Shown: piece after piece, positions 1-64,000 of the stretch
Layout of the letters: each line of letters opens with the position of its first letter
How positions within the stretch are numbered: the stretch's first letter is position 1
Assembly (NCBI GenBank): GCA_030789695.1
Contig: CM061130.1
Coordinates: 13,197,860 to 13,261,859, forward strand
DNA: 64,000 bases
Direction: 5' to 3'
Origin: Scilla litardierei
Lineage: Eukaryota > Streptophyta > Magnoliopsida > Asparagales > Asparagaceae
Program-made: the position numbers and the translations under genes
The notes under the pieces: model-generated
What the model saw: only the letters and a program-made list of their open reading frames with translations
What the model was told of the DNA's origin: nothing
The model's database searches: none

Positions 1-815
1 GCATTAAGAATCGACAATATTCACGCCACTCTCTCGACTCATGCCACTCTCATGGGTTAGAGCTTCGATGTATTTTGGTGGCTCTCGTTGACGTAAAGGC
101 GGGAGCCGTCAATTAGTGGTACAGTTCGTTGGTGGATCCCATCAAGACACGAGCCAGGCATGGTCACATGTCCCAATTAAATCCACTAACTCCTTAATTA
201 AGCCTATAGGATACTCCTTAAGCCAATCGATTCCACCAACCGTGGGCACGATTTCAGTACGAGTTCTCCAACAAATTTTGCAAGATCAACCAAAATACTT
301 CCCTTTTATTCCAACACAGCCTAAAAATCCTAACTTTGCATCTAAATCCTAAAATCCATGGGCTAATCCATTAGCCCTAGAAAAGACTACTCAAGTATAG
401 CAAGCATTATGAAAATAATAGAGATCATTGCTAGCATCATAGAAAAATAATAAGAAGAACTAAAATAGGATTAAAGAGATAGAATACTTAGCTTGATACA
501 AGAGGAGGGGCCTATGGCATGGCCTAACTCCTAAAAGAGTCTCCACATACTCTAAAGAAAATAAGATCTCCTCCAAAAAAAATTCCAAAGGGGTCCCCTT
601 CTAATGACGGCTACAATTCATATGTATAGTCCCCTAAAAACCCTTGCAAATAACCCTAGAAACTCTCTGAAATTTGTGTCCAAAATCAGTTCTGGCCGCA
701 ACTTAAGTTTTGGGCCCACCGCGACCCGGTCGAGTAGCCCCCTACTCGGTCGAGTCACAGTAGGGCAAAAACTTCCTCCAAAACGTCGCTTTATCTGGTT
801 GCTGACTTAGGTCGA
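1..815 (-). repeat. Outer Athila-like LTR, 3' part, cut by window edge
   Basis: Read on the minus strand this continues the LTR whose 5' part lies at 2568-3329; the solo LTR at 816-2567 splits the two. It carries two TCG palindromes near 725-760 (ACTCGGTCGAGT type), then AT-rich R/U5-like DNA with no supported gene. The far end of the LTR is not reached inside the window. The assignment rests on continuity with 2568-3329 and on similarity in style, not on a second LTR copy. Confidence 0.65.
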
Positions 816-1810
816 TGATCGGCCCCCGAACACACACCCGGGAGACAGTCGTAGTCTTATCGCAAGCGCACGGTGTGGTGGCAAGCGGGTATCGAACACG
901 AGAAAGACTAATGACGGTACTCTATCTTTATCACAAAGCTATTGGTGGAAGGATGGTTTGTAAAGCATTGTTGTCACAGTCGTTCAATCAACAATTCAAA
1001 TTTAGTATAATAAAGGCGTTTAGGGCTAGAAAATCCCCACTACGGATCGTCATTTATCTCTGTGAATAGCGAATCTCAACGTTGCAGGACTTGAATTTGG
1101 GTGAACTAGTCGTAACTGAATAGAGAACCAGGCTCACGCTCTCGCGCTATTGTCGGTCTATAGCGACCTAGGTTAGGGCCCATTCTCGTGCAAACCCTAA
1201 CCTAAGCCACTAGCTTTAGGATCAACATCATCGTTCAATCGCTCCCCGAGCCCACTCTCGTGCAAACTCATGTTACAATCTAGGTTGTGATAGTTCGTAT
1301 TCATCCAATCTCTTGCACACGAATATGGGTATAGATTTATAATAAAAATCCTAGCTTTAATCCAATCTCTTGCAAACCAAGTCTAGTGAATCTCGATTAT
1401 AAACCAAAATCGAATATCTGGGCCTTCCCATCTTTCAGAATCCAATCTCTTGCAAACTCCAAATCGATAGAAATTCCTAGCTATCCGTAATAAATCAATC
1501 ACAACCTAACCTTCTATCAATTCCAGTATCAAATAAATTCGTTCATCACAATTCTAAAATTAGATCCTTAGGGTTCATCCACATGCCCTAGAACAGCGGA
1601 ACTACTCACAATTCATCAAAGTAATGACAAAATAGATGAATAAAAACATGTATCAATTCAGATTTGAGAGAGAGCAATTCATAAAAATGCAAATTTTCAA
1701 TTAAAAGAACAAACCAGATCTGAGTTCTTCAATCCCCAAAGCTGAAATTACAATTAGAAAATCCTAAAATCTATTTTCTGGTCTCCCCCTAAACTAGGAT
1801 GAAAACTAGG

Positions 1811-1820
1811 CTTAAATACA
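1811..1820 (-). promoter_or_regulatory. Putative LTR TATA box
   Basis: The minus strand reads TGTATTTAAG about 80 bp downstream of the palindrome cluster of the solo LTR. Its position matches TATAAATA at 11341 in the related LTR. Confidence 0.5.
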
Positions 1821-1894
1821 AGACAAAACGTCCTAAAAATCCTGACAGATTTTCCCATGGCGCACCCCAGAACCCTAGCTCTCGACACAGGCAG

Positions 1895-2268
1895 TCTGCG
1901 CCACTCGGCCGAGTGGAAATCCCACTCGGCCGAGTGACAGACTCAAAATAAACAGAGAAGTTGGGGGGTCCGGTCTTCTTGGCACTCTGCGTCACTCGGC
2001 TGAGTGGAGTTTGTCACTCGGTCGAGTGGACTTCCTCACTCGGCCGAGTAAGTCTTCTGCTGTGCTCCCCAGAATTCCAGAGAGTCTGGCATGATTTCCT
2101 TCAGAAATCTCTGACTCACTCGAGCGAGTGGAGTTCTCCACTCGACCGAGTGGGATCATTCACTCGGTCGAGTGGGCTGTGACTCCAGGAACTTTCGTAT
2201 CAGTTGTACTCGACCGAGTACGTTCCTTCACTCGGCCGAGTGGACTGCGTACTCGACTGAGTGGCCTA
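1895..2268. repeat. TCG palindrome cluster in solo-LTR U3
   Basis: About ten copies of a 12-bp palindrome ACTCGGCCGAGT and variants (centre GGCC, GACC, GGTC) occur in under 400 bp, mostly paired a few to about 20 bases apart. They lie directly upstream of the LTR TATA box, a position typical of enhancer elements. Confidence 0.85.
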
Positions 2269-2567
2269 TTTCTGGAGTCATATTCCTCCTCCTTGCTTCA
2301 TCGTCGATCCTATCAGACTTCTTCTTCTTTCGCTCATCCTCTAACGATGCTAGCTCTTCGATAGGGCCATGGGCGATGCTCCGGTATGCGTGCAAGTTCC
2401 TTGTCTCATTTATGCTCTAAATCGCTCCATATTTCCTGAAATCCGACAAAAAACAAGAAATAGTGAAAGCCAATGCGATATCGTCAAATAATCGTGAAAA
2501 ATGCGACATGGGCGATGAAAATGATATGCAAACATGTAGAAAAAAGGTGTAAAATATGGACCGATCA

Positions 2568-3329
2568 GTCAAGTAAGACTGTTACTCGGTCGAGTAGGTA
2601 GCTGCTCGGTCGAGTCACAGGGTCGAGTGGCCTACTACTAGGTCGAGTGCAGATTTTAGCACTGCAACGTCAACTTGAAGAAATTTCTCAGATTTCATCC
2701 GACCACCGATTAACGTGTTCTTGATGACGTTGGAACCGTCATGAAGTCTATTATCCATAAAAATATGATAAAAATACTTTTTCTGCTGGAATGATAGCAA
2801 ATTTCAAAATAGTGAGAGTCTGTCTAAAAATCTTGGCGCTTGCCTTACTCGATTGAGTAGCCTTCGTGCTTGGTCGAGCTACAGTGCCTTGGGGAGAAGC
2901 TCAAAATAGTCGCTCTAGAAATTGGCGACTCGGGTCAAGTATCCACTCTACTCAGTCGAGTAGGGCGTATCTGTTTCCACTGCGAGATCCGCGTGTCAGC
3001 TCGGTCGAGCAGCTGATGCTAATCGGTCGAGTCGCGTGGGAAACTGACTCGGTCGCTTCTTGGCTGCTCCTTTCTCTTTATCTCCCTATAGTCTTCTTCT
3101 TTGGCACCTCAAGCATGTCATCATGAGTCTTCTTGGTGCTCTCACGTCGACGATCGTCCTATTGACTCCAAATTGCTCCAATATCGCTCCAAATCCCTGA
3201 AATAGACATAAACACTTCGAAATTCATATTGTTCCACATAATAGCGTAAAAACGTATAAAATGGGGATTGGGGGGGGTGAAATGTGTCATGAAAATATGC
3301 GATAATTCATGCAAAATAGAAGCATATCA
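2568..3329 (-). repeat. Outer Athila-like LTR, 5' part
   Basis: On the minus strand this starts TGATATGCTTCTATTTTGC at 3329, the usual TGATA... start of this LTR type, and contains a segment ending TTTCAGGGATTTGGAGCG like the neighbouring LTRs. Palindromes of the CTCGGTCGAG type lie at about 2578-3055. At 3330 the sequence switches to plus-strand gag, so this LTR marks an insertion in the gag of the 3330-11637 element. Confidence 0.7.
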
Positions 3330-3868
3330 CTCGCCACCTCAGCAGAAACCTACCAAAAAGGCCGCTACAACAACAGCAATTCCAGAAAGGCAACAAGCGG
3401 GACCTTATAGACCCCCAGGATTTAATCAATGATGGATGCCACAAAAACCATCGCCGATACCGCAAAGATCTGAGCATGAGACCAGAGTTGAGGAGTTATG
3501 GCCGAGCATAAGAATATCAATGCTAAACTATCGACAGGCCAAGATAGCCTCAACACCATTGTGGCACAATTTGGCAGAGAAAATCACATTGCTTAACAAG
3601 GCCCAAAATCAATTGCCGGCTCAACTGGAGCCAAACCTAATGTGCAACACCGGCCACATTAATGCGATAGTGGCAGTGACTATTAGAGGCGGGAAGGATA
3701 CTACACTTGCCATGGTTCAAACTAGAAGCCCAAAGGAAGAAGTTCTGGTTGAGAAAGATGGAAGAAATGAAGAGGAGAGCCCCATGGCGACGACAAACAA
3801 AGAGGAAAAATCTGAAGTTGATGAGCCCCAGAAGGAGAGGATATATGTGCCACAGATACCGTTCCCAT
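3330..3868 (+). pseudogene. gag C-terminal remnant, Athila-like
   Basis: The frame starts inside gag with a proline/glutamine-rich stretch including YRPPGFNQ, a motif common near the end of Athila gag, then a TGA near 3430. The main open stretch (3436-3868) holds an amphipathic segment and a charged tail ending YVPQIPFP, the usual bridge into protease. A TAG at 3868-3870 stands where relatives have Gln. The N-terminal gag and its start were lost to the insertion at 3329. Identity rests on motifs and order only. Confidence 0.7.
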
Positions 3869-3870
3869 AG

Positions 3871-5041
3871 TCGTTGGCAAAGGCCAAATTGGAGGAAAAG
3901 GTTTGCTCGATTTCTGGGGAACTTGAGAGGTATAAACTTGAACATCCTGTTCCTAGATGCAATTATTGAAATCCCGACGTATGCGAAGTTTCTTAAAGAC
4001 TTGATTACTGGAAGGAAACGAACAGTGAAGATCATGCTAGTCGAACAAGGTACTTGGTTCTTTAACGAAGAAAAGGTGTCGAAGAAATTAAAGGATCCTG
4101 GAAGCTTTAGAATTCCGTGCACACTTGGCGGAGTCCCCCTACAAAAGGTTTTGGTAAATTTGGGTGTGAGCATGAGCCTCATGCCTCTCACCATTTTCAA
4201 GAAGCTCAATACGGGGACCGACCTTAAGGCCACCGACATGAAGATTCAACTCGTCGATAGATGAATCACTATGTCGGTGCCTCTCACCATTTTCAAGAAG
4301 CTCAATACGGGGACCGACCTTAAGGCCACCGACATGAAGATTCAACTCGTCGATAGATGAATCACTATGCCGGTGGGAATCGTTGAAAATGTGTCGCTTC
4401 AAATACCGGGAGGACTTTGTGTTTTATGTGACTTCGAAATCATGGACGTAAAAGAAGAGGGAGATACATCTCTTATACTTAGGCACCCCTTCTTAGCTAC
4501 TGCCGGAGTTATTGTGGACATGAGAGAAAGAACGTTGTCACTCAACGTTAGAAATATCGAAGTCGAGTTCCATCTCCCGTGTGCCATGAAGAATAGATCC
4601 TTGCTAAAGGAAAGTGACTATGTGGATTTACTAGATGAGGTCATCGATGAAGCCATGCCATATTCCATTGGAGATTTGCACGCAGATAGTCTTGACGGAG
4701 TGCCAATTTCTGAAAACAACGCTCCAAATAGAGATACACTGGATCTTCTCACTGAGCAAGAGGAGAATGACGCTGATGTCATGAGGAATAGAGATATCTG
4801 CAAGCTCTCTTCAGTGAAGCAAGGAAAAAACGCACCACCGGCGAATACTTCACCACCGACGGAAAGAACAAATGAGCCAAGAACCAAAGCTTGTGGGGAG
4901 TCATCGCTAACCATAATTAGAGAGGAAGCGCGCTTAAAGGAGGTCAAGCAAGAAGAATTGCAACGTCTGAATTCTACCGGCCTCCTCACAAAGTTTGACA
5001 TGCACAACTCCTATGCGCCGAACATCACATGCTTAACATAG
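3871..5041 (+). pseudogene. Aspartic protease remnant, Athila-like pol
   Basis: One frame (3707-4264) contains DPGSFRIPC, then LVNLGVSMSLMP, the retropepsin active-site region; the catalytic Asp of the usual DLGAS motif is Asn here (codon 4157-4159). A second frame (4367-5041) holds the protease C-terminal half (LILRHPFLATAG) and an acidic linker. Reverse transcriptase, RNase H and integrase, expected next, are absent: the frame ends with a short motif RLNSTGLLTKFDMHNSYAP and meets the post-pol box. A 96-bp in-frame tandem duplication with an internal TGA separates the halves. Inactive as a protease. Confidence 0.8.
4183..4374 (+). repeat. 96-bp tandem duplication inside protease
   Basis: Copies 4183-4278 and 4279-4374 are almost identical and begin GCCTCTCACCATTTTCAAG. 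The period is 32 codons, so frame is kept, but each copy carries a TGA. Confidence 0.95.
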
Positions 5042-5366
5042 AATCATAAGGGGTCGAGCTTAAGACCTTAAACAAGCGCTTGTCGGGAAGCAACCCGATA
5101 TTCATATCTTAGTTCTTTTAGTTGAATTTTAGTTTTTATTTTTGCTTTAGATTTTTATTAGTATAAAGGCAAGAGTCTAGAAAAATCTGGCAATGGGCAA
5201 CGTTTTTATCGCAGGAAGAAGATATGAGGAATCCATTCAAATGGAGGATAGCCATGGCAATGGAGAGCAGCCCCAAGGACATGTTTAAATGATACAAGAG
5301 GAAGAAACTGACGGGAGATGGAGAGACAGAAGACAGAGAAAACAGAGAGTAAAGAGCTGAATTAGA
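5042..5366 (+). other. Post-pol spacer with conserved Athila box
   Basis: No gene. The stretch around 5069-5098 (AAGCGCTTGTCGGGAAGCAA) matches the AAGCGCT...GGGAGGCAACCC box that follows pol in many Athila-like elements. The rest is AT-rich and leads into the palindrome cluster. Confidence 0.6.
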
Positions 5367-5781
5367 CATCCTACTCGGCCGAATGAGATTCTTACTCAGC
5401 CGAGTGAAGAACTGAACATGGAAGTCCCAAAAAACATACTCTGTAAATTTTATGCCACTCGACCGAGTGACCTTTCACTCGACCGAGTGCACCATATAGC
5501 AGAAAGCTCGTATATCATTCTCTATAAGGCCTATCTACTTGGTCGAGTTATTAGTTCACTCGACCGAGTGACTAATTCTACTTGACCAAGTAGGAGACTG
5601 CGGCAGAATCACAAAAAAAATTCCCACTCTGTCTTTATTTCTCACTCGACCGAGCGGAACTTGTCACTCGCCCGAGTGACTCAAACCACTCGGCCGAGTC
5701 GCTCAACTCAGCCAAAATTTCAAAATTTTAAAAATAGTCCACTCGATCGAGTGATGACCGTCACTCGATCGAGTGACTAAA
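5367..5781. repeat. TCG palindrome cluster upstream of env-like ORF
   Basis: More than ten copies of ACTCGGCCGAGT, ACTCGACCGAGT and ACTCGATCGAGT variants in about 415 bp. It is the same motif family as in the LTR U3 regions, but here it lies between pol and the env-like gene, ending 13 bp before a TATA box. Confidence 0.85.
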
Positions 5782-5793
5782 GTCAGGCCGCCC

Positions 5794-5803
5794 TTATATA
5801 ATC
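5794..5803 (+). promoter_or_regulatory. Putative internal TATA box for env-like gene
   Basis: TTATATAATC lies just downstream of the palindrome cluster and about 500 bp upstream of the env-like ATG, copying the LTR layout of palindromes then TATA. Promoter activity is inferred. Confidence 0.5.
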
Positions 5804-6025
5804 CCCAAATCCACTCGCCCGCAGCTTAAAATCCCCAAATCGACAAAACCTTTCCCTTTTCTCCGACTCGACCACTGCTCCCATGCCGACTCACCCGAGT
5901 GCGCCCAACCCCGATCGACGACGGCCACCTCCGATGCCACCTTCGATGATGCTACCTCTGGTCGAGTCCGGCGATCTCATCCCCATTTCGCCCTATTTTG
6001 CCCGATATCTTCTCCTTTCCATTTC

Positions 6026-6138
6026 GTAAGCCATAATCCAACCTCCAACCCTATTCAACCCTATTTTTCGCCGATTTCTCTTGATCTACCCCATACATTA
6101 TGAATTCTTAACGCTAATTAATTGTTTTTGTGCAACAG
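6026..6138 (+). other. Candidate 5'-UTR intron of env-like transcript
   Basis: GTAAGCC at 6026 is a good donor; a pyrimidine/T-rich stretch ends in GTGCAACAG at 6138. The 113-bp AT-rich interval lies between the internal TATA box and the env-like ATG. No transcript evidence. Confidence 0.45.
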
Positions 6139-6298
6139 GAAAGCTTGTGGGAGATCTACCGGTGATTTAGAGCTTAGGGGAGGTGCCTCACGCTCATTTT
6201 CTTGCTCGGAGTCGAATCATGCTTGGTACACTCATTCCATATTTTATTTTGAGCATTTTGATAGAACTTGATTGGTGTACGTCTCACGGCATTCACCG

Positions 6299-8805
6299 AT
6301 GCCCCCACGCACTAGATCTAGTGCTCGGCAGCCCGCTTCCAAGCGGAAGAAGACTAGTGACCACTGTCCTTCTTCCTCTGGGACAGCGCCCCCACCATAT
6401 AGAGACCCCATAGATACACTCCTAGCATCCTCAGCACCACCTGCAGCACCACCTGTACCACCACTAGCACAACATGTCCCTGCGATCGAGACGTACGGGA
6501 TCTCTTTCAAAGATGATGCACACCACGTCAAGTTTGAGAGGATCTTCAACGCCAGATCATACACACTAGGTTTGTGCATATTGATACACTTGAGCGCCTA
6601 GGGGTATTTCAAGGCCTACACCAGTTGTATGACAACATGGCGTGGGGCGATTTTTTTCGGTGTCGACAGACACCTACATCCGACCGACACCTAAGGTCTT
6701 GAGTTCTATTCGTAGGACTCCTAGGGGCTACTCTTTCAGTCTCATGGACCCAGAGTGCGAGATCTCACATGACATGGCCCGAGCATACTTTCATTGGCCC
6801 CCTGTCCCGGACCCAGACTGAGCTTATGGTCCCACGCACCACACCCCATGTCTTTTCAGTTGCTGCTTTTAGGGACACGATCACTAGCACATACCACTTC
6901 GACCCTAGCAGGGCGATGGCCTCTTCTATAGTCCACCCATGCCTGTGGCTTGCACAATGCCTTTTGGTGACCACCATTCTAGCCAAGCCAGATCATGTCC
7001 ACGCCAGAGCTTTTCATGCTCTATGCGATGACTGTAGAGAGAGCCTTAGAGGTAGGGATGGTAGTAATGACCCGACCCGACCCAACCGACCCGACCCACC
7101 CGACCCGACCCGCCACGGTTTTGACCCGACCCGACCCGGCCTGCAGATGGGTCGGGGCAAGCTTGGGCTTTGTATGCAACCTGCCCCGCCTCGGCCCGTC
7201 CTGATAAACTATAGATATTCTAAAAAACCTTACTATTTTGATGTGAACCATGCGGTCTGCCCATATCATATAACTCATACTCTGTTCTAATGTTCTCCCA
7301 GTTAGGTCAATTCCCAATTCCAAATTACCAATAAATCACAATTTTCTAAATCCCAAATAAAACTTTTATTTAGGATTCATATGGATGGCTTAATGACCTG
7401 ACCCGACCGACCCGACCCGGCCCGACCCGGTTTTGGTAAGAAATTACCTGACCCGCCCCGGCCCGAGACCCGCCCCGCCCCGCCTCGGCCTGTAGACGGG
7501 GCGGAGCAAGCTTGGGTAGTTAAATACCCGCCCCGCCCCGCAATATTGCCATTCCTACTTAGAGGGTGACGGGGAAGTCTTAGTCCCCTCTATTTCTATT
7601 GATATTGCTAGATGATATTTTGTCCGCATCTTTTCTTTGGTCGCCTCCACCAAGGCGATATGTTGTGACGGTCTAATCACCCTCATAGCACCTATTTTCG
7701 ACATCCAGCTTCCCGCTGGCCTGCACCGTGCTATGGCCCCACCACCTTATCTCTAGATGTTTTGGCCCGTATGCACATGATCCGCCCTCACGGACATCGT
7801 CATTGGGTCTGGTTACATGGTCCCTTCTCTGCTAATTATATAGTACTTTCAAACCCTGTTCAGACCCATATTGGACCAGCAGGTGCAGAGTGGAGGTTCT
7901 CGATGGACCTCCTGATCCCACCTGTATATGTACTAAAGCCCGACAACGAGCAGCAGAGGGCCCCATATCGAGCCCCTCGCCACTGAGATCCCGATTTCCC
8001 AGCCTGCCTCTGATCCGATTCCAAGCCTAGCACATATGTCTCCAGTTTTGCTTGTGCCAAGAGCTCCACTTCTGTCAATGTGTCTGATTCTACCACACCG
8101 CTGAGAGTTGATCTGATTTTATACATGAGTTTTGAGAGTGCTATCCCCACAACTTTTGATAGAGGCGACCATTCTTCCTCTACGACTGCAGAGACCCTCG
8201 ATGCACCTGACTTCTCGACTCCTGGGGTGTCATTATCTTCTGTTTTCATGACCACCCCATCAATCGACGATTCAGTATCTGCTGCCGCCATATATACCGA
8301 GAGTGTCGTGGTGTCTGTCACCACAGCTGTTGCCACATCCTCTCAGCCTACCTCGTCCTCTGTTGATATTCCGACCTCCTCCTCCGTTGCATATATTTCT
8401 TAGAGCATTCCTGTGTCTCAGCCTCCCCTGGAGGCTGAGCATCTTGTTGTGAGCTCCGCTCCCTGCACACACCCGATAGTGGCCCCACTAGTTTTTGGAG
8501 GCCGTATGAGACCCCTTGCCCGTACACCTCCATGTCCCTCTACCTCCTCTCCTGACGAAAGAGAGAAACACCTCAGCACTGTCGAGTCGGCAGTGTCTGT
8601 ACTTAGAGTTGACCTTAGGGCTCTCACGACGCCCGTCACTGCTCAGCAGGCCCGTATTGCCATGATTTCTGGTATTCAGCTCACGTTGAACCATATTCTC
8701 CACTGCCTGCAACAACAACAGCTAGTCCCTCAGCAGCCTGCACCTCTGCTACCACCGTCCCCACATCAGGGAGGTAATGGCGATGCACCAACTTATGCAC
8801 GACTT
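6299..8805 (+). pseudogene. Env-like / plant transposon protein ORF, broken
   Basis: The start MPPRTRSSARQPASKRKK is a basic N-terminus usual for the post-pol ORF of Athila-like elements. It is followed by a segment SFKDDAHHVKFERIFNARS resembling the core of the putative plant transposon protein domain. The frame breaks after 6601; matching segments continue in shifting frames (6610-7044), pass a hAT MITE (7053-7557) and resume with LARMHMIRPHGHRHWVWLH at 7762-7986. A Ser/Thr/Pro-rich tail follows (8080-8400, TAG at 8401, then 8413-8800) with a Gln-rich end. The role of such proteins is unknown; env homology is by position only. Not functional here. Confidence 0.65.
7053..7557. mobile_element. 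hAT-type MITE, 505 bp
   Basis: Ends are TAGGGATGG and CCATTCCTA (imperfect inverted repeats) flanked by a perfect 8-bp target duplication CTTAGAGG (7045-7052 and 7558-7565), diagnostic of hAT. Both subterminal regions are packed with CCCGACC / CCCGCC tandem repeats. No transposase. Confidence 0.92.
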
Positions 8806-8961
8806 CTTGATGTATGTCATATTTTTGTTCCACATCTCACCCCACTATTTTGTATGACCATCTGTCTTCACCTTTTTGCAGTGCACTGTATATTTCAGCT
8901 TGGGAAGATTATGTATTTTTGGGCCACCATCTTGCATCCATCCATATATCATTTTGCATGA

Positions 8962-10640
8962 TCGCATTGCATATGTCCTTTACATATACCATCATATCAT
9001 ATTTTATTTTCCTTATTTTTCTTTATTTCGCATCATACTACATCCACACCCACCCGCCTCCATCTTAAATGTCCTTGTGCCATACTTTGCACATTGAGGA
9101 CAATGTGATGTTTAGCTTGGGGGAGTGAATGTGCCCACACACTTTTTTATTTTCCTTACTTATATCTTTATGTTTCACTTTTCTTCATTTTCCACTTATT
9201 TTCACGCAGTTTTTCATTCTTTCCCATGCATCATGTTTTCTTCATTTTTTGGAGTGCTTGCATGTGTATAGTTAGATTTTATTTTATCCTTACTTCCTTT
9301 ACTTTCTTTGCTAGAGATGAATTTCCTATGATGAATATAGCTTGGATTTTACTTTACTCTTATGCATGTATCTCTTGCCATGCTATTGTTTTTTATTTCT
9401 GATATCATCTGCGACATATTTGCCGTGCACTTGAGAAAAAGAGCTCCCAACGTGTTTATTGTTTGTCCATGAATGAATTTTAGCATTTACTCGTCTGAGA
9501 ATTACATTATTGTTTACTTTTTATAGAAAACGTACCAAGATTCATGCATTGACTGCCTATTACTTGGAGTACTGCTTTGTATCTTAATATCACTTCTTAT
9601 TGCATGAAATGTGTATTGAGCTTCTAGGTTGAATGAATTGAGTGTCGTTTGATATGAATAGATTAGCTTACTTTTAGAAATCAAACTAAGTAGATGACAT
9701 TACCCTGCTGAAGTTGTTGTGCACATACAAAAAGAGTGAACCGAGCGTTATCATATATTCTTTCTCCACATATCTTGAAAAGTATTTCTATACATATAAT
9801 CATTGGTGAATCTCCCCTTAAGTGAATCTTATTATTGCATCTTCCCCATCTAAAAATAAATAAGCTCCATGATCCCAAAAACTTAAAAGAAAAGAAAATT
9901 TTATATCTTTGCATCTTTCTTTGGGATTGTTCTTGTGTATAAAAAAAGAAAAGGAGAGAAAAAAGAGAAAAAAGAAAAAGAAAAAAAGAAAAGTTTCATT
10001 GTATATACACGATCCCATTCTTTAATTCTATCTTATTTTTCTTTTTATATATGGAGCTACAAAAATATGGGAAACAGTTCATATTTGATGCCAACACGCT
10101 TATAGATAAGCTTGGGGGAGGAGATCCAATGATGTGTGTGAGAGTGACCACTTATATGTGCATGTCAACCTAAGCTAGGTAATTTTTGATACTTAGAGAG
10201 ATGAATTAGAGTAGAACAACATCTATGAATTGAAAATTGGCATGAAAACCATCTCTTTCTATTCTTATTAATTTAAATTATGTGATATCTCTTATACTCC
10301 AAATAGAAACAGTCAATTGAAAAGTGTGTTATGTATAATTATGTATATCGTTTTTCTATGCCTTATACGATGTTCGACTATAAAATGATTTCATATTTCA
10401 TATGATTCACGTTGTTCTTAGTTTTACTATCAAGTGTACACACATGAAATGATTTCGAAATAAGAGCTTTAGTGATGTTTCTTATTCATTGCTCGTGCCA
10501 CTCGACTAAGCAAACCCGAGTTCTGAGAGAACGATCTAGCACTTCCCTTCTTCATCTTCTTTTTCATCTATTTGATTTTAATTTATTTTATTTGCCAAGT
10601 TCACTTTTTACTTATCTTCCTTGAGGACGAGTAAAAGGTA
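8962..10640 (+). other. Non-coding 3' region of Athila-like element
   Basis: No gene seen. It contains ATTGAGGACAATGTGATG-TTTAGCTTGGGGGAG (9094-9125), a typical box after the env-like ORF, a second AAGCTTGGGGGAGG at about 10108-10122, and a purine tract at about 9938-9993. The remainder is AT-rich. Confidence 0.55.
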
Positions 10641-10654
10641 AGCTTGGGGAATTT
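10640..10654 (+). promoter_or_regulatory. Polypurine tract before 3' LTR
   Basis: AAGCTTGGGGAATTT immediately precedes TGATAGG, the LTR start. This would prime plus-strand DNA synthesis. Confidence 0.75.
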
Positions 10655-10957
10655 TGATAGGCTCATATTTTACACTTTATTTCTACATTTTTTTCATCCC
10701 ATAACGATTGATCATATCGCGATTTTAACGATTATACGACGCTTTTATGATATATTTCACTATTTCTTTCTTTCGTCTGATTTCAGAAAATATGGAGAAT
10801 CGGGAGCAATTTGGAGCCACGAGCGCTTACATGCATGCCGGAGCGTCATTGACGATGATATCGGAGAGCTAACAGCGCTGGAGGATGAGTAGAAGAAGAA
10901 GGAAGGTGAATGAAATGACGAGGTAGCGAGAAGAAGGAGAAAGAGTACTGAAACAGG

Positions 10958-11255
10958 CTACTCGGTCGAGTGACCCAGCACACACGACCGAGTCGAGCAG
11001 CACACTCGACCGAGTGGAGCAGCACACTTGACCGAGTGAAGCTGACACTCCCAATCCAGCCTGAAGAAGAGCCGTAATGTACTCGGCCGAGTGGGAATTT
11101 CCACTCGACCGAGTGAGAATCCCATTCGACCGATTGGGGAGAAAAAATGTGAAGAAATCATTCGACACTTCTATGTATTTAGGGAGGATCTGCAGCAGGT
11201 CCTACTCGACCGAGCATGAATCTCACTCGACTGAGTGAGCAGTTCACTCGGCCGT
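10958..11255. repeat. TCG palindrome cluster, Athila-like 3' LTR
   Basis: About nine variants of ACTCGACCGAGT, upstream of the TATA box at 11341. Confidence 0.85.
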
Positions 11256-11340
11256 GTGCGCCATAAGCCAGTTTTCGAAAACTAGGGTTTGCAACTGTTC
11301 ATGTGCAAATCTGTCAGGATTTTCTATATTTTTAGGCGGC

Positions 11341-11348
11341 TATAAATA
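11341..11348 (+). promoter_or_regulatory. LTR TATA box
   Basis: TATAAATA about 85 bp after the palindrome cluster, in the expected U3 position. Confidence 0.65.
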
Positions 11349-12310
11349 CCCAATTTTGTGAGCATCCCAAAGAGAGACTCTTTTGAATAATTTTCTTGGT
11401 TTTAATTTGAGTTCTAGTTTTCTTTAGGCGAAAGGATTGGAGAGAAGGATCTGAATTTCTTATTCTTGAAGCATGTATTCCAAAATTGGTTTGTCTAAAC
11501 CCTTGCAAGTTGATATTTTTATGCTATATTTCTCTCTAAATTTGATTTTTGTGACGAATTATATTGCACATCTCTATTGTGATTTTCATGATGAATTGTG
11601 AGTAGTCTCTTTGCTCAAGGCAAAGGAATGAACCCTATGTAAGGACCCAGATTATGGGGAAAACACTAGAAGGGGGTTGAATAGTGTTTATGCAATTTAA
11701 AACGATAATTACACCAACTTAAATGCTAACCAACAAAATAGTGCGGATTTAAAAATAAACCCAAAGTGAAACAAATGCTGACGCAATGATGTTTCAAGGG
11801 TTCGGATTACACAAGTCACTTCCCGACGTGTTCCCGGTAATCCTACGTCCCTTCCACCCGGATACCTCCGGATACTCAAGTTAGAACCATAACTTGAGGT
11901 TTCCTTAAAACACACTTGTAGCAACCCTACAAGTGAAATCGAAATACAATCGATTGTCCTTAACTCCCACAACTTGGGAGCAAGCAAACCACTCTCATAA
12001 CCCGAGAGCAAATTCAAATAACGGAAGTTATGAAATATGAAAGCAACACTTACAATCACCTATGCCTTGAAGTAGAACTTGAAGGAGAAGTGTGTTGTGT
12101 GTTGAAGACTCTCTTGGAAGAGAGGAAAAGCCCTTTCTCTTGACTGCACCAAATGCCTAAAAGATATCTCTTTGGTTCTAGGTTGGAGAGCAAGAGATTG
12201 AAGATAGGAACTCTTAGGGCTTTAGGATTTGAGAGCTTTGATCTTGAGAATGGAAGCTTAAAAGATTTTGCAATGGAATGAGTAACATCTCAATGGAACA
12301 GTAGATGCTC

Positions 12311-12320
12311 CTTATATAGG
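12311..12320 (-). promoter_or_regulatory. LTR TATA box, type B
   Basis: The minus strand reads CCTATATAAG, about 75 bp downstream of the palindrome cluster. Confidence 0.6.
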
Positions 12321-12394
12321 TTTCTCAAATCCTCAAAACAGAATTAGCAAAAACCCTTTTGGAATCCGTGAGAAAACTGTCAACGGATAGAATC

Positions 12395-13060
12395 TGCGCT
12401 CGCGACAGTCGACTGTTGAAGAAACTACAGTCGACTGCTGCACAGTCAGATAGGATAGGTGAGAATTCATAACGGTAACTTACCACGTGGGCAGTCGATT
12501 GATGAAGGATAGACAGTCGACTGTTAAAACAACAGGCGACTGTAAATCCTACTACAGGCGACTGGCCGAAGATGGGTAAGTTAGGAGAAGTCTGGAAAAA
12601 CATCTGGGAGAACAGGACAGATGACTGACGAGGAGATAACAGTCGACTGTTAATCAGAACAGATGACTGTAAATCCTTATACAGACGATTGTCAGAACCC
12701 TGAGATTTTCCAGAGAGCTGAGTCAACAAATTGGCTCACAGACAGACGACTGTTGCAGCTTGACAGTCGATTGATCCATTGGACAGTCGACTGTAAATTC
12801 AACATTAGTCGACTGGCCATAAAAGACAGATCAATAGATTTTGGGCAAAAGATAGACAGACGACTTACAGAATATAGTCGACTGTCACTTGGACAGGCGC
12901 CTGTGAATCATTCATGAGTCGCCCGTGGGAATTAAAACAGAGAAGCCCAAAAACTAGACTGTAAAAGTTTATGCATAACAGGCGAATGTAGAACAAAAAG
13001 CATTCGACTGTTTTTAAGACAGTTGACTGTAAAATGTTCAGCAGTCGACTGTTATAAACA
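12395..13060. repeat. GTCGACTG palindrome cluster, type B LTR
   Basis: Many copies of ACAGTCGACTGT and decayed forms (CAGGCGACTG, CAGACGACTG) spaced irregularly over about 665 bp, upstream of the LTR TATA box. Confidence 0.85.
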
Positions 13061-13442
13061 ATACAAGCACAATCAATAAAGAAATGAATTGGAGTCTATG
13101 GACGATTGATTTAATGAAGTCCTAAGACTGAAATGAAGATGTGTGTTCTCCATCAATGTTCTATTTCTAAGCTACATACTAGAAGAGATATAAGAAATTT
13201 ACATTGACGAAAACTCTCTTCTATCCAACGCATGAGCTTGAAATCTTCATGGAGCTTCAATCATCATCTACGATCATCCAATCCATTTCTTTTGCTTTCA
13301 ATGATCTTTGAGTGGCATCCATTGCAAGTAGATCTTCATAATTAACTTAAGCAATGGATTAACTGCAAAATAGGATATTAGTCACAAGTATTTATGTTTG
13401 CTCATCATTAACACTAAATAGGGAGAAAACCAATACTCAACA

Positions 13443-14319
13443 TTCTCCCCCTTTTTGATGATGAAAAACAAACATAAACAAAAAGATAAATAATTGTGCT
13501 TAATGAAAACTTACTCTCCCTATACATAGATGCCAATCAAGTTAGTGAACAAATATTAGGGCATCTATATATCAATTGAAGCAAATGAGTAAGATATGAG
13601 TGAATTTAATTCATGAAATCTAGGATTTAAAATCTATATTCATTGTATCTTACTCCCCCTGAATCTAAGGAAACTTCAATCTTAGATTCAAGTATTATTA
13701 GTACATACTAAACACATTCATTATGAATATGTATGTTTATTTCTCTCCTCTATGGCATTATCCAAAAAGGTGGGAGTAGATAACAACAACAATCGTGATA
13801 ACTAAGAACTATCAACAATCAAGGAGTATAAAGATATATAAAACCAAAAACTCATAAAATCACATCATATTCTTATGTGAATAAAGGAATGAAAGTACAA
13901 TATCAACATTTGATATATATGAAGAGAACATATCGTCTCAAAATACATCACATCACATATAACATGAAAAATCCAATATCAAGTTCAATATTGTTCAAAA
14001 ACAAAAACACATCAGAAGAGAATATATCATTTATGGAGACAATATCACAAACATCACACAGATAAGATAAGCAATTATACTATGTGTGAAACATAAGGCG
14101 AAACTGCAATATCATATATATATATATAAGATATATCACAAGAGTACAAGTCAAATGGACATCAACATGTCCAACAAAATACATCATGATCAAACAAAAA
14201 AAATACATCATGATCTCAAAAATACTAGATCATGATCTCAAAAATACATCATCATATATCATTATACATCATCACCAAATATCCATCATACAAACACCAC
14301 TCAAAAACTAAAAAGAAAT
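13443..14319 (-). other. Internal 3' spacer of type B element
   Basis: Starts with the polypurine-tract complement TTCTCCCCCTTTTTGATG. AT-rich, with a TA microsatellite near 14114. No gene seen. Confidence 0.6.
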
Positions 14320-15807
14320 CTATGAGGGAGTGTCTCCACGAGCAGCAGATGAAGAATCAGGCTCTGGGTCATTAGTGGTATCCTCTGGAGGAGGAGCAGC
14401 AGGAGCACCCTGAGTAGCTGCTACGCTAGGATACACAACGAGATCAGTGATGATGGGAGGAGGAGGCTCACGAGGCTAAGGAGGAACAAAATGTCTCAGA
14501 TGCTCAGGGAAGGGCATTCCCGGATGCTGGAATGATAAGAAAGCCAACTCATATAGACCAGAGACCATCTCAAAAAGAATATCAAGAGAGGATGGAGCAG
14601 AGGTGGATGGCTAGTCTGTAGGAGGAACCGTGGAGGAAGACGGAGCTGAAGTGGATTTCCTCTTCTTTGATGCAGACTGCAGAGCCGAAGAGGACTTCGA
14701 CTTTGCATACGCATCAAGAAGAGGACCAAAAGACACTGGCTCGTAAGGAGACAAGTCAATCCCAAAGTGACGAAAAACAAGCATAAGAAGTCCACCGTAG
14801 GGAATGTGAGAGGAGGAAGAAGTGAACTCGACCTTGTCCATCCTATCAAGGAGGACACCGGCCCAGTTCACGGACATCCTGGAAAAGATCGCGTGCATAC
14901 ACCTCAGTATCTCCTGAGAAGGCTGGTCAGAAGATCCATACATCGGCAGGATGTTGGACTTCACCATGAGGTGAATAGCCCAACCCCTAGCCGAGAACAT
15001 GGACGACCTAACACCAGAAGATAGAGCTGAGGGTATCTCACGGAACATATCCCGGAGGACGGACTGATCAAGCCCATCAATGTCAGAAATGCAAATGTCT
15101 GAAGGAAGAGATCCAGAAGAGGAAATCCTAACTATGGTCCCTAAGAGAGTGGGATCAATGCGAATGGGGGGTCCCCTGGACAACAGTGTCAATGAATCCC
15201 GTGGTCGAATACTCACCGCGAACGTGGTTAGCATAGAAGAGCTTAACCAAAAATGGATAAGCCCGAGGAGATTTGCTCTGAGAGAAGCGAAAAAGATCAG
15301 CCAAACGGGTAGCAGAAAGGATCTCTGAAAGTCTCTCAGCGGTGAAGGCGGGAAAACGATGAAACGCTCTCTAAGAAGTTTGATCCCTATGATAGAGTGA
15401 AACTTTGCCAAGCATAAATCATCTTGACAAATGGGAACAAGGGGATCAGCAGGTGGCACGAGAGGGGTTTCTACTGCAGAACTCGACATCGTAGGTGAAG
15501 GAGGAGCCTCAGCACTAGGCTCATTGATGCGAACACCAATGGGCTTGCGCTGATGCTTGAACATGGGCTCAGTGTCAAAAGAAGAAGACCCAGAAAGAGA
15601 ATAACCCTGCGAAGTAGAATGAGAGGGAGATTCGGCATGTTTGGATCGGGCCTTATAGGGTTTCTTCTTTTTGGTGAAAGAAGACTTAGGAGCCCTAGGT
15701 TTCTTAGAAGCAAGGATCTTTCCCTTTCCCTTAGTCTTGGGAGCCATTGCACAGTCAATTGAACAAGTTGAAAATCGACTAGAGATATGTTCAAAAGGAA
15801 AACACAT
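14320..15807 (-). pseudogene. Env-like ORF of SIRE-like element
   Basis: The frame starts MAPKTKGKGKILASKKPRA, a basic N-terminus, near 15740; an upstream in-frame Met at 15807 is possible. A Ser-rich linker is followed by a folded middle with FRHFGIDLSPYEPVSFGP, a motif typical of the plant post-pol ORF family (putative plant transposon protein). A TAG stands at about 14611, and the same frame continues through a second TAG near 14476 to a stop at 14320-14322. It lies between a palindrome cluster (16074-16353, upstream) and the 3' LTR, where SIRE-like elements keep their env-like gene. I see no clear signal peptide or membrane anchor. Function unknown. Confidence 0.6.
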
Positions 15808-16353
15808 GAGAGATAGAATCGAGAACGAATCAAACCTAGTCGAAAGTCACAAAGACACAACGAAGAAGCAATTGACAGGCGGCGAAGAGGCGGTTAACGA
15901 CGAAGAGATCGACAGTGAAATCGAGCGAAAAGACAAACGGTTTCAATCGGAGGAGAGAGAAAACGTGGGTCGAAATGAACTTTCTCGATGAATACAAGAA
16001 AGGAGAGAATTAATCTAGGCCGTTGGATCAAATAATCAACGGCTCAGATCGAAGCAGTGTACCGCCACAACAGGAGACAGTCGACTGATGAACAGAAGTC
16101 AGTCAACTGGCTGAAGTGACAAGAAATAAGCTTAGGATGACAGACATTCGAATGGTGAGTAACACACAGTCGCCTGTCTGGGAGACATCGACTATCTAAT
16201 ACACATCAGTCGACTGACAGAGAATCAGTAAAACTCATCAAAAAAAGACAGAGAGTACTGGCGAATTTTGACAGAGATGACATGCGCCTGATGACTAAAA
16301 TGCAATCGCCTGTTGAAACAACAGTCGACTGTAAAGTTGTCATCAGTCGTCTG
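15808..16353 (-). other. Env-like upstream region with GTCGACTG palindromes
   Basis: No gene. From about 16074 to 16353 it carries the ACAGTCGACTG motifs also found in LTR types B and C, directly upstream of the env-like ORF. It ends at the start of a type A LTR. Confidence 0.7.
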
Positions 16354-18075
16354 TGTAATGCCCTGATAGCTACTGCACAAGTACTAGATGGGGGTGAATA
16401 GTACTTTAAAATAATCAAGATTAATTATTCCTAATTATCGTGCAAACTCAACCAACAATACGGAATGAAAATATTGACAACAATAAGAGACAAGCGCAAA
16501 CAAGCGATGTAACGGGTTCGGATCCACCCAAGTATCCCCAACGTGTTCCCGGTGATCCTACGTCCCAAACACCCGGATCCCCTCCGGCTACTTGAGTAGA
16601 AACCACTAACCCAAGTTTTGCACTATGAAATTCTTGTAGAAAACCTCTACAAGATCAAATCATACACAAATGAAAATGTGACTCCCACAACCCGGGATCA
16701 CAAACTTCTCTCACAACCGAGAGAAAAACTTAATATCAAATTAAATGAAATATAAAACACTTACCAACAAAATCCTATGCCTTGAGTAAAACTTACGATT
16801 TTAGGGCAAGAAGGATTTTGGGGAAGAGAATGTCACCAAACCCTAGCTCCAAGAAGATGATCAGCGATCGAAGGCTAGGATGGAGTTGGTGACCTTGAAT
16901 CAAGCTCTTGGCTTGAATGGCACACAATCAATGAGAATCTCTCTTAAGGAATAAGAGTGAGGGAGAGATTCTTGTGAAGAGAGGGAGCTTGGAAATAGGA
17001 GTTAAATGCTCTCTCTTTAATTCTCAAAGACTCAATAATATCAGCCTTGAATGTTATGAAGAAGCATCACAAGATTAAATAGGATGGAGAAGAGAGAGAG
17101 GAAAAATTCGTGCATTTAATGCTCCAATGGATCTATTTCTGAAGCAGTCTAATCGGTCTAAGAAGGATCACTGACCGATTAGTTTTGCAACTAGTCGGTC
17201 GGTGATTCTTCTTGGACCGACTAAATGGTTCACAGCCAATAAGATGAATTTTAGGAGTTAGAACTAGTCGGTCTAAGAAGACTTGCCAACCGACTAGTTT
17301 GACAACTAGTCGGTCGGTGAGTGTTCTTTGACCGACTAAGAGTTGAAATACAATAGGCTGAATTCAAAGAGAGCTAGTCGGTCTAAGAACAGATTCCAAC
17401 CGACTAGTTTCACAACTAGTCGGTCGATGAATGTTCTTGGACCGACTAACTGTAAACAGTAGCTCAGGCTGAAAAGTGAAAGCATAACTAGTCGGTCAAA
17501 GAAGGATTCCTAACCGACTAGTTTGACAACTAGTCGGTCGGTGAACCTTCTTGGACCGACTAATTGGTCAACAGTGAAGATGCTGAATTGAGCAAGGAGA
17601 TCTAGTCGGTTCAAGAAGGATTCTTAACCGACTAGATGACAATCTAGTCGGTTGGTCCTTCTTCTTGAATCAACTAAGATGCACCAAAAGCCGCGAAATG
17701 AAGCGAGAAGCTTCGGAAAAGTTTGTATGGGCTTCTACGATAATCCTAGCTCTAATATATGAGCGTTAAGAAGATTATAATGTAAGACCTACTCAAGGCT
17801 TAACATTCTACGAAAAGAAGCTAGAAGACTATAAAAATAAGCTAGACGAATCGTCTTCAAAGCTTCAATCCGAATCTCTTGACTTTAATAATTCTCCTAG
17901 AGCTTCAACGAAGCTTCAAGCACATGATCACGCGCTTTGAGAAGTCTTGAGACGTCGCTTTTGATGTACATAGAATTTTGGCGACGATCTCCATAACTGC
18001 TCTCACAAAGAGTTAGTTCACGATATTTATGTTTGTTCATCATCAAAACCAAATCCGGGGAATCAATATTCAACA
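16354..18075 (-). repeat. SIRE-like LTR, type A
   Basis: TGTAATGCCCTG ... ATTCAACA, 1722 bp, followed by the polypurine complement TTCTCCCGCTTTTTGG. Closely related along its length to 34798-36540. Its palindrome array spans 17149-17677; the TATA-like TATTTAAT (minus) lies near 17074-17083. Confidence 0.88.
17149..17677. repeat. Five-module CTAGTCGGTC array, type A LTR
   Basis: Modules start at 17149, 17264, 17374, 17488 and 17602 (spacing 115, 110, 114, 114). Each module reads TAGTCGGTC - spacer - GACCGACTAG - short loop - CTAGTCGGTCGG - spacer - GACCGACTAA, so each can fold into two hairpins. Confidence 0.9.
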
Positions 18076-19682
18076 TTCTCCCGCTTTTTGGTGATGACAC
18101 ACGAACATAAATAATAATCAATAATAATGATTCAAATGAAATTTACTTACTCCCCCTGCATTGATGACACGTTAATTCCAAATTAAATAATAATCATACG
18201 AAGCAAGCAGATGAGAAAAGAATAAAATGTGAATTCAATTATTGAAATATCAGATTTGAAATCCATTTTTATATCTTAACTCCCCCTGAATCTAACATAT
18301 CAAATTAGATTCACGGTAAATTGCTTTGAATTATCGTTTATCACATCGTCATATTAATTCTCTCCCCCTTTGGCATTAGCAAAAAGAGCGAGAGGAGATC
18401 AACGACAACAACAATGTCTAAAAAATAAAAGCACGAGAGTTGAAGAGTACGACCACGGTCCAAATGACACCAATGTAAAATAACGAATAAAATCAAAGCG
18501 TGCCAATGAGACCATAGTCGAAAATCGAAAAATGAAATCATCAAAACTTAAATCAATTTCACATATTGAGTTATGGAACATACTCTCCAATATCAACATT
18601 CTGAGTGAATTTAGTGCATGGAAAACAATTCTATGTTTTCATAGAAAGAATTCTATTTAATCAATTTAATCTTCGAGCGACGAAATCAACATCAGAGACA
18701 AAAAGAATATAATGTGCACACTGAAGTAAATGGCAATACGATGTATATATATATAAGAACATGGTACAAAAAAAATATACATCCGCCAACACTAATATAA
18801 ACGATCATCAGATCGGAGCACATCATACAACATATGTCTCAACAGACATCAAAACGAATATACATCAAAGTGTATCATCAACACATCCAAAAAAAATCAA
18901 AAATATATAACCACCCAACTATCCTACCCCACTCTCTCACAACAAATATATCATCCAAGTGCACATGGGAGAGTCCTCCAACGCACGCTCAGGAGGCGGA
19001 GGGAGGATCAGCAACAGCACCAGGCGCTGAAGAAGAGGGAGAGAGGAGATATACCCTAGGAGGAGGAGAGTGATCGGCACCGGCTGACGGTGGCCGGAGA
19101 CGGCGGAGCACGGCGGAGGGAGGAGAGGAGACACGGGGTTAGGGTTTTGAGAAGAAGTTACGCACCGATTAGAATTAGTTCTAATCGGTGCGGAGGAGAT
19201 TTAAGTCGAATTGGGATGCCAAAAGACACAACAGCCCCTGTGCAACTAGTCGGCCTAAGTTCAAGTGCTGACCGACTAGAATGCAATCTAGTCGGTCGGC
19301 CAATGAGCTTGGACCGACTAACAGCAAACAGTAACTGAAGTCAAAAATAAGGCATGAGTTAGTCGGTCTGAGTTCATTCACTGACCGACTAGAACTGAAA
19401 CTAGTCGGTCGGCTAATGAACTGGGACCGACTAAAAAGTCCAAAAATTTGAAATATCGAAATTTTGAGTTCTCTCCTAAGAGCACTTGGTCGAAACATTG
19501 AAGTACTCTCATACATCATTAATATACCCCATAAAACATCGAAAATCATAAATACGACGTGCATGAATATATCTAGCATAAATTCCAAAAATCCAACCAT
19601 AAATCCAGAAAATCCCAACACATCTAGCATGAGTATATATAAAGAAAATTATTATCATGCAAGATTATTGAAAATATGAATC
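18076..19682 (-). other. Internal 3' region of chimeric element
   Basis: No intact gene. Contains two polypurine complements (18076-18091 and about 18361-18375), AT-rich DNA and a GC-richer stretch at 18990-19140 where an env-like gene would be expected but is not recognisable. Confidence 0.55.
19240..19437. repeat. Two CTAGTCGGTC modules between pol and 3' LTR
   Basis: Two modules like those of the type A LTR, starting near 19246 and 19358. The corresponding place in the complete element is about 37056-37243. Confidence 0.85.
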
Positions 19683-19900
19683 CTAAATCTCGGATTCATC
19701 CATAATCCCCAATTCTCGACGTAACCGCACAAAGGAGTCTTCCTTGAGTGGTTTCGTGAAAATATCGGCGATTTGCTTCTGGGTTTTGACGTACACTAAA
19801 ATGATGTCCTTTCTGGCAACATGATCATCTAGGAAATGGTGACGGACATCTATGTGTTTTGAACGGGAATGGTGTACCGAATTCTTAGACACGATGTACA
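19683..19900 (-). pseudogene. RNase H C-terminal remnant, SIRE-like pol
   Basis: Encodes the last part of copia RNase H: HSKHIDVRHHFLDDHV, then QIADIFTKPL and a tail RRELGIMDESEI. It is almost identical to the same part of the pol at 37498. Everything upstream (protease, integrase, RT, most of RNase H) is missing, and the frame meets gag sequence at about 19900-19925. It is therefore a deletion remnant or a recombination joint. Confidence 0.85.
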
Positions 19901-19923
19901 TCGTCGCTAAGATCTTCTTCATC

Positions 19924-20376
19924 TTCACTTGGAGCTTCTTGTTGGAACTACTTTTTCCACTTGTAAGACTCCTTCTCACCATGTAGAGCAACCCCCTTTT
20001 TCTTCTCGGGCTTAAGTTGTTGGACCTCTTCCTTATGTTGAAGCAGCAATTCATGAGAGATCTCCAAAGAATGCCAAATTCCATTGGCCAATTTGCACAT
20101 GGAGATACGGTCGAACTCATCCGGAGGGAGGGCACAAAGGAGAACACACATAGCCCTATCATTGACTCTGATCAAGTCCTTCTCCGCTTTAGTTCTCAAG
20201 GCCGCGGGAGAAGTAGGCTCCTCGAAAGGCGACCCTGTGATGTCCCAAATGTCGTGACTCTTCAAGTAGACCATCATCCTGATCTTCCAACTCGGGTAGT
20301 TGGTTCCGTTGAAGAGCGGGGGACGGACGGTAGAATGACCTTCTTAATGAGACGCGGACGTTGCCTTGAATGACAT
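19924..20376 (-). pseudogene. gag N-terminal remnant, SIRE-like
   Basis: Starts MSFKATSASH at 20376, with a TAA ten codons in, then GHSTVRPPLFNGTNYPSWK, the standard N-terminal motif of copia gag (UBN2/DUF4219 type). It continues to about ISHELLLQHKEE. No zinc knuckle is present. Its sequence differs clearly from the gag at 42893, for example DIWDITGSPFEE in place of ASLWRATTKECV, so it comes from another family, in line with the unlike 5' LTR. Confidence 0.8.
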
Positions 20377-20398
20377 AGTTGCAGTGTGCTATAACCTC

Positions 20399-20410
20399 GC
20401 TCTGATACCA
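20399..20410 (-). promoter_or_regulatory. Primer-binding site, initiator Met tRNA
   Basis: The minus strand reads TGGTATCAGAGC two bases inside the 5' LTR end, complementary to the 3' end of plant initiator-Met tRNA. Confidence 0.92.
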
Positions 20411-20412
20411 AT

Positions 20413-22210
20413 TGTAGGGATCGTCTAACCCTTGCAATACTAACAACACACACTAGATGGGGGTGAATAGTGTAATGGCAATAAAATTGTCCAATTAAAA
20501 TTTAACTTGCAAATGCGGAATTATAAATGCAAGAGGAATTAAAAGGCACAATCAATCTAAACGCAAACACAAAGTTTTACCCTGGTTCCCCAAACTTGGG
20601 TACATCCAGCCACACCAATATTCATTATATTCCCACACAGAGAAGTGAATACAAATCTCACAAGGAGATACCCCACAAAGAGGATTTATGCCCTACACAA
20701 GGACCCAACCAATCCTACACGAGGATCAAGACTCCCACACAGAGAATCACTAACTCTCACTCAGAGAATTAGGGTTAGTCCTACATTAGGACACTAAACT
20801 CCCACAAAGAGAGTTACTCCCACAAAGTGAGTATCCTTAGTCCCACAAAGAGACAACCTCCCACAAAGAGAGAATCCTAATAAGAGAAATAGGAAAATAC
20901 AATTACACCAAGTAAAATAAATACTCTTACATATGCCTTGAGATGCTTACTCATGAATGGATGTAAGGCATGGAAGAGGATCTCCAAGTGTTGAGATATG
21001 CTAGAGAGCACTTGGATGATTTCCCTTGAGCTGGACTTCAATGCATGAAGAAAGATGAGTGCTCAAAAGAGGGAAATGAGGGAGCTTGAGAGTTGCTTAT
21101 TGATCTCTTGAGATTTTCTATAGAGTCAAGAGTTATCAAGTGTTGTCAAGAGTTCTCAAGTGAAGGCAGCACACTCATATATATAGGAATCCTATATCAA
21201 GCCCAAAAACCCAAGGAAACAGCCAACGAAAGAATTCTGCAACGGCTAGAAACTGGGTGAAAACGACAGGAACAGTCGACTGTTGATCAAAAGACAGTCG
21301 ACTGATCAACGGCTAGAAAATATCCAACGGCTATAATCTGAGCCAGGACAGTCGACTGAAGAAGACATTACAGTCGACTGAGAACAGGACATGTGCATGT
21401 TCATTCTTCAACTGCTGCAGGGGATGGATCGAAACAGAGAGCTGCACTCTTTCTCCAATTCTTCGCACAGGCGACTGATGTTAATACTACAGTCGACTGT
21501 CAAATAGTCAGGCGACTATATATTCTTCATCAGTCGTCTGCAAAATAAGATGGAGAAAAGACAGAGAGATGCAGAGAATGCACTTACGCTAGACAGGCGA
21601 CTGCTGGCCAATTTCCAGGCGACTGTAAGTATACATGCGACTGTGAACTGATCGACAGACGACTGTGCGTAAAGCTCAAGTTTGAGTCAATTGAAGTGAT
21701 GACTTGAGCTGTGCATATCAGGCAGATGTAGAAGGATCTACAGGCGACTGGAAATCACCCAGTCGACTGATGAAAAGCCAGAGACTCCAAATGAGTCTTT
21801 GGACAGAGTGAACCTATTAGGTTGGATTCTATGATAATCCTAAGGCTCACTAGGATGGTTAAATGCATATGCAAGATAAGTAAACCATCTAACAAGGCAT
21901 TACAATACCCTAGACTCAAAAGAGAGAGAAAGCAATAAAGTAAATTACATGGATTACAATGCTTTCATGAGAGTCTAAGTCTTCAATCTCAATGCCTTGA
22001 TTGCTCTCCACCTTGTCCAAGCTTTGGCACTCCTTGAGTCCAAACTTTGGCCCTTCCTCACATGATGTCCATCCTTACACCAAGTGATTAGTCTCCAAGA
22101 AAGATATTCTTGAAATAAACTGAAAGACTAAAACATGAGAGTCATTAGCAACAACATAATGTTGTGATCATCATCAAAATAAGATTGGTATAAAACACCA
22201 ATATTCAACA
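20413..22210 (-). repeat. SIRE-like LTR, type C
   Basis: TGTAGGGATCGTC ... ATTCAACA, 1798 bp, next to the primer-binding site, so it is a 5' LTR. Many CCCACAAAGAG-like short repeats lie at 20630-20900. The GTCGACTG palindromes at 21268-21770 lie upstream of minus-strand TATA CTATATATAT near 21174-21184. Confidence 0.87.
21268..21770. repeat. GTCGACTG palindrome cluster, type C LTR
   Basis: ACAGTCGACTG and decayed forms, about fifteen over 500 bp. Same motif as type B although the two LTR backbones differ. Confidence 0.85.
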
Positions 22211-22386
22211 GTTTTATCATGTATTTAAAATAAATCTAATTGAGTTAGAACTTTGGCCCATAGGTAAGTTTTATGTCATTAGATTCACATTTTGTATGTT
22301 TTACATTGGTAACACATATTTTGGTTTGTTAAGTCTCAAAAATATTGAATTGAGTATGTAGTTTAAATTTTGCAGCATCCCAATCT

Positions 22387-23160
22387 GTGACAGTTACTGA
22401 TCTTAAATGTGACGTTCCTGAACTAAATGGCGAAAACTATAGGATTTGGAGGGAGAGGATACTCCTTCATTTGGGTGTGGCAGACATTGATTATGCCATC
22501 CGCAAGGATGAGCCACCAGCCATTACAGATACTAGCCTTCCTGAAGCTTTAGATCTTTATGAAAAGTGGGAGAGATCTAACCGTCTCTGCGTTATGTTCA
22601 TAAAGACTAAAATATCGGCTAGCATAAGGGGCTCGGTAGAAAAGCATGACAATGTCCGATCACTATTAAAGGCCATTGACGGCAGTTCCAGAGCTCCGAT
22701 AAGGCACTTGCGAGTACTCCCATTGGAAATTTTTCGTCGATAAAACTTACTGGTCTTGGAGGTATGCGTGAGCACATCATGCATATGTGGGATATTGCGG
22801 CTCAACTCAAGAAGTTGGAGGTTGAGATGTCTGATAGCTTTTTGGTGCATTACATTTTGAACACTCTCCCACATCAATACGGACCTTTCAAAATATCATA
22901 TAACACACATACAGATAAGTGGTCAATGAATGAACTTTTGACCATGTGTGTTCAGGAGGAAGGTCGGTTCATCATGGAGCATGGAGAGAATGTGCTGATG
23001 GCAACCAATAAGAAAGATGACAGACATCCCAAATTTAAGGGGATGGGTAAAGCGCCTGTTTAGGGAGGGATTGCTAAGGAATCCAAGTGCTTCTTCTGTA
23101 AAAAGAAGGGGCACATGAAGAAGGATTGCCTAAAATTCCTTCAATGGCGTAAGAAGAAAG
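22387..23160 (+). pseudogene. copia gag with CCHC knuckle, broken
   Basis: Begins TDLKCDVPELNGENYRIWRE, the usual first motif of copia gag. A frameshift falls near 22740; the second frame (22764-23063) ends in TAG at 23061-23063 and is followed in frame by the zinc knuckle CFFCKKKGHMKKDC (about 23088-23129). Gag would form the particle and bind element RNA. A frameshift and at least one stop disable it. Confidence 0.85.
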
Positions 23161-26100
23161 GTAACTCAATCTCTCTCGTCTGTTTTGAATCTAATATGAC
23201 TGATGTTCATTGTGACACATGGTGAATTGACTCTGGTTCTTCAATCCATGTTTCAACAACTTTGCAGGATATGACAAACATGCCAGCTTATGTTATATGG
23301 AGGCTTTATTTTGCTTTTGCATAATGTTTTTTATGTACCTGGTTTTTCCAGGAATTTGATTTCAAATTCAATTTCTAGACTGTTACCTTTAGGGTTTGTT
23401 TTTAATTTTCAAGGAACACCATTCAGTTTGGTTTATAAATCAGATGTTATTGGAAATGGCATATTGTGTAATGGTCTCTTTATGCTTAATTTGCAAAATA
23501 ATGCTGTCATGCATAATAATGCTGGTATGAAAAGATGTGTTATGAATGAGGAATCTTCAATGTTATGGCACCGGAGATTAGGACACATCTCCAAAGATAG
23601 AATCAAAAAGTTAGTAAATGATGGAGTACTTAGTACTTTGGATTTTGCTGACTTCGAGATTGGTGTGGACTGCATAAAGGGAAAGCGGACCAAGATATCT
23701 AAAAAGGGTGCACATAGAAGCTCTGAATTACTTGAAATCACTCATACAGATATTTGTTGTCTAGACATGGACATAAGTGGTCCGAGATACTTTATCTCCT
23801 TTATTGATGACTTTTCACGTTTCATGTATATCTACTTGCTTCATAACAAAAGTGAAGCATTAGATGCCTTTAAGGGTTTTAAGGCAGAAGTAGAGAAACA
23901 ATGTGAAAAACAAATTAAGATCGTGAGAAGTGATAGAGGAGGAGAGTATTATGGTAGATACACCGAAGATGGTCAAGCACCTGGTCCATTTGCAAAGTTT
24001 CTTCAAGAGCATGGAATAGTTGCTCAGTACACCAATCCAGGATCTCCTAGTGAGAATGGTGTAGCTGAAAGAAGAAACAGAACTTTGATGGAGATGGTTA
24101 GAAGTATGCGCAGTAATGCCAAACTTCCTATAACCTTATGGACTGAAGCTCTTAAAACGGTAGCTTATATATTGAACCGAATTCCAACTAAGGCTGTTCG
24201 AAAGACGCCTTTTGAATTATGGAAAGGTTGGAAACCGAGTTTGCGCCATGTACGCGTTTGGGGATGCCCTTCTGAAGTAAGAGTATGTAATCCATAAGAA
24301 AAGAAACTGGATCCTAGGACTATTAGTGGGTATTTCATTGGATATGCCGAAAATTCCAAAGGATACAGGTTCTATTGTCCATCTCATAGCACTAGGATTG
24401 TGGAGTCAAGAAATGCAAAATTTCTTGAGAATGACATGATCAGTGGGAGCGATCATATTCAGGGTACTATTCCTGAAAGGGATCATGCTGGTGATAGGCC
24501 TTCCACTTCAAATGATCGAATAATTGTCATTAGTAGTGCCCCTCGAGTTCAAAGGGGCATTGATCAACAAATAGAGAATCCACATGTTGATATTGATCCA
24601 GTAGATCAAGTTGTTCATGAAACTCCAGAAGCGGTTGAACAACCTTTAATTCAAGAAGAACCGCTGACGAATGAGCTACCAGTTGATCAACATGATCCTC
24701 AAGAAAATGTTGATACAACTTTAAGAAGATCTAGTAAGACAAGAAAATCAGCAATATCTAGTGACTATGTTGTGTATCTACAGGAATCAGACTTTAATGT
24801 TGGACCCGAAAATGATCCTGAGACGCTTTCACAAGCCATGAGTTCGAAAGAATCAAACTTATGGCATGATGCGATGAAAGATGAGATGAATTCGATGTCA
24901 TCGAATGGGGTATTGGACCTTTTTGAGTTACCTAAAGGGGCGAAAGCCGTTGGATGCAAATGGGTCTTTAAAACAAAGAAAGATTCATTGGGGTAGCATT
25001 GAGAGATATAAGGCCAGGCTCGTTGCCAAAGGATTCACTCAAAAGGAAGGAATCGATTACAAGGAGACATTTTCTCCTGTATCAAAGAAAGATTCTCTTT
25101 GCATAATCATGGCATTAGTTGCACATTTTGACTTGGAATTGCAACAAATGGATGTGAAAACGGCTTTTCTTAATGGAGACCTAGAGGAAGAAGTATACAT
25201 GAAGCAACCTGAAGGATTCTCCTCTAATAATGGTGAGCACTTGGTTTGCAAGCTTAAGAAATCCATATATGGATTAAAACAAGCCTCACGTCAATGGTAT
25301 TTGAAATTTCATGATGTTATATCTTCATTTGGATTTGAAGAAAACGTTGTGGATCAGTGTATATACCAGAAGGTTAGTGGAGCAAGATTTGTTTCTTAAT
25401 CCTATATGTGGATTACATTTTACTTGCAAGCAATGATAAGGGAATGCTATATAAGGTGAAACAATTTTTCTCAGGAAACTTTGATATGAAAGATCTGAGC
25501 GATGCATCTTATGTTATTGGCATTAAGATACATCGAGACAGAATGCGTTGTATTCTGGGATTGTCTCAAGAGACATATATTAACAAAGTTTTAGAGAGGT
25601 TTCGGATGAAGGATTGTTCACCAAGTGTGGCTCCCATCGGGAAGGGTGATAGGTTTAATTTAAACCAATGCCCAAAGAATGACTTTGAGCAGGAACAGAT
25701 GGTAAACATTCCTTATGCTTCTGCTGTTGGAAGCATAATGTATGCTCAGGTTTGCACAAGACCTGACATTGCATTTGCTGTTGGGATGTTGGGACGATAT
25801 CAGAGTAATCCAGGCATAGAACATTGGAAGGCTGCAAAGAAGGTAATGAGATACCTTAAGGGAACCAGAGACTACATGCTCATGTACAGACGGACGGACA
25901 ATTTGGAAATCATTGGCTACTTTGATTCAGATTTTGCTGGATGTGTTGATTCTCGAAAATCCACTTCGGGATACGTTTTCTTGCTAGCTGGTGGGGGTGT
26001 ATCATGGAGAAGTGCAAAACAGACCTTAATTGCTACTTCTACTATGGAAGCAGAGTTCGTATCTTGTTTTGAGGCTACTTCGCATGGTGTATGGATTAAG

Positions 26101-26385
26101 AATTTCATCACTAGACTTAGAATCATGGATTCTATTTCTAGACCACTGAGATTGTATTGTGACAATACAGCCGTTGTCTTCATGGCTAATAACAACAAAA
26201 TTGGTAGTCGAAGTAGACACATCGACATCAAGTATTTAGCCATAAAACAGAGGGTTAAGGATAAATCAGTCGACATTGCGCATATTCGTACTGATTTAAT
26301 GGTTGCTGATCCTTTAACTAAAGACATGCCACCACTAAAGTTTAAGGATCGTGTGGATAAAATGGGACTTGGTTCCTTATTGTAA
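23161..26385 (+). pseudogene. copia pol (protease-integrase-RT-RNase H), broken
   Basis: Protease shows IDSGSSIHVS after a TGA at 23223. The GAG-pre-integrase motif [10 protein letters not shown] and the integrase core follow (23290-24297: [30 protein letters not shown]) up to TAA at 24295. A hinge runs to the RT domain (24900-25400: RYKARLVAKGFTQKEG, QMDVKTAFLNGDL) with a frameshift near 24995 and a stop before the catalytic box. That box reads YVDYILLA: the second Asp of YVDD is Tyr (codon 25414-25416). RNase H follows to the stop at 26383. Enzymatically dead. Confidence 0.9.
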
Positions 26386-26656
26386 TAACATTGTTATTTA
26401 ATGAAATTCTTGTTGTGATATTTTCTCATATATGGTTGTGTGCACATTTTGATACATTATCATGAGAAAGATCATTAAGTTTGGACCATGAATAAACATA
26501 GGGTTTATTCATAAAGATATATAACCTATTATTGAGAAACATGATACATTGTAATACATGGAAGATAATACTTGCTTTTAAAAGGACTTATCGCCATGAT
26601 TCATGTATTTTTGTTTCTTGTTGGGAATATTGGTTTAAGTGGGTCAAGTGGGAGAA
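26386..26656 (+). other. 3' untranslated region and polypurine tract
   Basis: AT-rich; ends with AAGTGGGAGAA (26646-26656) immediately before the LTR start TGTTAG. Confidence 0.7.
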
Positions 26657-27128
26657 TGTTAGAAATTCCCGTTGGAATTCTTCCCGTTAGTGATCCACAG
26701 TTGTAAAACCAATCCCTCCATAAAAAATGAATTTTTGAAATTGAGAGCCGTTGATGGAACGGATCTTGAATCCTTAAATAGGGGTTTTGGTCCCTCAATC
26801 TACTCTCTCGGTTTCAGACAATACACCATCATATAGGAGTGATTTGAGACTGAGAAGATCAAAATCGGTGAGGAAAGTTTACCTTGTTAGTTGGAGAAGC
26901 AATGGCCGGAGGTGAGATCCGTTTTCTTCCGCAATCCGTGATGAAATTCATCATGATTAAGTTTAACATAAATCGCTTGCATTCTCAACGAAGCATTTCC
27001 TTCACCTTTAGGTCAGAGATATCATGCATCGTGTGCTTCAAGGCAAAAGCGTGGTTTCGTTTAACGTGATCATGCAGAACAGATGATGGATGAGACAATT
27101 GTTTCAGTGTGGATCTAGGATTGTAACA
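26657..27128 (+). repeat. 3' LTR of copia element
   Basis: Begins TGTTAGAAATTCCCG and is taken to end ATTGTAACA, giving TGTTA...TAACA terminal inverted repeats and a length of 472 bp. TTAAATAGG near 26775 could be the TATA box. The right boundary is inferred because no second LTR is available. Confidence 0.65.
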
Positions 27129-27957
27129 AGAGTACTCCAACACAAACAAGAAAAGGAATACCTTGAGTCATTGCTATTTCATTGGAAGAAAGGTCTGTGA
27201 GTGGACATACGTACACATGCGTCGGCCAAGGGCCTGTTCTTTTGCTGGAATAGGAAGAATGGAATTGGGGTAAAGTTTGTATTCCTAAGAGAGAGAAAAT
27301 AGCCAAGTAGAAAGTAAAAAATGCGTAGTACGCAATAAATGGACCAGTTATTAACTGCAGTACCGAAGGAACAAACGTACCATTTTGCATTAGAATATCT
27401 CGGACACATCATCTTTTAATCCATGAGTGCATAAGAAAGAAATTTTTCATCAACACTCGAGGGTTCTTCTTATAGAAAGATGTGCATTAGATATTTGAAT
27501 TTATAAAATAGATATACCTCTTGCTTAGCTGGGAGCTTATTCCCGTTTACTAGTAATATCTTCAGATTTCCAAATTGATCAATTCATCGATGGAAATCGG
27601 ATTCGATTCATCCATCCCCCCGCATGACTTAACCAAGCATTTGAATTTTGAACTCAGAGCAAGTGCAATTGAACGAATGCATTTCGTTCCGTACACAGAT
27701 TTATACACAGAAGCCGCCCAGAAGGACCATGCATGCATCAAGAATTAATGTAACAAAACTCATCATTATCACCCGCAATTCAAACTACATTCAACTCAAA
27801 AGTAACTCTCATCCACGTCAATTCATCATCCATTCAAGTTTCCTGGAATATCACAAAATGCAAACAATGGAAACGCCAGCATCAACAGATATAAGGTGCA
27901 AGAATCAAGAACAAAGTATCTGGAGCAACTTCAATACAAAGAAACAGGCTATACGAT
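27129..27957. other. Intergenic, nothing supported
   Basis: AT-rich. A GGGCCTGTTCTTTTG stretch at 27232 resembles a Tourist terminus but has no partner. No gene seen. Confidence 0.4.
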
Positions 27958-29081
27958 CTACTCAAATGCTGATGTGCGGATACCGGAGTCGACGTGTGGA
28001 ACGCCATCTGCGATCGAAGCGGGCCAGTCTCGGGGAAGCACCCTCAGTTGATAACGCTGTGGATCGACGCCACTGTTCGCCAGCAGAATCACTCGCCCCT
28101 GCACCCAAAGCAGCAGCTCCACATTTAAGCTGTCGAATCTTATCGGCCTCGGCATCTCCCGGCAGACCATGGTCATGTCCTCCTGCCTCCATCTTGCGAC
28201 CGAGCCATCCCCGTTCCCTGCAGCATCGAGGTCAGCCTGTATTTCCACCTTGAACCGGTCGACAAGCTGCCACCACCTCCCGAACTTGCTATTCAAATCC
28301 AAACGAAACAGCTCAGCCGTACTGTGTCGACGGGCCTCCTTGACAATGGTACTGTGACGGGCCTCCTTCGCAATGACGAGGGACAAGGCTCCCGTAGCCC
28401 TGCCCAATTTGATTCTTGACACCGTTGGCCTCCTTCGCAATGACGAGGGACATGGCTCCCGTAGCCCTGCCCAATTTGATTCTTGACACCGTTGATCTCT
28501 CTCGCGGATCAAACCTCAACGCAAGGAAAAAAATGGGCAAACTGACAAGGGTTAGGGCCGAGCTTCGACTCAAGGGTATAAACTCCTTGGTTAGCAGGCA
28601 GGAATGGCGGCCGGAGGTCTCCGTTGCGAGCCAATACGAAGTCCTCCCGAATGACATCCCACTGTTCGGGACGATGCCGAACCCCTCGAGCTCCGGTACG
28701 GCTCTCGCGTCGAACAAGTCCCAAGAATTGGTAGATGACCTGAAAGTTTCGAAGGTAAGGCCGTAATTACCTCCTCGGTGTTCAAACGCCAAGAACACAA
28801 GAAACTCCGGCCTGGGGCTGTGGAGTGCGGCCAGAACGACTTGGGGGGTCAAGGTTGTCTCCTTCATCAGCCCAGATCGTTGGAGAAGCGTCGTCGATCC
28901 TTCTGGCAGGTTCCGCGATCAATGGGTTGCATACCCCGTATGCGCTGTCACCCTCGATGCGGAAGACGGCGAGTTCCTTGCAAGCTGATAAGATGGTACC
29001 CATGGCCGCCGGCTGCCATCTCAAAACGTCGGGACCCTCGCTGTCGTCGTCGAAGTAGAACAGAGTATTGGTGGCCGCCAT
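27958..29081 (-). pseudogene. F-box-associated-type protein, left copy
   Basis: Starts MAATNTLFYFDDDSEGPD at 29081 on the minus strand. It contains ILSACKELAVFRIEGDSAYG followed by VCNPL, the pattern of F-box-associated domains (a small strand pair, then VCNPLT), and later RSSTNSWDLF, a repeat typical of the same beta-propeller-like region. The frame shifts near 28860. A 67-bp internal tandem duplication disrupts the C-terminal part, which then continues to a stop at 27958. No F-box is seen at the N-terminus. It would act as a substrate adaptor if fused to an F-box; here it looks like a fragment. Most of it is one arm of the inverted repeat. Confidence 0.5.
28371..28504. repeat. 67-bp tandem duplication within left arm
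   Basis: CAATGACGAGGGACA-GCTCCCGTAG begins at 28371 and again at 28438. A counterpart lies in the right arm near 29830-29960, so the duplication predates the inversion. Confidence 0.85.
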
Positions 29082-29250
29082 TTCTTGGTTTTCTTGCACT
29101 TTCGTTGACGTGGACGATGACGTACTGTGGATTCTTGCACTTTGGGTGATTTTTTTGTTGGTTGTTTGCTTTGCGAGAAGAATCACCCAAATTGCAAGAA
29201 TCCACAGTACGTCATCGTCCACGTCAACGAAAGTGCAAGAAAACCAAGAA

Positions 29251-30095
29251 ATGGCGGCCACCAATACTCTGTTCTACTTCGACGACGACAGCGAGAGTCC
29301 CGACGTTTTGAGATGGCAGCCGGCGGCCATGGGTATCATCTTATCAGCTTGCAAGGGACTCGACGTCTTCCGCATCGAGGGTGACAGCGCATACGGAGTA
29401 TGCAACCCATTGATTGCCGAACCCGCCAGAAGGATCGACGACGCTTCTCCAACGATCTGGGTTGATGAAGGAGACAACCTTGACCACCACAAGTCGTTCT
29501 GGCCACAGTCCACAGCCCCAGGCCGGAGTTTCTAGTGTTCTTGGCGTTTGAACACCGAGGAGGTAATTACGGCCTTACCTTCGACACCTTCAGGTCATCT
29601 ACCAATTCTTGGGACTTGTTCGACGTGAGAGCCGTACCGGAGCTTGAGGGGTTCTGCATCGTCCTGAACAGTGGGATGTCATTCGGGAGGACTTCGTATT
29701 GGCTCGCAACGGAGACCTCCGGCCACCATTCCTGCCTGCTAACCAAGGAGTTTATACCCTTCAGTCGAAGCTCGGCCCCAACCCTTGTCCGTTTGCCCAT
29801 TTCTTTCCTGGCGTTGAGGTTCGATCCGCGCGAGAGATCAACGGTGTCAAGAATCAAATTGGGCAGTGCTACAGGAGCCCTGTCCCTCGTCATTGCGAAG
29901 GATGCCAACGGTGTCAAGAATCAAATTGGGCAAGGCTACGGGAGCCATGTCCCTCGTCACTGCGAAGGAGGCCCGTCACAGTACCATTGTCAAGGAGGCC
30001 CGTCGACACAGTACGGTTGGGCTGTTTCGTTTGGATTTGAATAGCAAGTCCGGGAGGTGGTGGCAGCTCGTCGACCGGTTCAAGGTGGAAGTATA
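29251..30095 (+). pseudogene. F-box-associated-type protein, right copy
   Basis: Mirror copy of the left gene: MAATNTLFYFDDDSESPD starts at 29251, the first frame ends in TAG at 29533, and the matching downstream part runs in another frame from 29535 (VFLAFEHRGGNYGLTFDTF-like) to about 30095. It stops short of the extra C-terminal segment found at 27958-28167, so the duplicated unit covers only the first kilobase of the gene. Substitutions relative to the left arm are few, so the event looks fairly recent. Confidence 0.5.
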
Positions 30096-30164
30096 GGCTG
30101 ACCTCGATGCTGCAGGGAACGGGGATGGCTCGGTCGCAAGATGGAGGCAGGAGGACATGACCAA

Positions 30165-31257
30165 TGCAACCACCTCCATTTTATAAAATCACGCCTTGCT
30201 TTTATCACCCCCTCCAATCACCTGCAAACTCACCAACTACGAACATAGGCAATTATCAGCAGCGCAGAAAATTAAGACCAAACAAGCCACATCGACAGAA
30301 CAATTAAGGACTTCAGATGTTAGAATTGGAGTTTGTTGGATTACATGTGAGGGAACATGGGATTAGAATTTCTTGGGACAGTTTTTGCTTTCAGTACCAA
30401 GCTATATATGTTGCACGGACACGGCCAAGCCAACATGTACACAACAAGTGAAAATGTAGCACATTTGGAAAAAAAATTGTTTGGCATGTGTGTCCGACAC
30501 ATTGGACGTCACACGGTTTCATGGTAGAAGTGTACGGGCTACGTAGGACACAAGTATAAAGATGTGACGGTGTATGGTTTATGGTTAACACACTGTCTGA
30601 ATGTTATTGCATGTTTCATGTTCTTTCTAAAATAAGCTTCCTAAATAGAAGAGACTGCTACAGTCTTTCAAGCCTGTCTACAAACAGGTACCATGAGAAT
30701 AAGATCACGTATTTAAAAATAAAAAATTGAGGGATGGAGAAGCTTATAGCCATTCCGGCTCTTTGTAAGCAGGTGCTATGAAAATATGATAATAATTTGA
30801 ACGTAACAACTACACAGAATGGAAATAGATACTGTTATATCACTCTATACCTATCTGTAACTAAGTAGTACTATAATAATTTAATAACTGATCATTGAAT
30901 ATGGACTCTGACATTATCTAAAGAACCATGGTCAAACTTGAACTCTGTTTCAGTTAATTTTAACAGTGCCCCAGCTTAATCCTATCTATCCCACCTAATA
31001 TCTTCTCGTTCCCACCAAATCCTTTCGTTCCATTAACGTCCTTCAAGCGCCATGCTCTGCATATGTCACTGTATTCAACAGAATCACATGAGCTCATACA
31101 ATAAAAACCAATCAATCGATGAGTTGTAAAAAATGATATCAGTGCTTATTTTCAAAAATTCAAGATTGAAGGCTTGACAAGTAATAATCATGTGTCACTG
31201 TTGGAATTATGATATTGACTATGTCAAACAGTTCAAAATTTCGACTCTTGTCTTAAA
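30165..31257. other. Intergenic, nothing supported
   Basis: AT-rich DNA without a supported gene or repeat. Confidence 0.4.
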
Positions 31258-31441
31258 TAGGGATGAGAATGGGCATGCCCAAAGCCCGATTGGGCTTCCA
31301 ATTGGGCATGCCACATCCTCGTCCCTACTGATCCTTTCACTAATTCTAGAAAGAAATAGTGAAAGGATCAGTAGGGACGAGGATGTGGCATGCCCAATTG
31401 GAAGCCCAATCGGGCTTTGGGCATGCACATTCTCATCCCTA
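31258..31441. mobile_element. Fold-back hAT-like MITE, 184 bp
   Basis: Starts TAGGGATGAG and ends CTCATCCCTA-like; the two halves are near-perfect reverse complements, meeting near 31350 around TTCTAGAAAG. Flanks GTCTTAAA (31250-31257) and GTCTTAAT (31442-31449) form an 8-bp target duplication with one mismatch, as for hAT elements. RNA from it would form a long hairpin. Confidence 0.92.
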
Positions 31442-31658
31442 GTCTTAATTACCTCTTGGACTAAATAGACATTTGTCAATAATGAACCACTTTCTATATA
31501 AAGATTCAACAAAGAAGAATTTGCCAGCCTACACAGTTAATGTGAAAGTAAGCCGGAAGAAATAAGCAAGCAATGAAGCAAATCATCCAAAAGACCAATT
31601 CATAAGTTTTTTAATTTAAGCATCATCATGAAATCAAGTAGAAAGGAACGAGAGGTAC

Positions 31659-33424
31659 CTGTACAGGAACATCCAACGGGAGCGCCATTCGATCAATTAA
31701 GTTGACTCTAATCCTATCCGAATCAATCTGCATATCAGCTGCATGCTTGTCGCAGATCCCAGCGCTGTCACTATGCCTACTCAACTGACTATGCCTTCCT
31801 ACCCACACGAACAGAACACTCGCCTTAGCTTTGGCTTTCCCTGGACTCGAATTTGATGGCACTAACAACATGAACACCGATATCGAATCAAGAACCCCAG
31901 GACTAGTCTCTTCCACCTTTTCCATGCTAGGCCAATGGAAAAGAGCTCGCTTATTCGGCCAAATGCAGTCATTGACATCACTACTCACAGTAGACATTTC
32001 TTCTTCATCAACCATGCGACCTGATGATGTTGGTTTATCTGTATCCATTCCTACTGTGTGTTCATCTACATCGGAAATGGAAGGCGGTGATAAGCACCAA
32101 TCCCAGACTATATCCCTTGGGGATAGCCACCTCTCGCCACCTCAGACGGCGGCAATAAAACCAGAGATGGGGGGTTGCTTCCTCTCCGCTCCGCCAGAGA
32201 CCTCAAAGAAGCAGTGGACAAACAATCCTTATCATCATCTGTGATCGTCATCACCTTACTAGAGTGCAAAGGTGGAAGCTTGGCAAGGACGGGCGGCTGC
32301 AGCAGCAATGGCAGATGTGCAACATGCAAGTCGGACCCCGAGGGGGACGGATTCTGCCAATCCAAAGAGGACGATGAAGCCGGAGAGAATGTGGACATTG
32401 TGGAAGCAGTATCCCCGGAAGTAACGCTTGAATCACCCGACAAAGAGTTTGGTGACTGGAATTGCGACTGCCTTCGCTCCTCCTCCTCATCACCATCCTC
32501 CTCATCTTCATCTTCCTCCTCAGGGATCCCATCCACTCCTCCCACCATAAATTTCGTCCTCACCCTACTCCACCCACTCTCGCTCACAGCCGTGGTGGTG
32601 CCTTTGAGAGCCCTCTTAAAGATCTCGAAATCGAGATCATAAAGCTCCGCCCTTTTATTCCCAATATCGTGTGGAGAAGGTGGATGATCTTCCGCTGTCA
32701 GCGCATTCCAGAACTCTCCATTCTCCGATCCTTCGCACACGGTCAAGATATTCACCTTCATATTCCATATTCTCGTACCTGACTAATTGTCTGGCGGAGG
32801 AACTGGCACTTGCGGCCATGACCTGCTCGCTGAATTTCCCCAACCAAACAAAAATCCGAAAATTCGCATGAACCACAAGAAACGCACCGCGGGCGTCGAA
32901 CTTTGGCAGCCACGGCCTGTCGACGGCCTTGGGGACGAGATACAAGGGACCGTACGGCGAGTGGGGAGCCATCCTGTAGACGCGGACCACAGACCCAGGG
33001 CTAGGCGGGAGCGAGTGGACGCGGCGCTGGCACTGGAGGAGCTGAGAAGCGAAGCCGAGGTTGGGGTCGGCGACGGAGCGGGTAGACCGGGGGAGGGCGA
33101 GGGCGTCGGCGAAGGAGTGGGAGCGGGACCACATGAGGTAGGCGATGACGAGGGCGGGGGAGCGGGAGGCGCCTTTGGAGCAGTGGACGACGGCTCTGGC
33201 GCCGGGGATGGACCGGACGAGCTCGAGGAAGTCGAAGGCGTCGTAGAGGACGGAGGTGATGTCCTCGGCGGGGGAGTCGTGGAGGTGGATGGTCTTGTAG
33301 GTGATGTCGGAGGGGAAGTAGTCGGTGCACCGGGGGAGGCGGTGGCGGCGGAGGGCGTCGCTGCCGAGGGGGAGATAGCGCGGCGGCTGGGCCTCGAGGG
33401 CCGTGAGTCTGATTTTTCTAGGGT
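31659..33424 (-). pseudogene. MKP1-like: MKP1-like MAP kinase phosphatase, 5'-truncated
   Basis: Plant MKP1 dephosphorylates stress MAP kinases. The dual-specificity phosphatase part is seen with DSPAEDITSVLYDAFDF and the active site VHCSKGASRS (HC-x5-R, codons 33162-33185), then WSRSHSFADAL and VVRVYRMAPHSPYGPLY. A gelsolin-like part follows (RGAFLVVHANFRIFVWLGKF, then ILTVCEGSENGEFWNAL), an acidic/Ser-rich linker, and a C-terminal part WPSMEKVEETSPGVLDS and VLFVWVGR. About 15-20 residues between LRRHRLPR and CTDYFPSD that relatives have seem missing, the frame shifts near 32780 and again near 32100, and the 5' end is cut by a Tourist-like terminus at 33440. A donor GTACCT at 31658 suggests a further exon not found. 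A pseudogene, or a gene with sequence errors. Confidence 0.72.
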
Positions 33425-33436
33425 TATGATGTTCAC

Positions 33437-33700
33437 TAAGGGCCCGTTTATTTGGTTGAACGTGGGGTTTGAGAATCTTGGAGGGGTGTGGAATCTTTGG
33501 AGAGAGAAAAGAAGAGTTTTGTGTTTCTTCTGTTGGAAGTGGGTTTGGAAAGTTGGATTGGGATTTGAATGAGGGTCACACACAAGAATCTTGTGTTTCT
33601 TTGGTTGAAAGTGTGATTGAGAATGTTGGAAGAAGTTAGTTGGGATTGGGGTGAGGATAAATTAGGTGAGATTACCCCCACCCTTTTATTTAAAACTACC
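33437..33700 (+). mobile_element. PIF/Tourist-like terminus
   Basis: TAA (33437-33439) followed by GGGCCCGTTTATTTGG is the pattern of a PIF/Harbinger or Tourist element (TWA target, GGGCCC-type inverted repeat). It ends the MKP1-like coding sequence. I did not find the matching right terminus, so the extent is open; the Harbinger genes at 57.6-60.7 kb could belong to the same element. Confidence 0.5.
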
Positions 33701-33701
33701 A

Positions 33702-34470
33702 AGGAGCCAACTGCAAGGCATATAAATTCCAGATTCAAGAGATAAACCATGGATCCACTGCAAAGCATATATATAAATCAAGTAGGCAAGGCAAAGAAAC
33801 CAGTTGATAACAGAGGGTTAGAAGAGCTAACCCATGGAGCCAACTGCAAGGCATATAAATTCCAGATTCAAGAGATAAACCATGGAGCCAGTGCAAGACA
33901 TATATATAAATCAAGTAGGCAAGGCAAAGAAACCAGTTGATAACAGAGTGTGAGAAGATATAACCAAAGGAGCCAACTGCAAGGCATATAAATTCCAGAT
34001 TCAAGAGATAAACCATGGAGCCACTGCAAGGCATATATATAAATCAAGTAGACAATGCATAGAAACCACTTGATAACACAGGGTGAGAAGAGATAACCCA
34101 AGGAGCCAACTGCTTGGCATATAAATTCCAGATTGAAGAGATAAACCAAGGAGCAATGTAAGGCATATATATAACTCAAGTAGGCATTGCATAGAAACCA
34201 CTTGAAAACACAAGGAGAGAAGAGATAAACCTTGGAGCCAACTGCAAGGCATATAATTTCCTGATTCAAGAGATAAACCATGGAGCCACAGTAAGACATA
34301 TATATAAATCAAGTAAGCAAGGCAAAGAAACCAGTTGATAACAGAGGATGAGAAGAGCTAAACCATGGAGCCAACTGCAAGGCATATAAATTCCTGATTC
34401 AAGAGATTAAACCATGGAGCCACTGCAAGGCATATATATAAATCAAGTAGGCAATGCACAGAAACTCAAG
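33702..34470. repeat. 133-bp tandem array, left
   Basis: About six units with a period of about 133 bp, each containing GCCAACTGCAAGGCATATAA and a TATATATAAATCAAGTAGGC block. The same unit recurs at 55.9 and 56.7-57.4 kb, beyond the 20-kb SIRE-like insertion. Confidence 0.93.
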
Positions 34471-34533
34471 CTTCAACCATAGAGAACATAGTTTGTTTTG
34501 AAACATAGTCAAAAAGTACAATGTATCTTCCCA

Positions 34534-34797
34534 TCAACCACTCTTGTTAAGCAACATCAGTAAAATACATAACAACAACCCTAAAATTGAAAACGAAACC
34601 CACTTAATTGTTTTGTAATCGGCTACGTTGCATTCCATCTTCAACTTGGTCCGCTCAAATCCACCCAAGAGCCTTGCAAACCCCGACTCTATCTCTAACA
34701 GACGCCTTTCCGAGAATGAAGTGGAAGACGTTGCACGGGTGGGGTTTCTGTCATGCTCATCCATTAACTACAGGATCACATATGTGGACCAGTCTGG
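34534..34797 (-). pseudogene. GRF zinc-finger protein, C-terminal half
   Basis: Continues in frame from the zinc finger at 55164-55394 once the inserted element is discounted. After a TAG at 34768-34770 the frame stays open: MDEHDRNPTRATSSTSF, a charged helix with RRLLEIESGFARLL, then a C-terminal hydrophobic segment WVSFSILGLLLCILLMLL, a likely membrane anchor. This order (GRF finger, short helix, terminal anchor) is common in small plant GRF proteins. The in-frame stop and the insertion make it a pseudogene. Confidence 0.7.
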
Positions 34798-35532
34798 TGT
34801 AATGCCCTGCTAAGCTACTGCACAAGTACTAGAGGGGGGGGGGTGAATAGTACTTTAAAATAATTAAGAAGATAATTCCTAATTATCTTGCAAACTCTAC
34901 CAATTAATGTGGAAATGCGGAAATGTAAATATTAGACAACAAAGAAGACAATCGCAAACAAGCAATTTAACGGGTTCGGATCCACCCAAGTCTCCCCGAC
35001 TTGTTCCCGATGATCCTACGTCCCAACCATCCGGATCCCTTCTGGATACTTGAGTTAGAAACCCTAACTCAAGATTTGCACTATGAAATTCTTGTAGAAA
35101 ACCTCTACAAGATCAAATCATACACAAATGGAAATGTGACTCCCACAAACCGGGATCACAACAAACTCTCACAACCGAGAGTGAAACACTTACAATATCA
35201 ATGTAAATTGAAATAGAAATTCTTGCCGACAAAATCCTATGCCTTGAGTAAACTTACGATTTAGGGCAAAACGGATTTTGGGGAAGATGAAGAGGCACCA
35301 AACCATAGCTCCAAGTAGATGACCAGCAATGGAGTCCTAGGTGGATGTTGGTGACCTAGAATCAAGCACTTGGCTTGGAAGGCTCACAATCAATGAATCT
35401 CTCTTTTGAAATAAGAGTGAGAGAGAGATTCTTGAATGGAAATGAATGAGCTTTGAATGAGATTGAATGCTTCTCTTTTGATCTCTAAACTTCTCTTAAT
35501 ATCAGCCTTGAGTGTAATGAATGCAGAACTCC

Positions 35533-35544
35533 AAGTATTTATAG
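35533..35544 (-). promoter_or_regulatory. LTR TATA box, type A
   Basis: The minus strand reads CTATAAATACTT, about 65 bp downstream of the palindrome array. The 5' LTR has the same box at 54155-54166. Confidence 0.65.
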
Positions 35545-35609
35545 GATAGAGAAAAGAGAGAGCAAAAATCATTTCAATTAAAGCTCCAACGGCTCTATTC
35601 TGAACCAAA

Positions 35610-36125
35610 CTAGTCGGTCAAAGAACAACCACTGACCGACTAGTTCATCAAGTAGTCGGTCGGTTAAACAACATGAACCGACTAAGAGGTGAACAGTGAA
35701 TAGATGAAGTTTCAGACTTAAAGAACTAGTCGGTCCAAGAAGACTTGCCAACCGACTAGTTTCACAACTAGTCGATCGGTGAGTGAACTTAGACCGACTA
35801 AGAGATAAAACAAATAGTCTGAGTACAAATTGATTTAGTCGGTCCAAGAACAAATGTTGACCGACTAGTTCATCAACTAGTCGATCGCCAAATGTACATT
35901 GACCGACTAACGATAAACAGTAACTTGGCATGTACAGGGAAAGCTCAACTAATCGGTCTAAGAAGGATCACTGACCGACTAGTTCACCAACTAGTCGGTC
36001 GGTGAGTCAACGTAGACCGACTAACTGTAAACAGTAAAGAGTTTTGAATTGAAGGAGGCAAACAGTCGGTCCAAGAAGCTTTGCCGACCGACTAGATCAC
36101 CATCTAGTCGGTTGGTTCTTCTTCT
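35610..36125. repeat. Five-module CTAGTCGGTC array, 3' LTR
   Basis: Module starts 35610, 35726, 35835, 35949 and 36063 (spacing 116, 109, 114, 114). Each GACCGACTA contains ACCGAC, the DRE/CRT core. Confidence 0.92.
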
Positions 36126-36540
36126 TGAACCAACTAACATGCACAAGAAGTCGCGAATCGAAGTGCGATGCTTCAGGAAAGTTCGTATGGACTTCTACTA
36201 AGATCCTAGCTCTAAGATATGAGCGTTATGAAGATTAAAACGTAAGACCTACTCAAGGCTTAACATTCTACGGAACGAAGCTAAAAGACTATAAATAAAA
36301 CTTGACGAACCGTCTTCGAAAGCTTCGATCCGAATCTTCATGACTTCAATAATGGTCCATAAGCTTCAACGAAGCTTTAGGCATACGATCACGCGCTTTG
36401 AGAAGTCTCGAGACGTCGCTTTGGATGTTCATATGAATTTGGCGACGATCTCCATAACTGCGCTCACAAAGAGTTAGTTCACGATATATTTATGTTTGTT
36501 CATCATCCAAAACCAAATCCGGGGAGTCCAATACTCAACA

Positions 36541-37497
36541 TTCTCCCCCTTTTTGGTGATGACAAACCAACATAAATAATAATCAAAAAATAATGATTCA
36601 AATGAAATTTACTTACTTCCGATGCATTGATGACACGTTAATTCCAAAATGAATAATAATAATACACATCAAGCAGACGAGTAAAGTAAAAATTGAGAAT
36701 TCAATTATTGAAATATCGGATTTGAAATCCATTTTTATATCTTAACTCCCTCTGAATCTAACATATCAAATTAGATTCTTGGAAAAAATTCTTTAAATTA
36801 TCATTTAGCTCATCGTTATTATTATATCTCTCCCCCTTTGGCATTAGCAAAAAGAGTGGGAGGAGAGGGAGAGATCAGTGGCCGGAGTTGGTCGGAAAGA
36901 TGGCCGAAAATCGACGGAGGAGGGAAGGAAGTCGAAGGGTCTCGGGGGGGGGGGGGGGGGGTTTGAGCTGAAGAGGAGATTTCGATCGACTAGAATAGGA
37001 TAGAATGAGTTTAAGTCGATCGGAATGCGAAAAGACCAAGCAGTCCCCGATGCAATTAGTCGGTCACAGTTCAAGCACTGACCGACTAGATGATGATCTA
37101 GTCGGTCGGTCACTGAGCTTGAACCGACGAATTGCAAACTGTAACTGAAGCCAAATTTAGGGCTTGAGTTAGTCAGTCTGAGTTCATTCACTGAAAGACT
37201 AGATGATGATCTAGTCGGTCGGTCAATGAACATGAACCGACTAACAGTGTTCAAAAATTTTAGAATTTGAAATTTTGAGTTCTCTCCTAATCTAACTTGG
37301 ACGAAACATTGTTATACTCTCATTAATCATTATACTACCCCATTAAACATCGAAAATCTGAAATTTGACGTTTACGAACAAATCGAGCGAAAATTCCGAA
37401 AATTCAACGAAAAATCCAGAAAATTCCAATACATCAAGCATGTGCAAATATAATGAAATTGAATAGCATGAAAGATTATTGAACATAAAAATGAATC
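36541..37497 (-). other. Pol-to-LTR spacer with two palindrome modules
   Basis: Polypurine complement at 36541-36556, a second CTCCCCCTTTGGCATTAGC at about 36832, an 18-G run at 36944-36961, and two CTAGTCGGTC modules at about 37056-37243. No env-like gene. Confidence 0.7.
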
Positions 37498-40400
37498 CTA
37501 AATCTCGGATTCACCCATAATCCCCAATTCTCGACGCAACCGCACAAAGGAGTCTTCCTTAAGGGGTTTCGTGAAAATATCGGCGATTTGCTTCTGGGTT
37601 TCAACGTACACTAATATGATGTCCTTTTTAGCAACATGATCATCTAAGAAATGGTGACGGACATCTATGTGTTTAGAATGGGAATGGTGTACCGGATTCT
37701 TAGAGAGACATGTTGCACTTTGGTTGTCTACCATGATAGGGCAAGTATCACAGTTTATACCAAAGTCTTTAAGAGTGTGTCTCATCCAAAGAACCTGAGC
37801 ACACGCGGCACCGGCGGCAATATATTCTGCCTCGGTGGTTGAAAGTGATACGGAATTCTGCTTCTTGGAAAACCAAGAGACAAGAGAATTTCCTATAAAA
37901 TGGCAAGTGCCACTAGTACTTTTCCTGTCGGATTTGCATCCCGCATAATCTGCGTCACGATATGAGATTAACTCATATGTGCTAAATTTTGGATAAAGTA
38001 ATCCAAAATCAAGTGTGTAACTTAAATAACAGAAAATACGTTTTACCGCTACTAAGTGAGATTCCTTAGGTTGAGACTGATAACGAGCACATACACATAC
38101 GGCAAACATAATATCGGGCCTACTTGCGGTAAGATAAAGTAAACTACCTATCATACCTCGATATAGACGAATGTCTACATCTTTACCGCCCGTATCCTTA
38201 TCAAGATGCGTAGTGGTGCTCATCGGAGTCTTCTTCCCGGAGGCATTCTCCATTCCAAATCGCTTTAGCAACTCCACCGTGTACTTCGTTTGGTGGATGA
38301 AAATTGCATCGTTCATTTGGTGAATTTGGAGACCGAAGAAATATTTGAGCTCACCCATGTGGCTCATCTCAAATTGATCCTTCATCACATTAGAAAACTA
38401 TTCGCACAGAGCAAAGTTAGTAACACCGAAAATGATATCATCAACATAAATTTGAACTAAAATTATATCATTATTCGAATACTTAACAAATAATGTGGAA
38501 TCAACTTCTCCCATTTTAAAACCTAAATCCAAAAGAAAATTCTTTAAACGGTCATACCAAGCTCGAGGAGCTTGTCTCAAACCGTAAAGTGCTTTCTTTA
38601 AGTTTGAAAACATGGTTTGGGAATTTTTCATTTATAAAACTCGGAGGTTGAGAAACATAAACTTCCTCAACAACATCTCCGTTTAAAAATGCACTTTTAA
38701 CATCCATTTGAAAGAGTTTAAAATCTTTATGGCATGCAAAAGATAACAATAATCTAATAGATTCTAATCTAGCTACCGGAGCAAAGGATTCTTCGAAATC
38801 AATACCTTCCTCTTGCCGATAGTCTTGAGCTACTAACCGAGCTGTGTTCCGGACAATGATTTGGTTTTCGTCGGTCTTGTTCTTGAAGATCCACTTTGTC
38901 CCTATGACGGTGTGGTTCTTCGATGGCAATGGAACAAGCTCCTAAACCTCATTTCTCTCGAATTGAATGAGTTCCTCTTCCATGGCAAGGATCCAAGCGC
39001 TATCTTCGCACGCTTCATAAATATTCTTTGGCTCAATCGAGGAGGCAAAGGCACAATGAGCGAAGTAGTTGACTTGCGATCTCGTCTTGACACTATCAAG
39101 GATATTGCCAATGACTTGCTCATGAGGATGGTCACAAACGGTATGAAGCCGTTTGGGAATTCCCTGATCACTAGGAACATTCTCAAAAACTTCATTAGTC
39201 GGGCTAGTATCATTAGAATCAATAGAGTTAGAATTACCAATTGAATCACATAAGACATCCATGGACTCATCATCATTAGTAATTCTAGTTGGGACAAAAC
39301 CTTCATTAAATGAAACATGAAGTAATTCCTCGATCGTTGAGGTTCGTTTGTTGTATAACCGGTAGGCTTTGCTACGGGAGGAATATCCAACAAATATCCA
39401 CTCATCAGATCTTGGATCAAATTTGTCCAAACAAGCATAAGTGTTTTTAATAAAACATTTTGCACCGAAAACACGAAAATGTTTAACTTGAGGCAACCTA
39501 CCAAACAACAATTCATAACAAGTTTGTTTAGTGCCGGGCCTCAAAAGTATCCGATTAAACACATAGCAAGCGGTATGTACCGCTTCCGCCCAAAATTGAT
39601 GGCCAAGTTGGCTATCATCAAGCATAGTGCGAGCACATTCCACTAGCGTCCTATTCTTTTTCTCAACAACACCATTTTGAGGAGGTGCGCGAGGGAATGA
39701 AAAGGTGTGTGTAATACCAACTTCATCACAAAAAGTTGAGAAAGACTCATTCTCAAATTCTCCTCCATGATCACTACGAATAGTGACAATGGTGGTTCCA
39801 ATGAGATTTTGTACTTTCTTAACAAAAAATGTGAAGTTTTCAAAAGCATCATTTTTATTACACAATGAAAATACCCAAGTAAACCTAGAAAAGTCATCAA
39901 CGATGACAAGTCCATAACGTGCATTTCCCAATGAAGTAACTCTAGTTGGCCCAAATAAATCTAGATGTAAAAGCTCTAGAGGCCGCTTAGAAGAAATACT
40001 TTTCTTAGGTTTAAATGATGATTTTGGAAGCTTGCCTCGTTGACACGAGTCACAAAAGCTCTTCTTTTGAAAGACTAGCTTAGGGAAGCCTCTAATAGAA
40101 TTTAACTTGGAAAGCTTAAATAGTGTTCCAAAGTTCACATGAACAAAACGTCGATGCCATAAGTGTTTCTCACTTGTGTTGGTAATGAGACATTGTTCAT
40201 GTGATCTCGGAAGATCTAGGATGTATATATCCTTATGGCGTGTGCCAGAAAACAATACATCATTAGTATTTTTATTCAAAATATGTCACATTCCTTTCTC
40301 AAAGCTAACTTTGTAACCTTTGTCACAAAGTTGGCTTATTCAAATAAGATTGTGGTTTAATCCTTTAACAAGGTAAACATCACTTATAAGTGGTTTAGAA

Positions 40401-40570
40401 GGATTACCCACTTTTCTAACACATATGATGGTTCCGCTTTCGTTGCCTCCAAAGACTACCCGGTTTCCATTTGCAATGGGAACCACTCCGGAGAGCAATT
40501 GAGCGTCACCCGTCATGTGTTTTGAACACCCGCTATCGAGTATCCAATTATTCTTGGAGCCAAATTTTGA
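37498..40570 (-). pseudogene. SIRE-like pol, near full length, broken
   Basis: Protease WILDSGCSKHMTG near 40550, then stops at about 40335 and 40283. GAG-pre-integrase LWHRRFVHVNFGTL and the integrase core follow (DLFGPT, DDFSRFTWVF, SDHGGEFENESF, NGVVEKKNRT) to a TAG at 38940 where Trp is usual. The RT half has [19 protein letters not shown], a frameshift near 38610, [15 protein letters not shown], intact YVDD in QIYVDDIIFG, and a TAG near 38398. RNase H follows (DADYAGCKSDRKSTSG, HSKHIDVRHHFLDDHV) to the stop at 37498. Catalytic residues survive; several nonsense codons and one frameshift remove function. Confidence 0.93.
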
Positions 40571-41105
40571 TTTGTTGCTCCTTTTCTTTCTCTTGAGTAC
40601 CTAAAGATAGAAAATATCGTATCATGGTACCCAAGGTCATTGGGTCCAAAAGATTAGACCTTTGGAAGCCAAGTCCAATTGGACTTAGACTTCCCCACAT
40701 AATTATCACTATGCACAACATTCATGGAATAAGAATTCATATAAACTTGTTTTTCATTCATGTTTGTGTCCTTTGGGCTCCAAATTGTGAAGATTTTGGG
40801 AGCCCTAATCCTATTGGGTGCATGCATGCGTTGTTGATTTCTACGTGATGCATGTCGTGGATATGCATAATGAACATGATGGAATGATGCATGATGATAT
40901 TTATTCATACGATGATGTGGGTGTACATATGCATGTGGAGGAACACGTGCATGAGGGTGTTCACATGGTGTGCACGTGCCCGTGGACGTGTAGCATAAAA
41001 ATCATCATATGTGTGAGCCGGTGGAGTAGGACGTGTGTTCCTACGTGGCATGGTATTTGTGTACATGTAGGCATGACCCTTCTTTGGAGGTCCACCCAAA
41101 GTGGG

Positions 41106-42893
41106 TTACTTTCCAAACGAGGGTGTGTACGAGGTGGAAGCACCATTGGTAGATGAACTACCAATAGAGTGTTTGCTACCACTCGTTGAGTCACCGGAAG
41201 TTGGCCTAACAAAGAGAGTGGCCGATTTAGATGAACTTCCCATCTTATACCCCAAGCCAATGTGGTGATTGGCCGGAAGTAAGTCATTTAGGATGTTATC
41301 CAAATGGCCCTTACCCTTATTGAATTTGTTAATTCGGCCTAATGTGCGCTCATATTTCTCGGTGAGAGAACGCATAGAAGCATCCAAAGTGGATACTTGC
41401 GATGTGAGCATATAAACACGAGATTTGATATTTTCATTCTCAATACTCAAAGTCGAGTTTTGAGAAGTCAAGTCCGCTATCTTGTGTTCCTCCGGATCCT
41501 CAATGCTAACATGTTCAAGTTGAGACTTGAGATTTACAATCTCATTTTTCAACTCTTCAACAACGGTGTCATTGTTGGTGATGATAGGTTTATGCGAGGT
41601 TTGGATGCTAGCTAAATCATCTTTTACTTTATTATATCTATTTACTAATTTAGTGTATTTAGACCATAATTGCTCATTAGCATTTCTAAGGTCATCCATT
41701 GTTACCTCATCGTCGCCTTCATTGTCGCTATCATCGGAGGAGGAATCTTTATCTTGCTCCTCTCTAGCCATGAAGCACATATGTGCTTGCTCCACTTGCT
41801 CATCATACGACTCTCCGCTTGAAGAATCGTCGGAGTCGGTGAATGTCCCGACAAGCCCCTTTTTGTACTCTTTCTTATACTTAGACTTGTCAAACTTGGG
41901 CGCCTTCCACTTCTCCTTTTGCTTATTTTGAGGACAATCTGCTTTCATGTGTCCTGGCTTATTGCATTTAAAGCACAAAGGAGAGGAGGCGTTAGAAGAA
42001 TTAAACTTCGATTTGTTTTTGAGGTTACCTTTCCGGAAGAACCGGTTGAACTTCTTTGCCATGAGGGCAATAGATTCCAAGTCTAATTCTTCTTCCGATT
42101 CTTCATCAACGGTAGATGTTGATGTTGATGGAGCGGCCTTGAAAGCAATAGCCTTTTTCTTTGGCTCGTCTTGCTTCAAGTAGGACTTCATCTTGTCCTG
42201 CAACTTCATCTTGCTATCCTTGCATACCTCATACGACATCAAGGTACCCATTAGTTGAACAACGGTATAAGTTTTCATATCATTACCTTCCTCGATAGCG
42301 AAGGTACGTTTCTCCCAATAAGAAGAAAGTCCATCGATGATCTTCGAGATTTTCTCCTTTTGGGTGTAGGTTTTACCGAGAGCCTCCAACTCGTTTGTGA
42401 TGTCGATGAAGCGAGCATAATACTCCTTCATCTTCTCACCCTGTAGCATATGAAATAACTCGTAATCTTTATTAACTACAACGAATTTAGATTCTCTTAC
42501 CCTACTCGTTCCTTCATGCAATATGAGGAGGGAGTTCTATATTTGATATGCACTCTTACATGTGCATATCTTATTGAAGTCCTCGGGCTCCAAAGCGCAT
42601 TGCAAGGCGTTCATTGCCTTGGCATTGCTTACCTCCGCGGTGACCTCTGCGGTAGTCCACTTCTCGAAATCTTCTTCGACGAGCTCGACACACTCCTTCG
42701 TCGTGGCCCTCCATAGTGAAGCACTCCGGAGGAAAGTTTCCATCTGGCATTTCCAGTACCCGTAATTGGTACCGTTGAAGAAGGGAGGCCTCGTCGAGGA
42801 GTGTCCTTCCATCACCGAAGACGCTCCTTCACGGTTCCTGAAGGTGATGTAATCTGAAGGTGGACGCACGATTTTGTTGTCGTTGGTAGACAT
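41106..42893 (-). pseudogene. SIRE-like gag, one nonsense codon
   Basis: Starts MSTNDNKIVRPPSDYITF, then RPPFFNGTNYGYWKCQME. A TAG at 42537-42539 replaces a conserved Trp; the same frame resumes with LLILHEGTSRVRESK and runs to 41106. The UBN2-type domain has the motif MKEYYARFIDITNELEALG, the CCHC knuckle is CFKCNKPGHMKADC, and an acidic Asp/Ser linker leads to a long coiled-coil-like C-terminal half (DLTSQNSTLSIENENIKSR), a known SIRE/Maximus trait. It would build the particle. Restricted to one visible stop, it is the best-kept gag in the window. Confidence 0.92.
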
Positions 42894-42902
42894 AGCTATA
42901 GA

Positions 42903-42920
42903 CTTGGCTCTGGTACCAAA
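42903..42920 (-). promoter_or_regulatory. Primer-binding site, initiator Met tRNA
   Basis: The minus strand reads TTTGGTACCAGAGCCAAG next to the 5' LTR, matching TGGTATCAGAGC with one change. Confidence 0.9.
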
Positions 42921-43341
42921 TGTAATGCCCTGTTAAGATACAGCACAAGTACTAGAAGGGGGGCGAATAGTGCTTTAAAATAATTAAGAAGATAATTCCT
43001 AATTATCTTACAAACTCTACCTATTAATGCGAAAATGCGGAAATGTAAATATTAGACAACAAAGAAGACAATCGCAAATAAGCAATTTAACGGGTTCGGA
43101 TCCACCCAAGTCTCCCCGACTTGTTCCCGGTGATCCTATGTCCCAACCACACGGATCCCCTCCGGATACTTGAGTTAGAAACCCTAACTCAAGATTTACA
43201 CTATGAAAGTCTTGTAGAAAACCTCTACAAGATCAAATCATACACAAATGGAAATGTGACTCCCACAAACCGGGATCACAAACAAACTCTCACAACCGAG
43301 AGTGAAACACTTACAATATCAATGTAAATTGAAATAGAAAT
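42921..43341 (-). repeat. 5' LTR type A, 3' piece
   Basis: TGTAATGCCC... up to the gypsy insertion; the rest of this LTR resumes at 53843. The last five bases GAAAT are the target duplication. Confidence 0.95.
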
Positions 43342-43772
43342 TGTCACGCCCCGCTTCCCAAAACAGCGGAGGCGAAGCGTGACTAGGATTTCTTAGGCCA
43401 GAGCTAAGGAGCTCAGACCCAATAAGCGTCTGTGTGGTACCAAGACGAAGGTACAGGTCCTTGCATGCTAGTACAGAACAATAAAAGTACAAGAAGGAAA
43501 GAACATCATATTTTCTTCCAACATATCAAGAGTACCAAGTCTCAACGCTCGAAGGGCTACAACAGCAGAAAAGCAAATCTAATGGTGCAAGCACCCAACC
43601 TAGACAAGGAAACAAAAGGGGCTACGCACCCAGCTAAAAGTAATAAACGTCTCTGAAAACTGCAACGAGGAGTCTCTAGCTCTGGTCCTCCTCAGGGTCG
43701 TACTCAGGATCGACGCCCTCTGGCTCCACGTCAGCTGGCAAGTCAGTCTCCTCAACGTACTCTGGCTCAATC

Positions 43773-43811
43773 CCTGACGTACAGCACCAAAAGAAGGAAC
43801 TGTACGTCAGG
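43773..43811. repeat. 12-bp stem inverted repeat in LTR
   Basis: CCTGACGTACAG and CTGTACGTCAGG enclose a 15-base loop; a perfect stem, also present in the 5' LTR near 51445-51483. It lies in the transcribed R/U5 portion. Confidence 0.9.
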
Positions 43812-44138
43812 CAAGGTCTACAAGAAAAGGTTAGACCAAACTGCAAGTGCACCAATTACTTAACAATGTTTTACTGGTTGATTAACATGCTGAGGTTTTA
43901 ACAACAGAAGTACACGCAACATGAAAGTAAACACGACAAGTAGTGGTCGTAGCGAGTGCTACCGACCACGGGACTAGTCTACAGGTGTCAAGACAAGACG
44001 GAACATGGAAAGCCAGACACGACAAGACAAGACACGAAAGGGTTCACGCCTGTTCGGTTCGAGGGGGATCAGACCCTCTTGCCGCTTGCACGCTCAACCC
44101 TACCCCAAAACCCCAAGAATCGTGACAAGACAAGGGAT

Positions 44139-44301
44139 CACTTGCTCTAGCTTGACAAGTGCCCTATTGCTCTCTGAGCTGTGTATCAATACATGGGATC
44201 ACCTGCTCTAGCTTGACAGGTGCCCAATTGCCCATCGGGCTGTGAACTAGTACAAGGGATCACTCGCTCTGGCTTGGCGAGTGCCCTATTACCCAGCGGC
44301 C
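44139..44301. repeat. Three tandem hairpin units with covarying stems
   Basis: Units start exactly 61 bp apart (44139, 44200, 44261). Hairpin one has stems CACTTG/CAAGTG, CACCTG/CAGGTG and CACTCG/CGAGTG, always with an 11-base loop. Hairpin two has GCTC/GAGC (44169-44179), GCCC/GGGC (44230-44240) and a shortened CCC/GG(G) form at 44291-44301. The 5' LTR carries the same set from 51811. Confidence 0.93.
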
Positions 44302-45390
44302 TGTGCAGACGGAACAGGACAAGGCACGACAAAACAGGAGGGGTTATACTAGGGTGTCCACAACTCACGCACACGCATGTCAATCCTATGATGTCAAAAT
44401 TGTTGTTGTTGGACTCAGATTTCGTTGTCAAATCTGAGCCATCAAGGGCGTCCCGGACGCTATCATTTCACGTCCGGTTCTCATGTTTCTAAAATAGCAA
44501 TTCTAACGAGACTAAGGCCTAAACATGGCCAAGAACGCAAGTGGTACACTTGCCTGAGGTGACGAGTGCGTCGTCTCCCTGGTACGTCTCGTCCAAACGT
44601 CTCGTCGACGGAAAAGCATCTGAAAATCGTGACACGGCGACGGTGTCAGTTCACGATTCAGAATTCCTATTAGGGTTGTGTCTAGATTATCGGGACTAAC
44701 CTAATCTTCGGAAGTCACATTTTTAATGTATTTAGCCTAGTCGACGATCTACCCTATGTGCACATGCGAGGAGTCCGTTCGTCGAATTATCTATGGTTGC
44801 ACAACGTTTTAAAGAGGAGCGGAAAGTAAATTTAATTTGATTAGGTTGCTGATTTTACTTAGGGTTTGATTATCTATTGTGTGGGTTACTACGAATTTAG
44901 GGGACCAACCTGAAAATGACGGTTGCACGAAGATCCGGCGTCAGATCTGGAAAGGTGGAAGCTTTGCGTCGTCCAGAAATTCCTAAGCCGCGGGTAGCAC
45001 AGTGAGGAACGTCGATTGTTGATGATGACGTTGGCCTCCGAAGGTGATGACGAAGGTCTTGGCGTCTCCCGGGGTCGTCGTCGTCGGGTCTGAGATAGGA
45101 ACACCACGCAAGAGGAAGAAATGGGTCTCGGAAAAAGGGCGTGGCTGGAGCTTGGCCGCAGATCTCAGATCTGAGGGGAGATGAGGGGTGGTCGGCTATT
45201 TGTGTGGAAAAATCGGAGGAGGAAGAAGAAACGGGAGAACGGAGAATGGAGAATGGAAAGGGGAGGAGATCAGATTGATCCCGTGAAGGTGGAGGGCGCT
45301 CGAGAGGAGGAGAAAACTTAGGGAAATGAGGGAGATAGGTTGGGGAAGACAATGGCTGGAAATAATGAGGAGAAAGGAAAAAGAACCACA

Positions 45391-45400
45391 CGTTTAAATA
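45391..45400 (-). promoter_or_regulatory. Chromovirus LTR TATA box
   Basis: The minus strand reads TATTTAAACG, about 50 bp downstream of the palindrome array; the same box is in the 5' LTR at about 53047-53056. Confidence 0.5.
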
Positions 45401-45447
45401 AGAAAACGAACCGGCGGCTAGGTCAAAACTAGGGTTTCGGGGGTCAG

Positions 45448-45975
45448 TTAGTCGGTCTGAGAAGGGCGGTTGACCGACTAGTTTGAGAACTAGTCGGTCG
45501 GTCGTCTAACTGTGATCGACTAGAAGGCAAACAGAGAACAGTGTCGGTACAGTGTGATAGATTTAGTCGGTCTGTGAAGGCTCGTCGACCGACTAGTTTG
45601 CAACATAGTCGGTCGGCCAGTGTTCATTAACCGACTAAAGGGAAAAAGTGGTCGACAGGAAGTTTTGAAAATTAGTCGGTCTGAGAAGGAAACTTAACCG
45701 ACTAATTCGTCAACTAGTCGGTCGGTATTCATTCTTAAACCGACTAATGATAAACAATAACTCAACTGCATGCAATGATATCTAACTTAGTCGGTCTGCG
45801 AAGAAGTGTTGACCGACTAGTTCGACAACTAGTCGGTCGGTGGATGAACTTAGACCGACTAAGAGTAAACAGTAACTCAAGGGAAAAACCTGACAGAAAC
45901 TAGTCGGTCCATGAAGAGTTTCTGACCGACTAGATTGACATCTAGTCGGTCGGTCCTTGTTCTTGAACCGACTAT
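45448..45975. repeat. Five-module CTAGTCGGTC array, chromovirus 3' LTR
   Basis: Module starts 45448, 45563, 45672, 45787 and 45900 (spacing 115, 109, 115, 113). Sequence and spacing match the array of the copia type A LTRs; for example ACTAGTCGGTCGGT and ACTTAGACCGACTAAGAG occur in both. The counterpart in the 5' LTR is 53103-53630. Confidence 0.93.
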
Positions 45976-46175
45976 AGTGCACACCAAGTCTCCAAATGAA
46001 GTGTGAAGCTTCGAGATGGGTTGTAGGGACTCCTAAGATGAGTCTGACTCTAAGATAAGAGCGTCATGAAGCACGCTCAGCTCCAGATAGGAAAAAAAGA
46101 TACGGAAAAGAAAAGAGAGAAGTCGAACAATCATATATATTAATAAACATCATCATACAGAAACCAGCCGTTACA

Positions 46176-46200
46176 TCCTACCCACCTTAAGAAAATTTCG
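46176..46200 (-). promoter_or_regulatory. Polypurine tract of chromovirus
   Basis: The minus strand reads AAGGTGGGTAGGA directly before the LTR start TGTAACGG. Confidence 0.7.
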
Positions 46201-46260
46201 CCCTCGGAATTTCTGTCAGAATAGGTGAGGGTAACGCACTCTCATCTTATCCTCTCTCTC

Positions 46261-47778
46261 CTAAGTGGACTCTCCAGGTGATCCGTGACGCCACATCACT
46301 CTCACCAGGTCTACTACCTTATTCATCAACTGCTTCTGTTGACGGTCCAAAATCTGCACGGGCTGCTGGTCATAGGTCAGGTCCGGACGGACCGTGATCT
46401 CCGAGAAATCCACCGTGTGCGATGGATCGCTGACGTACCGACGCAACTGAGATACGTGGAAAACGTCGTGAACCCCCACCAAAGATGGTGGCAGAGCAAG
46501 GCGGTAGGCCACTGCTCCCACACGCTCCAGTACATCAAAAGGTCCGATGTACCTCGGACTCAGCTTCCCCTTCTTCCCGAATTGAATAACTCCGCGGTTC
46601 GGAGAAATCTTCAGGAAGATGTGATCTCCAGGCTGAAACTCCAAAGGTCTCCTCTTGGCATCCGCCCAATGATTGAATCGATCCTATGCGACCCTGAGCT
46701 TCTCCCTGATGTATCTCACGACATCCACAGCTTCAACTATCATTTTCGGACCCAACAGCTCCCGATCTTCAATGTCATCCCAACTCAGTGGCGATCGACA
46801 TTTCCTCCCATATAAGGCAGCAAACGGCGCTATGCCAATGCTCGCCTGGTAGCTGTTGTTATAAGAAAACTCCACCAAATGGAGATGGTCCTCCCAAGAT
46901 CCCTTCAAATCGAGCGTACAAGCTCGCAGCATATCCTCTAGTATCTGAATAGTCCTCTCGGACTGGCCGTCGGTCTGCGGGTGGTACGCCGTGCTGAAAC
47001 TCAGACTCGTATCCAAATTCTCCTGCAGACTTCTCTAGAACTGAGATATGAACCTCGTATCTCTGTCAGACACGATGCTCACGGGGACTCCGTGTAAGCG
47101 TACAATCTCCTGCACATACACGGCCTATGTCACAACTAACCCAAAGAGGAACAATCAAAATAGAAGTAAAAGAAGAAATTTTACCTCTAGATACTTCCTC
47201 GCCAAAGCTTCCGTAGACTGGCCCACTCAGAAAGGAATGAAATGCGTAGACTTAGTCAACCGATCAATGATCACCCAGACTGCGTCATTCTGTTTCGGGG
47301 TCCAAGGTAAACCAGTCACGAAATCCATCGTAATATGTTGCCACTTCCACTCCGGAATAGGAAGCGGTTGCAGCAACCCAGCAGTACGATGGTGCTCGGC
47401 CTTCACCTGTTGGCATATCAAACACTTGGCAACACTCCGTGCCACACTCCTCTTCATGCCAATCCACCAGTAATTCAGTCGAAGGTCCTTATACATCTTG
47501 GTGCCACCAGGATGTATAGAATAAGGAGAGCTATGAGCCTCGCTCAAAAGCTCCTCCCGAACATAACCCGCAGGTACGCAGAGTCTGCTGCCGTACCGCA
47601 GCGAACCATCCTCATGAATCACAAACTCCGCACGCAGTCCAGCTTCAACCTGCATCCGGATCCTCTGCAACTTCGGATCTCCAGCCTGTGCTGCCTTGAT
47701 CCGATCCATGATCGTGGACTGAATCTGCAAATTCATGAATGAAAGAACCACACCAGGTAGGACGACCTCCAAATCCAT
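46261..47778 (-). pseudogene. Chromovirus integrase with chromodomain-like tail
   Basis: Zinc-binding H2C2 region IHPGGTKMYKDLRLNYWW...CLICQQVK, integrase core with MDFVTGLPWTPKQND, SIVSDRDTRF and a catalytic-Glu region GQSERTIQILEDML, then a linker FLKISPNRGVIQFGKKGKL and a C-terminal LVRVMWRHGSPGEST ending in TAG at about 46263 where chromodomains carry Trp-Glu. Stops also follow HFIPF (about 47225), ISQF (about 47035) and REKLRVA (46684). A 60-bp GT-AG interval interrupts the core at 47125-47184. It would insert element DNA and target heterochromatin. Inactive. Confidence 0.92.
47125..47184 (-). other. 60-bp intron-like insert in integrase
   Basis: On the minus strand it begins GTAAAATTTC after CTAGAG and ends TGTGACATAG before GCCGTG. 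Removing it restores frame and the family motif: KYLE joined to AVYVQEIVRLHG. The insert is pyrimidine/T-rich and has in-frame stops. Confidence 0.6.
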
Positions 47779-47814
47779 CTCCTTCAGCTCCTACTGAATC
47801 CTCCAGTCAGCAGT

Positions 47815-48999
47815 ATGCATCATCGCAGTAGGAAGTCTACTCAAAGCATCCGGCACTACGTTCACCTTCCCCGGATGATACTGCAGATCTATCTCATAGT
47901 CAGCCATGAGCTCCAACCATCGCCTCTAACGCATGTTGAGCTCCTTCTGCGTGAATATGTACTTCAAACTTTTGTGATCGGTGAAAATCTTCACGCTCTC
48001 ACTCAGTAAGAAGTGCCTCCAGATCTTCAATGCAAAGATCACCGCTGCCAACTCCAGATCGTGTGTCGGGTAATTCTTCTCGTGCGTCCTCAATTGACGA
48101 GAAGCATACGCGACCACATGGCCATGCTGATGCAAAACGCATCCTAGGCCCTTCCCTGATGCATTACAATATACTTCGAAGCCTCCACTTCGATCCGGTA
48201 CCGCCAAAACTGGTGCCGTGGTCAACCTCACCTTCAAGATACTGAAAGCCTCCTCACAAGCATCAGACCACTAAAACTCCACATCCTTCCTCGTCAGCTT
48301 CGTCATCGGCTCAGCAATCTTCGAGAAATCCTTGATGAACCGCCGATAATAACCTGCTAGGCCAAGGAACCTCCTGATGTCGGACGCTGACTGCGGAGTC
48401 GGCCAATCTTGAACTGCTCTGATCTTCTCCGGATCTACAGATATGCCATCACCGGACACCACGTGTCCCAGGAATACGACTCTGTCCAGCCAGAACTCGC
48501 ACTTGCCATATTTGACATACAACTTGTGTCGCCTCAGCGTCTCCAGCACTGTCCTCAGATGACAGCTGTGCTCTTCTTCAGACTTCGAGTAAATAAGAAT
48601 GTCGTCAATAAATATAACGACAAACTTATCCAGGAAGTCGTAGAAAATCAAATTCATGAGGTTCATGAACACAGCTGGAGCATTGGTCACACCGAAAGGC
48701 ATTACCACAAACTTATAGTGCCCGTACTTCGTCCTGAAAGCTGTCTTCGGTATGTCATCCTTCTTCACCTTCAACTGATGATACCCGCTCATCAAATCCA
48801 ACTTCGAGAAAACTCTCGAACTTCCCAGCTGATCAAAAATGTCATCGATGCGCGGTAGCAGATACTTGTTCTTCACGGTGACAGCATTCAATCCTCGATA
48901 GTCCACGCACATCCTACGGGACCCATCCTTCTTCTTCACAAGCAACACAGGTGCACCCCACGGTGACACACTAGGGTGGATGAAACCCTTCTGCAACAA
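47815..48999 (-). pseudogene. Chromovirus reverse transcriptase and RNase H
   Basis: RT motifs [54 protein letters not shown] and catalytic [12 protein letters not shown] are intact. After LTRKDVEF a TAG at about 48271 interrupts the join to WSDACEEAF. RNase H has [13 protein letters not shown], where the first catalytic Asp is Asn, and a stop at about 47926 (NMR-stop-RRWLEL) in place of Gln. It continues with [20 protein letters not shown] into integrase. A TAG also precedes [12 protein letters not shown] near 49003. Would copy element RNA; disabled. Confidence 0.93.
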
Positions 49000-49005
49000 C
49001 TCATC

Positions 49006-49674
49006 CTACTGCTTCCGCAGCTCCTCAAGCTCCGCGGGAGCCATCTGATACGGCGCCTTCGATATCGGCTGCGCACCCGGCATCAGATCGATACCGAACT
49101 CCAAAGCTCTGTCGGGTGGCAGACCCGAGATATCCTCCGGGAAGACGTCGTCAAAGTCTCTTACAACCGCTGGTCGGTCAAGCTCCATCTCCATCTGCAA
49201 CACTGCAACGACCGGCACCTCTGGCTTGGCCCGAAATCTGATGGGCCCAAGCGACTCATCTCTGCTGCGGAACTCGAACTCCGGATGGCCTGGAATCCGA
49301 AATACCACTCTCTTGCTGTGACAATCGATCGAAGCATGGAAATCTCCCAACCAATCGATGCCAAGGACGACATCGAAATGCGGTAGGTCGTGGACGGTGA
49401 AATCTGCATATAACTCAAGTCCACTAACCACCAAGGGAATCGACCGACATCCCAGGTTCACTGTCACCACTCCGTTCCCTGTGGTGATGTCCCAACACTT
49501 AGGGAGTGCGTGGGTAGGAATGGAGTGCTTTGTTATAAACCTCCGGGATATGATGCACATGGATGCACCGGAGTCAAACAAAGCCAAAGCAGGGTGAGAG
49601 AACACAAGAATGGTGCCTAGGAAAACAAGGGGTCTAAGGTCAAACACTACTCTAACAACCAAACAATCAAACAA
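49006..49674 (-). pseudogene. Chromovirus aspartic protease region
   Basis: Contains LALFDSGASMCIISRRF, with the retropepsin DSGA active site intact, then VVLGIDWLGDFHASIDC and the bridge to RT (FPEDISGLPPDRALEFGIDL). The open stretch ends at TAG near 49004, so the protease itself looks unbroken while the polyprotein is not. Confidence 0.9.
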
Positions 49675-49722
49675 ACAATACTAACAAGACTAGCAATACA
49701 ATATAGTTAAGAAATGAAATGA

Positions 49723-50884
49723 CTAGGTCAAGATGTTACCTGCAATCACCCCATCCATCTCCTCAGTCTCTACAGCAGTCATAGTATAGGCCGGCCTCGG
49801 AGGCTGCACTGCTCGCTGGTACATCTGTCGCTGTGGCACCAAGGGTGGTCCACGAACATCAGGTCCTCTCTGAGCTAGGGCAGGTGCCCTCATCTGCAAC
49901 GGGGCTGGCGCTCGAACAACAGCACCGCGGGCTCTAGGACAATCCTTCGCAGCATGCGAAGCATCTCCACAAAGTAGACACAGACCCAGCTTCCTCCTAC
50001 AGTTGGTCTGAACATATCCGGGCTTGCCGCAGAAATGGCACGAACCCTTGCTCAGCTGCTGCACTGGCACTCCAGGTCTCTTGAATGGCACCGTCTGGAC
50101 TGGCCTCATCGCCGGCCTGGCAGGTGGCTGGTACTGCTCCATAGGGCGCTTTCCTCTGTCCTCTGGAGTGTCAGGCAGGTGTGAAATCGTCTCATGATTC
50201 TTTGTAGCATCTAACACCCCTCATAGTCGAGAAACTAGCAGAGGACATGGAAGCCTAGACCTTCAGACGAAGTCCCTGACGGAACAGCTCAGCTCGGTTC
50301 TCCTCCTTCTTCACCATGTGTGGGGCAAAACGGCTCAGCATCTCGAATTCAGCCTCATACTCATCGATCGTCATGTCCCTCTGCTTCAGATCCACAAATC
50401 AGCCCATCAGCTCTCTCCTAGCTGCCTTGGTGAAGTACTTCTCCTTGAACATGTGGCAAAAAGTCTTCCACTCCACAGGCTTCTGCAGACGCCTCTCCTC
50501 AATACGCCACCAGTTTCAGGCAATCTCAGTCAGCTGCATCTTCGCAATCTCCACCCGAGTCTCATCTGGAATCTTGGCAGCTACCAATTTCTCCTCAGTG
50601 CTCTGGATCCACTCATCGGCACCCAGAGGTCCCACCTTCCCAGAGAAGGTCTTTGGCTGAAGCTCGTTGAACTGCTTCACTCCTGGAGCAGCTCGCGGAG
50701 CAGGCCGAGGTGGAGGTGGTGCAACAGGTGGGGCCTGTGCAGCACGGTTGGACTACTGCACCAATTGATGTTGCACCTCAAGCATCTCTCGCATCACACC
50801 AAGAAACTGACGGAACTCTCCGCCCTGGTCTTCCTGAATCCCATCTCCAGTGCTCCCCGATCGGGTAGTACGTCGCCCTGCCAT
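49723..50884 (-). pseudogene. Chromovirus gag with two CCHC boxes, broken
   Basis: Starts MAGRRTTRSGSTGDG at 50884. Stops interrupt at about 50755 and within the Retrotrans_gag domain (EIA-stop-NWWRIEERRL, ELMG-stop-FVDLKQRDMT). The knuckles are CHFCGKPGYVQTNC, in which the His ligand is Tyr, and an intact CLLCGDASHAAKDC, followed by a Pro/Arg-rich tail. Needed for particle formation; inactive. Confidence 0.9.
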
Positions 50885-51013
50885 CCTATTGACAGAAAGC
50901 CGTAGGTTAGACTCGTACAATGTTTGAATATCAAAAGTGAATGTCCTTACTCTTACTGTTCTGTACTTGCAGGAAAATTGGGACGCAGACCTACATGAGC
51001 CACCACTAAAACA

Positions 51014-53837
51014 TGTCACGCCCCGCTTCCCAAAACAACGGAGGCGAAGCGTGACTAGGCCCGCTTAGGCCAGAGCTAAGGAGCTCAGACCCAATAAGCG
51101 TCTGTGTGGTACCAAGACGAAGGTACAGGTCCCTGCATGCTAGTACAGAAAAATAAAAGTACAAGAAGGAAAGAACATCATATTTTATTCCAACATATCA
51201 AGAGTACCAAGTCTCAACGCCCGAAGGGCTACAACAGCAGAAAAGTAAATCTAATGGTGCAAGCACCCAACCTAGACAAGGAAACAAAAGGGGCTATGCA
51301 CCTAGCTAAAAGTAATAAACATCTCTGGAAACTACAACGAGGAGTCTCTAGCTCTGGTCCTCCTCAGGGTCGTACTCAGGATCGACGCCCTCTGGCTCCA
51401 CGTCAGCTGGCAAGTCAGTCTCCTCAACGTACTCTGGCTCAATCCCTGACGTACAGCACCAAAAGAAGGAACTGTACGTCAGGCAAGGTCTACAAGAAAA
51501 GGTTAGACCAAACTGCAAGTGCACCAATTACTTAACAATGTTTTACTGGTTGATTAACATGCTGAGGTTTTAACAACAGAAGTACACGCAACAGGAAAGT
51601 AAACATGACAAGTAGTGGTCGTAGCGAGTGCTACCGACCACGGGACTAGCCTACAGGTGTCAAGACAAGACGGAACACGGAAAGCCAGACAAGACAAGAC
51701 AAGACACAAAAGGGTTCATGCCTGTTTGGTTCGAGGGGGATCAGACCCTCTTGCCGCTTGCACGCTCAACCCTACCCCAAAACCCCAAGAATCGTGACAA
51801 GACAAGGGATCACTTGCTCTAGCTTGACAAGTACCCTATTGCTCTCTGAGCTGTGTATCAATACATGGGATCACCTGCTCTATCTTGACAGGTGCCCAAT
51901 TGCCCATCGGGCTGTGAACTAGTACAAGGGATCACTCGCTCTGGCTTGGCGAGTGCCCTATTACCCAGCGGGCTGTGCAGACAAAATAGGAGGGGTTATA
52001 CTAGGGTGTCCACAACTCACACACACACGCATGTCAATCCTATGATATCAAAATTGTTGTTGTTGGACTCAGATTTCGTTGTCAAATCTGAGCCATCAAG
52101 GGCGTCCCGGATGCTATCATTTCACGTCCGGTTCTCATGTTTCTAAAATAGCAATTCTAACGAGACTAAGGCCTAAACATGGCCAAGAACGCAAGTGATA
52201 CACTTGCCTGAGGTGGTGAGTGCGTCGTCTCCCTGGTACGTCTCGTCCAAACGTCTCGTCGGCGGAAAATCGTCTGAAAATCGTGACACGGCGACGGTGT
52301 CAGTTCATGATTCAGAATTCCTATTAGGGTTGTGTCTAGATTATCGGGACTAACCTAATCATCAAAAATCACATTTTTTAATGTATTTAGCCTAGTCGAC
52401 GATCTACCCTATGTGCACATGCGAGGAGTCCATTCGTCGATTTATCTTTGGTTGCACAACGTTTTAAAGAGGAGCGGAAAGTAAATTTAATTTGATTAGT
52501 TTGTTGATTTTACTTAGGGTTTGATTATCTATTGTGTGGGTTACTACGAATTTAGGGGACCAACCTGAAAATGACGGTTGCACGAAGATCCGGCGTCAGA
52601 TCTGGAAAGGTGGAAGCTTTGCGTCGTCCGAAAATTCCTAAGCCGCGGGTAGCGCAGCGAGGAATGTCGATTGTTGATGATGACGTTGGCCTCCGAAGGT
52701 GATGACGAAGGTCTTGGCGTCTCCCGGGGTCGTCGTCGTCGGGTCTGAGATAGGAACACCACGTGAGAGGAAGAAATGGGTCTCGGAACAAGGGTGTGGC
52801 TGGAGCTTGGCCGCAGATCTCAGATCTGAGGGGAGATGAGGGGTGGTCGGCTATTTGTGTGGAAAAATCAGAGGAGGAAGAAGAAACGGGAGAACGGAGA
52901 ATGGAGAATGGAAAGGGGAGGAGATCGGATTGATCCCGTGAAGGTGGAGGGCGCTCGGGAGGAGGAGAAAACTTAGGGAAATGAGGGAGATAGGTTAGGG
53001 AAGACAATGGCTGGAAATAATGAGGAGAAAGGAAAAAGAACCATGCGTTTAAATAAGAAAACTAACCATCGGCTAGGTCAAAACTAGGGTTTCGGGGGTC
53101 AGTTAGTCGGTCTGAGAAGGGCGGTTGACCGACTAGTTTGAGAACTAGTCGGTCGGTCGTCTAACTATGACCGACTAGAAGGCAAACAGAGAACAGTGTC
53201 GGTACAGGGTGATAGATTTAGTCGTTCTGTGAAGGCTCGGCGACCGACTAGTTTACAACCTAGTCGGTCGGCCAGTGTTCATTGACCGACTAAAGGGAAA
53301 AAGTGGTCGACAGGAAGTTTTGAAAATTAGTCGGTCTGAGAAGGAAACTTAACCGACTAGTTCGTAAACTAGTCGGTCGGTATTCGTTCTTAAACCGACT
53401 AATGATAAACAGTAACTCAACTGCATGCAATGATCTCTAACTTAGTCAGTCTGCGAAGAAGTGTTGACCGACTAGTTCGATAACTAGTCGGTCGGTGGAT
53501 GAACTTAGACCGACTAAGAGTAAACAGTAACTCAAGGGAAAAACCTGACAGAAACTAGTCGGTCCATGAAGAGTTTCTGACCGACTAGATTGACATCTAG
53601 TCGGTCGGTCCTTGTTCTTGAACCGACTAAAGTGCACACCAACTCTCCAAATGAAGTGTGAAGCTTCGGGATGGGTTCTAGGGACTCCTAAGATGAGTCT
53701 GACTCTAAGATAAGAGCGTCATGAAGCACGCTCAGCTCCAGATAGGAAAAAAAAGATACGGAAAAGAAAAGAGAGAAGTCGAACAATCATATATATATAT
53801 ATATATAAACATCATCATACAGAAACCAGCCGTTACA
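51014..53837 (-). repeat. 5' LTR of chromovirus, 2824 bp
   Basis: Near-identical to 43342-46175. It carries the same hairpin set (from 51811, first stem with one unpaired end), TATA near 53047 and the palindrome array at 53103-53630. An AT microsatellite lies near 53790. Confidence 0.96.
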
Positions 53838-55163
53838 GAAATTCTTACCGACAAAATCCTATGCCTTGAGTAAACTTACGATTTAGGGCAAAACAGATTT
53901 TGGGGAAGATGAAGAGGCACCAAACCCTAGCTCCAAGTAGATGACCAACAATGGAGTCCTAGGTGGATGTTGGTGACCTAGAATCAAGCACTTGGCTTGG
54001 AAGGCTCACAATCAATGAATCTCTCTTTTGAAATAAGAGTGAGGGAGAGATTCTTGAATGGAAATGAATGAGCTTTGAATGAGATTGAATGCTTCTCTTT
54101 TGATCTCTAAACTTCTCTTAATATCAGCCTTCAGTGCAATGAATGCAGCACTCCAAGTATTTATAGGATAGAGGAAAGAGAGAGCAAAAATCGTTTCAAT
54201 TAAAGCTCCAACGGCTCTATTCTGAACCAAACTAGTCGGTCAAAGAACAACCACTGACCGACTAGTTCATCATCTAGTCGGTCGGTGAAACAACATGAAC
54301 CGACTAAGAGGTGAACAGTGAATAGATGAAGTTTCAGACTTAAAGAACTAGTCGGTCCAAGAAGACTTGCCAACCGACTAGTTTCACAACTAGTCGGTCG
54401 GTGAGTGAACTTAGACCGACTAAGAGATAAAACAAATAGTCTGAGTACAAATTGATTTAGTCGGTCCAAGAACAAATGTTGACCGACTAGTTCATCAACT
54501 AGTCGGTCGCCAAATGTACATAGACTGACTAACGATAAACAGTAACTTGGCATGTATAGGAAAAGCTCAACTAGTCGGTCTAAGAAGGATTACTGACCGA
54601 CTAGTTCACCAACTAGTCGGTCGGTAAGTCAACGTAGACCGACTAACTGTAAACAGTAAAGAGCTTTGAATTGAAGGAGGCAAACTAGTCTGTCCAAGAA
54701 GCTTTGTCGACAGACTAGATCACCGTTTAGTCGGTTGGTTCTTCTTCTTGAACCAACTAACATGCACAAGAAGTCGCGAATCGAAGCGCGATGCTTCGGT
54801 AAAGTTCGTATGGACTTCTACTAAGATCCTAGCTCAAAGATATGAGCGTTATGAAGATTAAAACGTAAGACCTACTCAAGGCTTAACATTCTACGGAACG
54901 AAGCTAAAAGACTATAAATAAAACTTGACGAACCGTCTTCGAAAGCTTCGATCCGAATCTTCATGACTTCAATAATGGTCCATAAGCTTCAACGAAGCTT
55001 TAGGCATACGATCACGCGCTTTGAGAAGTCTCGAGACGTCGTTTTGGATGTTCATATGAATTTGGCGACGATCTCCATAACTGCGCTCACAAAGAGTTAG
55101 TTCACGATATATTTATGTTTGTTCATCATCCAAAACCAAATCCGGGGAGTCCAATACTCAACA
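53838..55163 (-). repeat. 5' LTR type A, 5' piece
   Basis: Resumes the copia LTR broken at 43341 after the duplicated GAAAT, and contains the palindrome array (about 54232-54745), TATA at 54155-54166 and the LTR start TGTTGAGTATTGG (minus) at 55163. Confidence 0.95.
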
Positions 55164-55394
55164 TCTGGGTGTGGGGGATCCTTCCATTCGTAGTATTTGC
55201 ATTTTTGTAAACCGCACGAGGGACATCTCCAAAATCTCCTACTAGTATTTGTTCAGGTCCACGAAGTTTTCCTACCAACCCGAAGGCCACAGTGGCAAAC
55301 CCTCGTGTCATCGGGATCTGCATCCAAATCACCCCTTGGCGCAACTCTAGGACGAGACTAAACAGAGGAGCTGGACCCGGTACTCATGTGTACC
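55164..55394 (-). pseudogene. GRF zinc-finger protein, N-terminal half
   Basis: One minus-strand frame reads RVCHCGLRVGRKTSWT, a TGA at 55253-55255, then RRFWRCPSCGLQKCKYYEW and KDPP. This is the GRF zinc finger with its C-x-C-G start, RRFxxCP and EWxDPP signature. GRF fingers bind single-stranded nucleic acid and occur in APE2, TOP3A and many small plant proteins. The frame runs to the TCTGG target site, where the 20-kb copia element splits it from its C-terminal half (34534-34797). An upstream TAG near 55360 leaves the true start unknown. Confidence 0.75.
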
Positions 55395-55887
55395 TACCAT
55401 GCAATATACAGGATAGAGAGGCATGCAACATATATACAAATGACATGAAATATGGGGTTAGAAATAACATAAGAATAATCAAGTGAAAACCAAAAAAATT
55501 GTATGAAACCTCGATAAATTAAAAAAGACCATAAATTTGGTGCCCTCAGAAATAAATTTAATCGTTTCCTTGCTGGTTTCTTATGGCATGTACATATGGG
55601 TAAGATTTGGCTAGAATGAGGTTTCGCCCCACTCTTTTCTAGTCACATCACGAAATATTCCCCACGTTCTTACCCACTTCCCAAAAGCGTACCAAAGCAA
55701 GGAAACATATATATCAGCTACATATGCTGCACAATTCATAGGTATCATTGCCACACAATCCTCATTGGGCTCCTTATAAAAAAATTCATAAACAGCATCT
55801 CCAGCAAATACCACTGCAGACATGCAAGATATCATGTGGCATGTAAATATATATAACTTGGGAAAACAGGAAGGACACACTGGTTGC
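55395..55887. other. Sequence around a small unknown ORF
   Basis: A minus-strand frame of 89 codons (55611-55880) includes DAVYEFFYKEPNEDC and a tryptophan-rich end FGKWVRTWGIF. I do not recognise it; it may be an exon of the decayed gene or element nearby. The rest is AT-rich. Confidence 0.25.
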
Positions 55888-56020
55888 TATGCCTTGCCTT
55901 TTTGATTTATATATATGCCTTGCAGTGGCTCAATGGTTTATCTCTTGAATATGGAATTTATATGCCTTGCAGTTGGCTCCATGGTTTATCTCTTCTCTCC
56001 CTGTGTTTTCAACTGGGTTC
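55888..56020 (-). repeat. Single inverted 133-bp unit
   Basis: The sequence TTATATGCCTTGCAGTTGGC and its surroundings are the reverse complement of the unit in the arrays at 33.7 and 56.7 kb. Confidence 0.88.
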
Positions 56021-56048
56021 TAGTTGAAGGAAGGCCAATATAAAACAC

Positions 56049-56699
56049 AGCTCATATAAATGAACACAGAAAAGTGTTTTAAATGCGAAGCCCTCAGGTA
56101 AATTGTATTCTATCATGCTTTCATGCATATGGTTTCGTGGATGTGGAACATGTTGTACCTACCCATAAAGTCTGCTGCATTGGGGGCAGAATTAATACAC
56201 CAAGCTACGCAGCCTGGCAATGCACAGAAATGAGGAACCAGATATCTTTATGCAACACAGACAGAGTGGTGCAAGCATGTATCCACAATCCTGCCATCCA
56301 ATATGCTGAGAGTGATAAAATTATTCCTTCCTTAAAACTGAATATCATCATTGGGCTTGATCATCAATGAAATAAAGCTCATATAAATGAACAAAGAAAA
56401 GTGTTCTTAATGTGAAGCCCTCAGGTAAATTGTATTCTATCATGCTTTCATGCATATGGTTGCGTGGATGTGGAACATGTTGTACCTACCCATAAAGTCT
56501 GCTGCATTGGGGGCAGAATTAACCAAGCTACGCAGCCTGGCAATGCACAGAAATAAGGAACCAGATATCTTTATGCAACACAGACAAAGTGGTGCAAGCA
56601 TGTATCCACAATCCCGCCATCCAATATGCTGAGAGTGATATAATTATTCCTTCCTTAAAACTGAATATCATCATTGGGCTTGACCATCAATGAAATAAA
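56049..56699 (+). repeat. Tandem duplication, about 327 bp
   Basis: GCTCATATAAATGAACA starts both copies (56050 and 56377). The copies differ by few substitutions and short indels. Not obviously coding. Confidence 0.92.
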
Positions 56700-56729
56700 C
56701 CAAGAGGCTTAGAAACTAGTTGAAACCAC

Positions 56730-57356
56730 ATGGTGAGAAGAGGTAACCCAAGGAGCCAACTGCAAGGCATATAAATTCCAGATTCAAGAGATAAACCATG
56801 GAGCCAGTGCAAGACATATATATAAATCAAGTAGGCAAGGCAAAGAAACCAGTTGATAACAAAGGGTGAGAAGAGAAAACCCAAGGAGCCAACTGCAAGG
56901 CATATAAATTCCAGATTCAAGAGATAAACCAAGGAGCCAATGCAAGGCATATATATAAATCAAGTAGGCAAGGCATAGCAACCATTTGAAAACACATGGT
57001 GAGAAGAGAGAAACCAACATGCCAACTGCAAGGCATATAAAATCCAGATTCAAGAGATAAACCAATGAGCCACTGCAAGGCATATATATAAATCAAGTAA
57101 GCAAGGCATAGCAACCATTTGAAAACACATGGTGAGAAGAGAGAAATCAACATGCCAACTGCACGGCAAATAAATTCCAGATTCAAGAGATAAACCATTG
57201 AGCCACTGCAAGGCATATATATAAATCAAGTAGGCAAGGCATAGCAACCATTTGAAAACACAGGTTGAGAAGAGAGAAACCAACATGCCAACTGCAAGGC
57301 ATATAAACTCCGGATAAAGAAGATACACCATGGAGCCACTGCAAGGCATATATATA
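56730..57356 (+). repeat. 133-bp tandem array, right
   Basis: About five units with a 133-bp period, the same unit as 33702-34470, some with internal changes (GAGAAACCAACATGCCAACTG). Confidence 0.93.
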
Positions 57357-57645
57357 CCATGGAGTCAACAGATACCATACAGATACCACAATAAACTAAA
57401 CCTAGCATCAAAGGTACATAATACTTCAGTCTAAGGCTTACCCAAGGTACAAACAAAATACATCATCGACCCACCATACTCCATCCTACCCAAGTTACAC
57501 CCAAAATACATCCAACATAATCCCCTTAAACTTCCATCATTGTTACAAACAAAATAAGCATAGTCCTGACCCACTGTACACCCAAAATACAACCACCATC
57601 ATCCAACTTCCATCCATGTCACCTATCAAACCCCAACCTACGGGT

Positions 57646-59142
57646 TTATGGACCTACACTGGAGTCATATCCAGCATCCCTTAAATCACTTTTAATCTCA
57701 GCAATTTTGGCCTCCATCATCATCTTCTTCGCATCTGCAGGCACTGCCAAAAATCTCTTCGCTGCCAATTCATCCTTGCTGAAGTGGGTATACAACATAA
57801 GTAGTACGTCTCTAGGATACTCCTGAAACGCATATACACTATCTGAAATCTCCTTCATCCAGTTATGTTGTGTGAGCCTTATCGCTTCCGTGACCAAGGC
57901 AACATTGTCTGATATGTTCTGAAATACTTCAGTCACATCCCTCACAGGCCGCCTTCGATTTTTCTTTTTGTCCACAGATGGTGGGGGTAGCATGTCCTGA
58001 CCCAGCAGATCTACAATCATTTGTGGAAGCACTGGGGGGGATGTCCTGCTGTGCATCATCGATAGGAGATGGAATATGAGTGGAGTCCTCTCCATCGCCT
58101 TCATCAAACAGGCCGCCGAAGTTATCGTACACCGACTTCTTGAAATCCCCCTTTGCAGTGTCATCCCCTATGATTACCACCAGTGCATCATACCAAGGTA
58201 AAGGTTTGTTGACATAGTCTCGCTTCCGATAGTTTGCCTGCACAAATATAAGATCAATTATGATCATGTTTAATATTTTATCAAATTATTTTATACTGAG
58301 GAAACCTATACTGTATGTAGAAGTAAATACCGCTGCCGATGTCGCATATGTAACTGGATCCAGTGTTATCATCTTCTTCTCTTCACACCAACCAGCCCCA
58401 CTCATGCCCATACACTCATGGACATCTTTAAGACGGGTCCGTAGTGCTTTCATGTGATTGCGTACATTCCCACTTGTATACGCTGTACCATACAAGGAAT
58501 TGATATACACAGTAGCAAGAGTGAAAGCAGTCCCTTTGAAGGTCTTATCGACCTTATTGCCATTCAGAGCCTGTTCTGCTAGGAACGGAATAAGGGAAGC
58601 ATCATGCTCAGCCGTCCACACTACGTTCTGTCAGTTAGAAGATGCAGGAGTCTTGCCTTTTTTCGTGGGCTATCCACCGATACATCCGCCTCTTCACTTC
58701 GACGGCTTGACTTTCTAGATGAGTCGCTGCCGGCCGTATGTTCATTCCCACTTTGGGCAGACTGCATCGACCCACTTTGGGTCAAAGGACGTGCAGGAGC
58801 AGTTTGTGCTACATGGCTTCTCACTGATTTCATTTCCCCCACTTGGAGCAGTTGCATGTATCCTGAGTCAGCCTGAGGGGAAATGGACATTGGCATGGAC
58901 AGTTGCATGCCAAACGGGTGACATTGAGGATATGGCACAGGTTGGGGAACTCCTGGGTAGCTCTGAGCTGGAAATTGTGCAGGATTCATCCTCCTCGGAA
59001 TAGGTCGGCCCAGACGTGGATCTAGACGTGGATCGACCTCTCCCCACTGAGGAATATAGGCAGGGTCATAGTATTATGGCAATGGAGCACTGCCCTCCCG
59101 CATTGGGTCACTGCCTTGCCCAGAATTTGATGAACCTTCCAT
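57646..59142 (-). pseudogene. Harbinger ORF1: Myb/SANT-like DNA-binding protein
   Basis: PIF/Harbinger elements need this protein beside the transposase to bind their ends. It starts MEGSSNSGQGSDPMREG at 59142, with a TAA 22 codons in. A Pro/Gln-rich region is followed by a Myb/SANT-like domain VVWTAEHDASLIPFLAEQAL ... NHMKALRTRLKDVHE (58621-58330). A clean intron (58238-58330, GTATTT...TGCAG) leads to YRKRDYVNKPLPWYDALVV. A frameshift in the G run near 58035 precedes a final helix-rich part with HNWMKEISDSVYAF and YTHFSKDELAAKRFL, the usual C-terminus of this family. Broken. Confidence 0.8.
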
Positions 59143-59348
59143 ACCTGCAACATGTATTATAAGTTAATAACCCTGATATAGTAGGGAAATTATCTTCAAC
59201 CAACCAACACATGATGCATCAACTGTCATAATCATCATATGTAACATAATGAAACACAATCTAGTCATACGAAATAAGTTCAGCATAAATGCTATATAAC
59301 CGAGAAGCTCATAGCCCCTGCTCCCCCGTGTTCCCATTATTAGTACAC

Positions 59349-60748
59349 CTACATTTCCCAAGCTATATGATCCCTGTGCATTTTCCATTCATCCCTTTGT
59401 TCGGTTTGTTCACGAACAGGCAACTGCTGGGAAAGATCCATAACGGCGTCACCATGATCATCAATGTCATCCCCATCGTCGTCATCCTCAGCAACATCTT
59501 CTTCATTAAGCTGCGGGTCATGAGGATCTGCTATTTGGACGTAGTTATGAAGTACAGTTCAAGCTAGGATGGTATCAACCTGACTTCTGAAGGGGTAGTG
59601 CGGCTTGGAAGTCAAAATTTTAAACTTGTTCTTGAGTATACCAAATGTCGACTCGATCGTTGTTCTTAAGGAAGAATGGCGCAGGTTGAAGAGCTCTCTA
59701 TGATTACGAGGGACGCGATCAGTATGGTCCTTGAGATGGTATCTAACTCCCCTATAAGGCGATATGAAACCTGTCATAGTCGTATACCCAGCATCGCAAA
59801 GGTAATATTTACCTATATTCGAAATTAAACAACCATTTTATGATCCAACGTTATCGTATGGCCGTATATATATTAAATATGTAATAGTATGCCTAATACC
59901 TTCATAAACTCGAAGCCCCATGGGGGGAGGTATAGACAAGGCATCCTTCAGGACCGTAAAATCGTTCGCTGATCCTTCCCACCCGGCCAGTACGTATGTG
60001 AATATTTTATTTGGTGTAACTGCTGCTAGCACATTTTGCGTCACCCCTTTACGCCCTCTAAAGCGGGGTACAAGCTTGACTGGGAGCATGGCATCTATAT
60101 GCGTCCCATCAATGATACCAATGCAATCCTAAAATGTAATCAATAATGAGCATTTTTATATCACCAGAACCAAAAATAATTAATATACTGCCACATATAA
60201 CTAATTTCACACATACCTTAAAAATAAGGAAACCAATTCTGATTATTGACTATCTCTGGTGGCGTCTCATTAGGAGCTTGCTTCATGTACATATCCCGTA
60301 GTGAACACACTCCAGCCATAACTTTGTTAAAGTATCGGTTAACTGTCCCCCCTCCCCTGATAAAATCCACTTGCATTACTCTATTCTTTGACTTGTGCCC
60401 TACAATGTGAAGGAACATGGCCACTTGCTCCTCTACGGAGACATGTATAGTGTCATTGAGAAGCCCACTATGTCGCATTAATGATGCAAGATTCATGAAC
60501 GCATGTACGCGCATTCATAAGTAGCTTAAACAACTACTATCAGACCCATGCAAAATTCTCCTCATGTGGGCTTTTCTATGCAGATCCCGCATAGCTGATG
60601 GCTCTCTAGGTATAGGGTTAGCCCTATCAACGTGGTAGAGTTGTAATGCTAAGATGACAAACATTATAGCAGACATGACAGCGGTACACATATCAATCCC
60701 CGGATTGTCTCCTTCTCTATCCATGGCCACCTTAATTGCATCAAACAT
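59349..60748 (-). pseudogene. PIF/Harbinger DDE transposase
   Basis: Three exons are inferred: 60748-60217, 60128-59900 and 59812-59349, with introns of 88 and 87 bp that have GT-AG ends. Exon one holds LLNDTIHVSVEEQVAMFLHI, a helix-turn-helix-type region. Exon two has DCIGIIDGTHIDAMLP and GWEGSANDFTVLKDAL. Exon three has YLCDAGYTTM and the catalytic-Glu region ESTFGILKNKFKIL (DDE_Tnp_4). A TGA at 60515-60517 replaces a codon before MRVHAFMNL, and a TGA near 59567 replaces the Trp usual before TVLHNY. Same strand as ORF1 and 200 bp upstream of it: the standard gene pair. Catalytic acids are present, but two stops disable it. Confidence 0.85.
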
Positions 60749-61025
60749 ATCTTACCGCATAAGTGATTAATTACATATGATTTGAACATGGAGTATTGCA
60801 GTGGATACTAATGCAAACTAAAAGAAAGTAACAATTGTTTTCCCATAATAACCATATGATGTGAAAATTAAAAAACAAAAATCATATACAGCGTGTGCCT
60901 TGTTTCTTTCATAAACTTTGGTTTGGAAAGTGGGCTTGGCCCAATATTCACAGGTCAAGTCTTGCACTGTTTGCCATTTCTTTATGCAAGAATCAATGCT
61001 TTAGCCCTCAGAAATTAGTTTAATT

Positions 61026-61244
61026 TGTTATGAATGAGGGAGGCCTTTGGCCTCCCCTCCTTCATTACCCATTCATTAGGTCCCCCATTACTTAGAGTAA
61101 TGGGGACCCTTGGTCTACTAGAGACTCTTGGCCTCCCCACTATGAGATAAATAAATAGAGCACCATGGCTCTTGGCTATGGTTACTCATTCTAAGCAATG
61201 AAATGATCTCTCTCTCTCTCTCTTGAGTTCATTATCATCCAACA
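61026..61244 (+). repeat. 5' LTR of copia element, 219 bp
   Basis: TGTTATGAATGAGG ... CATCCAACA. TATA-like GATAAATAAATAG at about 61146-61158 and a CT microsatellite near 61209-61222. Confidence 0.8.
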
Positions 61245-61257
61245 CGTTATCAGCACG
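61245..61257 (+). promoter_or_regulatory. Primer-binding site
   Basis: CGTTATCAGCACG directly follows the LTR, the primer-site sequence found in many short-LTR plant copia elements. Confidence 0.75.
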
Positions 61258-62956
61258 TGTTCTCCATTCTTGAGCAAAAATCTTCATCTACATTCATCCC
61301 TACGCGCAAGGAATCTAACGTTGCTGCGGCGGTTCGTTGGAGCGTTGCGGCATCCTAAAAGCGTTCGGGAGCTTGGATTATTATTTCTACGGATCATCGT
61401 CGCGTTCTTCCCTAGATCATTGATCTAGAGGTAAAACCCTATAATCCTGTAGATAAAATTAGACTAAATAATTTTTACATTGTTTTAATATACACGTAAA
61501 AAAAAATTTAGTCTAATAAAAGAAAAAAAAATTTATCCCTATTACAAAGTTTTTTTTTCTATGAAAAATTTTTCCTTTTGCCATTAAAATTCTTCGGTGG
61601 GAAGAAGAACCGGAATGAAATCCTCCCCTCCCCCCTGATGGAGGAGGGGGCCTTCCCACAATGCCGACCATGCCCCCCCTGCAGTGGAGAGGGGGGCCTT
61701 CCGCGCCGCCACCCCTCCCGCTGAAAGGGGGCAGCCTGAGGCCGAGGCAGAGCCCTGAGGCCGAGGCCGATGGCAGGCAGAGCCCTGAGGCCGAGGCCGA
61801 TGGCAGGCTGAGCCCTGAGGCCGAGGCCGAGCCCTGAGGCCGAGGCCGAAGCTGAGCCCGAGCCCGAGGCAGAGCCCTGAGGCCGAGGCCGATGGCAGGC
61901 AGAGCCCTGAGGCCGAGGCCGAGCCCGAGGCCGAGGCCTGAAGCCGAGGCCTGAAGCCGAGGCTAATTGTTTATTTTTGGCTCGAAGCCATAATAATTGC
62001 GACAAACAACTTTGCAGAACTGCGGAACGGGCCAAAAGCGCTTATACTAAAAATAATTTTTGGCCCGAAGCCACAAAATTCTACAGAAATTCGGCTTCTT
62101 CATAATTTTAAAGAAGAATTAAATTTGCAAATTGAAATTTATGAGAAAAACTTTGTAAAATCAATAATTACATTTATATGTTCCTCTATTTATTTAAACA
62201 TCTCTCTTGCAAATTATTATGTATGGTTTACTAGAATTTTTTTAAAAAAAATATAATCATCTCAAAGATCCTGAGACCGCTCTGCCGTTAGGTAACTAAC
62301 CTAACGGTGTATGACGTTTCCACGTGGTCTACGAGATAGTTATATTTTCTAGTTTACGTTTTCCATATTTTTTTATGCTTGAGATATATGCGTGGTTGTT
62401 TAATTTATGCATGTAGCATATAAACTGCGTGGATGTTTAAAATAAGTAAAAATGTGTTTTTCGGGATCGGCCATTGTATACATATTTACTTTCCTTGCAC
62501 TTTTATTATCTTTTGAGAGAATTTGTAAGTGAGGAAATTTGTATTTAAAAGCCCAAGCTGGATGCAACAGCACATAGAATTGATGAAAACTCCTTCAATG
62601 GATCATGATGTCGGTCAATGTGCTTGGCTAAGTTTGCTGGACCAACCTAGCTTGACTGGGTAACAAGTGGTCCTGGCTTAGTCAATTCCCTGGCCGCGTC
62701 CGCTGGACCGCAAGGAGTCGATTCATGACTGTGTAAGCCAAAGCTCGACGCAACAGCATAAGAAGACGGATGCAGAAATAGGGACCCACCCGGGGTTTCC
62801 AAAGTTGTATTTTTCATTCTCTTTTCTTTGGACTGTAATTGGACTTTGGACTGTTTATTATTTTGGGTATCTGGCCGATCCCCGCATTTTTACTTATTAA
62901 TTTATGCATGGTTTGTTTATATTAATTCATGATTATCTTTAAATTGCATAGATAAA
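61258..62956 (+). other. Long gag leader
   Basis: 1.7 kb without a supported gene. A possible donor AGGTAAAA lies at 61429 and could start a leader intron. It contains a GC-rich minisatellite (61735-61968) and a perfect small hairpin CCGTTAGGT/ACCTAACGG at about 62284-62306. Confidence 0.5.
61735..61968. repeat. GAGGCCGAGGCCGA minisatellite
   Basis: Irregular tandem copies of CTGAGGCCGAGGCCGATGGC and GAGGCCGAGGCC units. The open frame across it is low-complexity. Confidence 0.93.
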
Positions 62957-63997
62957 ATGGCTAAATTGGCAAGCGTCGATTTCGAGGTGCTCGATGCAGC
63001 TGGCAAGAATTACTTGAGCTGGCGAGTGGACCTGAAGTTCCACTTGCGCTCCATGGCGCTCCTGCACTCCATTCTGGCCCCCGCAGTGGCCCAATCATCG
63101 GCTCCCGCAACATCCGATGCATCTGCTAGCAAAGCCCCAGAAGCGGCCCTTTCAGCTGGCAGTACCTCTACCACTGTCTCTGACATGGATAAGGCGAAAG
63201 CCATTATCTATATCAGACGACACATAGATCGGACCCTGAAGGCCGAATACTTGACGGTAGAGGACCCTCTGGAGTTATGGACAGCGTTAGAGGCACGCTA
63301 CAGACATCAAATTGATGTCATACTCCCGCGTGCCAGCTATGAGTGGGAGAACCTCCGACTTCAGGACTACAAGTCCGTTGCTGAGTACAACTCAGCACTT
63401 CACAACATCACCTCACGCCTGAAGTTGTGTGGTGAAGAAGTCTCGGAGCACCGCATGTTGGAAAAGACATTTACCTCGTTTCACGAGAAAGATGCTATCC
63501 TCATGCAGCAGTATCGTGAACGCAATTTCACGAAGTTATCTGAACTGCTCTCTTGCCTCCTTAGGGCAGAGCAGAATAGAGACCTTTTACTGGCCACTCA
63601 TAACCAGTGCCTGGCAGGCTCAGCTCCTATTCCCGAAGCCCACAGTGTTCACCCCCCGAAGTGGAAGAACAAGAAGAGGGGCAGAAAGAACAAAGGAAAT
63701 GCCCCTATGAAACCAGCCATTGCTCCTCCCCAAAGCAAGAATAACAAATGGAAGAAAAACTTCACTTGGAAACGTAAGAACACTGATACAGTGTCAAATC
63801 CAAAGAAGACATGGGAGGACAAATGTCATCGTTGTGGCATGACTGGACATTGGTCCAGAAACTGTCGCACACCTCGCCACTTCCAGGAACTGTATCAGGC
63901 GAGCCAGAAGCCTCCGCCTGAAACAAACATGGCAAATGTGGAAAATCCGACGAAGTTCACTTCCAAGGATTTCGAAAATGACGACCTGCTCGATTGA
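62957..63997 (+). CDS. gag: copia gag protein, 346 aa
   Basis: Starts MAKLASVDFEVLDAAGKNYL with SWRVDLKFHL, the N-terminal gag motif. A Ser/Ala linker is followed by the UBN2-type core (ALEARYRHQIDVILPRA, EYNSALHNITSRLKLCGEEV, MLEKTFTSFHEKDAILMQQY), a basic stretch rich in Lys/Asn, and the CCHC knuckle CHRCGMTGHWSRNC, ending KDFENDDLLD with TGA at 63995-63997. The whole frame is open, unlike every other gag here. It should form the particle and package element RNA. In relatives gag often runs on into pol; whether this TGA is a native end or a mutation cannot be seen because the window stops. Confidence 0.93.
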   Translation: MAKLASVDFEVLDAAGKNYLSWRVDLKFHLRSMALLHSILAPAVAQSSAPATSDASASKAPEAALSAGSTSTTVSDMDKAKAIIYIRRHIDRTLKAEYLTVEDPLELWTALEARYRHQIDVILPRASYEWENLRLQDYKSVAEYNSALHNITSRLKLCGEEVSEHRMLEKTFTSFHEKDAILMQQYRERNFTKLSELLSCLLRAEQNRDLLLATHNQCLAGSAPIPEAHSVHPPKWKNKKRGRKNKGNAPMKPAIAPPQSKNNKWKKNFTWKRKNTDTVSNPKKTWEDKCHRCGMTGHWSRNCRTPRHFQELYQASQKPPPETNMANVENPTKFTSKDFENDDLLD

Positions 63998-64000
63998 GCC

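Follow-up and report, generated by a model that had tools for sequence, protein, structure and literature searches.

A palindromic U3 cassette probably exchanged between Sirevirus-type copia and gypsy retrotransposons in Scilla litardierei

Sequence comparison confirms that one homologous U3 block is shared by the LTRs of SIRE (Ty1/copia) elements and of three gypsy groups (GY1-GY3) of Scilla litardierei. This block begins with a flank of some 75-160 bp that contains no arms, continues with three to six palindromic modules and ends shortly before the TATA box. We consider it probable (about 80%) that it is a cis-regulatory cassette, which was exchanged between Sirevirus-type copia and gypsy elements and was kept at the same pre-TATA place in both. 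A sequence-only reading of the 64-kb stretch of DNA analysed here (the window) had described a five-module U3 array in both kinds of LTR. The sharing was borne out, but neither a fixed number of five, as arrays in the sample hold 3 to 6 modules, nor a restriction to LTRs, as modules are present in the SIRE linker too. Likewise, the array is indeed homologous, but the homology continues past it upstream and stops at its downstream end.

In the window, 77 copies of GACCGACTA are found on both strands, with 0.25 expected and a maximum of one in shuffled sequences. On the basis of these occurrences and of the module spacings, five-module arrays were located at 35608-36137 in the 3' LTR of the element SIRE A, at 17149-17670 in an LTR (about 16349-18075) of a second copy, SIRE B, and at 45448-45975 in the 3' LTR of a GY1 element, with further arrays at 53103-53630 in the GY1 5' LTR and at about 54230-54760 in the SIRE A 5' LTR. 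Two smaller clusters, at 37057-37220 and 19270-19434, each consist of two modules in the linkers of SIRE A and SIRE B, respectively, and have the same geometry as the LTR arrays. SIRE A, SIRE B and GY1 all lie on the minus strand. A module comprises four arms over about 114 bp with arm spacings fixed at 23/19/23 bp; neighbouring exact arms keep the 23-bp spacing in 406 of 409 cases and the 19-bp spacing in 226 of 227, and 43-60 bp separate the modules. The start-to-start distances previously given for three arrays were reproduced on re-measurement, reading in sense order 113,114,109,116 for SIRE A, 114,114,110,115 for SIRE B and 113,115,109,115 for GY1. Spacer words had also been claimed for both kinds of LTR, and they could be located in SIRE and gypsy arrays alike, ACTTAGACCGACTAAGAG at 35787, 45848, 53503 and 54409, and AAACAGTAACT at 35915, 45867 and four more positions.

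The SIRE A 3' LTR (34798-36541) was delimited by self-comparison, by its LTR ends and by the CCAGA duplication that flanks the element on either side. The first part of its 5' LTR lies at 53838-55164 and the remainder at 42921-43341, and the GY1 element, itself flanked by GAAAT on either side, is nested within this LTR. The two GY1 LTRs (3', 43342-46175; 5', 51014-53837) were recognized in the same way. These ends and target duplications rule out that a misassigned or unbounded LTR is the source of the sharing. Gene order and Pfam matches also uphold the earlier statement that the coding genes are unrelated: the SIRE A pieces (37501-42536; gag, integrase, RT, RNase H) follow the Ty1/copia order, with rve (38945-40285) ahead of RVT_2 (37501-38397 and the preceding piece) in the sense direction, whereas the GY1 pieces (46264-50220; gag-like, protease piece, RT, RNase H, integrase) follow the Ty3/gypsy order with RVT_1, RT_RNaseH and then Integrase_H2C2. 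In a Tekay/Del-like chromovirus, a chromodomain would be expected at the integrase C terminus. For GY1, Pfam recognizes SH3_Tf2-1 and no chromodomain; the residues after SH3_Tf2-1 resemble a chromodomain.

Similarity extends to sequence outside the palindromes, and the refutation named beforehand, an absence of above-chance similarity there, did not materialize. Profile matches place the arm-free flank upstream of the SIRE A array at 36138-36319 (minus strand), with homology reaching about 36233 in comparison with GY1 and about 36319 with GY2/GY3; its GY1 counterpart lies at 45976-46075. A profile built from gypsy flanks only, run against the window with all arrays masked, recovered the SIRE LTRs at E-values of 1.1e-17, 4.2e-11 and 7.8e-11, with the next match at 1.1. 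In the controls, held-out GY1 and GY2 LTRs were found, and the LTR of a third SIRE type, SIRE C, was not. Within the arrays, non-arm module positions in register are 60-66% identical, whereas shuffled letters reach about 26%. Of 120 module orders, just 2 (GY1), 2 (GY2) and 5 (GY3) score as well as the true order, although the middle modules have not kept a clear one-to-one identity. Flank homology, in-register identity and module order thus support the view that exchange explains the sharing better than convergence.

Block distances, taken from the 32 five-module arrays among 74, give p of 0.31-0.33 between SIRE and gypsy and 0.33-0.34 between GY1 and GY2/GY3, which are therefore equally close, so that SIRE, GY1 and GY2/GY3 form a near star. 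Unrooted block trees separate SIRE and each gypsy group as clades, and midpoint rooting places GY1 outside SIRE plus GY2/GY3. The larger tree contains 45 of the 74 arrays. Absent from it are L040, L051, L052 and L060, whose first modules are missing or displaced, five arrays that are second LTRs or near copies, and, as redundant, the GY1 loci of L036-L058 beyond those retained. All 30 GY1 loci match a single start word exactly. One candidate, L020, was rejected as a GY2 element with an array: its coding sequence is that of a further gypsy family, GY4, and its array, which is what the array, flank and module comparisons contain, sits in a solo GY2-type LTR that is flanked by CAAAC at either end and inserted into the GY4 LTR.

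It is very improbable that the arrays arose separately in each lineage under selection of the same sites by one host factor. Three different palindrome arrays do occur in the window, the GACCGACTA type, ACAGTCGACTGT in SIRE C and CACTCGRCCGAGTG, which indicates that such arrays arise repeatedly, but convergence on palindromes is insufficient here because an arm-free gypsy flank profile finds SIRE LTRs whose arrays are masked; the non-arm identity is moreover collinear, and the module spacings are shared. That both lineages independently took up one and the same third sequence, for example a host promoter or a different mobile element, is unlikely, though less so. A common source would fit the near-star distances, and also the fact that flank homology reaches unequally far in GY1 and in GY2/GY3, but all 23 arrays listed in a 720-kb stretch of the 3.68-Gb genome, to which this census applies, belong to SIRE or gypsy-type elements (15 gypsy-type LTRs, 6 SIRE LTRs, 2 SIRE linkers). 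The RT word used for the coding search came from array-bearing families, so that this search is biased against families without arrays. The CACTCGRCCGAGTG array was seen by eye in an apparent further LTR element, two pieces of which were given no Pfam family, and palindrome arrays may thus not be a privilege of copia elements in this genome.

Exchange between copia and gypsy as such is well supported by these sequence comparisons, and we favour a direction from SIRE to gypsy. The opposite direction appears doubtful, but it has arguments on its side: gypsy blocks differ among themselves as much as from SIRE, SIRE falls among gypsy under midpoint roots, and SIRE C lacks the block. Against it stand the many Sireviruses that are described, in the accessible part of the literature, with palindrome arrays in LTR and linker, and GY4, the family nearest to GY2, which is without the block in the one copy available. 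When the GY4 LTR (678 bp) was searched for an empty site, none of the profiles, made from the LTR start, the upstream flank and the downstream stretch, matched significantly (best E=0.21, downstream stretch); one of the two profile runs included a positive control. In this GY4 copy, copia-type sequence occupies the place of the 5' LTR. In L082, a SIRE LTR without the block, inspection by eye suggests a deletion, with 21 bp of templated filler.

According to the exchange from SIRE to gypsy that we favour, the upstream flank and tandem modules would have passed as one cassette during the history of this host, either through template switching of RNAs packaged together or through the capture of a nested insertion, with conversion as a further candidate and the Sirevirus lineage as the likelier donor, and would have been retained shortly before the TATA box in both superfamilies. 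The arms could act as double-stranded protein sites that couple the promoter to a host factor. The arrays contain on average 16.5 to 21.8 ACCGAC cores, which we take to be the DRE/CRT core of DREB/CBF factors, and judged by this motif content the block is likely a putative enhancer. That the modules are instead kept as RNA or cruciform hairpins with a small-RNA or structural role seems rather improbable. Five stretches fold at z of -3.6 to -11.5, the first two out of module register, some segments co-vary (the loop in SIRE, the spacer beside the outer arms in GY1), and maize Sirevirus palindromes are described in the accessible text as small-RNA hotspots (PMC5311732, PMC10760457). However, spacer complementarity over all 40 representatives is 0.468 in the own pairing and 0.447 when permuted (fraction 0.09), and swapping halves costs 1.6 kcal/mol of 41, so that selection for a hairpin is at most weak.

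LTR swapping in soybean was reportedly described by Du in 2010 (cited in PMC6010443). Chromovirus CR subfamilies recombine as well, according to the available part of a report (PMC4079200). In both cases retroelement segments were exchanged and recombinants spread, as would be the case here, but within one family or superfamily, whereas the present case joins Ty1/copia with Ty3/gypsy. Bousios et al. 2010, as far as their text is available, describe palindromic repeated motifs of Sireviruses with a CCG/CGG core and many copies per element, clustered in the LTR upstream of the TATA box and again in the linker, whose sites were compared with stress-factor motifs and which were termed Sirevirus specific by comparison with classic Ty1/copia elements (PMC2829016). 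SIRE A carries just such CCG/CGG-core clusters at both places. Palindrome arrays as a Sirevirus feature are thus already known, but in that account they do not appear as four-arm modules of about 114 bp or, with a homologous flank, in gypsy LTRs; the block shared with gypsy LTRs is what is added here. A maize Sirevirus palindrome has also been reported in Helitrons, hence in another class of element, but that report, in its accessible part, concerns the sharing of a motif and does not extend to a homologous flank, to the order of modules or to a common place in the LTR (PMC10760457). By title or abstract, no report of a palindrome array common to copia and gypsy was found in the open-licence literature searched.

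The promoters of LTR elements are commonly assumed to evolve inside their own family. If Ty1/copia and Ty3/gypsy elements share a U3 cassette, control sequences would be movable between unrelated retroelements, would couple the bursts of these elements to one host signal, and would mislead LTR-based classification. How the RNAs of different elements meet would become testable through tree comparison. We tentatively suggest that the cassette passed between the superfamilies more than once, at least for GY1 and for GY2/GY3, and that unrelated copia and gypsy families, whose arrays are estimated at 86,000, might therefore answer to one host factor.

The palindrome array lies in two kinds of retrotransposon, one of which is nested in the other, and exact copies of its arm GACCGACTA occur 77 times in the window (both strands) against 0.25 expected. 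Element borders were resolved by self-comparison, LTR ends and target duplications. SIRE A is a Ty1/copia element on the minus strand. Its 3' LTR spans 34798-36541, and its 5' LTR is in two parts (53838-55164 and 42921-43341), which are split by the gypsy element GY1 at 43342-53837 with its own LTR pair (43342-46175 and 51014-53837; K=0.031). The target duplication GAAAT flanks the nested gypsy on either side, and CCAGA flanks SIRE A. Gene order and Pfam domains are those of copia in SIRE A and of gypsy in the nested element, in which Pfam gave no chromodomain; the labels Sirevirus and Tekay/Del-like are putative and based on features of the elements. One and the same 133-bp tandem repeat borders the nested insertion on either side (33699-34465 and 56705-57356). 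Past the gypsy 5' LTR, the stretch 50985-51035 is unlike the usual primer site, which is of the initiator-Met type, and resembles a stretch in locus L010. A second element, SIRE B, has an LTR at about 16349-18075 and looks internally deleted, as an RNase H end adjoins a gag-like reading frame at 19686-20343. The window also holds a 2-kb self inverted repeat (28170-30163, 94.7% identity), a DSPc dual-specificity phosphatase domain (32658-33575, E 9.5e-18) that likely belongs to a host gene, and clusters of a further palindrome, CACTCGRCCGAGTG, at 1900-2260, 5456-5690 and 10960-11250. By eye these clusters look to sit in another LTR element, and Pfam gave no family for two pieces near them.

In LTR sense, the LTR start is followed by an arm-free flank, the array and a TATA box at most ~100 bp past the last arm; we call flank and array together the block. 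Each module has the arm order TAGTCGGTC, GACCGACTA, TAGTCGGTC, GACCGACTA, with start-to-start steps of 23, 19 and 23 bp. Across 74 arrays (352 modules, 1408 arms), neighbouring exact arms were spaced by 23 bp in 406 of the 409 pairs of the first kind that lie 15-31 bp apart and by 19 bp in 226 of 227 of the second, same-direction arms thus being 42 bp apart, or four turns at 10.5 bp, and the gap between modules is 43 to 60 bp. Within the arm, the initial G varies freely (16% mismatches), while mismatches at each of the remaining eight positions amount to 0.7 to 3.5%, a conservation that is partly built in as modules were detected via their arms. Module spacings near 114,114,109,116 are common to SIRE and GY1, as the sequence-only reading had noticed; they are 113-116 in the gypsy groups GY2 and GY3, six modules or a step of 124-125 are found in certain SIRE copies, and the linkers, SIRE stretches outside the LTRs, carry the same module at a step of 112-115 bp.

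That reading had also proposed that the array is homologous in both superfamilies rather than convergent, and this is borne out outside the palindrome cores, both in the flank and at non-arm positions. With all arrays masked, a profile built from the upstream flanks of 13 gypsy LTRs matched SIRE B (E=1.1e-17) and both LTRs of SIRE A (4.2e-11 and 7.8e-11), the next match in the window, GY1 itself set aside, having E=1.1. In the control set it recovered SIRE A (1.2e-18), SIRE B (1.8e-18) and GY1/GY2 LTRs outside the profile, with no significant match in SIRE C or GY4. A profile from GY2 and GY3 only matched SIRE (1.2e-9, 5.2e-8, 1.4e-7, over 135-158 bp) as well as it did GY1 (5.3e-8, 1.1e-6, over 73 bp). 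Non-arm module identity to SIRE was 60.5% (GY1), 66.1% (GY2) and 65.8% (GY3) with the modules in register; it fell to 50-62% when they were shifted out of register and to 25-27% for shuffled letters, and only 2, 2 and 5 of 120 module orders, respectively, matched or beat the true one. Identity is clearest in the first module (69-75%) and mixed in the middle ones, which we interpret as module turnover, and no SIRE-gypsy homology is seen downstream of the last arm. As the flank match persists with arrays masked and module order and register agree, convergence was rejected and the block is shared by homology.

The array is abundant: in the 3.684 Gb genome, CTAGTCGGTC has 832,078 copies (both strands) against 9,179 of the reversed control word, which at 9.6 words per sampled array gives a rough estimate of 86,000 arrays. 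The first 100 listed places of this word fall into 23 clusters across 720 kb of contig C1, with 15 in gypsy-type LTRs, 6 in SIRE LTRs, 2 in SIRE linkers and none elsewhere; two gypsy-type LTRs (GY3, L010) were assigned by LTR ends alone, and second arrays of partly fetched LTR pairs by distance. L010 (C1:52400-62399) has its arrays 6.3 kb apart, the tested coding pieces gave no match there, and this GY3 element is possibly non-autonomous. The GY1 start word retrieved 30 LTRs, all of which have an array of 3 to 5 modules, with five in 23 of these LTRs. An RT word retrieved 20 gypsy elements, and 17 of them show the array (all 5 in the first 720 kb and 12 of the 15 that follow); in the remaining three cases the stretch is SIRE LTR sequence twice and unrecognised once. 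Eleven of 12 SIRE LTRs found by start word have five modules in the fetched stretch, and the other, L082, has lost the entire block, with templated filler at the junction.

In block trees SIRE, GY1 and GY2 each form one strongly supported clade, and these clades are joined in an almost star-like way. Mean p-distances are 0.312-0.329 between SIRE and the gypsy groups, 0.332-0.342 between GY1 and GY2/GY3 and 0.205 between GY2 and GY3; in 95.5% of site bootstraps the distance from GY2 to SIRE is smaller than that from GY2 to GY1. Because these distances are comparable and GY1 and GY2 integrase DNA differs by ~24%, the exchange seems to date from about the time when these gypsy families diverged, unless constraint obscures the picture. 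Neither lineage has the block throughout. GY4, a single gypsy copy 81-82% identical to GY2 (GY1 to GY2: 75-77%), has neither array nor detectable flank in its LTR, and SIRE C (11640-13440), a third type with a diverged SIRE-like LTR, has a different palindrome, ACAGTCGACTGT, ahead of a TATA-like box and no flank profile match. We favour SIRE as the donor, since Sireviruses are described as having arrays of palindromes both in the LTR and in the linker (PMC2829016), and the LTR module recurs in the linkers of the SIRE elements studied here. The block distances are also compatible with a transfer from gypsy to SIRE or with repeated exchange.

Segment exchanges within gypsy are known (PMC4079200), and LTR swapping has reportedly occurred in soybean. 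For one array common to copia and gypsy LTRs, a search of open-licence papers found no report, which is weak evidence of absence. The block is situated within LTRs of bounded elements of both superfamilies, and it could have passed by template switching between co-packaged RNAs, or alternatively by capture after a nested insertion, of which GY1 within a SIRE LTR is an example.

As to function, the Sirevirus motif paper (PMC2829016) mainly reports stress-related sites. In our blocks, which end just before the TATA box, ACCGAC occurs on average 16.5 to 21.8 times. This word is the DRE/CRT core of DREB/CBF factors; one literature search on this point found no paper and another gave an unrelated tea paper. 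What speaks against a plain DRE is that the bases flanking the core are conserved as strongly as the core itself. The modules fold well; mirror positions, however, hardly co-vary overall, single segments being an exception, and swapping halves costs 1.6 kcal/mol, and we therefore place protein sites tentatively before hairpins. The block may act in promoter control of both copia and gypsy elements via its ACCGAC sites.
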